A DNA stretch of 64,000 bases from Ischnura elegans. Taxonomy: Eukaryota > Arthropoda > Insecta > Odonata > Coenagrionidae. Location: assembly GCF_921293095.1 (NCBI RefSeq), contig NC_060258.1:5718607-5782606 (forward strand). Direction: 5' to 3'. Numbering within the stretch: position 1 is the first letter of the stretch; each line of letters begins with the position of its first letter. Below, in pieces: positions 1 through 64,000 of the stretch. The notes below the pieces were generated by a model. The model made no database searches, was not told where the DNA came from, and was given only the letters and a program-made list of their open reading frames with translations. Position numbers and translations under genes: made by a program.

Positions 1-16
1 GCCTCCAGCCTCCCCT

Positions 17-116
17 CCTCCAGTGTTCGGTGGCCGGAAAAGAACCCGGGTCCCCGAGGGGAAAAGAGCGTCAACTCAGGGACCCGGGTTCGCACCCGGC
101 CACTGAACACTGGAGG
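17..116. repeat. Foldback hairpin with about 36-nt arms
   Basis: Two imperfect inverted arms (17-54 and 79-116) flank a spacer of about 24 nt. Each arm has a distal block with CCAGTGTTC and GGCCGG and a proximal block AACCCGGGTCCC, separated by 4-5 unmatched bases. Only one mismatch falls inside the distal block. The right arm reads GGGTTCGCACCC, which resembles a tRNA B box. The arms may therefore be two inverted copies of a tRNA-derived sequence (inference). The structure lies at the window edge, so a larger parent element cannot be seen. Confidence 0.7.
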
Positions 117-204
117 CACCTGAGACTTCCTGACCGACCTAAGTTCTAATCGACCTCACTCTAACGAACCCACTCATAACGCCCCAATTTTTCGCTTTTT
201 TTCG

Positions 205-281
205 CACGACCGCGGCCGGGAATCGAACCCGGGACCCCCGCGTGGGAATCCAACACGCTAACTACTAGTCTACCGCCCCCC
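205..281 (-). repeat. tRNA-like sequence, probable SINE head
   Basis: On the minus strand there is a perfect five-pair T-arm (CCGGG, loop TTCGATT, CCCGG), so a good RNA polymerase III B box. Upstream is an A-box-like TAGACTAGTAGTTAG. A five-pair anticodon-like stem (GCGTG/CACGC) encloses a nine-base loop, which is abnormal. The two acceptor strands do not pair. Downstream on the same strand lies an A-rich stretch and unrelated sequence. This fits a tRNA-derived SINE head rather than a working tRNA gene. Confidence 0.6.
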
Positions 282-584
282 CGTTCAAAACGCCTGAAAA
301 ATAAGGTGGTATTTTCAAACGCGGAACACCTGTGGTGGCTTCCCGTAACTGCAGGTGATGATAATGAGAACTTAATACGCAATTTATCGAGAAATAGGTG
401 GTTAGGGCAATTCAATTATACTCTCGACACGTTCCTTTCGAAACGTTCTGATCGAAATCGGCTGATAAGGCAGATTGTTCCCGTTGAACGTTCTTCTAGG
501 ATTACGCCATCAAAAATTAATACAATATTTTTATAAATTGTAAATCAGTCGCACAGAAAATCTACATAACTATTTTCAATTATT
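282..584. other. No gene seen
   Basis: AT-rich sequence with only short open frames and no recognisable domain, RNA or repeat. Confidence 0.5.
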
Positions 585-2376
585 AAAGAACGTTTCACAA
601 CGCATACCATCAAAATCGGATGACATTTAATTTTTTTACGCCCAACTTTTGATTTTGAAAGGTGTTTCATGTGTGTAATACAACCACAAATCCTAGGATA
701 TTTCCCAAAGTTGTAATTCTGTCACAATAAAACTATACTGAAATATTTGTAATGTTATTCCGAATGTTTTACAAGTAAAGTACCCAAAATCCGAGGAGAA
801 ATAATTTTTTATACTCCGGTTGGCAGACATTGAATGTTTTTCTCGGGTGCATGGCAACCACATATCATGTAATATTTACAAAACTTGTAACTTAATCGTG
901 CTGAAACTCTATTAAAATAATTATCATGTTACTCCGAACGTTTTAAAAGTATTCTGATCACAACCCGAAGAGAAATAAAATTTTAACTCCGGATGGCTGA
1001 TTTTGAATGTGTCTCCTGTGTGTATGGCCACCACAAATCATGAAATATTTTCAAAACTTCTAACTAAATCGTGCTGAAACTCTTTAGAAATACTTATTAT
1101 GATATTCCGAACGTTTTAAAAGTACTCTGACCGAAATCCGATGAGAAATACTTTTTTCCCTCAGGATGGTTGATTCTGAATGTGTGTCCTGGGTGTATGG
1201 CAACCACAAATCATGAAATATTTTCATAACTAGTACCTTAATCGTGCTGAAACTCTATAGAAATACTTATTATGTTATTCCGAACGTTTTAAAAGTACTC
1301 TGACCTAAATCCGATGAGAAATACTTTTTTCCTTCAGGATGGTTGATTCTGAATGTGTGTCCTGGGTGTATGGCAACCACAAATCATGAAATATTTTCAA
1401 AACAAGTACCTTAATCGTACTGAAACTCTACTCAAATAATTATCATGATATTCCGAACGTTTTAAAAGTACTCTGACCGAAATCCGATGAGAAATACTTT
1501 TTTCCCTCAGGATGGTTGATTCTGAATGTGTGTCCTGGGTGTATGGCAACCACAAATCATGAAATATTTTCAAAACTTGTAACTTAATCGTACTGAAACT
1601 CTATAGAAATACTTATTATGTTATTCCGAACGTTTTAAAAGTACTCTTACCGAAATCCGATGAGAAATACTTTTTTCCCTCAGGATGGTCGATTCTGAAT
1701 GTGTGCCCTGGGTGTATGGCAACCACAAATCATGAAATATTTTAAAAACTTGTAACTTAATCGTGCTGAAACTCTGTAGAAATACTTATTATGTTATTTC
1801 GAACGTTTTAAAAGTACTCTGACCGAAATCCGATGAGAAATAAGTTTTAAACTCCGGTTGGCTGATTTTGAATGCCTTTTTTTGGGTGCATGGCAACCAC
1901 AAATCATGAAATATTTTCAAAACTTGTAACTTAATCGTGCTGAAACTCTGTAGAAATACTTATTATGTTATTCCGAACGTTTTAAAAGTACTCTGACCGA
2001 AATCCGATGAGAAATAAGTTTTAAACTCCGGTTGGCTGATTTTGAATGCCTTTTTTTGGGTGCATGGCAACCACAAATCATGAAATATTTTCAAAACTTG
2101 TAACTTAATCGTACTGAAACTCTATAGAAATACTTATTATGTTATTCCGAACGTTTTAAAAGTACTCTGACCGAAATCCGATGAGAAGTACTTTTTTCCC
2201 TCAGGATGGTCGATTCTGAATGTGTGCCCTGGGTGTATGGCAACCACAAATCATGAAATATTTTGAAAACTTGTAACTTAATCGTGCTGAAACTCTGTAG
2301 AAATACTTATTATGTTATTCCGAACGTTTTAAAAGTACTCTGACCGAAATCCGATGAGAAATAAGTTTTAAACTCC
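585..2376. repeat. Tandem satellite, unit about 173 bp
   Basis: The landmark ATGGCAACCACAAATCATG recurs at about 851, 1024, 1197, 1370, 1543, 1716, 1890, 2064 and 2237, a spacing of 173-174 bp. About ten copies are present. The two leftmost are clearly more diverged, as expected at an array edge. Two subtypes alternate in the segment before the landmark: one with CCCTCAGGATGG, one with AAACTCCGGTTGG. The array ends abruptly where the next satellite begins. Confidence 0.93.
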
Positions 2377-5300
2377 TAGAGGGCGTCTCAAAAAGATAAT
2401 ACCATATCATCTCATCCCTTAAACGATCATTTTTAAGTGTTTTATGCGTGGTCAAAGTAATGGAATTAACATTCAAAAACGTGAATACGAATAAATGATG
2501 AAAAATGGGGCTTTCTCCAAATATTATCAAATGAATGTTTTTTACTTGTCAACGGATAGAGGGCGTCTCAAAAAGATAATTCACTATCATCTCATCCCTT
2601 AAACGATCATTTTTAAGTGTTTCATGCGTGGTCAAAGTAATTGAATTTACCATTCAAAAACGTGAATACGAATAAATGATGAAAAATGGGGCTATCTCCA
2701 AATATTAACAAATGAATGATTTTTACTTGTCAACGGATAGAGGGCGTCTCAAAAAGATAATACCATATCATCTCATCCCTTAAACGATCATTTTTAAGTG
2801 TTTTATGCGTGGTCAAAGTAATGGAATTAACATTCAAAAACGTGAATACGAATAAATGATGAAAAATGGGGCTATCTCCAAATATTAACAAATGAATGAT
2901 TTTTACTTGTCAACGGATAGAGGGCGTCTCAAAAAGATAATACCATATCATCTCATCCCTTAAACGATCATTTTTAAGTGTTTTATATGTGGTCAAAGTA
3001 ATGGAATTTACCATTCAAAAACCTGAATACGAATAAATGATGAAAAATGGGAATATCTCAAAATATTAATAAATGAATGTTTTTTACTTGTCAACGGATA
3101 GAGGGCGTCTCAAAAAGATAATTCCATATCAACGCATCCCTTAAACGATCATTTTCAAGTGTTTAATGCGTGGTCAAAGTAATGGAATTTACCATTCAAA
3201 AACGTGAATACGAATAAATGATGAAAAATGGGGCTATCTCAAAATATTATCAAATGAATGTTTTTTACTTGTGAACGGTTAGAGGGCGTCTCAAAAAGAT
3301 AATTCCATATCATCTCATCCCTTAAACGATCATTTTTAAGTGTTTTATGCGTGGTCAAAGTAATGGAATTAACATTCAAAAACGTGAATACGAATAAATG
3401 ATGAAAAATGGGGCTATCTCCAAATATTATCAAATGAATGTTTTTTACTTGTCAACGGATAGAGGGCGTCTCAAAAAGATAATTCACTATCATCTCATCC
3501 CTTAAACGATCATTTTTAAGTGTTTTATGCGTGGTCAAAGTAATTGAATTTACCATTCAAAAACGTGAATACGAATAAATGATGAAAAATGGGGCTATCT
3601 CCAAATATTAACAAATGAATGATTTTTACTTGTCAACGGATAGAGGGCGTCTCAAAAAGATAATACCATATCATCTCATCCCTTAAACGATCATTTTTAA
3701 GTGTTTTATGCGTGGTCAAAGTAATGGAATTAACATTCAAAAACGTGAATACGAATAAATGATGAAAAATGGGGCTATCTCCAAATATTAACAAATGAAT
3801 GATTTTTACTTGTCAACGGATAGAGGGCGTCTCAAAAAGATAATACCATATCATCTCATCCCTTAAACGATCATTTTTAAGTGTTTTATGCGTGGTCAAA
3901 ATAATGGAATTAACATTCAAAAACGTGCATACGAATAAATGATGAAAAATGGGGCTATCTCCAAATATTAACAAATGAAGGATATTTTTACTTGTCAACG
4001 GATAGAGGGCGTCTCAAAAAGATAATACCATATCATCTCATCCCTTAAACGATCATTTTTAAGTGTTTTATGATTGGTCGAAATAATGGAATTTACCATT
4101 CAAAAACATGAATACGAATAAATGATGAAAAATGGGGCTTTCTCCAAATTTTATCAAATGAATATTTTTTATTGTCAACGGATAGAGGGCGTCTCAAAAA
4201 GATAATTCCATATCATCTCATCCCTTAAACGATCATTTTTAAGTGTTTTATGCGTGGTCAAAGTAATGGAATTAACATTCAAAAACGTGAATACGAATAA
4301 ATGATGAAAAATGGGACTATCTCAAAATATTAATAAATGAATGTTTTTTACTTGTCAACGGATAGAGGGCGTCTCAAAAAGATAATTCCATATCAACGCA
4401 TCCCTTAAACGATCATTTTTAAGTGTTTTATGATTGGTCGAAATAATGGAATTTACCATTCAAAAACGTGAATACGAATAAATGATGAAAAATGGGGCTA
4501 TCTCCAAATATTAACAAATGAATGATTTTTACTTGTCAACGGATAGAGGGCGTCTCAAAAAGATAATACCATATCATCTCATCCCTTAAACGATCATTTT
4601 TAAGTGTTTAATGCGTGGTCAAAGTAATGGAATTTACCATTCAAAAACGTGAATACGAATAAATGATGAAAAATGGGGCTATCTCCAAATATTATCAAAT
4701 GAATGATTTTTACTTGTCAACGGATAGAGGGCGTCTCAAAAAGATAATTCCATATCATCTCATCCCTTAAACGATCATTTTTAAGTGTGTTATATGTGGT
4801 CAAAGTAATGGAATTTACCATTCAAAAACCTGAATACGAATAAATGATGAAAAATGGGAATATCTCAAAATATTAATAAATGAATGTTTTTTACTTGTCA
4901 ACGGATAGAGGGCGTCTCAAAAAGATAATTCCATATCAACGCATCCCTTAAACGATCATTTTCAAGTGTTTAATGCGTGGTCAAAGTAATGGAATTTACC
5001 ATTCAAAAACGTGAATACGAATAAATGATGAAAAATGGGGCTATCTCAAAATATTATCAAATGAATGTTTTTTACTTGTGAACGGTTAGAGGGCGTCTCA
5101 AAAAGATAATTCCATATCATCTCATCCCTTAAACGATCATTTTTAAGTGTTTTATGCGTGGTCAAAGTAATGGAATTTACCATTCAAAAACGTGAATACG
5201 AATAAATGATGAAAAATGGGGCTATCTCCAAATATTAACAAATGAATGATTTTTACTTATCAACGGATAGAGGGCGTCTCAAAAAGATAATTCCATATCA

Positions 5301-8300
5301 TCTCATCCCTTAAACGATCATTTTTAAGTGTTTTATGCGTGGTCAAAGTAATGGAATTTACCATTCAAAAACCAGAATACGAATAAATGATGAAAAATGG
5401 GACTATCTCAAAATATTAATAAATGAATGTTTTTTACTTGTCAACAGATAGAGGGCGTCTCAAAAAGATAATTCCATATCATCTCATCCCTTAAACGATC
5501 ATTTTTAAGTGTGTTATATGTGGAATATTTTTTATTGTCAACGGATAGAGGGCGTCTCAAAAAGATAATACCATATCATCTCATCCCTTAAACGATCATT
5601 TTTAAGTGTTTTATGCGTGGTCAAAATAATGGAATTAACATTCAAAAACGTGAATACGAATAAATGATGAAAAATGGGACTATCTCAAAATATTAATAAA
5701 TGAATGTTTTTTACTTGTCAACGGATAGAGGGCGTCTCAAAAAGATAATTCCATATCATCTCATCCCTTAAACGATCATTTTTAAGTGTTTCATGCGTGG
5801 TCAAAGTAATTGAATTTACCATTCAAAAACGTGAATACGAATAAATGATGAAAAATGGGGCTATCTCCAAATATTAACAAATGAATGATTTTTACTTGTC
5901 AACGGATAGAGGGCGTCTCAAAAAGATAATACCATATCATCTCATCCCTTAAACGATCATTTTTAAGTGTTTTATGCGTGGTCAAAGTAATGGAATTAAC
6001 ATTCAAAAACGTGAATACGAATAAATGATGAAAAATGGGGCTATCTCCAAATATTAACAAATGAATGATTTTTACTTGTCAACGGATAGAGGGCGTCTCA
6101 AAAAGATAATACCATATCATCTCATCCCTTAAACGATCATTTTTAAGTGTGTTATATGTGGTCAAAGTAATGGAATTTACCATTCAAAAACCTGAATACG
6201 AATAAATGATGAAAAATGGGAATATCTCAAAATATTAATAAATGAATGTTTTTTACTTGTCAACGGATAGAGGGCGTCTCAAAAAGATAATTCCATATCA
6301 ACGCATCCCTTAAACGATCATTTTCAAGTGTTTAATGCGTGGTCAAAGTAATGGAATTTACCATTCAAAAACGTGAATACGAATAAATGATGAAAAATGG
6401 GGCTATCTCAAAATATTATCAAATGAATGTTTTTTACTTGTGAACGGATAGAGGGCGTCTCAAAAAGATAATTCCATATCATCTCATCCCTTAAACGATC
6501 ATTTTTAAGTGTTTTATGCGTGGTCAAAGTAATGGAATTAACATTCAAAAACGTGAATACGAATAAATGATGAAAAATGGGGCTATCTCCAAATATTATC
6601 AAATGAATGTTTTTTACTTGTCAACGGATAGAGGGCGTCTCAAAAAGATAATTCACTATCATCTCATCCCTTAAACGATCATTTTTAAGTGTTTTATGCG
6701 TGGTCAAAGTAATTGAATTTACCATTCAAAAACGTGAATACGAATAAATGATGAAAAATGGGGCTATCTCCAAATATTAACAAATGAATGATTTTTACTT
6801 GTCAACGGATAGAGGGCGTCTCAAAAAGATAATACCATATCATCTCATCCCTTAAACGATCATTTTTAAGTGTTTTATATATGGTCAAAGTAATGGAATT
6901 TACCATTCAAAAACCTGAATACGAATAAATGATGAAAAATGGGAATATCTCAAAATATTAATAAATGAATGTTTTTTACTTGTCAACGGATAGAGGGCGT
7001 CTCAAAAAGATAATACCATATCATCTCATCCCTTAAACGATCATTTTTAAGTGTTTTATGATTGGTCGAAATAATGGAATTTACCATTCAAAAACATGAA
7101 TACGAATAAATGATGAAAAATGGGGCTTTCTCCAAATATTAACAAATGAATGATTTTAACTTGTCAACGGATAGAGGGCGTCTCAAAAAGATAATTCCAT
7201 ATCATCTCATCCCTTAAACGATCATTTTTAAGTGTTTTATGCGTGGTCAAAGTAATGGAATTTACCATTCAAAAACCAGAATACGAATAAATGATGAAAA
7301 ATGGGACTATCTCAAAATATTAATAAATGAATGTTTTTTACTTGTCAACGGATAGAGGGCGTCTCAAAAAGATAATTCCATATCATCTCATCCCTTAAAC
7401 GATCATTTTTAAGTGTGTTATATGTGGAATATTTTTTATTGTCAACGGATAGAGGGCGTCTCAAAAAGATAATACCATATCATCTCATCCCTTAAACGAT
7501 CATTTTTAAGTGTTTTATGCGTGGTCAAAATAATGGAATTAACATTCAAAAACGTGAATACGAATAAATGATGAAAAATGGGGCTATCTCCAAATATTAT
7601 CAAATGAATGTTTTTTACTTGTCAACGGATAGAGGGCGTCTCAAAAAGATAATTCACTATTATCTCATCCCTTAAACGATCATTTTTAAGTGTTTTATGC
7701 GTGGTCAAAGTAATTGAATTTACCATTCAAAAACGTGAATACGAATAAATGATGAAAAATGGGGCTATCTCCAAATATTAACAAATGAAGGATATTTTTA
7801 CTTGTCAACGGATAGAGGGCGTCTCAAAAAGATAATACCATATCATCTCATCCCTTAAACGATCATTTTTAAGTGTTTTATGCGTGGTCAAAATAATGGA
7901 ATTAACATTCAAAAACGTGAATACGAATAAATGATGAAAAATGGGGCTTTCTCCAAATATTAACAAATGAATGATTTTTACTTGTCAACGGATAGAGGGC
8001 GTCTCAAAAAGATAATACCATATCATCTCATCCCTTAAACGATCATTTTTAAGTGTTTTATGCGTGGTCAAAGTAATGGAATTAACATTCGAAAACGTAA
8101 ATACGAATAAATGATGAAAAATGGGGCTATCTCCAAATATTAACAAATGAATGATTTTTACTTGTCAACGGATAGAGGGCGTCTCAAAAAGATAATACCA
8201 TATCATCTCATCCCTTAAACGATCATTTTTAAGTGTTTTATGCGTGGTCAAAGTAATGGAATTTACCATTCAAAAACGTGAATACGAATAAATGATGAAA

Positions 8301-11300
8301 AATGGGGCTATCTCCAAATATTATCAAATGAATGTTTTTTACTTGTCAACGGATAGAGGGCGTCTCAAAAAGATAATTCACTATCATCTCATCCCTTAAA
8401 CGATCATTTTTAAGTGTTTCATGCGTGGTCAAAGTAATTGAATTTACCATTCAAAAACGTGAATACGAATAAATGATGAAAAATGGGGCTATCTCCAAAT
8501 ATTAACAAATGAATGATTTTTACTTGTCAACGGATAGAGGGCCGTCTCAAAAAGATAATACCATATCATCTCATCCCTTAAACGATCATTTTTAAGTGTT
8601 TTATGATTGGTCGAAATAATGGAATTTACCATTCAAAAACATGAATACGAATAAATGATGAAAAATGGGGCTTTCTCCAAATATTAACAAATGAATGATT
8701 TTAACTTGTCAACGGATAGAGGGCGTCTCAAAAAGATAATACCATATCATCTCATCCCTTAAACGATCATTTTTAAGTGTTTTATGCGTGGTCAAAGTAA
8801 TGGAATTAACATTCAAAAACGTGAATACGAATAAATGATGAAAAATGGGGCTATCTCCAAATATTATCAAATGAATGTTTTTTACTTGTCAACGGATAGA
8901 GGGCGTCTCAAAAAGATAATTCCATATCATCTCATCCCTTAAACGATCATTTTTAAGTATTTTATGCGTGGTCAAAGTAATGGAATTAACATTCAAAAAC
9001 GTGAATACGAATAAATGATGAAAAATGGGGCTTTCTCCAAATATTAACAAATGAATGATTTTTACTTGTCAACGGATAGAGGGCGTCTCAAAAAGATAAT
9101 ACCATATCATCTCATCCCTTAAACGATCATTTTTAAGTGTTTTATGCGTGGTCAAAGTAATGGAATTAACATTCAAAAACGTAAATACGAATAAATGATG
9201 AAAAATGGGGCTATCTCCAAATATTAACAAATGAATGATTTTTACTTGTCAACGGATAGAGGGCGTCTCAAAAAGATAATACCATATCATCTCATCCCTT
9301 AAACGATCATTTTTAAGTGTTTTATGATTGGTCGAAATAATGGAATTTACCATTCAAAAACATGAATACGAATAAATGATGAAAAATGGGGCTTTCTCCA
9401 AATATTAACAAATGAATGATTTTAACTTGTCAACGGATAGAGGGCGTCTCAAAAAGATAATACCATATCATCTCATCCCTTAAACGATCATTTTTAAGTG
9501 TTTTATGCGTGGTCAAAGTAATGGAATTAACATTCAAAAACGTGAATACGAATAAATGATGAAAATGGGGCTATCTCCAAATATTATCAAATGAATGTTT
9601 TTTACTTGTCAACGGATAGAGGGCGTCTCAAAAAGATAATTCCATATCATCTCATCCCTTAAACGATCATTTTTAAGTATTTTATGCGTGGTCAAAGTAA
9701 TGGAATTAACATTCAAAAACGTGAATACGAATAAATGATGAAAAATGGGGCTTTCTCCAAATATTAACAAATGAATGATTTTAACTTGTCAACGGATAGA
9801 GGGCGTCTCAAAAAGATAATACCATATCATCTCATCCCTTAAACGATCATTTTTAAGTGTTTTATGCGTGGTCAAAGTAATGGAATTAACATTCAAAAAC
9901 GTAAATACGAATAAATGATGAAAAATGGGGCTATCTCCAAATATTAACAAATGAATGATTTTTACTTGTCAACGGATAGAGGGCGTCTCAAAAAGATAAT
10001 ACCATATCATCTCATCCCTTAAACGATCATTTTTAAGTGTTTAATGCGTGGTCAAAGTAATGGAATTTACCATTCAAAAACGTGAATACGAATAAATGAT
10101 GAAAAATGGGGCTATCTCCAAATATTATCAAATGAATGTTTTTTACTTGTCAACGGATAGAGGGCGTCTCAAAAAGATAATTCACTATCATCTCATCCCT
10201 TAAACGATCATTTTTAAGTGTTTCATGCGTGGTCAAAGTAATTGAATTTACCATTCAAAAACGTGAATACGAATAAATGATGAAAAATGGGGCTATCTCC
10301 AAATATTAACAAATGAATGATTTTTACTTGTCAACGGATAGAGGGCGTCTCAAAAAGATAATACCATATCATCTCATCCCTTAAACGATCATTTTTAAGT
10401 GTTTAATGCGTGGTCAAAGTAATGGAATTTACCATTCAAAAACGTGAATACGAATAAATGATGAAAAATGGGGCTATCTCCAAATATTATCAAATGAATG
10501 ATTTTTACTTGTCAACGGATAGAGGGCGTCTCAAAAAGATAATTCCATATCATCTCATCCCTTAAACGATCATTTTTAAGTGTGTTATATGTGGTCAAAG
10601 TAATGGAATTTACCATTCAAAAACCTGAATACGAATAAATGATGAAAAATGGGAATATCTCAAAATATTAATAAATGAATGTTTTTTACTTGTCAACGGA
10701 TAGAGGGCGTCTCAAAAAGATAATTCCATATCAACGCATCCCTTAAACGATCATTTTCAAGTGTTTAATGCGTGGTCAAAGTAATGGAATTTACCATTCA
10801 AAAACGTGAATACGAATAAATGATGAAAAATGGGGCTATCTCAAAATATTATCAAATGAATGTTTTTTACTTGTGAACGGTTAGAGGGCGTCTCAAAAAG
10901 ATAATTCCATATCACCTCATCCCTTAAACGATCATTTTTAAGTGTTTTATGCGTGGTCAAAGTAATGGAATTTACCATTCAAAAACGTGAATACGAATAA
11001 ATGATGAAAAATGGGCTATCTCCAAATATTAACAAATGAATGATTTTTACTTATCAACGGATAGAGGGCGTCTCAAAAAGATAATTCCATATCATCTCAT
11101 CCCTTAAACGATCATTTTTAAGTGTTTTATGCGTGGTCAAAGTAATGGAATTTACCATTCAAAAACCAGAATACGAATAAATGATGAAAAATGGGACTAT
11201 CTCAAAATATTAATAAATGAATGTTTTTTACTTGTCAACAGATAGAGGGCGTCTCAAAAAGATAATTCCATATCATCTCATCCCTTAAACGATCATTTTT

Positions 11301-14300
11301 AAGTGTGTTATATGTGGAATATTTTTTATTGTCAACGGATAGAGGGCGTCTCAAAAGATAATACCATATCATCTCATCCCTTAAACGATCATTTTTAAGT
11401 GTTTTATGCGTGGTCAAAATAATGGAATTAACATTCAAAAACGTGAATACGAATAAATGATGAAAAATGGGGCTATCTCCAAATATTAACAAATGAAGGA
11501 TATTTTTACTTGTCAACGGATAGAGGGCGTCTCAAAAAGATAATACCATATCATCTCATCCCTTAAACGATCATTTTTAAGGGTTTTATGCGTGGTCAAA
11601 ATAATGGAATTAACATTCAAAAACGTGAATACGAATAAATGATGAAAAATGGGGCTTTCTCCAAATATTAACAAATGAATGATTTTTACTTGTCAACGGA
11701 TAGAGGGCGTCTCAAAAAGATAATACCATATCATCTCATCCCTTAAACGATCATTTTTAAGTGTTTTATGCGTGGTCAAAGTAATGGAATTAACATTCAA
11801 AAACGTAAATACGAATAAATGATGAAAAATGGGGCTATCTCCAAATATTAACAAATGAATGATTTTTACTTGTCAACGGATAGAGGGCGTCTCAAAAAGA
11901 TAATACCATATCATCTCATCCCTTAAACGATCATTTTTAAGTGTTTTATGCGTGGTCAAAGTAATGGAATTTACCATTCAAAAACGTGAATACGAATAAA
12001 TGATGAAAAATGGGGCTATCTCCAAATATTATCAAATGAATGTTTTTTACTTGTCAACGGATAGAGGGCGTCTCAAAAAGATAATTCACTATCATCTCAT
12101 CCCTTAAACGATCATTTTTAAGTGTTTTATGCGTGGTCAAAGTAATTGAATTTACCATTCAAAAACGTGAATACGAATAAATGATGAAAAATGGGGCTAT
12201 CTCCAAATATTAACAAATGAATGATTTTTACTTGTCAACGGATAGAGGGCGTCTCAAAAAGATAATACCATATCATCTCATCCCTTAAACGATCATTTTT
12301 AAGTGTTTTATGTTGGTCGAAATAATGGAATTTACCATTCAAAAACATGAATACGAATAAATGATGAAAAATGGGGCTTTCTCCAAATATTAACAAATGA
12401 ATGATTTTAACTTGTCAACGGATAGAGGGCGTCTCAAAAAGATAATTCCATATCATCTCATCCCTTAAACGATCATTTTTAAGTGTTTTATGCGTGGTCA
12501 AAGTAATGGAATTTACCATTCAAAAACCAGAATACGAATAAATGATGAAAAATGGGACTATCTCAAAATATTAATAAATGAATGTTTTTTACTTGTCAAC
12601 GGATAGAGGGCGTCTCAAAAAGATAATTCCATATCATCTCATCCCTTAAACGATCATTTTTAAGTGTGTTATATGTGGAATATTTTTTATTGTCAACGGA
12701 TAGAGGGCGTCTCAAAAAGATAATACCATATCATCTCATCCCTTAAACGATCATTTTTAAGTGTTTTATGCGTGGTCAAAATAATGGAATTAACATTCAA
12801 AAACGTGAATACGAATAAATGATGAAAAATGGGGCTATCTCAAAATATTATCAAATGAATGATTTTTACTTGTCAACGGATAGAGGGCGTCTCAAAAAGA
12901 TAATACCATATCATCTCATCCCTTAAACGATCATTTTTAAGTGTTTTATGCGTGGTCAAAGTAATGGAATTAACATTCAAAAACGTGAATACGAATAAAT
13001 GATGAAAAATGGGGCTATCTCCAAATATTAACAAATGAATGATTTTTACTTGTCAACGGATAGAGGGCGTCTCAAAAAGATAATACCATATCATCTCATC
13101 CCTTAAACGATCATTTTTAAGTGTTTTATATATGGTCAAAGTAATGGAATTTACCATTCAAAAACCTGAATACGAATAAATGATGAAAAATGGGAATATC
13201 TCAAAATATTAATAAATGAATGTTTTTTACTTGTCAACGGATAGAGGGCGTCTCAAAAAGATAATTCCATATCAACGCATCCCTTAAACGATCATTTTCA
13301 AGTGTTTAATGCGTGGTCAAAGTAATGGAATTTACCATTCAAAAACGTGAATACGAATAAATGATGAAAAATGGGGCTATCTCAAAATATTATCAAATGA
13401 ATGTTTTTTACTTGTGAACGGTTAGAGGGCGTCTCAAAAAGATAATTCCATATCATCTCATCCCTTAAACGATCATTTTTAAGTGTTTTATGCGTGGTCA
13501 AAGTAATGGAATTAACATTCAAAAACGTGAATACAAATAAATGATGAAAAATGGGGCTATCTCCAAATATTATCAAATGAATGTTTTTTACTTGTCAACG
13601 GATAGAGGGCGTCTCAAAAAGATAATTCACTATCATCTCATCCCTTAAACGATCATTTTTAAGTGTTTCATGCGTGGTCAAAGTAATTGAATTTACCATT
13701 CAAAAACGTGAATACGAATAAATGATGAAAAATGGGGCTATCTCCAAATATGTAACAAATGAATGATTTTTACTTGTCAACGGATGAGGGCGTCTCAAAA
13801 AGATAATACCATATCATCTCATCCTTAAACGATCATTTTTAAGTGTTTAATGCGTGGTCAAAGTAATGGAATTTACCATTCAAAAACGTGAATACGAATA
13901 AATGATGAAAAATGGGGCTATCTCCAAATATTATCAAATGAATGATTTTTACTTGTCAACGGATAGAGGGCGTCTCAAAAAGATAATTCCATATCATCTC
14001 ATCCCTTAAACGATCATTTTTAAGTGTGTTATATGTGGTCAAAGTAATGGAATTTACCATTCAAAAACCTGAATACGAATAAATGATGAAAAATGGGAAT
14101 ATCTCAAAATATTAATAAATGAATGTTTTTTACTTGTCAACGGATAGAGGGCGTCTCAAAAAGATAATTCCATATCAACGCATCCCTAAACGATCATTTT
14201 CAAGTGTTTAATGCGTGGTCAAAGTAATGGAATTTACCATTCAAAAACGTGAATACGAATAAATGATGAAAAATGGGGCTATCTCAAAATATTATCAAAT

Positions 14301-15972
14301 GAATGTTTTTTACTTGTGAACGGTTAGAGGGCGTCTCAAAAAGATAATTCCATATCATCTCATCCCTTAAACGATCATTTTTAAGTGTTTTATGCGTGGT
14401 CAAAGTAATGGAATTTACCATTCAAAAACGTGAATACGAATAAATGATGAAAATGGGGCTATCTCCAAATATTAACAAATGAATGATTTTTACTTATCAA
14501 CGGATAGAGGGCGTCTCAAAAAGATAATTCCATATCATCTCATCCCTTAAACGATCATTTTTAAGTGTTTTATGCGTGGTCAAAGTAATGGAATTTACCA
14601 TTCAAAAACCAGAATACGAATAAATGATGAAAAATGGGACTATCTCAAAATATTAATAAATGAATGTTTTTTACTTGTCAACAGATAGAGGGCGTCTCAA
14701 AAAGATAATTCCATATCATCTCATCCCTTAAACGATCATTTTTAAGTGTGTTATATGTGGAATATTTTTTATTGTCAACGGATAGAGGGCGTCTCAAAAA
14801 GATAATACCATATCATCTCATCCCTTAAACGATCATTTTTAAGTGTTTTATGCGTGGTCAAAATAATGGAATTAACATTCAAAAACGTGAATACGAATAA
14901 ATGATGAAAAATGGGGCTATCTCCAAATATTAACAAATGAAGGATATTTTTACTTGTCAACGGATAGAGGGCGTCTCAAAAAGATAATACCATATCATCT
15001 CATCCCTTAAACGATCATTTTTAAGTGTTTTATGCGTGGTCAAAATAATGGAATTAACATTCAAAAACGTGAATACGAATAAATGATGAAAAAATGGGGC
15101 TTTCTCCAAATATTAACAAATGAATGATTTTTACTTGTCAACGGATAGAGGGCGTCTCAAAAAGATAATACCATATCATCTCATCCCTTAAACGATCATT
15201 TTTAAGTGTTTTATGCGTGGTCAAAGTAATGGAATTAACATTCAAAAACGTAAATACGAATAAATGATGAAAAATGGGGCTATCTCCAAATATTAACAAA
15301 TGAATGATTTTTACTTGTCAACGGATAGAGGGCGTCTCAAAAAGATAATACCATATCATCTCATCCCTTAAACGATCATTTTTAAGTGTTTTATGCGTGG
15401 TCAAAGTAATGGAATTTACCATTCAAAAACGTGAATACGAATAAATGATGAAAAATGGGGCTATCTCCAAATATTATCAAATGAATGTTTTTACTTGTCA
15501 ACGGATAGAGGGCGTCTCAAAAAGATAATTCACTATCATCTCATCCCTTAAACGATCATTTTTAAGTGTTTCATGCGTGGTCAAAGTAATTGAATTTACC
15601 ATTCAAAAACGTGAATACGAATAAATGATGAAAAATGGGGCTATCTCCAAATATTAACAAATGAATGATTTTTACTTGTCAACGGATAGAGGGCGTCTCA
15701 AAAAGATAATACCATATCATCTCATCCCTTAAACGATCATTTTTAAGTGTTTTATGATTGGTCGAAATAATGGATTTACCATTCAAAAACATGAATACGA
15801 ATAAATGATGAAAAATGGGGCTTTCTCCAAATATTAACAAATGAATGATTTTAACTTGTCAACGGATAGAGGGCGTCTCAAAAAGATAATTCCATATCAT
15901 CTCATCCCTTAAACGATCATTTTTAAGTGTTTTATGCGTGGTCAAAGTAATGGAATTTACCATTCAAAAACC
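2377..15972. repeat. Tandem satellite, unit about 180 bp, about 75 copies
   Basis: The landmark TAGAGGGCGTCTCAAAAAG repeats every 180-181 bp from 2377 to the assembly gap. Monomers differ by shared substitutions (CCTGAATAC, CCAGAATAC or CGTGAATAC; ATCTCATCCC or AACGCATCCC). Groups of variants recur in the same order, which is higher-order structure. Shortened monomers of roughly 90-100 bp, in which TTATATGTGG jumps directly to AATATTTTTTATTGTC, occur near 5511, 7415, 11305, 12666 and 14748. Open frames of 60-90 codons on the minus strand are by-products of the repeat. Confidence 0.96.
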
Positions 15973-16472
15973 NNNNNNNNNNNNNNNNNNNNNNNNNNNN
16001 NNNNNNNNNNNNNNNNNNNNNNNNNNNNNNNNNNNNNNNNNNNNNNNNNNNNNNNNNNNNNNNNNNNNNNNNNNNNNNNNNNNNNNNNNNNNNNNNNNNN
16101 NNNNNNNNNNNNNNNNNNNNNNNNNNNNNNNNNNNNNNNNNNNNNNNNNNNNNNNNNNNNNNNNNNNNNNNNNNNNNNNNNNNNNNNNNNNNNNNNNNNN
16201 NNNNNNNNNNNNNNNNNNNNNNNNNNNNNNNNNNNNNNNNNNNNNNNNNNNNNNNNNNNNNNNNNNNNNNNNNNNNNNNNNNNNNNNNNNNNNNNNNNNN
16301 NNNNNNNNNNNNNNNNNNNNNNNNNNNNNNNNNNNNNNNNNNNNNNNNNNNNNNNNNNNNNNNNNNNNNNNNNNNNNNNNNNNNNNNNNNNNNNNNNNNN
16401 NNNNNNNNNNNNNNNNNNNNNNNNNNNNNNNNNNNNNNNNNNNNNNNNNNNNNNNNNNNNNNNNNNNNNNNN
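15973..16472. other. Assembly gap, 500 N
   Basis: Exactly 500 undetermined bases separate the 180-bp satellite from the 75-bp minisatellite. The round number suggests a placeholder, so the real length and the junction are unknown. Open frames crossing it are meaningless. Confidence 0.99.
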
Positions 16473-16792
16473 AATGAGACATTCGGAGTGGTTTTCCTCC
16501 TTGGAAACACTGAATTAACAGAAGAGAGAGAGATTAGAAATTGATGAAATGAGACATTCGGAGTGGTTTTCCTATTTAGAAACACTGAATTGACAGAAGA
16601 GAGAGAGATTAGAAATTGATGAAATGAGACATTGGGAGTGGTTTTCCTCCTTGGAAACACTGAATTGACAGAAGAGAGAGAGATTAGAAATTGATGAAAT
16701 GAGACATTCGGAGTGGTTTTCCTCCTTGGAAACACTGAATTAACAGAAGAGAGAGAGATTAGAAATTGATGAAATGAGACATTCGGAGTGGT
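16473..16792. repeat. 75-bp minisatellite, left part (about 4 copies)
   Basis: GAGACATTCGGAGTGG recurs every 75 bp (16476, 16551, 16626 and on). Each unit holds a GAGAGAGAGA run. The array stops inside a unit after GAGTGGT at 16792 and resumes at 18207 with the same seven bases, so this block and 18207-21778 were one array. Confidence 0.95.
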
Positions 16793-16886
16793 CATAGCGG
16801 CAGTGGAAAGGGTAGCCGTGAACCCGGTATCCCTAGGCAGAAGCCTAGGAAGAATACAAAAAGGGGAGGTATTTTCCCCTGGTAGT

Positions 16887-16949
16887 CCTGCACGAGGCAC
16901 CATGTAAAGTGTACTAATTCTGGGTACACTTAACAGTGCCTCGTGCAGG
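16887..16949. repeat. Perfect 14-bp inverted repeat with inner stem
   Basis: CCTGCACGAGGCAC at 16887-16900 is exactly complementary to GTGCCTCGTGCAGG at 16936-16949. A second stem, AAGTGTAC (16907-16914) with GTACACTT (16924-16931), nests inside, giving an extended two-part hairpin with a loop of about 9 nt. It lies near the left end of the 1.4-kb insertion. Function unknown. Confidence 0.85.
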
Positions 16950-17889
16950 AATAGGGGGTACGGCTATCTTTTTCGGGTCAGTGTACATATCGAGAGGTAA
17001 TTTTCAGAAGGCTGTCGCTGGAAAACGGCTGAAATGAGGTAAAAAACCTATAGAAGTATGGTGGAAAAAATGCAGGAGAGAAGGATAGTGTGTGGTAACA
17101 TGTCCTTAGTACCATAGTATTCCAGAAATGAAGTACCACTGGTTTTCGGAAATTTGAAAAAATTTTGAAAAATTTTTGAGCCGAAAAAACGGAGGTCGCT
17201 TGTCACTGTGAGACATGCATATTTTCTGTGTTGGAACACAAGTGACAATTTTCTTATTTATGGGAATTTCCTTCTGGATTTCAGAATCCTTAAGGATAAA
17301 GACATTCTAAAGCCATATTCGTTGGAATTTTGGAAAAATGTTGATAACTTTTTCCACAATAAATTAACAAAAATGAGCGACACCCGTCAGGGGAAGGATA
17401 CTGTCCCGCAATACGTGAATATGGAAAAAAAATTCTGTACACCTGGATTTTGGGAAATCCTGAAATATTTTGCTGTGGAAAAATGCTAAATAAAATAACG
17501 CATCTTTAAAAATTAGAAAAATGGAAATCGAACATTATCTTCAGTGTGAAAATGAGGTTTTTCGATTACCGGGAAATTCAAAATTACTTACGAAAATTGA
17601 TGGTTTTTCACGTTTAACTCAAGAATGCTGATACATAAAAAAAATTTCTTTTCATCATAAAATACATTGGTAAAGTCCACGTACTATGTGTAAAAACCGC
17701 ATCGATCAGGATGAATTTGGGTATTTTTAATGAATTTTGAAAGTTGGAAAAAACTGATTTATCGCTATTTTGACATGTAAGGTCATAACTTTCGTAAAAA
17801 TTAAGATATTTTAGGACGGTTTTTTTTTCGTCATCACGTATTTCGATACTTTCTAAGTAACATATACAAAAATCAGCCATTAATAAGGA

Positions 17890-18180
17890 AATTTAGTATT
17901 TAAAAAAATTAAAAATACGGAAAAATGCGATTTTCAACAAGTACAACAAGTATATGAAATCTTTGAAAAAAGCAAAAAATACTACATATTATTACCAAAT
18001 CACATGCTAAAAATTAAAAAAATCGGAGAGGTTTTAGTATTTTAAAAAATTAAAAATAGGTAAAAATTCAATTTTCGCCTCGTTTTACGTGTATATAAAA
18101 TCTTTGAAAATAGCAAAAAATACTACATAATAATACCTAATGACATGCCAAAAATAGTAAAAATCTAAATTCATTTAGTA
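17890..18180. repeat. Diverged tandem duplication, about 143 bp
   Basis: Two AT-rich copies share, in order, TTTAGTATTT, AAAAATTAAAAATA, AAATCTTTGAAAA, GCAAAAAATACTACATA and ACATGC. They form the right part of the 1.4-kb insertion. Confidence 0.6.
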
Positions 18181-18206
18181 TTAAAAAAATGAAAAATGAG
18201 AAAAAA

Positions 18207-21200
18207 GAGTGGTTTTCCTCCTTGGAAACACTGAATTGACAGAAGAGAGAGAGATTAGAAATTGATGAAATGAGACATTCGGAGTGGTTTTCCTCCTTGG
18301 AAACACTGAATTAACAGAAGAGAGAGAGATTAGAAATTGATGAAATGAGACATTCGGAGTGGTTTTCCTCCTTGGAAACACTGAATTAACAGAAGAGAGA
18401 GAGATTAGAAATTGATGAAATGAGACATTCGGAGTGGTTTTCCTCCTTGGAAACACTGAATTAACAGAAGAGAGAGAGATTAGAAATTGATGAAATGAGA
18501 CATTCGGAGTGGTTTTTCCTCCTTGGAAACACTGAATTAACAGAAGAGAGAGAGATTAGAAATTGATGAAATGAGACATTCGGAGTGGTTTTCCTCCTTG
18601 GAAACACTGAATTAACAGAAGAGAGAGAGATTAGAAATTGATAAAATGAGACATTCGGAGTGGTTTTCCTCCTTGGAAACACTGAATTAACAGAAGAGAG
18701 AGATTAGAAATTGATAAAATGAGACATTCGGAGTGGTTTTCCTCCTTGGGAAACACTGAATTAACAGAAGAGAGAGAGATTAGAAATTGATGAAATGAGA
18801 CATTGGGAGTGGTTTTCCTCCTTGGAAACACTGAATTAACAGAAGAGAGAGAGATTAGAAATTGATAAAATGAGACATTAGGAGTGGTTTTCCTATTTAG
18901 AAACACTGAATTAACAGAAGAGAGAGAGATTAGAAATTGATAAAATGAGACATTCGGAGTGGTTTTCCTCCTTGGAAACACTGAATTAACAGAAGAGAGA
19001 GAGATTAGAAATTGATAAAATGAGACATTCGGAGTGGTTTTCCTCCTTGGAAACACTGAATTAACAGAAGAGAGAGAGATTAGAAATTGATAAAATGAGA
19101 CATTCGGAGTGGTTTTCCTCCTTGGAAACACTGAATTAACAGAAGAGAGAGAGATTAGAAATTGATGAAATGAGACATTGGGAGTGGTTTTCCTCCTTGG
19201 AAACACTGAATTAACAGAAGAGAGAGAGATTAGAAATTGATAAAATGAGACATTAGGAGTGGTTTTCCTCCTTGGAAACACTGAATTAACAGAAGAGAGA
19301 GAGATTAGAAATTGATAAAATGAGACATTGGAGTGGTTTTCCTCCTTGGAAACACTGAATTAACAGAAGAGAGAGAGATTAGAAATTGATAAAATGAGAC
19401 ATTGGAGTGGTTTTCCTCCTTGGAAACACTGAATTGACAGAAGAGAGAGAGATTAGAAATTGATGAAATGAGACATTCGGAGTGGTTTTCCTCCTTGGAA
19501 ACACTGAATTAACAGAAGAGAGAGAGATTAGAAATTGATAAAATGAGACATTGGAGTGGTTTTCCTCCTTGGAAACACTGAATTAACAGAAGAGAGAGAG
19601 ATTAGAAATTGATGAAATGAGACATTCGGAGTGGTTTTCCTCCTTGGAAACACTGAATTAACAGAAGAGAGAGAGATTAGAAATTGATGAAATGAGACAT
19701 TGGAGTGGTTTTTCCTCCTTGGAAACACTGAATTAACAGAAGAGAGAGAGATTAGAAATTGATAAAATGAGACATTGGAGTGGTTTTCCTCCTTGGAAAC
19801 ACTGAATTAACAGAAGAGAGAGAGATTAGAAATTGATGGAATGAGACATTGGAGTGGTTTTCCTATTTAGAAACACTGAATTAACAGAAGAGAGAGAGAT
19901 TAGAAATTGATGAAATGAGACATTCGGAGTGGTTTTCCTCCTTGGAAACACTGAATTAACAGAAGAGAGAGAGATTAGAAATTGATGAAATGAGACATTC
20001 GGAGTGGTTTTCCTCCTTGGAAACACTGAATTAACAGAAGAGAGAGAGATTAGAAATTGATGAAATGAGACATTCGGAGTGGTTTTCCTATTTAGAAACA
20101 CTGAATTAACAGAAGAGAGAGAGATTAGAAATTGATAAAATGAGACATTCGGAGTGGTTTTCCTCCTTGGAAACACTGAATTAACAGAAGAGAGAGAGAT
20201 TAGAAATTGATAAAATGAGACATTCGGAGTGGTTTTCCTCCTTGGAAACACTGAATTAACAGAAGAGAGAGAGATTAGAAATTGATGAAATGAGACATTG
20301 GGAGTGGTTTTCCTCCTTGGAAACACTGAATTAACAGAAGAGAGAGAGATTAGAAATTGATAAAATGAGACATTAGGAGTGGTTTTCCTCCTTGGAAACA
20401 CTGAATTAACAGAAGAGAGAGAGATTAGAAATTGATGAAATGAGACATTGGAGTGGTTTTCCTATTTAGAAACACTGAATTAACAGAAGAGAGAGAGATT
20501 AGAAATTGATAAAATGAGACATTGGAGTGGTTTTCCTCCTTGGAAACACTGAATTAACAGAAGAGAGAGAGATTAGAAATTGATGAAATGAGACATTCGG
20601 AGTGGTTTTCCTATTTAGAAACACTGAATTAACAGAAGAGAGAGAGATTAGAAATTGATAAAATGAGACATTCGGAGTGGTTTTCCTCCTTGGAAACACT
20701 GAATTAACAGAAGAGAGAGAGATTAGAAATTGATAAAATGAGACATTCGGAGTGGTTTTCCTCCTTGGAAACACTGAATTAACAGAAGAGAGAGAGATTA
20801 GAAATTGATGAAATGAGACATTGGGAGTGGTTTTCCTCCTTGGAAACACTGAATTAACAGAAGAGAGAGAGATTAGAAATTGATAAAATGAGACATTCGG
20901 AGTGGTTTTCCTCCTTGGAAACACTGAATTAACAGAAGAGAGAGAGATTAGAAATTGATAAAATGAGACATTGGAGTGGTTTTCCTCCTTGGAAACACTG
21001 AATTAACAGAAGAGAGAGAGATTAGAAATTGATAAAATGAGACATTGGAGTGGTTTTCCTCCTTGGAAACACTGAATTAACAGAAGAGAGAGAGATTAGA
21101 AATTGATGAAATGAGACATTGGAGTGGTTTTCCTCCTTGGAAACACTGAATTGACAGAAGAGAGAGAGATTAGAAATTGATGAAATGAGACATTGGAGTG

Positions 21201-21778
21201 GTTTTCCTCCTTGGAAACACTGAATTAACAGAAGAGAGAGAGATTAGAAATTGATGAAATGAGACATTCGGAGTGGTTTTCCTCCTTGGAAACACTGAAT
21301 TAACAGAAGAGAGAGAGATTAGAAATTGATGAAATGAGACATTGGAGTGGTTTTCCTCCTTGGAAACACTGAATTAACAGAAGAGAGAGAGATTAGAAAT
21401 TGATGAAATGAGACATTCGGAGTGGTTTTCCTCCTTGGAAACACTGAATTGACAGAAGAGAGAGAGATTAGAAATTGATGAAATGAGACATTGGAGTGGT
21501 TTTCCTCCTTGGAAACACTGAATTAACAGAAGAGAGAGAGATTAGAAATTGATAAAAAGAGACATTCGGAGTGGTTTTCCTCCTTGGAAACACTGAATTA
21601 ACAGAAGAGAGAGAGATTCGAAATTGATAAAATGAGACATTGGGAGTGGTTTTCCTATTTAGAAACACTGAATTAACGGAAGAGAGAGAGATTAGAAATT
21701 GATGAAATGAGACATTCGGAGTGGTTTTCCTCCTTGGAAACACTGAATTGACAGAAGAGAGAGAGATTAGAAATTGAT
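18207..21778. repeat. 75-bp minisatellite, main array (about 47 copies)
   Basis: The unit is the same as at 16473. Most copies are 75 bp. Copies with CATTGGAGTGG instead of CATTCGGAGTGG or CATTGGGAGTGG are one base shorter. A variant with TCCTATTTAGAAAC replaces TCCTCCTTGGAAAC at intervals, and runs of several variant units recur in the same order (for example 19850-20400 and 20460-20920), a higher-order pattern. Because 75 is a multiple of three, long antisense frames appear with a 25-residue period. They break at every 74-bp copy and are not credible genes. Confidence 0.95.
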
Positions 21779-23040
21779 CGTTCGAAATTAATAGATAGTT
21801 CGTAGCCTATCCATGACTAATACAGAGTAAAAATACTTCGGTAAAATTCCAAAAAATCTAAGAAAACGAAATATACACACTTGAATAAAAACTCACACTA
21901 ACCGTCCACTGGGGTACTCAGTGCCCCAAAAACGTTCCACAAAAGAAATGCGATGTGCCATGGTCACAGTAAACTAAGTAACTGAGAGGTCGTAATGGTC
22001 TAGTAAAAGTCACGGGAGCTGGCTGCAGCCAGTGTTGCCAAATAAAATTTACGGCGAAGTTAAAATTCTCAGGGGCAGTGAGTGCCCCGATGTACGGTTC
22101 CAGGGTTAACCCAAACATTTTAAATTTTCAATTTACTGATCTCCACATGCAGCTTTTCAGCCATGGAAATCCTTGGTTTTACTTGATAGCCACAATGACA
22201 GCCAGATTTTACTTAACCATGCATTATAAAATCCAATTTTGGGACTTCACAATGCTATATTTAATAAATATCTAGTTTAGTCAGACGTTATAAAACAGCC
22301 CTTGATCTGACAACGCTTACGTCACATAAAAATGCCGTAATCATACTGATGATACATTGAAACACAATCGTTCTGTTTGATACCTTTCTCTGTCAGATGA
22401 GGCCTACATTCATAATGCACCATACATCTCAGTCATCCATGCATGAGACAAAATTTATCTTTCAAATCCAAGGAACTACACACAAAAATGTGGAAATGAT
22501 TGGAAGCCTTCTATCATGTACAATAGCAATTTACTTTCCAGGCTAAAAAATAACAGACGTTAAGCCAGTCTATCATTCATTTTTTTTGAAGAATGAAATA
22601 ACATCGACGATGTTTTTTAAAAAATGACGAATCCTCTGGAATAGCAAAACCTTTATGAGACGAAAACCATTGGTGTAATGTTGAACCCAGGATTTTACAT
22701 TGTATTGACAAGGGGAGAAAAATGCACTTTTTAGAACAGTTTGGGATTGTGAATAGCCCCACTAAACTTTGTATTGACCATATGTTCCCCACCCAGTCAC
22801 CATTGCTTCACGTTACACTACCACCCCCCTACTACCCTCAACCTTAATTCCCTCATGTCTTTTAAACCTTTTGAGAACCCCTCCTCCCTTTTATTTTTTT
22901 TCCTTGTCGTTTATCCCATGCAAGCCAACCCAAGGCCCCCCCACTCCTTTCTTCAAGAAACAGCTTTACCCATCATCAATGTTCCTTCCCACCTGCCCCC
23001 CTTTTTCGGTTCCCCCCCCCTTTCCACTCACGAATACCTA
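21779..23040. other. Unique AT-rich DNA, no gene seen
   Basis: The 75-bp array ends at about 21778. The following sequence has no supported gene. A pyrimidine-rich stretch (about 22780-23040) is open for 130 codons on the plus strand, but its composition (runs of P, F and S) reflects the C/T bias and matches no family I know. Confidence 0.5.
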
Positions 23041-23066
23041 TTTAAGAACATTGCACCCATCCAATT

Positions 23067-23107
23067 GTACCTGATGATAACACGAGATGTTGAAACCCGG
23101 GTCGTGC
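23067..23107 (+). ncRNA. Candidate hammerhead-like ribozyme motif
   Basis: Order of elements: GTAC (23067-23070), core CTGATGA (23071-23077), one extra T, stem II AACA/TGTT (23079-23082 with 23088-23091) closed by CGAGA, core GAAA (23092-23095), a minimal self-complementary helix III CCCGGG followed by TC, and GTGC (23104-23107), which pairs with the first GTAC through one G-U pair. The predicted cleavage is after GTC at 23103. Very short helix III is known for hammerheads of Penelope-like elements, which can act as dimers. The extra base before stem II departs from the strict consensus. AATAAA follows at 23115. Confidence 0.45.
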
Positions 23108-23159
23108 TATTTAAAATAAAGTGTGGAATAATAAAAGTTATTTTATTTCATTCAATAAG

Positions 23160-24465
23160 GTTTTAGATTTAAAAAAGACGATATATATTGTTTGAAATTA
23201 AATGAAAAGGGAAAATTTTCAAGTGTGTGAATGTGAAAAGACATTATTATTTTCAAATGATAACATTAAATTATGACCTGGATGAATATCATTTTACATG
23301 GACAAAAGAGTAATATTCAGCAGAGCACGAAAAAAATTATCAAAATTAATTCCAGTCATCCAATTAAGAGCATTGATAAATAAACAGCCAATTTGAATAA
23401 TAGACCCAACGATCACAGTAATTCCTCAACAATGACTTAATTACAAGAGCATAAAATAGAAATGGCTTCATTTAATGGAATGCAATGTTAATCCAACATA
23501 TTCATTTTACACTTCAGAGTTAAGAGAGAAAATTGTTGGGTACAAAAAAGAGCAAATGCATATTCATTTTCGTCCACTGAATAATTATAATTGGAATGTG
23601 TTTAAAATTCTGAAAGAATTAAGGCAATCTCTGACGTCTAACATAAAAAAGATATGAGAGAGAGCAAATTGAAAATCATTTAAAATGGACAGCAGTTGCA
23701 AGCCATAAGAAATTAAAAGACGAGAACTTAATTGCCTTCCAACATGCTGACTAATGTAAATTATAAAAAACTTCCTTCAAATATTCGACAATAAAGACCA
23801 ATATAATACAAACTATGTTATTTAAAATAATAGAAATAGTTATTTAGATAATAGATCCTCTCAGAAAATAACCATCTTTTGAGAATAGATTTCAATACAA
23901 AATTTTATGCTTCCACCATCACAGTTGCAAACATTCGACAAACTAACATGCAATTGCATGTGTCAACCAATGACATAGAATAACAATTTTCATTGAGAGG
24001 CTAGATGAACATGAGAACATTAGTCAAAATGAAACCCTATAATAAGTATAGAGCAACAAATATAGTAACTGTATATGTGAGAAGAATAGCTTTTGGCCAT
24101 GGAAATAATAACATTACATTGCTAAGCTATATTTCTGTCTCTCTAGAGCTTTGTGCATGAGATGTAAAATGAAATATTATCAAAAATACAAGTTTTCCAC
24201 AATCATCAATAACGAAAGATAAAGAAAATTCCCTACCTATGCATTATCCTGACAAAAAACTTGAATAATGACTACACACATCACCTTAAAACGATGATAG
24301 AACAAAATTATGAGTGAATGGAAAATCTATGCAAAAATCATGTAACTGAAGTGTAATACATTGAAAAATGAAATACAATATCTACCAAATAGTCAAAACA
24401 CACATTTGTAAATGAGATAACCAAATTAATGTAAGCAGAACAATAAACAATATGAGTTCAGTATG
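23160..24465. other. AT-rich DNA, no gene seen
   Basis: No open frame with domain character, no tandem repeat and no tRNA-like sequence were found. Confidence 0.5.
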
Positions 24466-24469
24466 CCTC

Positions 24470-24943
24470 TTAATCTCTTAAATTAAAAGAGTGAAGACGG
24501 TTCTCAACTCTCTCTTTAAGAAATAATTCTACTGGTTCGCCTTTGTACTGGCCTAATTTATTGGTAAAAACTTCAGGGAACTTTTTTACTAAATTGTTAA
24601 CCATTAAATCAAAGTTATCAAATATTTTACTTGAATCGCTAATCCCGTACAGATCGGATTTATTTTTCAAGGAGATGTCTATGCCCAATATTTCAAGCCA
24701 GTCACGTCGTATTAACGGATGTGATCCTCCTTGGGTTACATACATAGCAAGAAGTTTATTTACATTCTGATAGCTGACCTTGACTTTAATTTTACCAATT
24801 ACAACAATCGGTTGATTGGTATAGGAACATAGCTTTAACTCGCTAGGGTAAAGCGTACAAGAACTTAGATTATTCTTGCAAAATCTATCACTAATAACAG
24901 TCAGACTTGCTCCTGTGTCTACTTCGAACGTAGTCTTTTCACC
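24470..24943 (-). pseudogene. Ty3/gypsy retropepsin and start of reverse transcriptase, truncated
   Basis: Minus-strand reading continues in the same frame as the zinc-knuckle part of gag but is separated from it by an in-frame TAG just past 24944. It shows the aspartic protease active site FEVDTGAS, then a segment ending HPLIRRDWLEILGI, typical of the region after retropepsin in Ty3/gypsy Pol. It then enters the linker at the RT amino end (FPEVF and KGEPVELFLKE). It stops at 24470 before any RT catalytic motif. No integrase, RNase H or 3' LTR lies downstream, so only the 5' third of the element survives. Family assignment is confident; clade is not. Confidence 0.85.
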
Positions 24944-25949
24944 CTAAACGACAATATCTACCCTAATTGGGTCAACTTTGACTTTCTCGGTATGTTCCTC
25001 ATACATGACAAACATATGCTGAATATCTTCGATGTGAAAATCGTCAGATTGATTTCCCACACAAAAAGCACTCGGCGTATCGGAACATTGTTCCAAACTC
25101 ACGAAATTGTGTTTTGGATTTAAATTAGACTTATTAAAGGACTTACATTTTGGTGGTCTGCAAGTGCCGTAACTATTACTACGCACAGTTTTCGCACTTG
25201 TTATCGCAGTCGACGATCGACAGCCCTTGGCAATGTGGTTTTTCGTCCCACACTTATGGCAAGTAACACCATATAATTTACACTGATTCTTTACATGCCC
25301 AATTTGCCCACAAAAGAAACACTTCACACCACCATCCCTGGACACTGAATTTGACGTGGTCGATGTAGAGTTGATGATCCTTTGCGTTGCTCTCCATGAT
25401 GCGATGTGCTGTACTCGGCCGCCGTTGTCGACTACTTGGACAGCCAAGGCTGCTGCGTTCTTCTCTGCTGCCTCCACTGAGCTGGCAATCTTGACTGCCT
25501 GCTCGAAACTGAAGCTAGCCTCTGCAAGTAGTCGCTGTTTCGTCGACTCAATCCTGATGCCACTCACTAGGCGATCCCTTAAATAGTCATTTAAGGAAGA
25601 CCCGAACTGGAAATTTGAGGTTTGCGATGTAATCAGCTACCGTCTCCCCCTCATTTTGATTTCTCTTGCTGAATGTATAGCGCTCAGATATAAATGATGG
25701 TGCCGCGTAAAGATGGTCCTCTACCAGCTTTACTAACTCCGTATACGTCTTTGACGATAGTTTGTTCGGCGTGCACAAATCACGAATCAAATTAAATGTT
25801 TTAACTCCCACAACGGTTAAGAGATTACTCACTTTCTTAGTCGCATTTATCTCGTTACATTCCACGAACAATTCAAATCGTTCGACATACGACGACCACG
25901 TGTCTATCGTACAATCAAACTCGCCAACCGAACCTATGACTCCAGCCAT
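24944..25949 (-). pseudogene. Ty3/gypsy gag with two CCHC zinc knuckles, frameshifted
   Basis: The amino part (25949 to about 25600) starts MAGVIGSVGEF and reads as a capsid-like retrotransposon Gag. It includes the W-x-x-Y-x-x-R-F-E region and the conserved stretch GETVADYIANL. A single-base shift near 25600 moves the reading to the next frame, where the protein continues to 24944. The second part carries two nucleic-acid-binding knuckles of the CX2CX4HX4C type, CFFCGQIGHVKNQC and CHKCGTKNHIAKGC. An in-frame TAG then separates it from the protease. Gag normally forms the particle that packages element RNA. With a frameshift and a stop this copy is dead. Confidence 0.88.
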
Positions 25950-26035
25950 TCCAGAATTACTGGATCACACAGAATTACTTTCTTTATCCTAGCCGTTATC
26001 GATCTGTTACATAACGCTAGTTTCCACACAGTTTA

Positions 26036-26047
26036 CCCTCGTCGCCA
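26036..26047 (-). promoter_or_regulatory. Probable primer-binding site of the Ty3/gypsy element
   Basis: On the minus strand TGGCGACGAGGG lies about 90 nt upstream of the gag ATG, directly after a sequence ending in CA. TGGCGAC-type starts are common for the tRNA primer site of animal Ty3/gypsy elements (established knowledge). The exact LTR/PBS boundary is inferred. Confidence 0.5.
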
Positions 26048-26228
26048 TTTGCGGTGTACCGGGCTCAAAAACTTAAGACGTGGTTAACGGTTCAGCGAGC
26101 CCGACTGGCTCGGCGGAAGGAAAGGTGGGAACTGGCTTCGAGCTCAAAACTGCAGCATGGGAAGCCGGGGTAGGCGGCGTGCCGGTCGAGACAATCGAGC
26201 CTCATTTATTTCCAGCAAAAATACAACA
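26048..26228 (-). mobile_element. 5' LTR remnant (3' part only)
   Basis: The GC-richer segment upstream of the primer site is placed where the R-U5 part of a 5' LTR should be. On the minus strand it contains GGAAATAAATGAGG, including an AATAAA. It is cut at about 26228 by the 140-bp satellite, so the U3 part and the LTR start are missing. There is no second LTR in the window for comparison. Confidence 0.45.
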
Positions 26229-27388
26229 GTAACACTGAACCTTCTATAACACTGTTTTTAATATTCTTTTCCCGATTTGTACTCACTCCATGCATACATT
26301 CTGTATCCATCGTAAGTCATCTTCTAGCTGCATATCTTCACCCACCATATCTAACACTTCGTTGTTCTCGGTAACACTGAACCCTCTATAACACTGTTTT
26401 TGACACCCTTTTCCCGATTTGTACTCGCTCCATAGTTACATTCTGTCTACATCATATGTCATCTTCTAGCTGTATAACTTCACCCACCATATCTAACATT
26501 TCGTTGTTCTTGGTAACAATAAACCCTCTACAACACGGTTCTTACATACTTTTCCCGCTCTGTACTCGCTCCATGCATACATTCTGTCTCGATCGTATGT
26601 CATTTTCTAGCTGCATATTCACTCACCATATCTTACACTTTGTTGTTCTTGGTAACACTGAACCCTAAATAATACTGTTTTTAACATCCTTTTCCGCTTT
26701 GTACTCGCTCCATGCATACATTCTGTCTACATCGTATGTCATCTTCTACCTGCATATCTTCACCCACCACATCGAACACTTCGTTGTTCTTGATAACACT
26801 GAACCCTCTATAACACTATTTTTAACATTCTTTTCCCGCTTTGTACTCGCTCCATGCATACATTCTGTCTCCATCGTAACTCATCTTCCAGCTGCATATC
26901 TTCACCCACCATGTCTAACACTTCGTTGTTCTAAGAAACATTTTACCCTCTTTAACACTGTTTTTAACATCCATTTTCCGCTTTGTACTCGCTCTATGCA
27001 TACATTCTGTCTCCTTTGTATGCCATCTTTAAGCCTTATATCTTCACCCATCATTTCTAAAACTTCATTGATTTGGTAGCATTCAACCTTCTTTAGCACT
27101 GTTTTTAACATCCCTTTCCCGCTTTGTACACTCCCCATGCATACATTCTGTCTCCATTGTATGTCATCCTCAAGATGCATATCTTCACCCACCATGTCTA
27201 ACACTTCATTGTTCTTCGTAACACTTTACCATCTATAACACCGTTTTTAACATCCCTTTCTTGCTTTGTACTCGCTCAATGCACACATTCTCTCTCCTTT
27301 GTATGTCATCTTCAAGCCTTATATCTTCACCCACCATTTCTGACACTTTGTTGTTCTTGGTAGCATTTAACCCTCTATAACACTGTTT
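26229..27388. repeat. Satellite of about 140 bp, left block (about 8 copies)
   Basis: CTCCATGCATACATTCTGTCT recurs at about 26570, 26709, 26851 and 26993, a spacing of 139-142 bp. Other constant parts are TTTTCCCGCTTTGTACTCG and CACCCACCAT with CTAACACTTCGTTGTTCT. Monomers are moderately diverged. Open frames of 70-126 codons here are repeat artefacts. The block stops inside a unit at ...AACACTGTTT (27388). Confidence 0.92.
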
Positions 27389-27720
27389 CCAACCCAGCAG
27401 TTGTCGCGTGGGGTGTCCTATATAAGCGCTATTTTTTCTCGCAATTGTGACTGCAATGATCTGAAACCTCCTCTAGCTGTATTTTTTAGCCTTCTCAGGA
27501 TATATGTAAAATATTAATACAAAATCAATGCAGTTTTTAAGAAAAATTACTTTTGTCATAGCTTTGCAGAGTGGGGTGCGCCAGATACCCTACTCGACCG
27601 TTTTTGTTGTGGTTTGCCGCCTATTGTTTATAGTCGCCTTGATTATGATGAGATTCTTTCCCGGCGTATTAATTGAGTGAAGTCCTCTCCGGATTTCCAC
27701 CGGTTGATTTGATTTATAGG

Positions 27721-27763
27721 CACCAACGTTTCAATGAATGCCTCGTTCATCGTCCTCAGGGTG
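27721..27763 (-). ncRNA. Candidate hammerhead-like ribozyme of a Penelope-like element
   Basis: Minus-strand order: CACC, core CTGAGGA (position 7 of the core is variable in hammerheads), one extra C, a six-pair stem II GATGAA/TTCATT closed by CGAGGCA, core GAAA, a minimal helix III formed by the ACGT around GAAA-CGT, cleavage triplet GTT, then GGTG pairing perfectly with the first CACC. It lies about 60 nt downstream of the stop codon of a Penelope-like GIY-YIG remnant on the same strand. Penelope-like elements are known to carry hammerheads in their terminal repeats. The extra base before stem II is the same deviation as in the motif at 23067. Confidence 0.55.
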
Positions 27764-27823
27764 AATAATAAATTTTTACTGATTAAAGAATGTTTATAAG
27801 TAACTATAAACAAATTGCAACAA

Positions 27824-28195
27824 TTAAGTTACCCCTGATCGGCCGGAAAAATCTGAATTTTTATGAAACGGTGGGATTCTATGATTTTTAATTTTCTTTA
27901 AAATGGGATTCCACGCATTGCTAATTTTGTATCCAGTGTCCCCATTGAAATTATTTTTATTAAGCCTTATTTCAATGGCCTCCTTAGCGAGCCTGTCCCA
28001 GAAGTTGTTGGAATGGCAGATTAATTTGGCGCTATCCCATTTCATTTGGTGATCCCTATTAATGCTATGTTCAGCCACAGCAGACTTATCAGGCTGTCCA
28101 AGTCTGAAATGCCTCCGATGCTCCTTAAATGTTTGAATGTTTTGTTTTCGCCTTGAATGTTTTTCATCAGATTTGACAGCTCCTCTTCCTGAAAC
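27824..28195 (-). pseudogene. Penelope-like retroelement, C-terminal GIY-YIG endonuclease remnant
   Basis: The minus strand is open for about 124 codons to a stop at 27824. The reading shows FKEHRRHFRLGQPDKSAVAEHS followed by an H-rich turn, then FWDRLAKEAIEIRL, NNFNGDTGYKISNAW and NP. This order (K-E-H, SAVAEHS, KEAIEI, NNFN-x-D-x-G, AWNP) is the carboxy half of the GIY-YIG nuclease that follows the RT in Penelope-like elements. The GIY and YIG strands and the entire reverse transcriptase are absent upstream, so this is a 5'-truncated fragment. It normally nicks target DNA for retrotransposition; this copy cannot function. Confidence 0.82.
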
Positions 28196-28199
28196 TGAC

Positions 28200-28625
28200 C
28201 ACGTGAGTTGTCATTTTACGTTTACATCAACAAAATTTTATGTCTTGGTATATATTTTTTTAGGCCTTAATTCATGAAAACAAATAGAAAGTTAGTAATT
28301 TCTAATGATGTTAAAGTGATTTTTCTCGAAGTTAGCCAAAAAAAATCTATCACGTAGGTAATACCTACATCACATTCAATCAGTACACTATGGACTCCTG
28401 CAGTATTTCTGTAAAAAGGAAAAAGCTGATATACTTTGACTTTTGATTGAGAATTTGGAGGAGGAATTACTTGTTTCTGAAGTCTACCTTTGCCGAGAAA
28501 GCGATGTTTTAGAGGTAATTTTATTAAGACTTCGTTCAATTACGTTAGTGCAGTACATATTCACAAAAATCATTATTTACATGTTTCTGTGAATTTATCA
28601 TTGAAGATTGGCCTTATAATACTTG
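28200..28625. other. No gene seen
   Basis: AT-rich sequence. A 90-codon minus-strand open frame (28267-28539) has no recognisable domain. Confidence 0.45.
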
Positions 28626-28630
28626 CAATC

Positions 28631-29001
28631 GCACGCTCCGCGCGCTCGTTAAGGGGCTCCGCCCCTTAAAAACCCCGGTTCCGGCTTCGCCGTCTATCTT
28701 TGTGGTTCGAAGACTTTTGAAGTTCGAATAATCTCAACTCAGCTAGGGGCCGACTTCCCCGGCCAGGGCGTAGGGAAGCGCCCCACTCATTCCTCGGAAC
28801 GGCTTCGCCGTTATTCGCTGAAGGGCGGCTTCGCCGCCCAGGGATTGAGTGTGAGTGGAGATGGGGGAGTCTACAGCGGCTGCGCCGCTTAAACATCGGG
28901 GCGGCTTCGCCGCCCGAGGGTTACTGAAGCTCCTCCTCGCCTACGCCAGTATCTCCTCGGAACGGCTCCGCCGTTCCTCGTTGTGGGGCGGCTTCGCCGC
29001 C
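28631..29001. repeat. Cluster of GC-rich tetraloop-type hairpins
   Basis: At least nine short palindromes with TTCG, TCCG or TGCG-like centres lie in 370 bp: 28631-28645, 28649-28669 (TTAAGGGG stem), 28682-28692, 28798-28812, 28823-28839 (GGGCGGCTTCGCCGCCC), 28875-28889 (AGCGGCTGCGCCGCT), 28899-28915, 28959-28977 and 28987-29001. Stems are 5-9 bp of mostly G-C pairs. Several are near-copies of one core (GGCGGCTTCGCCGCC). The segment is far richer in GC than its surroundings. No convincing coding frame crosses it. Function unknown; structured RNA, a viral or organellar origin, or a selfish palindrome family are all possible. Confidence 0.85.
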
Positions 29002-29104
29002 TTGGGGTTGAGGAGCCCCCCCGCGGCTGCTCCGCTTAGTCCTCATTAATGCTCTTCTCCACCGAGAGGGGTGCCCAGGGGGATTCGGGGGTATTAATGT
29101 GTTA

Positions 29105-30010
29105 TGCATGCGGTCACTTATCGTCCACAGTGATCACGTAGCGATGATTGTAAAGGGTAGTGCAATGCGGAGTGATAGTAGCGACAAGTACCCATAGAAG
29201 AAGACTTAATGGCAAGTTTTTCATTTTTAGCGGGGGGTTCCAACGGAATACCGGGGGTTTTATACTTGTGTTAAACCAGTGGTCACAAATCGTTCTCATA
29301 AATTCCTTGCCGATATTTCCTAGGGGTCCGGAACAGTGGTCTGACGATTCTTTTACCTGGAGAGGCGATTTATTTTGGGAGGTTTCACGGGGTTATCGGG
29401 GGTTTTAATAGGTGGTAGGGGCACCGGTTAAATTGTGACGAAAACTATTCGGAAAGGCGACTTTAAAATTTTTTTATTTTTTTTTCGGCGATGTTCCAGG
29501 AGGTGATCGGGGGTTTTCTGGTATTTTTTCCTGTATGGTTTACGGTGGCTTGCCCTCACCAAATATTCCGGATTTAGAGCTCAGAGGGGACGGGTAGTGC
29601 GGCGTAATGTTTTCGAGAAGTTCCCCAATCGGAGGCTAAATGACACATTTTACATTTTGGGGGATTTCAGGGGGATATCGGGGGTTTTAAAGTGTGTACT
29701 CCTGGCGGTCACCATCCGTTCACCCAAGTTCCGTGGGGATGAGTCGTTGGGGGCGGAGGAATAGTCACGAAAAGTACCTAAAAAGTAGACTTATATGCAA
29801 AATTTTATTTTTTTGGGGTGGGGGGTGTATGTGGGTTTACCGGGGGTTTATAGGTTTTTACTGCCAGCGGTCATCAATCGTCCACATCAATTCCGTAGCG
29901 ATGAGTGGTAATGATTGGAAAAGCGGCGGAATTGGGACGAAAAGTACCCGAAAAGGCTACTTATATGGAAATTTTAATTTTTTAGGGGGTTTCAGGGGGT
30001 TTAAAGATGA
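29105..30010. repeat. Degenerate tandem repeat, unit about 110-170 bp
   Basis: ATCGGGGGTTTT or CCGGGGGTTT recurs near 29251, 29398, 29508, 29679 and 29841, with a weaker copy at 29991. Around it are repeated GCGGTCA-CATCCGT or CATCAATCGTCCAC segments, CGTAGCGATGA, GACGAAAAGTACC and ACTTATATG. The copies are strongly diverged and uneven in length. Confidence 0.65.
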
Positions 30011-30029
30011 CGATACTATATGGTGACAT

Positions 30030-30819
30030 TCATTTACAGACATTTCTAAATTAAGTGTGCCCTATGACAACCATATTTCGAGAGTAATACAATAGAAAGC
30101 AAACCAGTCCCTGAAAAAAGTGAGTAGTGCCCGCCATTTTTATTTTTTCGCGGTTAAATCCATTAAATTATTTATCAAATGTTAATGTTCTCTGAAAGAC
30201 AATGCATAGTTGTATGTAACTACAAAGTTTGAAAGAAATCGGCTAGGTTAAAATACACAAAATCTTGTGTTGATCTTTTAGAAATCGTAATTTTCGGTGA
30301 TTTTCGGAATATTTTAATTTTTTTCTCAGTAACCAAGGACGATGAAAAAAAATTATTACCATCATTTCGTAAACGATGTTATGAGCATATATAATAATCA
30401 TTTTCGTTATCTTACACCTGAAATTAGGTCGAGGGGAGCGGAAGTTATGAAAATATTTTCGAAAAACCACTTTTTGGACGCCATTTTGGCTGCAATTTTC
30501 TTAAAATGAAACTAAAAGCATTGCACAGTGACATGGCCACGTTTATCAGCTTTTAAAAAATGCAATAATAATTCGTATGGCACGCACGGTTCCCGCGCAG
30601 TAAAATAAAAACCGAAAGACGGTCCCCAGAAAAGGCGCGATTTCGGCCATTTTGTCGTCCTAGCGACGACACGTGGCGGAAACTTCCGGTTTTCGGATTT
30701 TTCCTCCGGATCATTTCGGAATCCCCGCACGCCTGCCAAATTTCAGCTCTCCAGCACTTCTAGAAGTGGCCGGGAATTTGTATCCATGAGTCAGTCAGTC
30801 ACCACACCGGCTGTATATG
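30030..30819. other. Non-coding, possible unclassified transposable element
   Basis: No protein is recognised. The stretch 30470-30819 has a mixed composition with repeated small motifs (GCGCGATTTCGGCCATTTTG, GACGACA) and ends with TCAGTCAGTCA next to the foldback at 30820. This suggests the end of an unclassified mobile element, but I cannot name it. Confidence 0.3.
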
Positions 30820-31022
30820 GGTGATTGCTTTCCGCGTTCATTCCGCGTCGACTCATATTTAGCGGACGACAGCTTCGGGCGCGTTCCAGCTCCCGTATTT
30901 GGGTCCAAAAAAATTCGTTCGGGTCTTCGTGCTCGGGTTTACCCGAAGACGGGAGCCCGAACGCCCGAAACTGTCGTCCGCTAAATATGAGTCGAAGCGG
31001 AATGAGCCCGGAAAACAATCAC
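30820..31022. repeat. Foldback element with about 65-nt inverted arms
   Basis: Left arm 30820-30884 and right arm 30958-31022 are complementary over nearly their whole length. Both contain CGACTCATATTTAGCGGACG and a TTCGGGCG segment, with few mismatches. The central part folds further, with GGGTCTTCG at 30928-30936 opposite CGAAGAC at 30943-30949. The whole could form a hairpin of about 200 nt, as in MITE-like foldback elements. Target duplications were not found by eye. Confidence 0.8.
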
Positions 31023-32765
31023 CAGAATTTTTTATTATTTTGGAACCACAATGGATTAGGAGTGGAAATATGCTATTCCTCCATGAGACATAACTTATTT
31101 CTATTTTCCCCTTTATCTCTTCGTTTCGACAGCGTGACTACTAGAGTGGAGAAAATGAAAAGTGACAAATTATAGCACTAAGTAGAGATGTATTTGAGAT
31201 ATTTGGTCGCAATACATGGCAATATTATAAAATTGGTCCCTGAGAAAAAGCTGATGAGCAATTGATTCCTTTGCAAAGAAGGTGTTCGTATGAGCAACTT
31301 CCTTCCTTCCCCGCAAAATATGGCATCAAAATTTTTGAATTGGCAAGTTCGATTGTATTTGAACTTAGAGATGTAGCTTCTCAGGGTGGCAACCGTTGGG
31401 TCCATTTTTTGTAGATAACAGTCCGAAAAAGGTGGTAAAGCGAATGTTTTTTTTGGTAATCAGAAACTGGAGGGACATAATTTGAACTACTGGTTCAATA
31501 ATATTCCGCAAGCAGATGAAATTCTAAGCAATATATTGACGGTTGCAGGAACAGTACGAAATAATTGATGTATAGATAAAAGAGATTTAGCACTGAAAGT
31601 CGTATATGTGAGAGAAAGAAGAAAATAGCAACTTATTCTGGTTTAGGTAGAAAAAAGATGTAGTTTCCTACGTCGTAATATGGTCAAATAATCTAATTCT
31701 TTCGCGACAGCTATTTCTATCAACGAATCCAAGACGAACAGATAACAAAAAAAACCGGAAATGTTAACCCTTTATAACTGCGCTAAAGGAGGTGTTGCCA
31801 CATTAGACAAAATGAGCAGCACCTATCATACAAACAGAAACATCAGGAGATGGTCCACGGCCATTTTCTTTCATTTGCCAAACACTGCAAACATCAGTGC
31901 ATATGTTATACCTAGGTATTCCAATTCACAATCAAAATTACAAAGAAGTCATTTTCGTGAGATAACTCGATCCTTAACTTTTCCAAACAGTAAAATGAAA
32001 TTTATATTGCACACGATCACCAGAGACTTGAAAAAATAGAGGAATATGCGCAAAATGAGCCTGAGAAAAGGATAAGGAGAAAACAGGTTGGAAGATGTGT
32101 TGTTTTCCAACAGATATAAAAACAAAAATATAATGTGAACTGTGTTAGAAACTAATTCGTGGTTTACATTTGCTGAAAATTCGCAGTGTTAGAAGCAACT
32201 AAACACATGATTTATATTCTACATTCTTTCGATTCAATGAAACTTTTCAATAGTGCAAAATTGAACCCTTGTTGAGGACTACATGTTTGTTAGTTTACAT
32301 TTCCAATGCTGTATATCATTTGTATTTCAATAATCATCATCAGGGCATTTCAATAATTGTAAGCAACCGTAATATCATCGTAAATTTTGCCTCAAGAATA
32401 CATTTTGGGAAATCGATTAAATATCGATAAGTAGATTATTTTGGTACATTTATTAGTATTTACGTAAGGCAAGTAGAGGTCGACGCTGAAAATATGATGA
32501 GACACAAAGATTGATATTTATAAAATATATATGCCATCTATTTATACCTCAACATTTCAACTGTGTCCCTTGGCTGAAAAAAAATGTCATTTTTCCCGGA
32601 GGAACTGGAACTACCTACTGGAAGAAAGGGTATTCAAACATATTTTCTTAAAAAAATAAAAATTAAATTTATGGTTTGAAATATATAATATAGCCATGCC
32701 TAAATAAGCAAAGGAAACGTGGAGATGTGAAATTTTTTAATAATATATAATATTCGAAGGAAATT
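31023..32765. other. AT-rich DNA, no gene seen
   Basis: Open frames are below 95 codons, lack recognisable domains and have no supporting signals. Confidence 0.5.
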
Positions 32766-32841
32766 GAAGGAAATCTTCTGGGGTGTCACAACCACCCCAC
32801 GAGACCATTTACGTTCGGAAAATGGGCGCGACTACCGCAAA

Positions 32842-35705
32842 GATAACATCCCTTTCCCGCTTTGTACTGTCTCCATGCATACATTCTGTCTCCAGCAAAT
32901 GTCATCTTCAAGCTGCTTCACTTCACCCACCATTTCTAAAACTTCGTGGTTCTTGGTAGCATTTAACCCTCTATAACACTATTTTTAAGATCCCTTTCCC
33001 GCTTTGTACACTCCCTATGCATACATTCTGTCTCCATTGTATGTCATCCTCAAAATGCATGTTCTCCCACCATGTCTTACACTTCATAGTTCCTCGTAAC
33101 CTTTATACTCTATATCACAGTTTTTAACTTCTCTTTCCCGCTATCTACTCGATCCATGCATTCATTCTGTCTCCTTCCTATGTCATCTTCAAGCCTTATA
33201 ACTTCACCCACCATTTCTAACACTTCGTTTTTATTCGTAAAATTGAAACCTCAAAACCAATGTTTTTAACTTCCCTTTCCCTCTATGAACTCACTCCTTT
33301 CATGCATTCTGCCTCCATCGTATGTAATTTTCAAGCTGCATATCTTTTCCCACCTTGTCTAACCCTTCATTGCTCTTCGTAACATTTAACCTTCTAAAAA
33401 ACTGTTTTTAACATCCCTTTCTCGCTTTGTACACTCTCCATGCATACATTCTGTCTCCTTCGTATGTCATCCTCAAAATTCATATGTTCACTCACCATTT
33501 CTAACACTTCATTGTTCTTCGTAACATAAAACCCTCTATAACACTGTTCTTAAATTCATTTCCCGCTTTGTACTAGTTAAATGCATACTTTCTGTCTCCA
33601 TCGCATGTCATTATCAAGCCTTATATCTTCACCCACCATTTCTAACACTTCGTTGTTCTTGGTAACATTTTACCCTCTATCAATCTGTTTTTAACATCTC
33701 TTTCCCACTTTGTACTCGCTCCTTGCATACAGTTCCCCTCCTTTGTATGACATCATTAATCAGCATATCTTCACCCGCCATATCTATCACTTCGTTGTTC
33801 TTCCCCTCTAACACATTTTTTAACATCCCTTTCCCGATTTGTACTCGCTCCATCCCGATCATTCTGTTTCCATCATAAGTCGTATTCAAGCTGCATTTCA
33901 TCACCCATCATTTATAACACTTCGTTGTTCTTCGTAATATTTTACCCACTAAAACACTGTTTTTAACATTTCATTCCCGTTTTTCCTGCTTCATGCATAC
34001 ATTCTGTATTCTTCGTATGCCATCTTAAAGCTCTATATCTTCACCCACCATGTCTAACACTTCGTTGTTCTTCGTAATATAACACCCACTATAAAACTGT
34101 TCTTTAATTAATTTCCCGCTTTGAAATCGTTAAATGCATACATTCTGTATCCTTCGTATATCATCTTCTTGCTGCATACCTTCACCCACCATGTCTAACA
34201 CTTATTTGTTCTTCGTAAAATTTAATTTTCTGGAACACTTTTTTAAATATCATTTTCCTGCTATGTACTCGTTCCATGCATACATTCTGCCTCCATCGTA
34301 TGTCATCTTCAAGCCTTATGTCTTCACCCTCCATGTCTAACACTTCGTTGTTCTTCGTAACATTTACCCTCTATAACACTGTTTTTATCATTACTTTCCC
34401 GCTATCTTCTCGCTCCATGCATACATTCCGTCTCCTTCGTATGTTATCTCCAAGCTGCATACCTTTACCCACCATTTCGAACAGTTCATTGTTATGCTTA
34501 ACATTTTATCCTCTATACCACTGTTTTTAACATCCCTCCCCCGCTATGTACCCGCTGAATGAATGCATTCTGTCTTCTTCGTATGTCATCCCCTACCTGC
34601 ATATCTTTACCCACCATTTCTAAAACTTCGATGTTCTTCGTAACATTTGACCCTCTATGACACTGTTTTAAACATCTGTTTCCCGCTATTTACTCGTTCC
34701 ATACATACATTCTATCTCCATCGTATATCATCTTCAAGTTGCATGTTTTCACCCACCATGTTCAACACTTCGTATTCTTCGTAATATGTTACCCTCTATA
34801 ACACTGTTTTAAACAACCAATTCCCGCTATGTTCTCGCACCATGCAAACATTCTGTCTCAATCGTATGTCATCTTCAAGCTGTCTATCTTCACCCACCAT
34901 GCCTAACACTTCATTGCTGTTCGTAACATTTCACCCTCTATAACACTGTTTCTAACAACACTTTCAGGCATTGTACTCGCTCCATGCATGCATTCTGTCT
35001 CAATCTTATATCCTCTTCAGTTGCATATCTTTACCCACCATGTCTAACACTTCGTTGTTCTTCGTAACATTTACCCCTCTATAACACCGTTTTTAACACC
35101 CTTTTCCCGCTAAATACTCTCCTCGTGCAAACATTATGTCTCCTACATCTTTAATCTTAAAGTCCTATCTTCATCCACCATTTCCAGTACTTCGTTTTAC
35201 CTCGTAACTTTTTTATCCTCTATAACACTGTTTTAAACATCCCGTTCCCCGCTAAGTACTAGCTCCATGCATTATTTCTGTCTCCTTCGTATTTCATCTT
35301 AAATTCCTATCTTCACCAACCATGTCCAGCACTTCGTTGTGTCTAGTAATATTTTCCCTCTATAACTCTGTTTTAACCATCCCTTTCCCGCTATGTACTG
35401 TATCCCTGCATTCATTCTGTCTCCTACGTATTTCATATTAAGGCTGCGTATCTAAACCCATCATGTCCAGCACTCCGTTGTTCCTCGTAACATTTTTAAC
35501 TTCAATAACAATGTTGTAAACTTCCCTTTCTAGACATGTAATAGATCCATTCATTATTCTGTCTCTTTCGTATTTCATTTTAAATTCCTATCCTCATCCA
35601 CCATGTCCAGCACTTCGTTGTTCCTCGTTACATTTTATCCTCTATAGCAATGTTTTAAACATCCCTTTCCCGACATGTTTCAGCTCCATGCATTCTTTCT
35701 GTCTG
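32842..35705. repeat. Satellite of about 140 bp, right block (about 20 copies)
   Basis: Same unit and orientation as 26229-27388, resuming in phase at TAACATCCCTTTCCCGC. Divergence between copies rises toward the right end, where CAT-TCTGTCTCCTTCGTATTTCAT variants replace the usual text. The array fades out at about 35705. Confidence 0.92.
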
Positions 35706-36410
35706 TTTCTGTAAATTTGTTAGCACTGTTCGTAGGACTTCAGCCACACGAAAAGAATTACATGTTGATTATATTATGGTTGTTTGTTAATAATTTTTTA
35801 TGTATCAAGTAGGTTCCCGATAATATTAGATGAACCAATATACTCTGAATTTGTATTCTAGTGGACGTTGATGGATGCTCTGAAAACTTTGAAAATTTTT
35901 CTATTATATTTGTTTAACTATTATTTTTATTTATTTATGGACTTGCCATAAGTCAACATATGCAAGGAATTTTGAGATTTTTAATATAAAAATTTACATT
36001 TAGACAGTATTCATGAGGCTAGCAGATAGTAATAGAACACTCCATAATTAGCACATGCGATTTTATTTTCTGAATCAATCTTATCCTCACCTACCATAGG
36101 GACATATTACTCCCAAACTGTATCCCAAAAACTTTTAGAGATAATACTTTCATTTAAATATTTCGGAATCTAAGCATCAACATTAGCCTAAGAACGTATT
36201 TTGTTTGCAATTTAATGGCTGCAATTCTTATGGACCCTAAAGGGTTGTTAGAAGCTTCCGTGAAAAAATAGGAGAAAGTCGGAAACAGCGTGTCCAAAAA
36301 AAAATTTTCCACGCCCAAATTTAAATTTTAAGTGAAAATGAAAAACATAGCATTGGATAGCAGTCTTTTTTAAAATAAAAATGTTATATGATTGAATATA
36401 ATTACTTATC
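35706..36410. other. Unique AT-rich DNA, no gene seen
   Basis: No open frame, repeat or RNA could be supported. Confidence 0.5.
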
Positions 36411-36478
36411 GTTGTTGAGACTCGATCCCGGGTCTTTACAGTGGCAGTAGACCACGGTACCCACTGGGCCACGGCGTC
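36411..36478 (-). repeat. tRNA-like sequence, probable SINE-derived
   Basis: On the minus strand, a near-perfect RNA polymerase III A box TGGCCCAGTGGG is followed about 35 nt later by a B-box-like GGATCGAGTCTC within CCCGGGATCGAGTCTC. The T-stem pairs poorly, so a working tRNA is unlikely. A second A-box-like TGGTTCGGTGGGTAACG lies next to it on the same strand (about 36518-36534), suggesting two adjacent decayed tRNA-derived heads. Confidence 0.45.
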
Positions 36479-36839
36479 TTATAAACATAGATGAAGAGAA
36501 TTTAATTGAAATACTACGTTACCCACCGAACCACGTGCTACCAGAAGCAAAAGTTATATTAAATAATAAAATGCAGATGATGAATCCGATTGAAGCCCTG
36601 AACTATGGTCAACGCAAGGGAAACCGAAATTACATTAAAACAAGTGACACCCAATCAGATGACGGCGTAGAAACTTTCCGCGGAATATAATAAAGGTGTA
36701 GGGAAAACTAAATTTCTTTAAAGGAGTCTATTACAAATGTAAAGTTATAAAATGTACTCTAATAAAATCTTATTCGTTCAATTTACTCTAAATCACCATT
36801 TTAATTGTTCTTAAGAAAATAAGTTTGACCGATTCTCTG

Positions 36840-36931
36840 TGACGTCAGAGCCGTTATCCAATCACGTAACAATGAGCTCTCGGGTGCTTCATTTCGTCTT
36901 AGTTTGGAGGGATCCGTCAACGAGGACAGAG
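36840..36931 (+). promoter_or_regulatory. Possible promoter and non-coding first exon
   Basis: A full cAMP-response-type octamer TGACGTCA (36840-36847) is followed by CCAAT (36858-36862) and then by a strong splice donor, ACAGAG/GTAAGTG, with the exon end at 36931. The local GC content rises. This is the layout of a short 5' untranslated exon, but no TATA box is evident and a transcript cannot be proven from sequence. Confidence 0.3.
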
Positions 36932-38075
36932 GTAAGTGAAGAGCCATTCCTACGTTGTTGTTTCCTTGTTATACATCTATGCTATTAATGGTTGTTTTGT
37001 TCACGATATCGGTATGTTTGCAGTGAATAATGCTGATAGTTGTATGTGAGTTCAGGGTTTCAATTGGATTCATTTCGCTACAGAACATGTTTTGTACTTA
37101 GCAAAGAATCTCAAGGTTATGAGGAAATGTTTTTGTAATACATTCGCCAGCGATGCAAAGTCTTTCGTTGCTGCTGCCAAACATACGAGTGTTGAAGGGA
37201 TACTTTTCCTCCCAGTCCTTTTTGTGTCTGATAATCCAATACGACATGTGAAAATGCCTTTGTGAAATGACATTCGTCGAATTTGTTCGTCCACGAGTGC
37301 GACACCTTGTAATCCAGTTTGTTATTCTTCCGGAATGCTTCATAACTCAGGTGACGATGCATCCGCCCTTGCAGAAATCCATAGGCTGCTACTGTGACTA
37401 TTGTTTAAATGAGGTGGTTTCCGTGATTTTTTAAAGCGATATCACCGAAGTGCTTTTATTAGGATAATGTTTTCATGCCACTCGGGTGATTACCTGAGGG
37501 TTTTGAGGACAGCTGGTATGCAATGATTTATCCCAAATCGGTGGTGAAAAGTGATAGTGATCGAGTTTTATTGTCTTCTTATGTTACGCATCAAGAGACT
37601 AGTGCATGAATTTTGAGAGGACGTCACCAAGTTTAAGTATTTTTGTAAAAAGGTCCCATTTGACCGCCGATTTCGTTTATGTTGCTATTATCAGCCACAT
37701 GGTATTATGCGGAGAGCCTCCCTGGAGTAATTTCGTAATACTTTCTGTAGTCGCGAGTCAATGTAATAGTATAATCGCTGCTTTACCGGATTTTTATTTC
37801 AACCAACGAAGAATTTACAATGTTCTTGATTGTAAATACCTTTTAGGCCGTTGACTTGCTTAGCTTTAAAAATCAAAATGGAAAGTTGATTGTAAAGAAG
37901 TGGATTGCCTGCTAATTGTACATAATTTATTTTCGTATCTGAACTTTACCGTCATTGTGGTAGTTGGTAATAGCCATTCTAATATATAGCAATGCAGCTT
38001 TTATGCATTTTGCAGTCTTGGTTTTAGCAAATTGAAATCATTATTCTAAAGCGTGTTCTTTATAATTTTTTACAG
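36932..38075. other. No gene seen; possible intron
   Basis: If the two candidate exons are real, this is the intron between them. On the minus strand, three overlapping frames are open around 37070-37362, but none resembles a known protein. Confidence 0.3.
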
Positions 38076-38169
38076 AAAATTGAGTCCATATGAAAGCGGC
38101 AGTGATTACACGAGTGACATTTTCCGACATTCGACTAAATTGGCTAGTGGAGATACTGTGGAATGGATG
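38076..38169 (+). other. Possible internal 5' exon
   Basis: A good acceptor (TTTATAATTTTTTACAG, ending 38075) and a good donor (GGATG/GTAAGC, exon end 38169) bound 94 nt. An ATG at 38090 is open to the donor for 26 codons. Another ATG is the last codon before the donor. It could be the second exon of a gene starting at about 36870 whose remainder lies beyond the 357-bp satellite. No family is recognisable. Confidence 0.28.
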
Positions 38170-38439
38170 GTAAGCTATAATCTCATTTTTCGATAATTTA
38201 ATACATTTTGTAATTTTTCATGCCAAAGAGTAATACTTGATCCTATTATATATTCACTCGTTCCTACGTGTATGGATTTTGAAAATTCGAATGCTAAATG
38301 AGAATCCATTCGAACTTCTCGTGTATATGTCTTAAGATTCCGATTTCAAGATGCAGCTGAAGATTTTTTTTACTTTCCTTTGTCTAGAACACTTGTTTCG
38401 AAATATAATAATGCACCCCATAGTGGCCCTCTTTCCAAT

Positions 38440-39110
38440 ATAAAAGATATATCATTCATTTTGTGATATTTAAAGATGTTCGCATTTTTTCACATTAATC
38501 GTAATTATCATTTCAATAGCACATTCAATTTATTTGAAAACGTTAGAAACATGGACAAAGGTCTATTTAGGGGAAAAGATAGCATTGTCATGTAGATCCC
38601 TCTACACGCCAAGAAAAAAGCATCCATTTATCGATATTTGAAGACATTGCAAAGTAGCATTTTTTCAAATTCATTGTAAATTATCTTTTCAATACTTAAT
38701 GCCATTTATTTGAACATGTGTTAAACATCGAAATACGTACATTTAAGGGAAGAAATTGCATAGAATCATCGTTATATAACTGCGTCTTTCCGTTGTCGAG
38801 AAAACAATATTCATTTGTTGATATTTGGAGAAAGCCTCATTTTTCACCGTTTCCTCATAATCGTCATTTTCAATGCTTAATGGGATTTATTCGACCACTC
38901 TTATAACACCTACTGTCTTATATTTAGGGGATGAAATTGCATAAAATCAACGTTTTGTTACATCCTCTATCCGATGTCAATGATAAAAAAATTCATTTGT
39001 AGATATCTAGATATAGCCTGATTTTTAAACGTTTCCAATTAAAAGTCTTTTTTAATGCTAAATGCTATATATTTGACCATTCTTAAAACACCTAAAGTTG
39101 TATACTAATT
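38440..39110. repeat. Degenerate tandem repeat, unit about 178 bp
   Basis: TTTAGGGGAAAAGATAGCAT, TTTAAGGGAAGAAATTGCAT and TTTAGGGGATGAAATTGCAT occur near 38569, 38742 and 38924, each followed at similar distances by ATTCATTTGT(A/T)GATAT and CAATGCTTAATG-like segments. There are about four decayed copies. The period is about half that of the neighbouring 357-bp satellite, but I see no clear sequence similarity between them. Confidence 0.6.
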
Positions 39111-39210
39111 CACTAACACGAAAATGATAACCTTACCAGCCTAAGGAGGGGATGATTTGACATGGATTCAATGGTTTTTGCGAAAACGTATTTTTATACA
39201 TTGAGAATTA

Positions 39211-42200
39211 ATGTTTTTTCGTTCAGAACCGAATTCTTCGTTCCAACGTGACATTAATAAAATTACATTCCACACTGCGAGCGAAAATATGATCACGGGA
39301 GTATTCAAATAGCATTGTGTCCTTGTTATAGATCGTATTTAAGCTGTCGCCATGGTTTTCATTAGTTAAACAGGGATTTTTGAGATAGTCTGTTTTCGAC
39401 TCATTTTTAATAACTCTCTATTTGATTCATAAACGACAATACATACATAGGATGTTTGAAGTGTACATCATGACACGGGTTGATTGAAATCGCGTACATT
39501 CCTTTTCAAACAACGTCCTGAAACTACTTCCATTGAAATATTTGACGTTTTTGGGAAAAAGGCGACGGTAATTTTTTCGTTCAGAACCAAATTCTTCGTT
39601 CCAACGTGACATTAATAAAATAACATTCCACACTGCGATCGAAAATATGATCACGACAGCATTGAAATAGCATCGTGTCCTTTTTATAGAACGTATTTAA
39701 TCGACGATACATGCATAGGATGTTTGAAGTGTGCATCATGAAAGGTGATGATTCAAATCGCGTTTAATCCTTCTCAAACAACGTCCTGAAACTACTTCCG
39801 TTGAGATATTTGACGTTTTTGGGAATTAGGTGACAGTCATTTTTTCGTTCAGATCAGAATTCTACGTTCCAACGTGATATTTTTAAAATTGCATTCCACA
39901 CTGCGATCGAAAATATGATCACGACTGCATTGAAATAGTATCGTGTCCTTTTTATAGAACGTATTTAACCTGTCGCCATGGTTTTCGTTAGTTAAACAGG
40001 GATTTTTGAAATAGTCTGATTTTCGACTCTTTTTCAATAACTCTCAATTTGACTCATAAACGACAGTGTATTCACAGGATGTTTGAAGTGATCATTATGA
40101 CGGGTTGATTGAATCGCGTAAATTCCTTCTCAAACAACGTCCTGAAAGTACTTCCGTTGAAATATTTGACGTTTTTGGGAAAATGGCGACAGTCATTTTT
40201 TCGTTCAGAACCGAATTCTTCGTTCCAACGTGACCTTAATAAAATTACATTCCACACTGCGATCGAAAATATGATCACGGGAGCATTCAAATTGCATTGT
40301 GTCCTTGTTGTAGAACGTACTTAAGCTGTCGCCATGGTTTTCGTTAGTTAAACAGGGATTTTTGAAATAGTCTGATTTTCGACTCTTTTTCAATAACTCT
40401 CAATTTGACCCATAAACGACAGTGCATTCACAGGATGTTTGAAGTGATCATTATGACGGGTTGATTGAATCGCGTAAATTCCTTCTCAAACAACGTCCTG
40501 AAAGTACTTCCGTTGAAATATTTGACGTTTTTGGGAAAAAGGCGACGGTAATTTTTTCGTTCAGAACCAAATTCTTCGTTCCAACGTGACATTAATAAAA
40601 TAACATTCCACACTGCGATCGAAAATATGATCACGACAGCATTGAAATAGCATCGTGTCCTTTTTATAGAACGTATTTAAGCTGTCGCCATGGTTTTCGT
40701 TAGTTAAACAGGGATTTTTGAAATAGTCTGATTTTCGACTCTTTTTCAATAACTCTCAATTTGACTCATAAACGACAGTGCATTCACAGGATGTTTGAAG
40801 TGCTCATCATGACACGGGTTGATTGAAATCGCGTAAATTCCTTCTCAAACAACGTCCTTAAACTACTTCCGTTGAAATATTTGACGTTTTTGAGAAAAAG
40901 GCGACGGTCATTTTTTCGTTCAGAACCGAATTCTTCGTTCCAACGTGACATTAATAAAATTACATTCCACGCTGCGATCGAAAATATGATCACGGGAGTA
41001 TTCGAATAGCATTGTTTCCTTGTTATAGAACGTATTTATACAGTCGCCATGGTTTTCGTTAGTTAAACAGGGATTTTTGAGATAGTCTGATTTTCGACTT
41101 TTTTGAATAACTCTCAATTTGATTCATAAACGACGATACATGCATAGGACGTTTGAAGTGTTCATCATGACACGGGTTGATTCAAATCGCGTTTAATCCT
41201 TCTCAAACAACGTCCTGAAACTACTTCCGTTGAGATATTTGACGTTTTTTGGAATTAGGCGACAGTCATTTTTTCGTTCAGATCAGAATTCTACGTTCCA
41301 ACGTGATATTTTTAAAATTGCATTCCACACTGCGATCGAAAATATGATCACGACAGCATTGAAATAGCATCGTGTCCTTTTTATAGAACGTATTTAAGCT
41401 GTCGCCATGGTTTTCGTTAGTTAAACAGGGATTTTTGAAATAGTCTGATTTTCGACTCTTTTTCAATAACTCTCAATTTGACCCATAAACGACAGTGCAT
41501 TCACAGGATGTTTGAAGTGATCATTATGACGGGTTGATTGAATCTCGTAAATTCCTTCTCAAACAACGTCCTGAAAGTACTTCCGTTGAAATATTTGACG
41601 TTTTTGGGAAAATGGCGACAGTCATTTTTTCGTTCAGAACCGAATTCTTCGTTCCAACGTGACCTTAATAAAATTACATTTCACACTGCGATCGACAATA
41701 TGAACACGACAGCTTTGAAATAGCATCGTGTCCTTGTTATAGAACGTATTTAAGCTGTCGCCATGGTTCTCGTTAGTTAAACAGGGATTTTTGAAATAGT
41801 CTGATTTTCGACTCTTTTTCAATAACTCTCAATTTGACTCATAAACGACAGTGCATTCACAGGATGTTTGAAGTGTTCATCATGACACGGGTTGATTGAA
41901 ATCGCGTAAATTCCTCCTCAAACAACGTCCTGAAACTACTTCCGTTGAAATATTTGACGTTTTTGAGAAAAAGGCGACGGTCATTTTTTCGTTCAGAACC
42001 GAATTCTTCGTTCCAACGTGACATTAATAAAATTACATTCCACGCTGCGATGGAAAATATGATCACGGGAGTATTCGAATAGCATTGTGTCCTTGTTATA
42101 GAACGTATTTATACAGTCGCCATGGTTTTCGTTAGTTAAACAGGGATTTTTGAGATAGTCTGATTTTCGACTTTTTTGAATAACTCTCAATTTGATTCAT

Positions 42201-45200
42201 AAACGACGATACATGCATAGGACGTTTGAAGTGTTCATCATGACACGGGTTGATTCAAATCGCGTTCAATCCTTCTCAAACAACGTCCTGAAACTACTTC
42301 CGTTGAGATATTTGACGTTTTTTGGAATTAGGCGACAGTCATTTTTTCGTTCAGATCAGAATTCTACGTTCCAACGTGATATTTTTAAAATTGCATTCCA
42401 CGTTGCGATCGAAAATATGATCACGGGAGCATTCAAATAGCATTGTGTCCTTGTTATAGAACGTATTTATACAGTCGCCATAGTTTTCGTTAGTTAAACA
42501 GGGATTTTTGAAATAGTCTGATTTTCGACTTTTTTGAATAACTCTCAATTTGATTCATAATCGACGATACATGCATAGGATGTTTGAAGTGTGCATCATG
42601 AAAGGTGATGATTCAAATCGCGTTTAATCCTTCTCAAACAACGTCCTGAAACTACTTCCGTTGAGATATTTGACGTTTTTGGGAATTAGGTGACAGTCAT
42701 TTTTTCGTTCAGATCAGAATTCTACGTTCCAACGTGATATTTTTAAAATTGCATTCCACACTGCGATCGAAAATATGATCACGACTGCATTGAAATAGTA
42801 TCGTGTCCTTTTTATAGAACGTATTTAACCTGTCGCCATGGTTTTCGTTAGTTAAACAGGGATTTTTGAAATAGTCTGATTTTCGACTCTTTTTCAATAA
42901 CTCTCAATTTGACTCATAAAAGACAGTGTATTCACAGGATGTTTGAAGTGATCATTATGACGGGTTGATTGAATCGCGTAAATTCCTTCTCAAACAACGT
43001 CCTGAAAGTACTTCCGTTGAAATATTTGACGTTTTTGGGAAAATGGCGACAGTCATTTTTTCGTTCAGAACCGAATTCTTCGTTCCAACGTGACCTTAAT
43101 AAAATTACATTCCACACTGCGATCGAAAATATGATCACGGGAGCATTCAAATTGCATTGTGTCCTTGTTGTAGAACGTACTTAAGCTGTCGCCATGGTTT
43201 TCGTTAGTTAAACAGGGATTTTTGAAATAGTCTGATTTTCGACTCTTTTTCAATAACTCTCAATTTGACCCATAAACGACAGTGCATTCACAGGATGTTT
43301 GAAGTGATCATTATGACGGGTTGATTGAATCGCGTAAATTCCTTCTCAAACAACGTCCTGAAAGTACTTCCGTTGAAATATTTGACGTTTTTGGGAAAAA
43401 GGCGACGGTAATTTTTTCGTTCAGAACCAAATTCTTCGTTCCAACGTGACATTAATAAAATTACATTCCACACTGCGATCGAAAATATGATCACGACAGC
43501 ATTGAAATAGCATCGTGTCCTTTTTATAGAACGTATTTAAGCTGTCGCCATGGTTTTCGTTAGTTAAACAGGGATTTTTGAAATAGTCTGATTTTCGACT
43601 CTTTTTCAATAACTCTCAATTTGACTCATAAACGACAGTGCATTCACAGGATGTTTGAAGTGATCATTATGACGGGTTGATTGAATCGCGTAAATTCCTT
43701 ATCAAACAACGTCCTGAAAGTACTTCCGTTGAAATATTTGACGTTTTTGGGAAAATGGCGACAGTCATTTTTTCGTTCAGAACCGAATTCTTCGTTCCAA
43801 CGTGACCTTAATAAAATTACATTCCACACTGCGATCGACAATATGATCACGACAGCTTTGAAATAGCATCGTGTCCTTGTTATAGAACGTATTTAAGCTG
43901 TCGCAATGGTTTTCGTTAGTTAAACAGGGATTTTTGAAATAGTCTGATTTTCGACTCTTTTTCAATAACTCTCAATTTGAATCATAAACGACAGTGCATT
44001 CACAGGATGTTTGAAGTGTTCATCATGACACGGGTTGATTGAAATCGCGTAAATTCCTTCTCAAACAACGTCCTGAAACTACTTCCGTTGAAATATTTGA
44101 CGTTTTTGAGAAAAAGGCGACGGTCATTTTTTCGTTCAGAACAAAATTCTTCGTTCCAACGTGACATTAATAAAATTACATTCCACGCTGCGATCGAAAA
44201 TATGATCACGGGAGTATTCGAATAGCATTGTTTCCTTGTTATAGAACGTATTTATACAGTCGCCATGGTTTTCGTTAGTTAAACAGGGATTTTTGAGATA
44301 GTCTGATTTTCGACTTTTTTGAATAACTCTCAATTTGATTCATAAACGACGATACATGCATAGGACGTTTGAAGTGTTCATCATGACACGGGTTAATTCA
44401 AATCGCGTTTAATCCTTCTCAAACAACGTCCTGAAACTACTTCCGTTGAGATATTTGACGTTTTTTGGAATTAGGCGACAGTCATTTTTTCGTTCAGATC
44501 AGAATTCTACGTTCCAACGTGATATTTTTAAAATTGCATTCCACACTGCGATGGAAAATATGATCACGACAGCATTGAAATAGCATCGTGTCCTTTTTAT
44601 AGAACGTATTTAAGAGTTCGCCATGGTTTTCGTTAGTTAAACAGGGATTTTTGAAATAGTCTGATTTTCGACTCTTTTTCAATAACTCTCAATTTGACCC
44701 ATAAACGACAGTGCATTCACAGGATGTTTGAAGTGATCATTATGACGGGTTGATTGAATCGCGTAAATTCCTTCTCAAACAACGTCCTGAAAGTACTTCC
44801 GTTGAAATATTTGACGTTTTTGGGAAAATGGCGACGGTCATTTTTTCGTTCAGAACCGAAATCTTCGTTCCAACGTGACATTAATAAAATTACATTCCAC
44901 ACTGCGAGCGAAAATATGATCACGGGAGTATTCAAATAGCATTGTGTCCTTGTTATAGATCGTATTTAAGCTGTCGCCATGGTTTTCGTTAGTTAAACAG
45001 GGATTTTTGAGATAGTCTGTTTTCGACTCATTTTTAATAACTCTCTATTTGATTCATAAAAGACAATACATACATAGGATGTTTGAAGTGTACATCATGA
45101 CACGGGTTGATTGAAATCGCGTAAATTCCTTTTCAAACAACGTCCTGAAACTACTTCCATTGAAATATTTGACGTTTTTGGGAAAAAGGCGGCGGTAATT

Positions 45201-48200
45201 TTTTCGTTCAGAACCAAATTCTTCGTTCCAACGTGACATAAATAAAATAACATTCCACACTGCGATCGAAAATATGATCACGACAGCATTGAAATAGCAT
45301 CGTGTCCTTTTTATAGAACGTATTTAAGCTGTCGCCATGGTTTTCGTTAGTTAAACTGGGATTTTTGAAATAGTCTGATTTTCGACTCTTTTTCAATAAC
45401 TCTCAATTTGACTCATAAACGACAGTGCATTCACAGGATGTTTGAAGTGATCTTTATGACGGGTTGATTGAATCGCGTAAATTCCTTCTCAAACAACGTC
45501 CTGAAAGTACTTCCGTTGAAATATTTGACGTATTTGGTAAAATGGCGACAGTCATTTTTTCGTTCAGAACCGAATTCTTCGTTCCAACGTGACCTTAATA
45601 AAATTACATTCCACACTGAAATCGACAATATGATCACGAAAGCTTTGAAATAGCATCGTGTCCTTGTTATAGAACGTATTAAAGCTGTCGCAATGGTTTT
45701 CGTTAGTTAAACAGGGATTTTTGAAATAGTCTGATTTTCGACTCTTTTTCAATAACTCTCAATTTGACTCATAAACGACAGTGCATTCACAGGATGTTTG
45801 AAGTGCTCATCATTACACGAGTTGATTGAAATCGCGTAAATTCCTTCTCAAACAACGCCCTGAAACTACTTCCGTTGAAATATTTGACGTTTTTGAGAAA
45901 AAGGCGACGGTCATTTTTTCGTTCAGAACCGAATTCTTCGTTCCAACGTGACATTAATAAAATTACATTCCACGCTGCGATCGAAAATATGATCACGGGA
46001 GTATTCGAATAGCATTGTTTCCTTGTTATAGAACGTATTTATACAGTCGCCATGGTTTTCGTTAGTTAAACAGGGATTTTTGAAATAGTCTGATTTTCGA
46101 CTCTTTTTCAATAACTCTCAATTTGACTCATAAACGACAGTGCATTCACAGGATGTTTGAAGTGATCTTTATGACGGGTTGATTGAATCGCGTAAATTCC
46201 TTCTCAAACAACGTCCTGAAAGTACTTCCGTTGAAATATTTGACGTTTTTGGGAAAATGGCGACAGTCATTTTTTCGTTCAGAACCGAATTCTTCGTTCC
46301 AACGTGACCTTAATAAAATTACCTTCCACACTGCGATCGACAATATGATCACGACAGCTTTGAAATAGCATCGTGTCCTTGTTATAGAACGTATTTAAGC
46401 TGTCGCAATGGTTTTCGTTAGTTAAACAGGGATTTTTGAAATAGTCTGATTTTCGACTCTTTTTCAATAACTCTCAATTTGACTCATAAACGACTGTGCA
46501 TTCACAGGATGTTTGAAGTGCTCATCATGACACGGGTTGATTGAAATCGCGTAAATTCCTTCTCAAACAACGTCCTGAAACTACTTCCGTTGAAATATTT
46601 GACGTTTTTGAGAAAAAGGCGACGGTCATTTTTTCGTTCAGAACCGAATTCTTCGTTCCAACGTGACATTAATAAAATTACATTCCACGCTGCGATCGAA
46701 AATATGATCACGGGAGTATTCAAATAGCATTGTGTCCTTGTTATAGAACGTATTTAAGCTGTCGCCATGGTTTTCATTAGTTAAACAGGGATTTTTGAGA
46801 TAGTCTGTTTTCGACTCATTTTTAATAACTCTCTATTTGATTCATAAAAGACAATACATACATAGGATGTTTGAAGTGTACATCATGACACGGGTTGATT
46901 GAAATCGCGTAAATTCCTTTTCAAACAACGTCCTGAAACTACTTCCATTGAAATATTTGACGTTTTTGGGAAAAAGGCGGCGGTAATTTTTTCGTTCAGA
47001 ACCAAATTCTTCGTTCCAACGTGACATAAATAAAATAACATTCCACACTGCGATCGAAAATATGATCACGACAGCATTGAAATAGCATCGTGTCCTTTTT
47101 ATAGAACGTATTTAAGCTGTCGCCATGGTTTTCGTTAGTTAAACTGGGATTTTTGAAATAGTCTGATTTTCGACTCTTTTTCAATAACTCTCAATTTGAC
47201 TCATAAACGACAGTGCATTCACAGGATGTTTGAAGTGATCTTTATGACGGGTTGATTGAATCGCGTAAATTCCTTCTCAAACAACGTCCTGAAAGTACTT
47301 CCGTTGAAATATTTGACGTATTTGGTAAAATGGCGACAGTCATTTTTTCGTTCAGAACCGAATTCTTCGTTCCAACGTGACCTTAATAAAATTACATTCC
47401 ACACTGAAATCGACAATATGATCACGAAAGCTTTGAAATAGCATCGTGTCCTTGTTATAGAACGTATTAAAGCTGTCGCAATGGTTTTCGTTAGTTAAAC
47501 AGGGATTTTTGAAATAGTCTGATTTTCGACTCTTTTTCAATAACTCTCAATTTGACTCATAAACGACAGTGCATTCACAGGATGTTTGAAGTGCTCATCA
47601 TTACACGAGTTGATTGAAATCGCGTAAATTCCTTCTCAAACAACGCCCTGAAACTACTTCCGTTGAAATATTTGACGTTTTTGAGAAAAAGGCGACGGTC
47701 ATTTTTTCGTTCAGAACCGAATTCTTCGTTCCAACGTGACATTAATAAAATTACATTCCACGCTGCGATCGAAAATATGATCACGGGAGTATTCGAATAG
47801 CATTGTTTCCTTGTTATAGAACGTATTTATACAGTCGCCATGGTTTTCGTTAGTTAAACAGGGATTTTTGAAATAGTCTGATTTTCGACTCTTTTTCAAT
47901 AACTCTCAATTTGACTCATAAACGACAGTGCATTCACAGGATGTTTGAAGTGATCTTTATGACGGGTTGATTGAATCGCGTAAATTCCTTCTCAAACAAC
48001 GTCCTGAAAGTACTTCCGTTGAAATATTTGACGTTTTTGGGAAAATGGCGACAGTCATTTTTTCGTTCAGAACCGAATTCTTCGTTCCAACGTGACCTTA
48101 ATAAAATTACATTCCACACTGCGATCGAAAATATGATCACGACAGCATTGAAATAGCATCGTGTCCTTTTTATAGAACGTATTTAAGCTGTCGCCATGGT

Positions 48201-51200
48201 TTTCGTTAGTTAAACAGGGATTTTTGAAATAGTCTGATTTTCGACTCTTTTTCAATAACTCTCAATTTGACTCATAAACGACAGTGCATTCACAGGATGT
48301 TTGAAGTGATCTTTATGACGGGTTGATTGAATCGCGTAAATTCCTTCTCAAACAACGTCCTGAAAGTACTTCCGTTGAAATATTTGACGTTTTTGGGAAA
48401 ATGGCGACAGTCATTTTTTCGTTCAGAACCGAATTCTTCGTTCCAACGTGACCTTAATAAAATTACCTTCCACACTGCGATCGACAATATGATCACGACA
48501 GCTTTGAAATAGCATCGTGTCCTTGTTATAGAACGTATTTAAGCTGTCGCCATGGTTTTCGTTAGTTAAACAGGGATTTTTGAAATAGTCTGATTTTCGA
48601 CTCTTTTTCAATAACTCTCAATTTGACTCATAAACGACAGTGCATTCACAGGATGTTTGAAGTGTTCATCATGACACGGGTTGATTGAAATCGCGTAAAT
48701 TCCTTCTCAAACAACGTCCTGAAACTACTTCCGTTGAAATATTTGACGTTTTTGAGAAAAAGGCGACGGTCATTTTTTCGTTCAGAACAAAATTCTTCGT
48801 TCCAACGTGACATTAATAAAATTACATTCCACGCTGCGATCGAAAATATGATCACGGGAGTATTCGAATAGCATTGTGTCCTTGTTAAAGAACGTATTTA
48901 AGCTGTCGCCATGGTTTTCGTTAGTTAAACAGGGATTTTTGAGATAATCTGATTTTCGACTTTTTTGAATAACTCTCAATTTGATTCATAAACGACGATA
49001 CATGCATAGGACGTTTGAAGTGTTCATCATGACACGGGTTAATTCAAATCGCGTTTAATCCTTCTCAAACAACGTCCTGAAACTACTTCCGTTGAGATAT
49101 TTGACGTTTTTTGGAATTAGGCGACAGTCATTTTTTCGTTCAGATCAGAATTCTACGTTCCAACGTGATATTTTTAAAATTGCATTCCACACTGCGATGG
49201 AAAATATGATCACGACAGCATTGAAATAGCATCGTGTCCTTTTTATAGAACGTATTTAAGAGTTCGCCATGGTTTTCGTTAGTTAAACAGGGATTTTTGA
49301 AATAGTCTGATTTTCGACTCTTTTTCAATAACTCTCAATTTGACCCATAAACGACAGTGCATTCACAGGATGTTTGAAGTGATCATTATGACGGGTTGAT
49401 TGAATCGCGTAAATTCCTTCTCAAACAACGTCCTGAAAGTACTTCCGTTGAAATATTTGACGTTTTTGGGAAAATGGCGACGGTCATTTTTTCGTTCAGA
49501 ACCGAAATCTTCGTTCCAACGTGACATTAATAAAATTACATTCCACACTGCGAGCGAAAATATGATCACGGGAGTATTCAAATAGCATTGTGTCCTTGTT
49601 ATAGATCGTATTTAAGCTGTCGCCATGGTTTTCATTAGTTAAACAGGGATTTTTGAGATAGTCTGTTTTCGACTCATTTTTAATAACTCTCTATTTGATT
49701 CATAAAAGACAATACATACATAGGATGTTTGAAGTGTACATCATGACACGGGTTGATTGAAATCGCGTAAATTCCTTTTCAAACAACGTCCTGAAACTAC
49801 TTCCATTGAAATATTTGACGTTTTTGGGAAAAAGGCGGCGGTAATTTTTTCGTTCAGAACCAAATTCTTCGTTCCAACGTGACATAAATAAAATAACATT
49901 CCACACTGCGATCGAAAATATGATCACGACAGCATTGAAATAGCATCGTGTCCTTTTTATAGAACGTATTTAAGCTGTCGCCATGGTTTTCGTTAGTTAA
50001 ACTGGGATTTTTGAAATAGTCTGATTTTCGACTCTTTTTCAATAACTCTCAATTTGACTCATAAACGACAGTGCATTCACAGGATGTTTGAAGTGATCTT
50101 TATGACGGGTTGATTGAATCGCGTAAATTCCTTCTCAAACAACGTCCTGAAAGTACTTCCGTTGAAATATTTGACGTATTTGGTAAAATGGCGACAGTCA
50201 TTTTTTCGTTCAGAACCGAATTCTTCGTTCCAACGTGACCTTAATAAAATTACCTTCCACACTGCGATCGACAATATGATCACGACAGCTTTGAAATAGC
50301 ATCGTGTCCTTGTTATAGAACGTATTTAAGCTGTCGCCATGGTTTTCGTTAGTTAAACAGGGATTTTTGAAATAGTCTGATTTTCGACTCTTTTTCAATA
50401 ACTCTCAATTTGAATCATAAACGACAGTGCATTCACAGGATGTTTGAAGTGTTCATCATGACACGGGTTGATTGAAATCGCGTAAATTCCTTCTCAAACA
50501 ACGTCCTGAAACTACTTCCGTTGAAATATTTGACGTTTTTGGGAAAATGGCGACAGTCATTTTTTCGTTCAGAACCGAATTCTTCGTTCCAACGTGACAT
50601 TAATAAAATTACATTCCACGCTGCGATCGAAAATATGATCACGGGAGTATTCGAATAGCATTGTTTCCTTGTTATAGAACGTATTTATACAGTCGCCATG
50701 GTTTTCGTTAGTTAAACAGGGATTTTTGAGATAGTCTGATTTTCGACTTTTTTGAATAACTCTCAATTTGATTCATAAACGACGATACATGCATAGGACG
50801 TTTGAAGTGTTCATCATGACACGGGTTAATTCAAATCGCGTTTAATCCTTCTCAAACAACGTCCTGAAACTACTTCCGTTGAGATATTTGACGTTTTTGG
50901 GAATTAGGCGACAGTCATTATTTCGTTCAGATCAGAATTCTACGTTCCAACGTGATATTTTTAAAATTGCATTCCACACTGCGATGGAAAATATGATCAC
51001 GACAGCATTGAAATAGCATCGTGTCCTTTTTATAGAACGTATTTAAGAGTTCGCCATGGTTTTCGTTAGTTAAACAGGGATTTTTGAAATAGTCTGATTT
51101 TCGACTCTTTTTCAATAACTCTCAATTTGACCCATAAACGACAGTGCATTCACAGGATGTTTGAAGTGATCATTATGACGGGTTGATTGAATCGCGTAAA

Positions 51201-54200
51201 TTCCTTCTCAAACAACGTCCTGAAAGTACTTCCGTTGAAATATTTGACGTTTTTGGGAAAATGGCGACGGTCATTTTTTCGTTCAGAACCGAATTCTTCG
51301 TTCCAACGTGACCTTAATAAAATTACCTTCCACACTGCGATCGACAATATGATCACGACAGCTTTGAAATAGCATCGTGTCCTTGTTATAGAACGTATTT
51401 AAGCTGTCGCCATGGTTTTCGTTAGTTAAACAGGCATTTTTGAAATAGTCTGATTTTCGACTCTTTTTCAATAACTCTCAATTTGAATCATAAACGACAG
51501 TGCATTCACAGGATGTTTGAAGTGTTCATCATGACACGGGTTGATTGAAATCGCGTAAATTCCTTCTCAAACAACGTCCTGAAACTACTTCCGTTGAAAT
51601 ATTTGACGTTTTTGAGAAAAAGGCGACGGTCATTTTTTCGTTCAGAACCGAAATCTTCGTTCCAACGTGACATTAATAAAATTACATTCCACACTGCGAG
51701 CGAAAATATGATCACGGGAGTATTCAAATAGCATTGTGTCCTTGTTATAGATCGTATTTAAGCTGTCGCCATGGTTTTCATTAGTTAAACAGGGATTTTT
51801 GAGATAGTCTGTTTTCGACTCATTTTTAATAACTCTCTATTTGATTCATAAAAGACAATACATACATAGGATGTTTGAAGTGTACATCATGACACGGGTT
51901 GATTGAAATCGCGTAAATTCCTTTTCAAACAACGTCCTGAAACTACTTCCATTGAAATATTTGACGTTTTTGGGAAAAAGGCGGCGGTAATTTTTTCGTT
52001 CAGAACCAAATTCTTCGTTCCAACGTGACATAAATAAAATAACATTCCACACTGCGATCGAAAATATGATCACGACAGCATTGAAATAGCATCGTGTCCT
52101 TTTTATAGAACGTATTTAAGCTGTCGCCATGGTTTTCGTTAGTTAAACTGGGATTTTTGAAATAGTCTGATTTTCGACTCTTTTTCAATAACTCTCAATT
52201 TGACTCATAAACGACAGTGCATTCACAGGATGTTTGAAGTGATCTTTATGACGGGTTGATTGAATCGCGTAAATTCCTTCTCAAACAACGTCCTGAAAGT
52301 ACTTCCGTTGAAATATTTGACGTATTTGGTAAAATGGCGACAGTCATTTTTTCGTTCAGAACCGAATTCTTCGTTCCAACGTGACCTTAATAAAATTACA
52401 TTCCACACTGAAATCGACAATATGATCACGAAAGCTTTGAAATAGCATCGTGTCCTTGTTATAGAACGTATTAAAGCTGTCGCAATGGTTTTCGTTAGTT
52501 AAACAGGGATTTTTGAAATAGTCTGATTTTCGACTCTTTTTCAATAACTCTCAATTTGACTCATAAACGACAGTGCATTCACAGGATGTTTGAAGTGCTC
52601 ATCATTACACGAGTTGATTGAAATCGCGTAAATTCCTTCTCAAACAACGCCCTGAAACTACTTCCGTTGAAATATTTGACGTTTTTGAGAAAAAGGCGAC
52701 GGTCATTTTTTCGTTCAGAACCGAATTCTTCGTTCCAACGTGACATTAATAAAATTACATTCCACGCTGCGATCGAAAATATGATCACGGGAGTATTCGA
52801 ATAGCATTGTTTCCTTGTTATAGAACGTATTTAAGCTGTCGCCATGGTTTTCGTTAGTTAAACAGGGATTTTTGAAATAGTCTGATTTTCGACTCTTTTT
52901 CAATAACTCTCAATTTGACTCATAAACGACAGTGCATTCACAGGATGTTTGAAGTGATCTTTATGACGGGTTGATTGAATCGCGTAAATTCCTTCTCAAA
53001 CAACGTCCTGAAAGTACTTCCGTTGAAATATTTGACGTTTTTGGGAAAATGGCGACAGTCATTTTTTCGTTCAGAACCGAATTCTTCGTTCCAACGTGAC
53101 CTTAATAAAATTACCTTCCACACTGCGATCGACAATATGATCACGACAGCTTTGAAATAGCATCGTGTCCTTGTTATAGAACGTATTTAAGCTGTCGCAA
53201 TGGTTTTCGTTAGTTAAACAGGGATTTTTGAAATAGTCTGATTTTCGACTCTTTTTCAATAACTCTCAATTTGACTCATAAACGACAGTGCATTCACAGG
53301 ATGTTTGAAGTGCTCATCATGACACGGGTTGATTGAAATCGCGTAAATTCCTTCTCAAACAACGTCCTGAAACTACTTCCGTTGAAATATTTGACGTTTT
53401 TGAGAAAAAGGCGACGGTCATTTTTTCGTTCAGAACCGAATTCTTCGTTCCAACGTGACATTAATAAAATTACATTCCACGCTGCGATCGAAAATATGAT
53501 CACGGGAGTATTCAAATAGCATTGTGTCCTTGTTATAGATCGTATTTAAGCTGTCGCCATGGTTTTCGTTAGTTAAACAGGGATTTTTGAGATAGTCTGT
53601 TTTCGACTCATTTTTAATAACTCTCAATTTGATTCATAAAAGACAATACATACATAGGATGTTTGAAGTGTACATCATGACACGGGTTGATTGAAATCGC
53701 GTAAATTCCTTTTCAAACAACGTCCTGAAAGTACTTCCGTTGAAATATTTGACGTTTTTGGGAAAAAGGCGGCGGTAATTTTTTCGTTCAGAACCAAATT
53801 CTTCGTTCCAACGTGACATAAATAAAATAACATTCCACACTGCGATCGAAAATATGATCACGACAGCATTGAAATAGCATCGTGTCCTTTTTATAGAACG
53901 TATTTAAGCTGTCGCCATGGTTTTCGTTAGTTAAACTGGGATTTTTGAAATAGTCTGATTTTCGACTCTTTTTCAATAACTCTCAATTTGACTCATAAAC
54001 GACAGTGCATTCACAGGATGTTTGAAGTGATCTTTATGACGGGTTGATTGAATCGCGTAAATTCCTTCTCAAACAACGTCCTGAAAGTACTTCCGTTGAA
54101 ATATTTGACGTATTTGGTAAAATGGCGACAGTCATTTTTTCGTTCAGAACCGAATTCTTCGTTCCAACGTGACCTTAATAAAATTACATTCCACACTGCG

Positions 54201-56130
54201 ATCGACAATATGATCACGAAAGCTTTGAAATAGCATCGTGTCCTTGTTATAGAACGTATTTAAGCTGTCGCAATGGTTTTCGTTAGTTAAACAGGGATTT
54301 TTGAAATAGTCTGATTTTCGACTCTTTTTCAATAACTCTCAATTTGACTCATAAACGACAGTGCATTCACAGGATGTTTGAAGTGCTCATCATGACACGG
54401 GTTGATTGAAATCGCGTAAATTCCTTCTCAAACTACGTCCTGAAACTACTTCCGTTGAAATATTTGACGTTTTTGAGAAAAAGGCGACGGTCATTTTTTC
54501 GTTCAGAACCGAATTCTTCGTTCCAACGTGACATTAATAAAATTACATTCCACGCTGCGATCGAAAATATGATCACGGGAGTATTCGAATAGCATTGTTT
54601 CCTTGTTATAGAACGTATTTATACAGTCGCCATGGTTTTCGTTAGTTAAACAGGGATTTTTGAAATAGTCTGATTTTCGACTCTTTTTCAATAACTCTCA
54701 ATTTGACTCATAAACGACAGTGCATTCACAGGATGTTTGAAGTGATCTTTATGACGGGTTGATTGAAATCGCGTAAATTCCTTCTCAAACAACGTCCTGA
54801 AAGTACTTCCGTTGAAATATTTGACGTTTTTGGGAAAATGGCGACAGTCATTTTTTCGTTCAGAACCGAATTCTTCGTTCCAACGTGACCTTAATAAAAT
54901 TACCTTCCACACTGCGATCGACAATATGATCACGACAGCTTTGAAATAGCATCGTGTCCTTGTTATAGAACGTACTTAAGCTGTCGCCATGGTTTTCGTT
55001 AGTTAAACAGGGATTTTTGAAATAGTCTGATTTTCGACTCTTTTTCAATAACTCTCAATTTGACTCATAAACGACTGTGCATTCACAGGATGTTTGAAGT
55101 GCTCATCATGACACGGGTTGATTGAAATCGCGTAAATTCCTTCTCAAACAACGTCCTGAAACTACTTCCGTTGAAATATTTGACGTTTTTGAGAAAAAGG
55201 CGACGGTCATTTTTTCGTTCAGAACCGAATTCTTCGTTCCAACGTGACATTAATAAAATTACATTCCACACTGCGATCGAAAATATGATCACGGGAGTAT
55301 TCAAATAGCATTGTGTCCTTGTTATAGATCGTATTTAAGCTGTCGCCATGGTTTTCGTTAGTTAAACAGGGATTTTTGAGATAGTCTGTTTTCGACTCAT
55401 TTTTAATAACTCTCAATTTGATTCATAAAAGACAATACATACATAGGATGTTTGAAGTGTACATCATGACACGGGTTGATTGAAATCGCGTAAATTCCTT
55501 TTCAAACAACGTCCTGAAACTACTTCCATTGAAATATTTGACGTTTTTGGGAAAAAGGCGGCGGTAATTTTTTCGTTCAGAACCAAATTCTTCGTTCCAA
55601 CGTGACATAAATAAAATAACATTCCACACTGCGATCGAAAATATGATCACGACAGCATTGAAATAGCATCGTGTCCTTTTTATAGAACGTATTTAAGCTG
55701 TCGCCTCGGTTTTCGTTAGTTAAACTGGGATTTTTGAAATAGTCTGATTTTCGACTCTTTTTCAATAACTCTCAATTTGACTCATAAACGACAGTGCATT
55801 CACAGGATGTTTGAAGTGATCTTTATGACGGGTTGATTGAATCGCGTAAATTCCTTCTCAAACAACGTCCTGAAAGTACTTCCGTTGAAATATTTGACGT
55901 ATTTGGTAAAATGGCGACAGTCATTTTTTCGTTCAGAACCGAATTCTTCGTTCCAACGTGACCTTAATAAAATTACATTCCACACTGCGATCGACAATAT
56001 GATCACGAAAGCTTTGAAATAGCATCGTGTCCTTGTTATAGAACGTATTTAAGCTGTCGCAATGGTTTTCGTTAGTTAAACAGGGATTTTTGAAATAGTC
56101 TGATTTTCGACTCTTTTTCAATAACTCTCA
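39211..56130. repeat. Satellite of about 357 bp with five-monomer higher-order repeat
   Basis: The first partial unit starts near TTTTTTCGTTCAGAACCG (39211). Landmark CAGGATGTTTGAAGTG then recurs about every 357 bp to 56130, about 47 units. One unit near 39430-39700 lacks about 88 bp. A monomer class marked by GACAATACATACATAGG recurs at 45054, 46842, 49700, 51846, 53634 and 55423: spacings 1788, 2858, 2146, 1788 and 1789, equal to 5, 8, 6, 5 and 5 monomers. Blocks near 39700-40800 and 42560-43660 are almost identical at 2,860 bp. Every unit has open frames of 61-82 codons on both strands; these follow from the repeat and are not genes. Confidence 0.96.
56128..56130. other. Left target-site duplication TCA
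   Basis: The satellite reads AACTCTCA up to the element. The same TCA follows the element at 63540-63542, and uninterrupted units have a single AACTCTCAATTTGAC. This is a clean 3-bp duplication, as expected for PIF/Harbinger. Confidence 0.93.
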
Positions 56131-56155
56131 GGCCCGTATTGTCAGTCGCGCCTTC
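56131..56155 (+). repeat. Left terminal inverted repeat of Harbinger
   Basis: 25 bases, beginning GGCCCGTATTGTCAGT and ending CGCCTTC, are exactly complementary to 63515-63539. Beyond them the two ends stay similar (CGACCTTC on both, offset by one base). This is the expected site of transposase cleavage. Confidence 0.95.
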
Positions 56156-56318
56156 AAGGCGACCTTCACCTTCTAACCCTCCTTCTGGAGAGATTTCATA
56201 TTGAGAGACGCTCCTTTCCTCCTATAGGAGGCGACTGTGGCCTTCGATTAGAAGCATACCCTGGGCTATGCTTCTAATACGAGAAGGCCTCCAACCATAG
56301 CAACAGTACCTAAATAAC

Positions 56319-59300
56319 ATGGCGGAATTATTTGATCGCGATGAACACCTCGATGATTTTATTGAATATATTTTCGACAATCCTTATAACTACATACCTC
56401 GGCGATACATAAGAGATAGGCAAAATCCAGTAGAATATTACTCGGAAGGGGAATTTATGACCAGGTACAGGTTTTCGAAGAGAACAGTGATTGATGTACT
56501 GCTACCCATGATAGCATTGCAAAACATCAGCAACCGTGGAATGCCTGTCCCACCAATATTGAAATTATTGACGGCCCTGCGATTTTTTGCCACCGGCAGC
56601 TTTCAGGTAAGTGAAATAAAGTTTCCTTTTGATATGGTAGTATTTAGCGTGTTTGTAAGATGGAAATAATTGTAGAGTTGGTTGATTTATTCAGCTTGTA
56701 GCCGTATTGTTTACTATTCGAAATTTTGTTTACATTGACAAAGCACTTCAAATGACCTGAATGCACTCGTAGTAATTATTGTTTGGTGTTAACGAATAAT
56801 GTTATGATGCATAGATGATATTCGCATTCATTTTCGTTAGTTTTCCCCGTCTAAAGAAACCATTTTGTCGATTGCAGTTGGTCTGTGCTGACCTTCTTCA
56901 AGTATCTCAACCGTCTGTTTCGCAGATCTTGAAGGTAAGTTGTTTGTGATCATTAATGGCTTTTTTATACTATTTAAAAATTGTGGAACGAACTTTACAA
57001 AGGAAACGTCAATTCAAATTGTGCTCCTTCGTCGAACAGTTACGGGTAACAGAATTCTGCTGTCCTTGACGTAACACGGTGAACACGGTAAACATCACAT
57101 TAGAAAATAAATTGGGATGCCTTTTGTTGGGCTAACGTAACGCGTGTTTTCATTTCACGGTCAGACTTACATCGCCTGAGAAAACTGCATTAATTACTCA
57201 TTTATGAAAGATTTAAAAGAATTCTAATGGTAAAGTATTGCATGGGAGACCGGTTATGAGCAGTAGGTACAGTCGTGTGGAGTGATTTTCGTTGTTTATG
57301 TTTTCATTACGCCTTTTTGTATGCTGAGATTTTCGCTCTCAAAGAAGTATGTATACTACCATAATGGAAAGAGTTGTTGTTGACATTTAATGAGAGAGAG
57401 AGTTGGTGATGACATCAAAATACATATTTTCGTGTGTTTTAACTCTGTGCTACGTGCATCGATTTTATTGCTTCATCAATTTTTATATTAATATAGCCGA
57501 TTACTTTTCAAAGCGTTATGATTAGTTTTTACTTGTCCAATAGTTGTCAGTATTCGTAATTATCTATTATTGCTATTCCTGATCGTTATTTCAACTTATA
57601 ACTAATGAAGAGTTTGATGTTAGTGTATTTCGTTCGCGCACATTTACGTTTTGTTGAAACTTTTCGTGGATGACACTTGATATTAAATTGTGAGAAGATA
57701 CATGTGGATACTTTTTATCACAATTATCTTATAAAGTCCTCAAGTGTAGTAATGTATAAGTAGTTTATTAACAAAAATATGTGCTTTAAATTCCACTTTA
57801 GAATGTCAGTGCAGAACTAGCTGCTAAGCTGCCGTTGTGGGTGAAAAGACCGTCGACTGAGGAAGAATTTGCAGCTATCAGAAATAGTTTCTATGCAATA
57901 GCTAATTTTCCTGGCGTGGTGGGATGCATCGACTGTACCCACATTCCCATTAAAAGCCCTGGAGGTGACCTGGCAGAGGTTTATAGGAACAGGAAAGGAT
58001 GGTTCTCCATGAACGTTCAGGTATTGCATTGCTTGTAGAAAACAATACTGTTACATGGAAATTAAGTTTCTACATATATAAATTACTTTTGCATCCATTA
58101 ATAATGTAATAATCCTTTTGTAATTCATAGGCTGCCTTCTTTTGTAATCTCATAGTGTCTTCTTTGTAGGTTGTGGTGGGACCATCCATGGAAATTATGG
58201 ATATTGTTTGCAGATGGCAGGGATCCGTGCATGATGCACGTATATTCCATAACAGTAGGCTTAAGCACAGATTTGAAGCTGGGCAGATGCGAGGAATCCT
58301 TCTAGGGGATAGTGGTTATCCATTACTTCCTTATTTATTCACACCAGTTTTACATCCTACAACTGGTCCTGAAAGGCGGTAAATATTCCTATTAATTATG
58401 ATTTGTATGTTTCTCTGTACCTTGGGCGTATTTTTTCAGTTATCTATATTTATCATTCATGCTATTATGTTAGATAGAGTTTTTTTTAGAGTATGTAGGG
58501 AGACTATTTAATTGTAATCCTTGTTAATGGTGGTAGTGATGACCTTTTATGCCATGGCACGCTGTTTTTCTCTTACATAGATGCAATAACAATGCTTAAA
58601 AATAAAATGGCATAGTGAAAAAAAATTATTGGAAAAGTGCAAATGAAACAGATCATATCAGCTGTAGTTGAGTACTATATTCAGAAAGGTATTCATACTG
58701 TCTTATACACTTTGACTTATTGTCTCTATGATAACAAGGTAAATGTACCACTGCCTGGCTAAGATAGGTTTATTCAAGTCTTACGATGCTTACACTTAAA
58801 GGAACAGTTCATGCATTTCATATCCATTTTAAAAGAGGTACACAACTGGTTTAAAACTTTTTTTTGAGAGTTTTCTTTACGACCATATAGAATTAAAATA
58901 CATATTATTTATCTTTCTTTTGAAATGGGCTTGAATTAGGTAATCCTTTTCCTGACCCTAAAAATTCTGTATGTGTTTTTAAATCTGATCCTTGATGCTC
59001 TAGTATTGCTTGATGATCTACTCATAGTCATTGCTGAAATAAGATATCCTAGGCCATGTTTGGTATCTTGTTAATTGTTTTAATCTTTTTAAGGACAAAT
59101 TCTTTATAATAGGTAACAAAAAATTGGCAATGTTTAATGGTTTATTTGAGTTTTTTTAATTTCAATTAATGCTTCACTCGTGTGTTTGTCTCACAGACAT
59201 TTAAACAGACTTTAGAAAAACCTGTGATGATCATGATATTACTTAAAATCAAGTGTTTAAGTTCATTCCAAGTTGATCTCCAATAAGAGAATGAAGTGCA

Positions 59301-60351
59301 TTCATGATTGAATAAAATAATACCTAACAGACTTGTTGCATATGAAAAATTATTAGATGTAATCAATTTGAATTACCACTTTACCACTCATTATTTTATT
59401 AGGGATGCTAAATAACTACCTACTAAACACACATTTTGAAGTGAATATTGCTTAATAATCTCAGATCGATGGTTGACGATGTCACTTTGTGGAAGTTCAT
59501 AGATAGCAATGATACAATCAGCTATAATAATTTTCCACACTATTATGTCATGTGTGAAATTTTCATCAACCCATAGATAAATTTTCTCCCAGTCTGATCA
59601 GCAAAAATTATAATCATTTGTGTTACATCTCATGAAATAAACACTACCATTTCTTCATCATTAATGGGATCTTTAGAATTAAAAAACAATTTATTGGTAG
59701 TGATAGGGTAAACTTAACGACCTTTTCAATACTGCCATTCATTTAATGCATGCGCAATGGGAATCCATCCTTCCTCACATGCATTAAACATTATACCTAT
59801 CCTTATTATTGATGCAAAGTAACAACTTTATAATATTTTATCCAAATCACTGAATGAAAGTTTAATATTGTAATTCTTCTTATGTTTAGATACAACACCT
59901 CGCACATCAGGACCAGGAGCATCGTTGAGAGGACGTTTGGGATTTGGAAGCGGAGATTCCCATGCCTCTCAACGAAGCTTAGGACGAAATTGTCAACCTC
60001 CCTGAAAGTGATCTTGGCTTGTGCAGTTCTACATAATGTAGCTGTACGTCATCATGCCCCTATTCCTGATCAGGAGCGCGTGATACCTGTGGTTGATGTT
60101 CCTGTTCATGTGTATAGGGCTCATAATGGTCGTGGAGCTGCAGAAAGAGCTGCACTAATCCAGAGACACTTTTCAGAGGTAAGTGTGAATGGCTTTGCTG
60201 CAATAAATAAGTTTCATGTTAACTGTCTTTCAATATATTCTAATTCTGGGAGAGTTAATTCATGAAATTTTCAATTATCCTCACTTAATAACTAGGAAAT
60301 AATATGTTTCTGTGTTTTAATATTCTTCTATTTGCATTACAGGAGGGTTGA
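56319..60351 (+). CDS. Harbinger DDE transposase (HARBI1-like), six exons
   Basis: Spliced model: 56319-56606, 56878-56934, 57802-58020, 58170-58378, 59890-60178, 60343-60351, total 356 aa, close to the roughly 350 aa of HARBI1. All five introns are GT-AG with good sites (for example CAG/GTAAGT at 56606) and the frame is kept throughout. Exon 1 has the family N-terminal region ending LTALRFFATGSFQ. Exon 2 gives a helix-turn-helix-like LLQVSQPSVSQILK. The DDE fold follows: GCIDCTHI (D159), GSVHDARIF, LLGDSGYP (D235), RSIVERTFG (E271) and KRRFPCL. All three catalytic acids are present and no stop interrupts it. The start is the first ATG in a good context (AACATGG). It cuts at the inverted repeats and inserts at 3-bp targets, normally with the Myb-like partner encoded downstream on the other strand. 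Confidence 0.92.
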
Positions 60352-61919
60352 CAGCTGGTGTGAATAAGTAAGTCAGTAATGGATACCACAGTCTTCCTAA
60401 CATTTGTCCAGGATCAGATATGTGCTTCAGCTGCTGTTATGGATATTGTGCTTCATGGATGGACCCCTGCTGTTTGCAGACATCTCCATAGTTTCTATTC
60501 CTGTTCCTTTAAGCCGATGCCTGTTGCTTTGCCTCCTAGTCTTTTAATGGGAATTTGTCAGGGAAATTAGCTGTTGCATGGAGACATTTCTGATGGCTGT
60601 GAATTCCTCTTCTGTCAAGTCTTTTCCCCATGGTCATCAGTGATTCTAATATTGCTGGTACAGGCATTCCACTGCTATTCATGGTAGCTGTGCATCAGTC
60701 ACTGTCTCTCTGAAATCCTATACCATCATAAGTTCCCTTTCCGAGTATTATCTACTGGTTTTCACCTTCTCTTATGTATTGCTGAGCTGAGTTGTAAGGA
60801 TTGTTGAATTTATATTTAATGAAATCATTGAGGTTGTTCTATTATAATAAAAAACAAATTACAGTTAACTGCAGTGTTTTTGTTGGCCCATGTTGGCTCC
60901 CTTTCTGATGACATTAACCATTGGCACGATGATTTTTTTCTTTTAAGTTGGATGATTATAGTAGATATAGCTAATACTGCATATTTCTTTATCAAAATTG
61001 TTCATTTTGTAACCTTTCATTTTTTCCTTGCTGCCGTATATTGCTGAAAGGTTTCGAAAAAGGAAAGTTGCTTTCCTGGGTAGAAAAGTGGGATTAACAA
61101 AGAATGAAAGACTTTTCAGTACATTTCACTACTGTTCCATTTAATGAAAAAATAAGTTTACAGAATAATATTTTAAAAGACAGCTGGTTACATAAATTAT
61201 TAAAAATAGGGATATAATAGAGAATATTAGGACAGATTATGTGACGCTGAATGAGAAGGTACGATGCTGGTCTTATACAACTGAGGAAGACATGGGAGGA
61301 GGATATAAGCGGCAGGAAACCCAATGGAACCCTGCATTGGAAATAGCCATGATCCACAAGAACACCATCAGTAACATCCTGCAGAGAGAGAGAGTTCCAG
61401 GACAGCAGAATGGAGCTGGCCATGCAAAGGTGGCAACAGGAGCACTACTTCTCCTAAAAATGGGGAAAATTTATAATTAGTTGAAATATTAATATTCAAA
61501 AAATGTTGCTTGCTAAATCATCCCATTATAAGTGAAAATACTTTCTTCAACCAACATATGTGCATGCATTTTAACATTACTATAATCATTGATTTTCATT
61601 TCTTTGAATGCGACATCGTCCTTTGCATCTATTTCATAGGAACTATGCAATATTCATTTAATAAGTAAACATGGAAAGGAATCGATATCACAGCCTGTCT
61701 CAAATACGGATATTATTGTAGTGAAGGCATTTATGAAGGAAAAGATAAATGAAGCCTGAAGCCATATTTCCATTGATGTTAACACATTAAATTCACAACA
61801 AACATTGGCAAAGATATGGACTTGAGAAACAAAATTTTCATTCTAATTCCTTTTAAATTTGTTTTAAAATACCATACAGAAATTATTACCCTGACAACTT
61901 CTACCACTAAAGTACAAAA
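60352..61919. other. Region between the two Harbinger genes
   Basis: Contains the presumed 3' untranslated parts. A 63-codon plus frame at 60379-60570 has no domain character. Around 61290-61470 the composition becomes gene-like: one plus frame reads DMGGGYKRQETQW, and an overlapping shifted one reads EREFQDSRMELAMQRWQQEHYFS to a stop. This resembles the charged C-terminal tail of a Myb/SANT-type protein, but the frames do not join. It may be a decayed coding fragment. Confidence 0.4.
60846..60851 (+). terminator. Probable polyadenylation signal of the transposase gene
   Basis: AATAAA about 500 nt past the transposase stop, in an AT-rich stretch on the coding strand. It is the first good hexamer I see, but a 3' end there is not proven. 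Confidence 0.4.
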
Positions 61920-63119
61920 TCAAATAATGGTAAAGCAAACCATCATCTGGCGCAACTCCTGCTCCTTAATCTTTATTTGGATTTCATCCATTCTTTTTTG
62001 GTGCGCCAGAGCCTGCTCCTGCTGCAGCCTTTGCAGTCTCAAGACCTCCAACTGCAGATTCTGTGTATCTTCGTCTAGCTTCACTTTCCGCAGTTGGAAG
62101 TCATTGATCAGCTTGGCTGTGGCCAGCTCCACTTGTGCTGTTTCTTGCCTGAGGGCTTGAATCTTATCGCGGTGTGCGTTGTAAGATTTCAAGCCCTCAA
62201 GCCGGTCCTGCAACTCTCTCTCTACAGCAGCTCCTCTGGTCATGCCACCAGAGGAGGATGGTGTCCTTGTCGGACCTCCCATCACTGTCGTGGCACACGG
62301 AACATCTGACGGTGGAGCCTCGACTACTTTGAAAAGAAAAAAGAAAAAGTTATTGTATAATTTCGATAACGACAGGTAATGTATTACCACAAACAATATC
62401 GCACATACTTACTTGTTGGATACTCCAGTTCCGTGTGCCCACTGCTCGCGTTGGGGATAGGAGGCGAGTCCAGGAGATCGTCGTCCATATCCCCAACATT
62501 CTGCTCACAGTGTGACAGTGATGGGATGGCTATTTCCAACTCAGGGTTGGGATCGCACACTGGCGGTACATATGGCCCACCGCCTGTGGCCAACCTCCGC
62601 TGGGTTTCCTGAGCCTGGGCCTTCCTCCTCTTCGTTTTCACGTTGTCCCATGCCTTCCTCAGTTGCTTCCAATTTCGCTATTAAAGTGAAATTCACTTCC
62701 GTTAAACAAAGAGTACTTCCTACATCGCCGCATATATTTTTTCGCACATCATCGGCATTTCACTTTTACGCGCTATGCATAAAACTACATCGGAAACATT
62801 GTGTCTTATTAAAAATTTAACTAAGTTAAAAATATATATTATTTTAATGCACTATAACACACTTTGTCATTTAATAACAACATTGCTATGAGCAAGTAAT
62901 ACAATAGATTACTAATGCGCACGACCAGCCAATAACTCTAGTATTACCTACCTTCACGACTTGAGAATTTCCGTTAAATTCAGCTTCAATGTTTCTCCAG
63001 CCTCGTATCTTATCAGACAACGTCACAGCATCTGTCCTTTTATTCTCTATTATATCCCTATTTTTAATAACTAACGCTACCAGCAAATCTTTTTCCACAA
63101 CCGTCATCCTCGACTCCAT
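61920..63119 (-). CDS. Harbinger Myb/SANT-like DNA-binding partner protein, three exons
   Basis: Minus-strand spliced model: 63119-62952, 62677-62413, 62326-61920, total 279 aa. Donors are GTAGGT and GTAAGT; acceptors end TAATAG and CAAAG; phases match. Residues 5-90 fit the trihelix Myb/SANT-like domain: LLVALVIKNRDIIENKR, then KIRGWRNIEAEFN, then QLRKAWDNVKTKRRK and TGGGP, with the spaced tryptophans of the family. A proline- and acid-rich linker follows (about 95-145). The C-terminal part from about residue 175 to the end is a long charged and leucine/glutamine-rich segment (VERELQDRLEGL, LQLEVLRLQRLQQEQ), predicted as coiled coil. In this superfamily the partner binds subterminal DNA and helps bring the transposase into the nucleus and onto the ends. 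The open frame supports an autonomous element. Confidence 0.9.
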
Positions 63120-63514
63120 TCTGATTGCGTCTGTCTATTTCTGCGTGATTAGTTTTCCGATTGATTGAATTTTGATTGTTATTGCGAGGGAACACCAATA
63201 ATTAGTAATTACAACCTATTCAGGTGCAGCAAAGAAAAGCGAAAATATAATTAACATTGTCCCTCGAACAATTGGACCTACAGTCACTGTCGCGGCACAC
63301 GGAATAATTCGATTTTAATTAACTTCGAAATGGGCGGCAACCTTATTTACCTCCGTAACGCTTCGCTTTTTTCTGGCCGAGTGAACGGATCAGTCCGTGA
63401 ACGTAAACAATATCTCCTTCTAATCGAAGGCGAAGGCGACAATAGAGAAGGACGGACTCTCGAACTGACTGGCTTCCTTTTAGGTGAAGGTCACCTAGAT
63501 AGAAGGTCGCGATA

Positions 63515-63539
63515 GAAGGCGCGACTGACAATACGGGCC
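63515..63539 (-). repeat. Right terminal inverted repeat of Harbinger
   Basis: Exact reverse complement of 56131-56155. Inside it lie further GAAGG motifs (63425-63519) that mirror the CCTTC motifs at the left end. Confidence 0.95.
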
Positions 63540-64000
63540 TCAATTTGACTCATAAACGACAGTGCATTCACAGGATGTTTGAAGTGCTCATCATGACACG
63601 GGTTGATTGAAATCGCGTAAATTCCTTCTCAAACAACGTCCTGAAACTACTTCCGTTGAAATATTTGACGTTTTTGAGAAAAAGGCGACGGTCATTTTTT
63701 CGTTCAGAACCGAATTCTTCGTTCCAACGTGACATTAATAAAATTACATTCCACGCTGCGATCGAAAATATGATCACGGGAGTATTCGAATAGCATTGTT
63801 TCCTTGTTATAGAACGTATTTATACAGTCGCCATGGTTTTCGTTAGTTAAACAGGGATTTTTGAGATAGTCTGATTTTCGACTTTTTTGAATAACTCTAA
63901 ATTTGATTCATAAACGACGATACATGCATAGGACGTTTGAAGTGTTCATCATGACACGGGTTAATTCAAATCGCGTTTAATCCTTCTCAAACAACGTCCT
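63540..64000. repeat. 357-bp satellite resuming after the Harbinger insertion
   Basis: Starts with the duplicated TCA and continues ATTTGACTCATAAACGAC, the exact continuation of the unit cut at 56130. It runs to the window end, so the array extends beyond it. The frame and phase show that nothing but the transposon and 3 bp was added. Confidence 0.96.

Follow-up and report, generated by a model that had tools for sequence, protein, structure and literature searches.

A recently transposed PIF/Harbinger element of Ischnura elegans with candidate fold-back messages

Why DNA transposons spare their hosts from burn-out is an old question. Antisense-RNA self-limitation occurs in bacterial insertion sequences, and in eukaryotes antisense restraint is known from chance derivatives, such as Mu killer. 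A transposon that lies within a satellite array on chromosome 13 of Ischnura elegans bears on this question in two ways. A preliminary description, made from its letters alone, regarded it as a structurally intact, young and possibly active PIF/Harbinger element; it also carries antisense copies of its own genes, which are absent from that description. The window analysed here is the whole stretch of 64,000 bases around it (positions 5,718,607–5,782,606 of the chromosome).

Ends, insertion site and genes

The element and its surroundings are laid out as follows:
56131..63539, plus strand: complete PIF/Harbinger element of family A, 7,409 bp (copies and ends compared)
56131..56155, plus strand: left terminal inverted repeat, 25 bp
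63515..63539, minus strand: right terminal inverted repeat, 25 bp
56128..56130: target site duplication TCA, left
63540..63542: target site duplication TCA, right
39710..56130, resuming after 63540, plus strand: 356-bp satellite array around the insertion

The preliminary description had reported perfect 25-bp inverted repeats, a clean 3-bp duplication and a pre-insertion site visible in dozens of satellite units, and all three are borne out. The two ends are identical at 25 of 25 bases, with the first mismatch at position 26, and TCA stands on both sides. The empty, joined site of 28 bases occurs 47 times in the window at up to three mismatches (23 of these being exact), against a mean of 0.00 in 100 shuffles. 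The TCA duplication is unlike the TWA expected for PIF/Harbinger; among the seven full-length copies described below a 3-bp duplication is present in six, and it is TWA in five; one copy (C9a) has no clean duplication. None of the seven shows the CWG duplication of NuwaI or the AT duplication of ISL2EU. Arrival by cut-and-paste at a TCA in the chromosome-13 satellite is the best explanation for the window copy.

Among the matches listed, the 356-bp satellite (39430–56130 and beyond in the window) is confined to chromosome 13 and the small contigs C51, C59, C63, C68 and C110, and the arrays to the left of the window are on the opposite strand. The window also holds two stretches of a 75-bp tandem repeat (16473–16792 and 18207–21778), with 95–96% matches and a period that is a multiple of three. 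In the accessible part of one report, the locus for female colour morphs maps to a chromosome-13 scaffold that is unlocalised, and transposable elements are described as enriched along that chromosome (PMC10781644).

Two genes were modelled within the element:
56319..56606, plus strand: transposase exon 1
56878..56934, plus strand: transposase exon 2
57802..58020, plus strand: transposase exon 3, with D159 (assigned by motif)
58170..58378, plus strand: transposase exon 4, with D235 (assigned by motif)
59890..60178, plus strand: transposase exon 5, with E271 (missing in whole or in large part from copies C4, C3 and C1)
60343..60351, plus strand: transposase exon 6, coding part (Glu-Gly-stop)
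62952..63119, minus strand: Myb/SANT exon 1
62413..62677, minus strand: Myb/SANT exon 2
61920..62326, minus strand: Myb/SANT exon 3

The six transposase exons, separated by GT-AG introns, give a frame of 356 amino acids free of internal stops. The spliced product matches the Pfam profile DDE_Tnp_4 at 117.1 bits (cut-off 24.8) over 158 of 158 profile positions, where the single exons that match it reach 17.8, 38.7 and 40.2 bits. D159, D235 and E271 are all present in this frame and inside the Pfam match, and I take them to be the catalytic triad, on the strength of their motif; with that proviso, the earlier claim of a stop-free transposase with all DDE acids holds. The full Myb/SANT partner that had been claimed is also found, with three exons on the minus strand, 279 amino acids and a Myb_DNA-bind_5 score of 56.4 bits (cut-off 21.7). 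Among solved structures, the transposase has no convincing relative (three matches, all dehalogenases, best E 0.078), and the best match of the Myb protein is zeste (E 0.027). Between family A and its relative A2 the transposase shows a dN of 0.13 and a dS of 0.66, and is therefore constrained. Judged by its sequence, the element is structurally autonomous.

Copies in the genome and recent transposition

I searched the genome (110 contigs, 1,722,721,009 bases) with the element and obtained at least 136 matching pieces. These include at least seven full-length copies with both ends, namely the window copy (C13), C9b at 15.96 Mb (C9:15962902-15970310), C9a at 6.07 Mb, C19 (the X, going by its length), C4, C3 and C1. 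The flanks of all seven differ, and their duplications are TCA for the window copy, TTA for C9b, C19, C4 and C1, TAA for C3, and unclean for C9a.

C9b is a near-perfect twin of the window copy, with one difference in 7,409 bases. At this position, 59432, A is found only in C9b, C in the window copy and four others, and the base is deleted in C1. The flanks of the twin are unrelated to those of the window copy and its duplication is a different one (TTA), which makes transposition, and not the copying of a segment, its origin; a segmental duplication of the satellite was rejected as its origin on the same grounds. Amplification of the array carrying the element along is likewise unsupported, as the other six full-length copies stand in unrelated flanks. 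Transposition of family A is, by this sequence comparison, recent. Insect genomes mutate at about 2.8e-9 per site and generation, and with this rate the window copy and C9b would have split roughly 24,000 generations ago, with a wide error.

The preliminary description expected many near-identical copies. That expectation is borne out in part: one full-length copy is the near-identical twin, and the five remaining ones diverge by 1.3–2.9%. It had also considered that all other copies might be decayed, and they are not: the transposase frame is open in three of the seven (C13, C9b and C19), and the Myb frame in all seven, its end lying in five of them four codons beyond that of the window copy. 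The twin one base away at another locus, together with two open genes, supports the view of a young, intact and possibly active PIF/Harbinger element, as far as sequence can indicate.

The broken transposase frames have several causes. C9a has a one-base frame break, C4 a stop and the loss of most of exon 5, while C3 and C1 lack exon 5, C3 having in addition Asn in place of the first Asp. The exon-5 deletions of C4, C3 and C1 (59921–60236; 59853–60194; 59838–59987 with 59999–60214) have different junctions, one with filler. They fall within 59838–60236 of the window and hit the exon that carries the catalytic E, while the Myb frame of these copies is open. They adjoin the midpoint of the element, as interrupted gap repair would produce, and may be its traces. 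Over 60931–62130 (element 4801–6000) the window copy differs by 3.6–8.5% from C9a, C19, C4 and C3 but by 0.5–1.3% from C1, against about 1–3% in most other 400-base bins between copies. By these sequence differences, the family A copies look like mosaics of two lineages.

The 22-base end of the terminal inverted repeat, searched genome-wide at up to three mismatches, gave 147 matches, versus 2 for a reversed-pattern control. Many of the matches listed are paired 1.4–1.9 kb apart, and the one pair that was read (L033, C4:91163330-91164822) is a 1.5-kb element with TAA flanks, one end of which is 99% like family A2. At another locus (L011, C2:49383988-49384026, about 1488–1591) the right and left ends of the family abut one another head to head, having lost some bases and enclosing no element, a join that resembles a relic of aberrant excision or a circle junction. 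For COX1, 37 of the 43 nuclear matches among those listed have internal TGA codons, as expected of numts.

Antisense arms downstream of both genes

Alignment of the element to itself in reverse revealed two further features:
60333..60852, plus strand: conserved block comprising the end of intron 5 and then the modelled terminal exon/3'UTR, antisense to exons 1, 3 and 4
61183..61444, minus strand (the Myb-like sequence itself reads plus): Myb antisense arm, downstream of the Myb gene

The first matches the transposase exons without their introns, and the second matches the Myb exons. The two genes are convergent, which places each arm downstream of the gene it copies. The transposase arm fits the modelled terminal exon (60343–60852) closely, beginning at the exon 6 acceptor and ending at an AATAAA (60846–60851). 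The Myb arm lies just before a minus-strand ATTAAA (61140–61145), but a second ATTAAA (61657–61662) comes earlier on that strand, past the Myb stop and ahead of the arm, and in family B, introduced below, the Myb strand of locus L048 has several polyadenylation-type signals in the corresponding interval. The Myb message may therefore end before its arm; it may also have a further intron. The case for a fold-back message is stronger for the transposase than for Myb.

The transposase arm is present in all seven full-length copies of family A, which were aligned across this stretch. Its identity to the coding region of its own family, in pairwise aligned columns, is 81.4% in A, 82.4% in A2 and 83.3% in B, and its sequence is that of a copy of the family's own exons, thinned by deletions. 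For Myb, gene and own arm agree at 83.3% of 258 columns in family A and at 89.7% of 290 in family B, and a match across families is all but absent. That the transposase block is a coding gene was rejected: its reverse frames are broken by stops, and many of the gaps between A and A2 are not multiples of three. Cryptic splicing behind the 262–383 gap in the arm is unlikely, as this gap starts with CG and ends with TG.

The transposase arm recurs in two related families. Family A2 (L042, 77.7% protein identity to A) has the transposase arm at the same place; the 7 kb analysed at this locus showed no Myb gene. In family B, represented by L048 (about 7.7 kb, with TTA as its duplication and 60.8% protein identity), both arms are present, and that of the transposase fills the terminal exon from acceptor to AATAAA. 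Across loci, the transposase arm is clear in nine of eleven in family B (L048, L049, L051–L056 and L058), partial in L059 and was not found in L057; in A2 it is present in L042, partial in L062 and was not found in L063. Among the other lineages searched for a transposase arm, none was found in L050, L061 and the more distant L066, L067, L068 and L069; in L060, of a fourth lineage, 86 bp of exon 4 occur in antisense orientation at 91%. The Myb arm was searched in A, L048 and L049. In the transposase tree, the placement of family B lacks support (0.33), and A and B may or may not be sister families. L066, L067 and L069 belong to another Harbinger group of the same genome (44–50% protein identity), in which a Myb-like match lies on the other strand and antisense arms are absent; L066 and L067 are apparently intronless.

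The transposase arm is conserved between A and A2 where the introns mostly are not. The arm blocks of these two families align end to end, at 71.0% over 511 columns (z 76), while for introns 1, 3 and 4 (z 1.6, 0.0 and 1.1) and for the sequence following exon 5 the scores do not exceed those of shuffles; intron 2 aligns weakly (z 4.3). In A numbering, with B shifted by 27, one gap of the transposase arm spans 254–383 in A, 259–376 in A2 (with a 24-base piece aligned inside) and 248–372 in B, and a second spans 539–582 in both A and A2 and 553–576 in B. Only these two gaps coincide, roughly, between A and B, and the others do not; from this, the arms are probably, though not certainly, older than the split of A and B.

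Alternatively, the arms could have been made anew in each family after the split, by the capture of spliced antisense copies, with nothing maintaining them since. This would explain why each arm matches its own gene and lacks introns, and the 86-bp piece in L060 and the arm gaps that differ between A and B are in keeping with it. It sits badly with the two gaps at about the same places in all three families and with the end-to-end alignment of the A and A2 arms, and it requires the same layout to arise for two genes in two families. I consider it quite improbable.

Coupled change, probable RNA pairing and possible self-restraint

How have the arms stayed so close to their own genes? A four-way MAFFT alignment of genes and tails from A and A2, 509 columns long, gives own identities of 74.9% for A and 72.9% for A2, below the 81–82% of pairwise alignments with free gapping, and cross-family identities of 67.0% and 69.0%. 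Duplex energies are likewise stronger within families (-588, -574 and -573 kcal/mol) than between (-277 to -465 kcal/mol). Of 93 sites with a difference between the genes of A and A2, 29 have each tail agreeing with its own gene and 3 have each tail agreeing with the other's (p 2.6e-6). The 29 coupled sites are unclustered, with 13 adjacent and 12.7 expected. Such coupled changes are equally expected from gene conversion, and conversion of a whole arm would not be tract-like either.

Read as RNA pairs, the mismatches between gene and arm comprise 75 G.U versus 26 A.C (p 1.1e-6; BLAST segments from A and B, both genes, the A2 mismatches of 28 G.U and 10 A.C being left out as kin of A). The G.U excess is found in all five other settings (1.8- to 4.3-fold, p 0.036 to 2e-11), and persists after correction for base content (p 1e-4). 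Singleton changes between copies have no such bias, at 75 to 74; the count covers the transposase unit, with its coding parts as well as its arm, and draws on six copies of A, without the twin, and on eight loci of B, from which L051 and L059 are left out. The singletons speak against mutation bias as the source of the wobble excess, but changes on the active lineages (6 to 4) are too few to settle that question. Within B, A.C mismatches number 5–6 in the intact loci L048, L052 and L058 and 6–12 in the broken L053–L056, with G.U at 25–29 throughout. Taken by itself, Myb has no significant bias toward wobble (p 0.13 in A and p 0.38 in B), and one setting gave 5 to 6 for B.

These counts bear on an account in which an old inverted duplication left the arms behind as relics, and these are kept gene-like solely by gene conversion during gap repair, the hairpin being useless and the element an ordinary young Harbinger. 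Conversion accounts for both the own-gene matching and the coupled changes, and the mosaic copies indicate that recombination between copies occurs. Paired codons are not slower at synonymous sites (dS 0.82, against 0.55), so the coding arms show no slowdown; the coupled sites have no transition excess (p 0.25), and lineage-specific changes in the arm only, taken from the four-way alignment, lean weakly toward wobble (33 to 23, p 0.23). Conversion alone gives no cause for an excess of 75 to 26 where singletons stand at 75 to 74, and it would need to act exon by exon while sparing the coinciding gaps. I regard this account as unlikely. My reading of the sequences is that the tail would track the gene by compensatory change, by conversion, or by both, with RNA pairing as what is kept.

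The gene models predict a long inverted repeat within a single transcript. In predicted folds of coding region and arm, family A has 443 gene-tail pairs and -865 kcal/mol (mean with shuffled tails -536), A2 has 403 pairs and -827 kcal/mol (-544), and B has 443 pairs and -775 kcal/mol (-501), with ten shuffled tails per family as controls. With G.U counted as a pair, family A has 7 stems that run unbroken for at least 19 pairs, A2 has 1 and B has 2.

From these models, the following mechanism can be proposed. The mature transposase and Myb messages would carry the antisense arms as 3' tails, and would fold into long hairpins of coding region against tail. Selection for RNA pairing would hold the arms complementary, the tail following changes in the coding region. 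The hairpin could then reduce the output of transposase and Myb, either through dicing into siRNAs that target the messages of the element itself, or through a hold on export or translation. Overall, I favour a recently transposed, autonomous element with selected fold-back mRNAs, whose likeliest use would be self-restraint, and give this reading a probability of roughly 0.6. Self-restraint as the use of the hairpin, taken by itself, is plausible at somewhat less than even odds. The fullest version would be an autonomous animal transposon with an antisense brake in both mRNAs, its complementarity kept by compensatory evolution since before the two families diverged, dosing its own activity through fold-back RNA or siRNAs; this I put forward tentatively, as a possibility nearer one chance in three.

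A selected hairpin could also serve as a shield, hiding the message from host piRNAs or siRNAs, or stabilising a long message. The pairing evidence serves this explanation as well as it does a brake. Deletions have thinned the arms and mismatches interrupt them, and the few stems of 19 pairs or more would suit a shield: such interrupted stems would be poor Dicer substrates, and they count somewhat against efficient dicing. Long hairpins are expected to slow mRNA export and translation, and one of this length would exact that cost from a shield too. It would be odd for a selfish element to keep a restraining device for so long, which counts against self-restraint. A shield seems to me rather improbable, and my order of preference for the use of the hairpin, a brake, then a shield, then none, is speculative. 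An element in which antisense copies stand right behind both genes, and which bears signs of compensatory evolution, would open self-restraint to direct test. For assays, it also provides an animal Harbinger that is intact in structure and has moved recently.

Among the papers listed from the open-access literature, which covers neither Repbase nor most subscription journals, none was recognised as describing self-antisense arms of this kind. The accessible part of a survey of the PHIS superfamily gives an average of about 4.1 kb for candidate autonomous PIF/Harbinger members (PMC4482050). The element shares with that group, as described there, a DDE_Tnp_4 transposase, a separate Myb/SANT protein, terminal inverted repeats and 3-bp duplications, mostly TWA among the copies of this family, and is unlike it in its 7.4 kb, the TCA of the window copy and the antisense gene copies downstream of both genes (PMC4482050). 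In maize, Mu killer carries a transposase gene duplicated in inverted orientation, and its hairpin RNA, in the portion of the report available, is proposed to feed transposon-silencing siRNAs; it is a separate derivative locus that silences in trans, whereas here the inverted copy lies within the autonomous element and its own modelled mRNA (PMC3440606). Drosophila hpRNAs are similar in being inverted repeats homologous to the genes they regulate, but are, in the excerpt consulted, separate loci acting on other genes, whereas here coding region and arm share one predicted transcript (PMC10317233). The transposon itself is of a known type, and its candidate self-antisense tails appear to be what is new.
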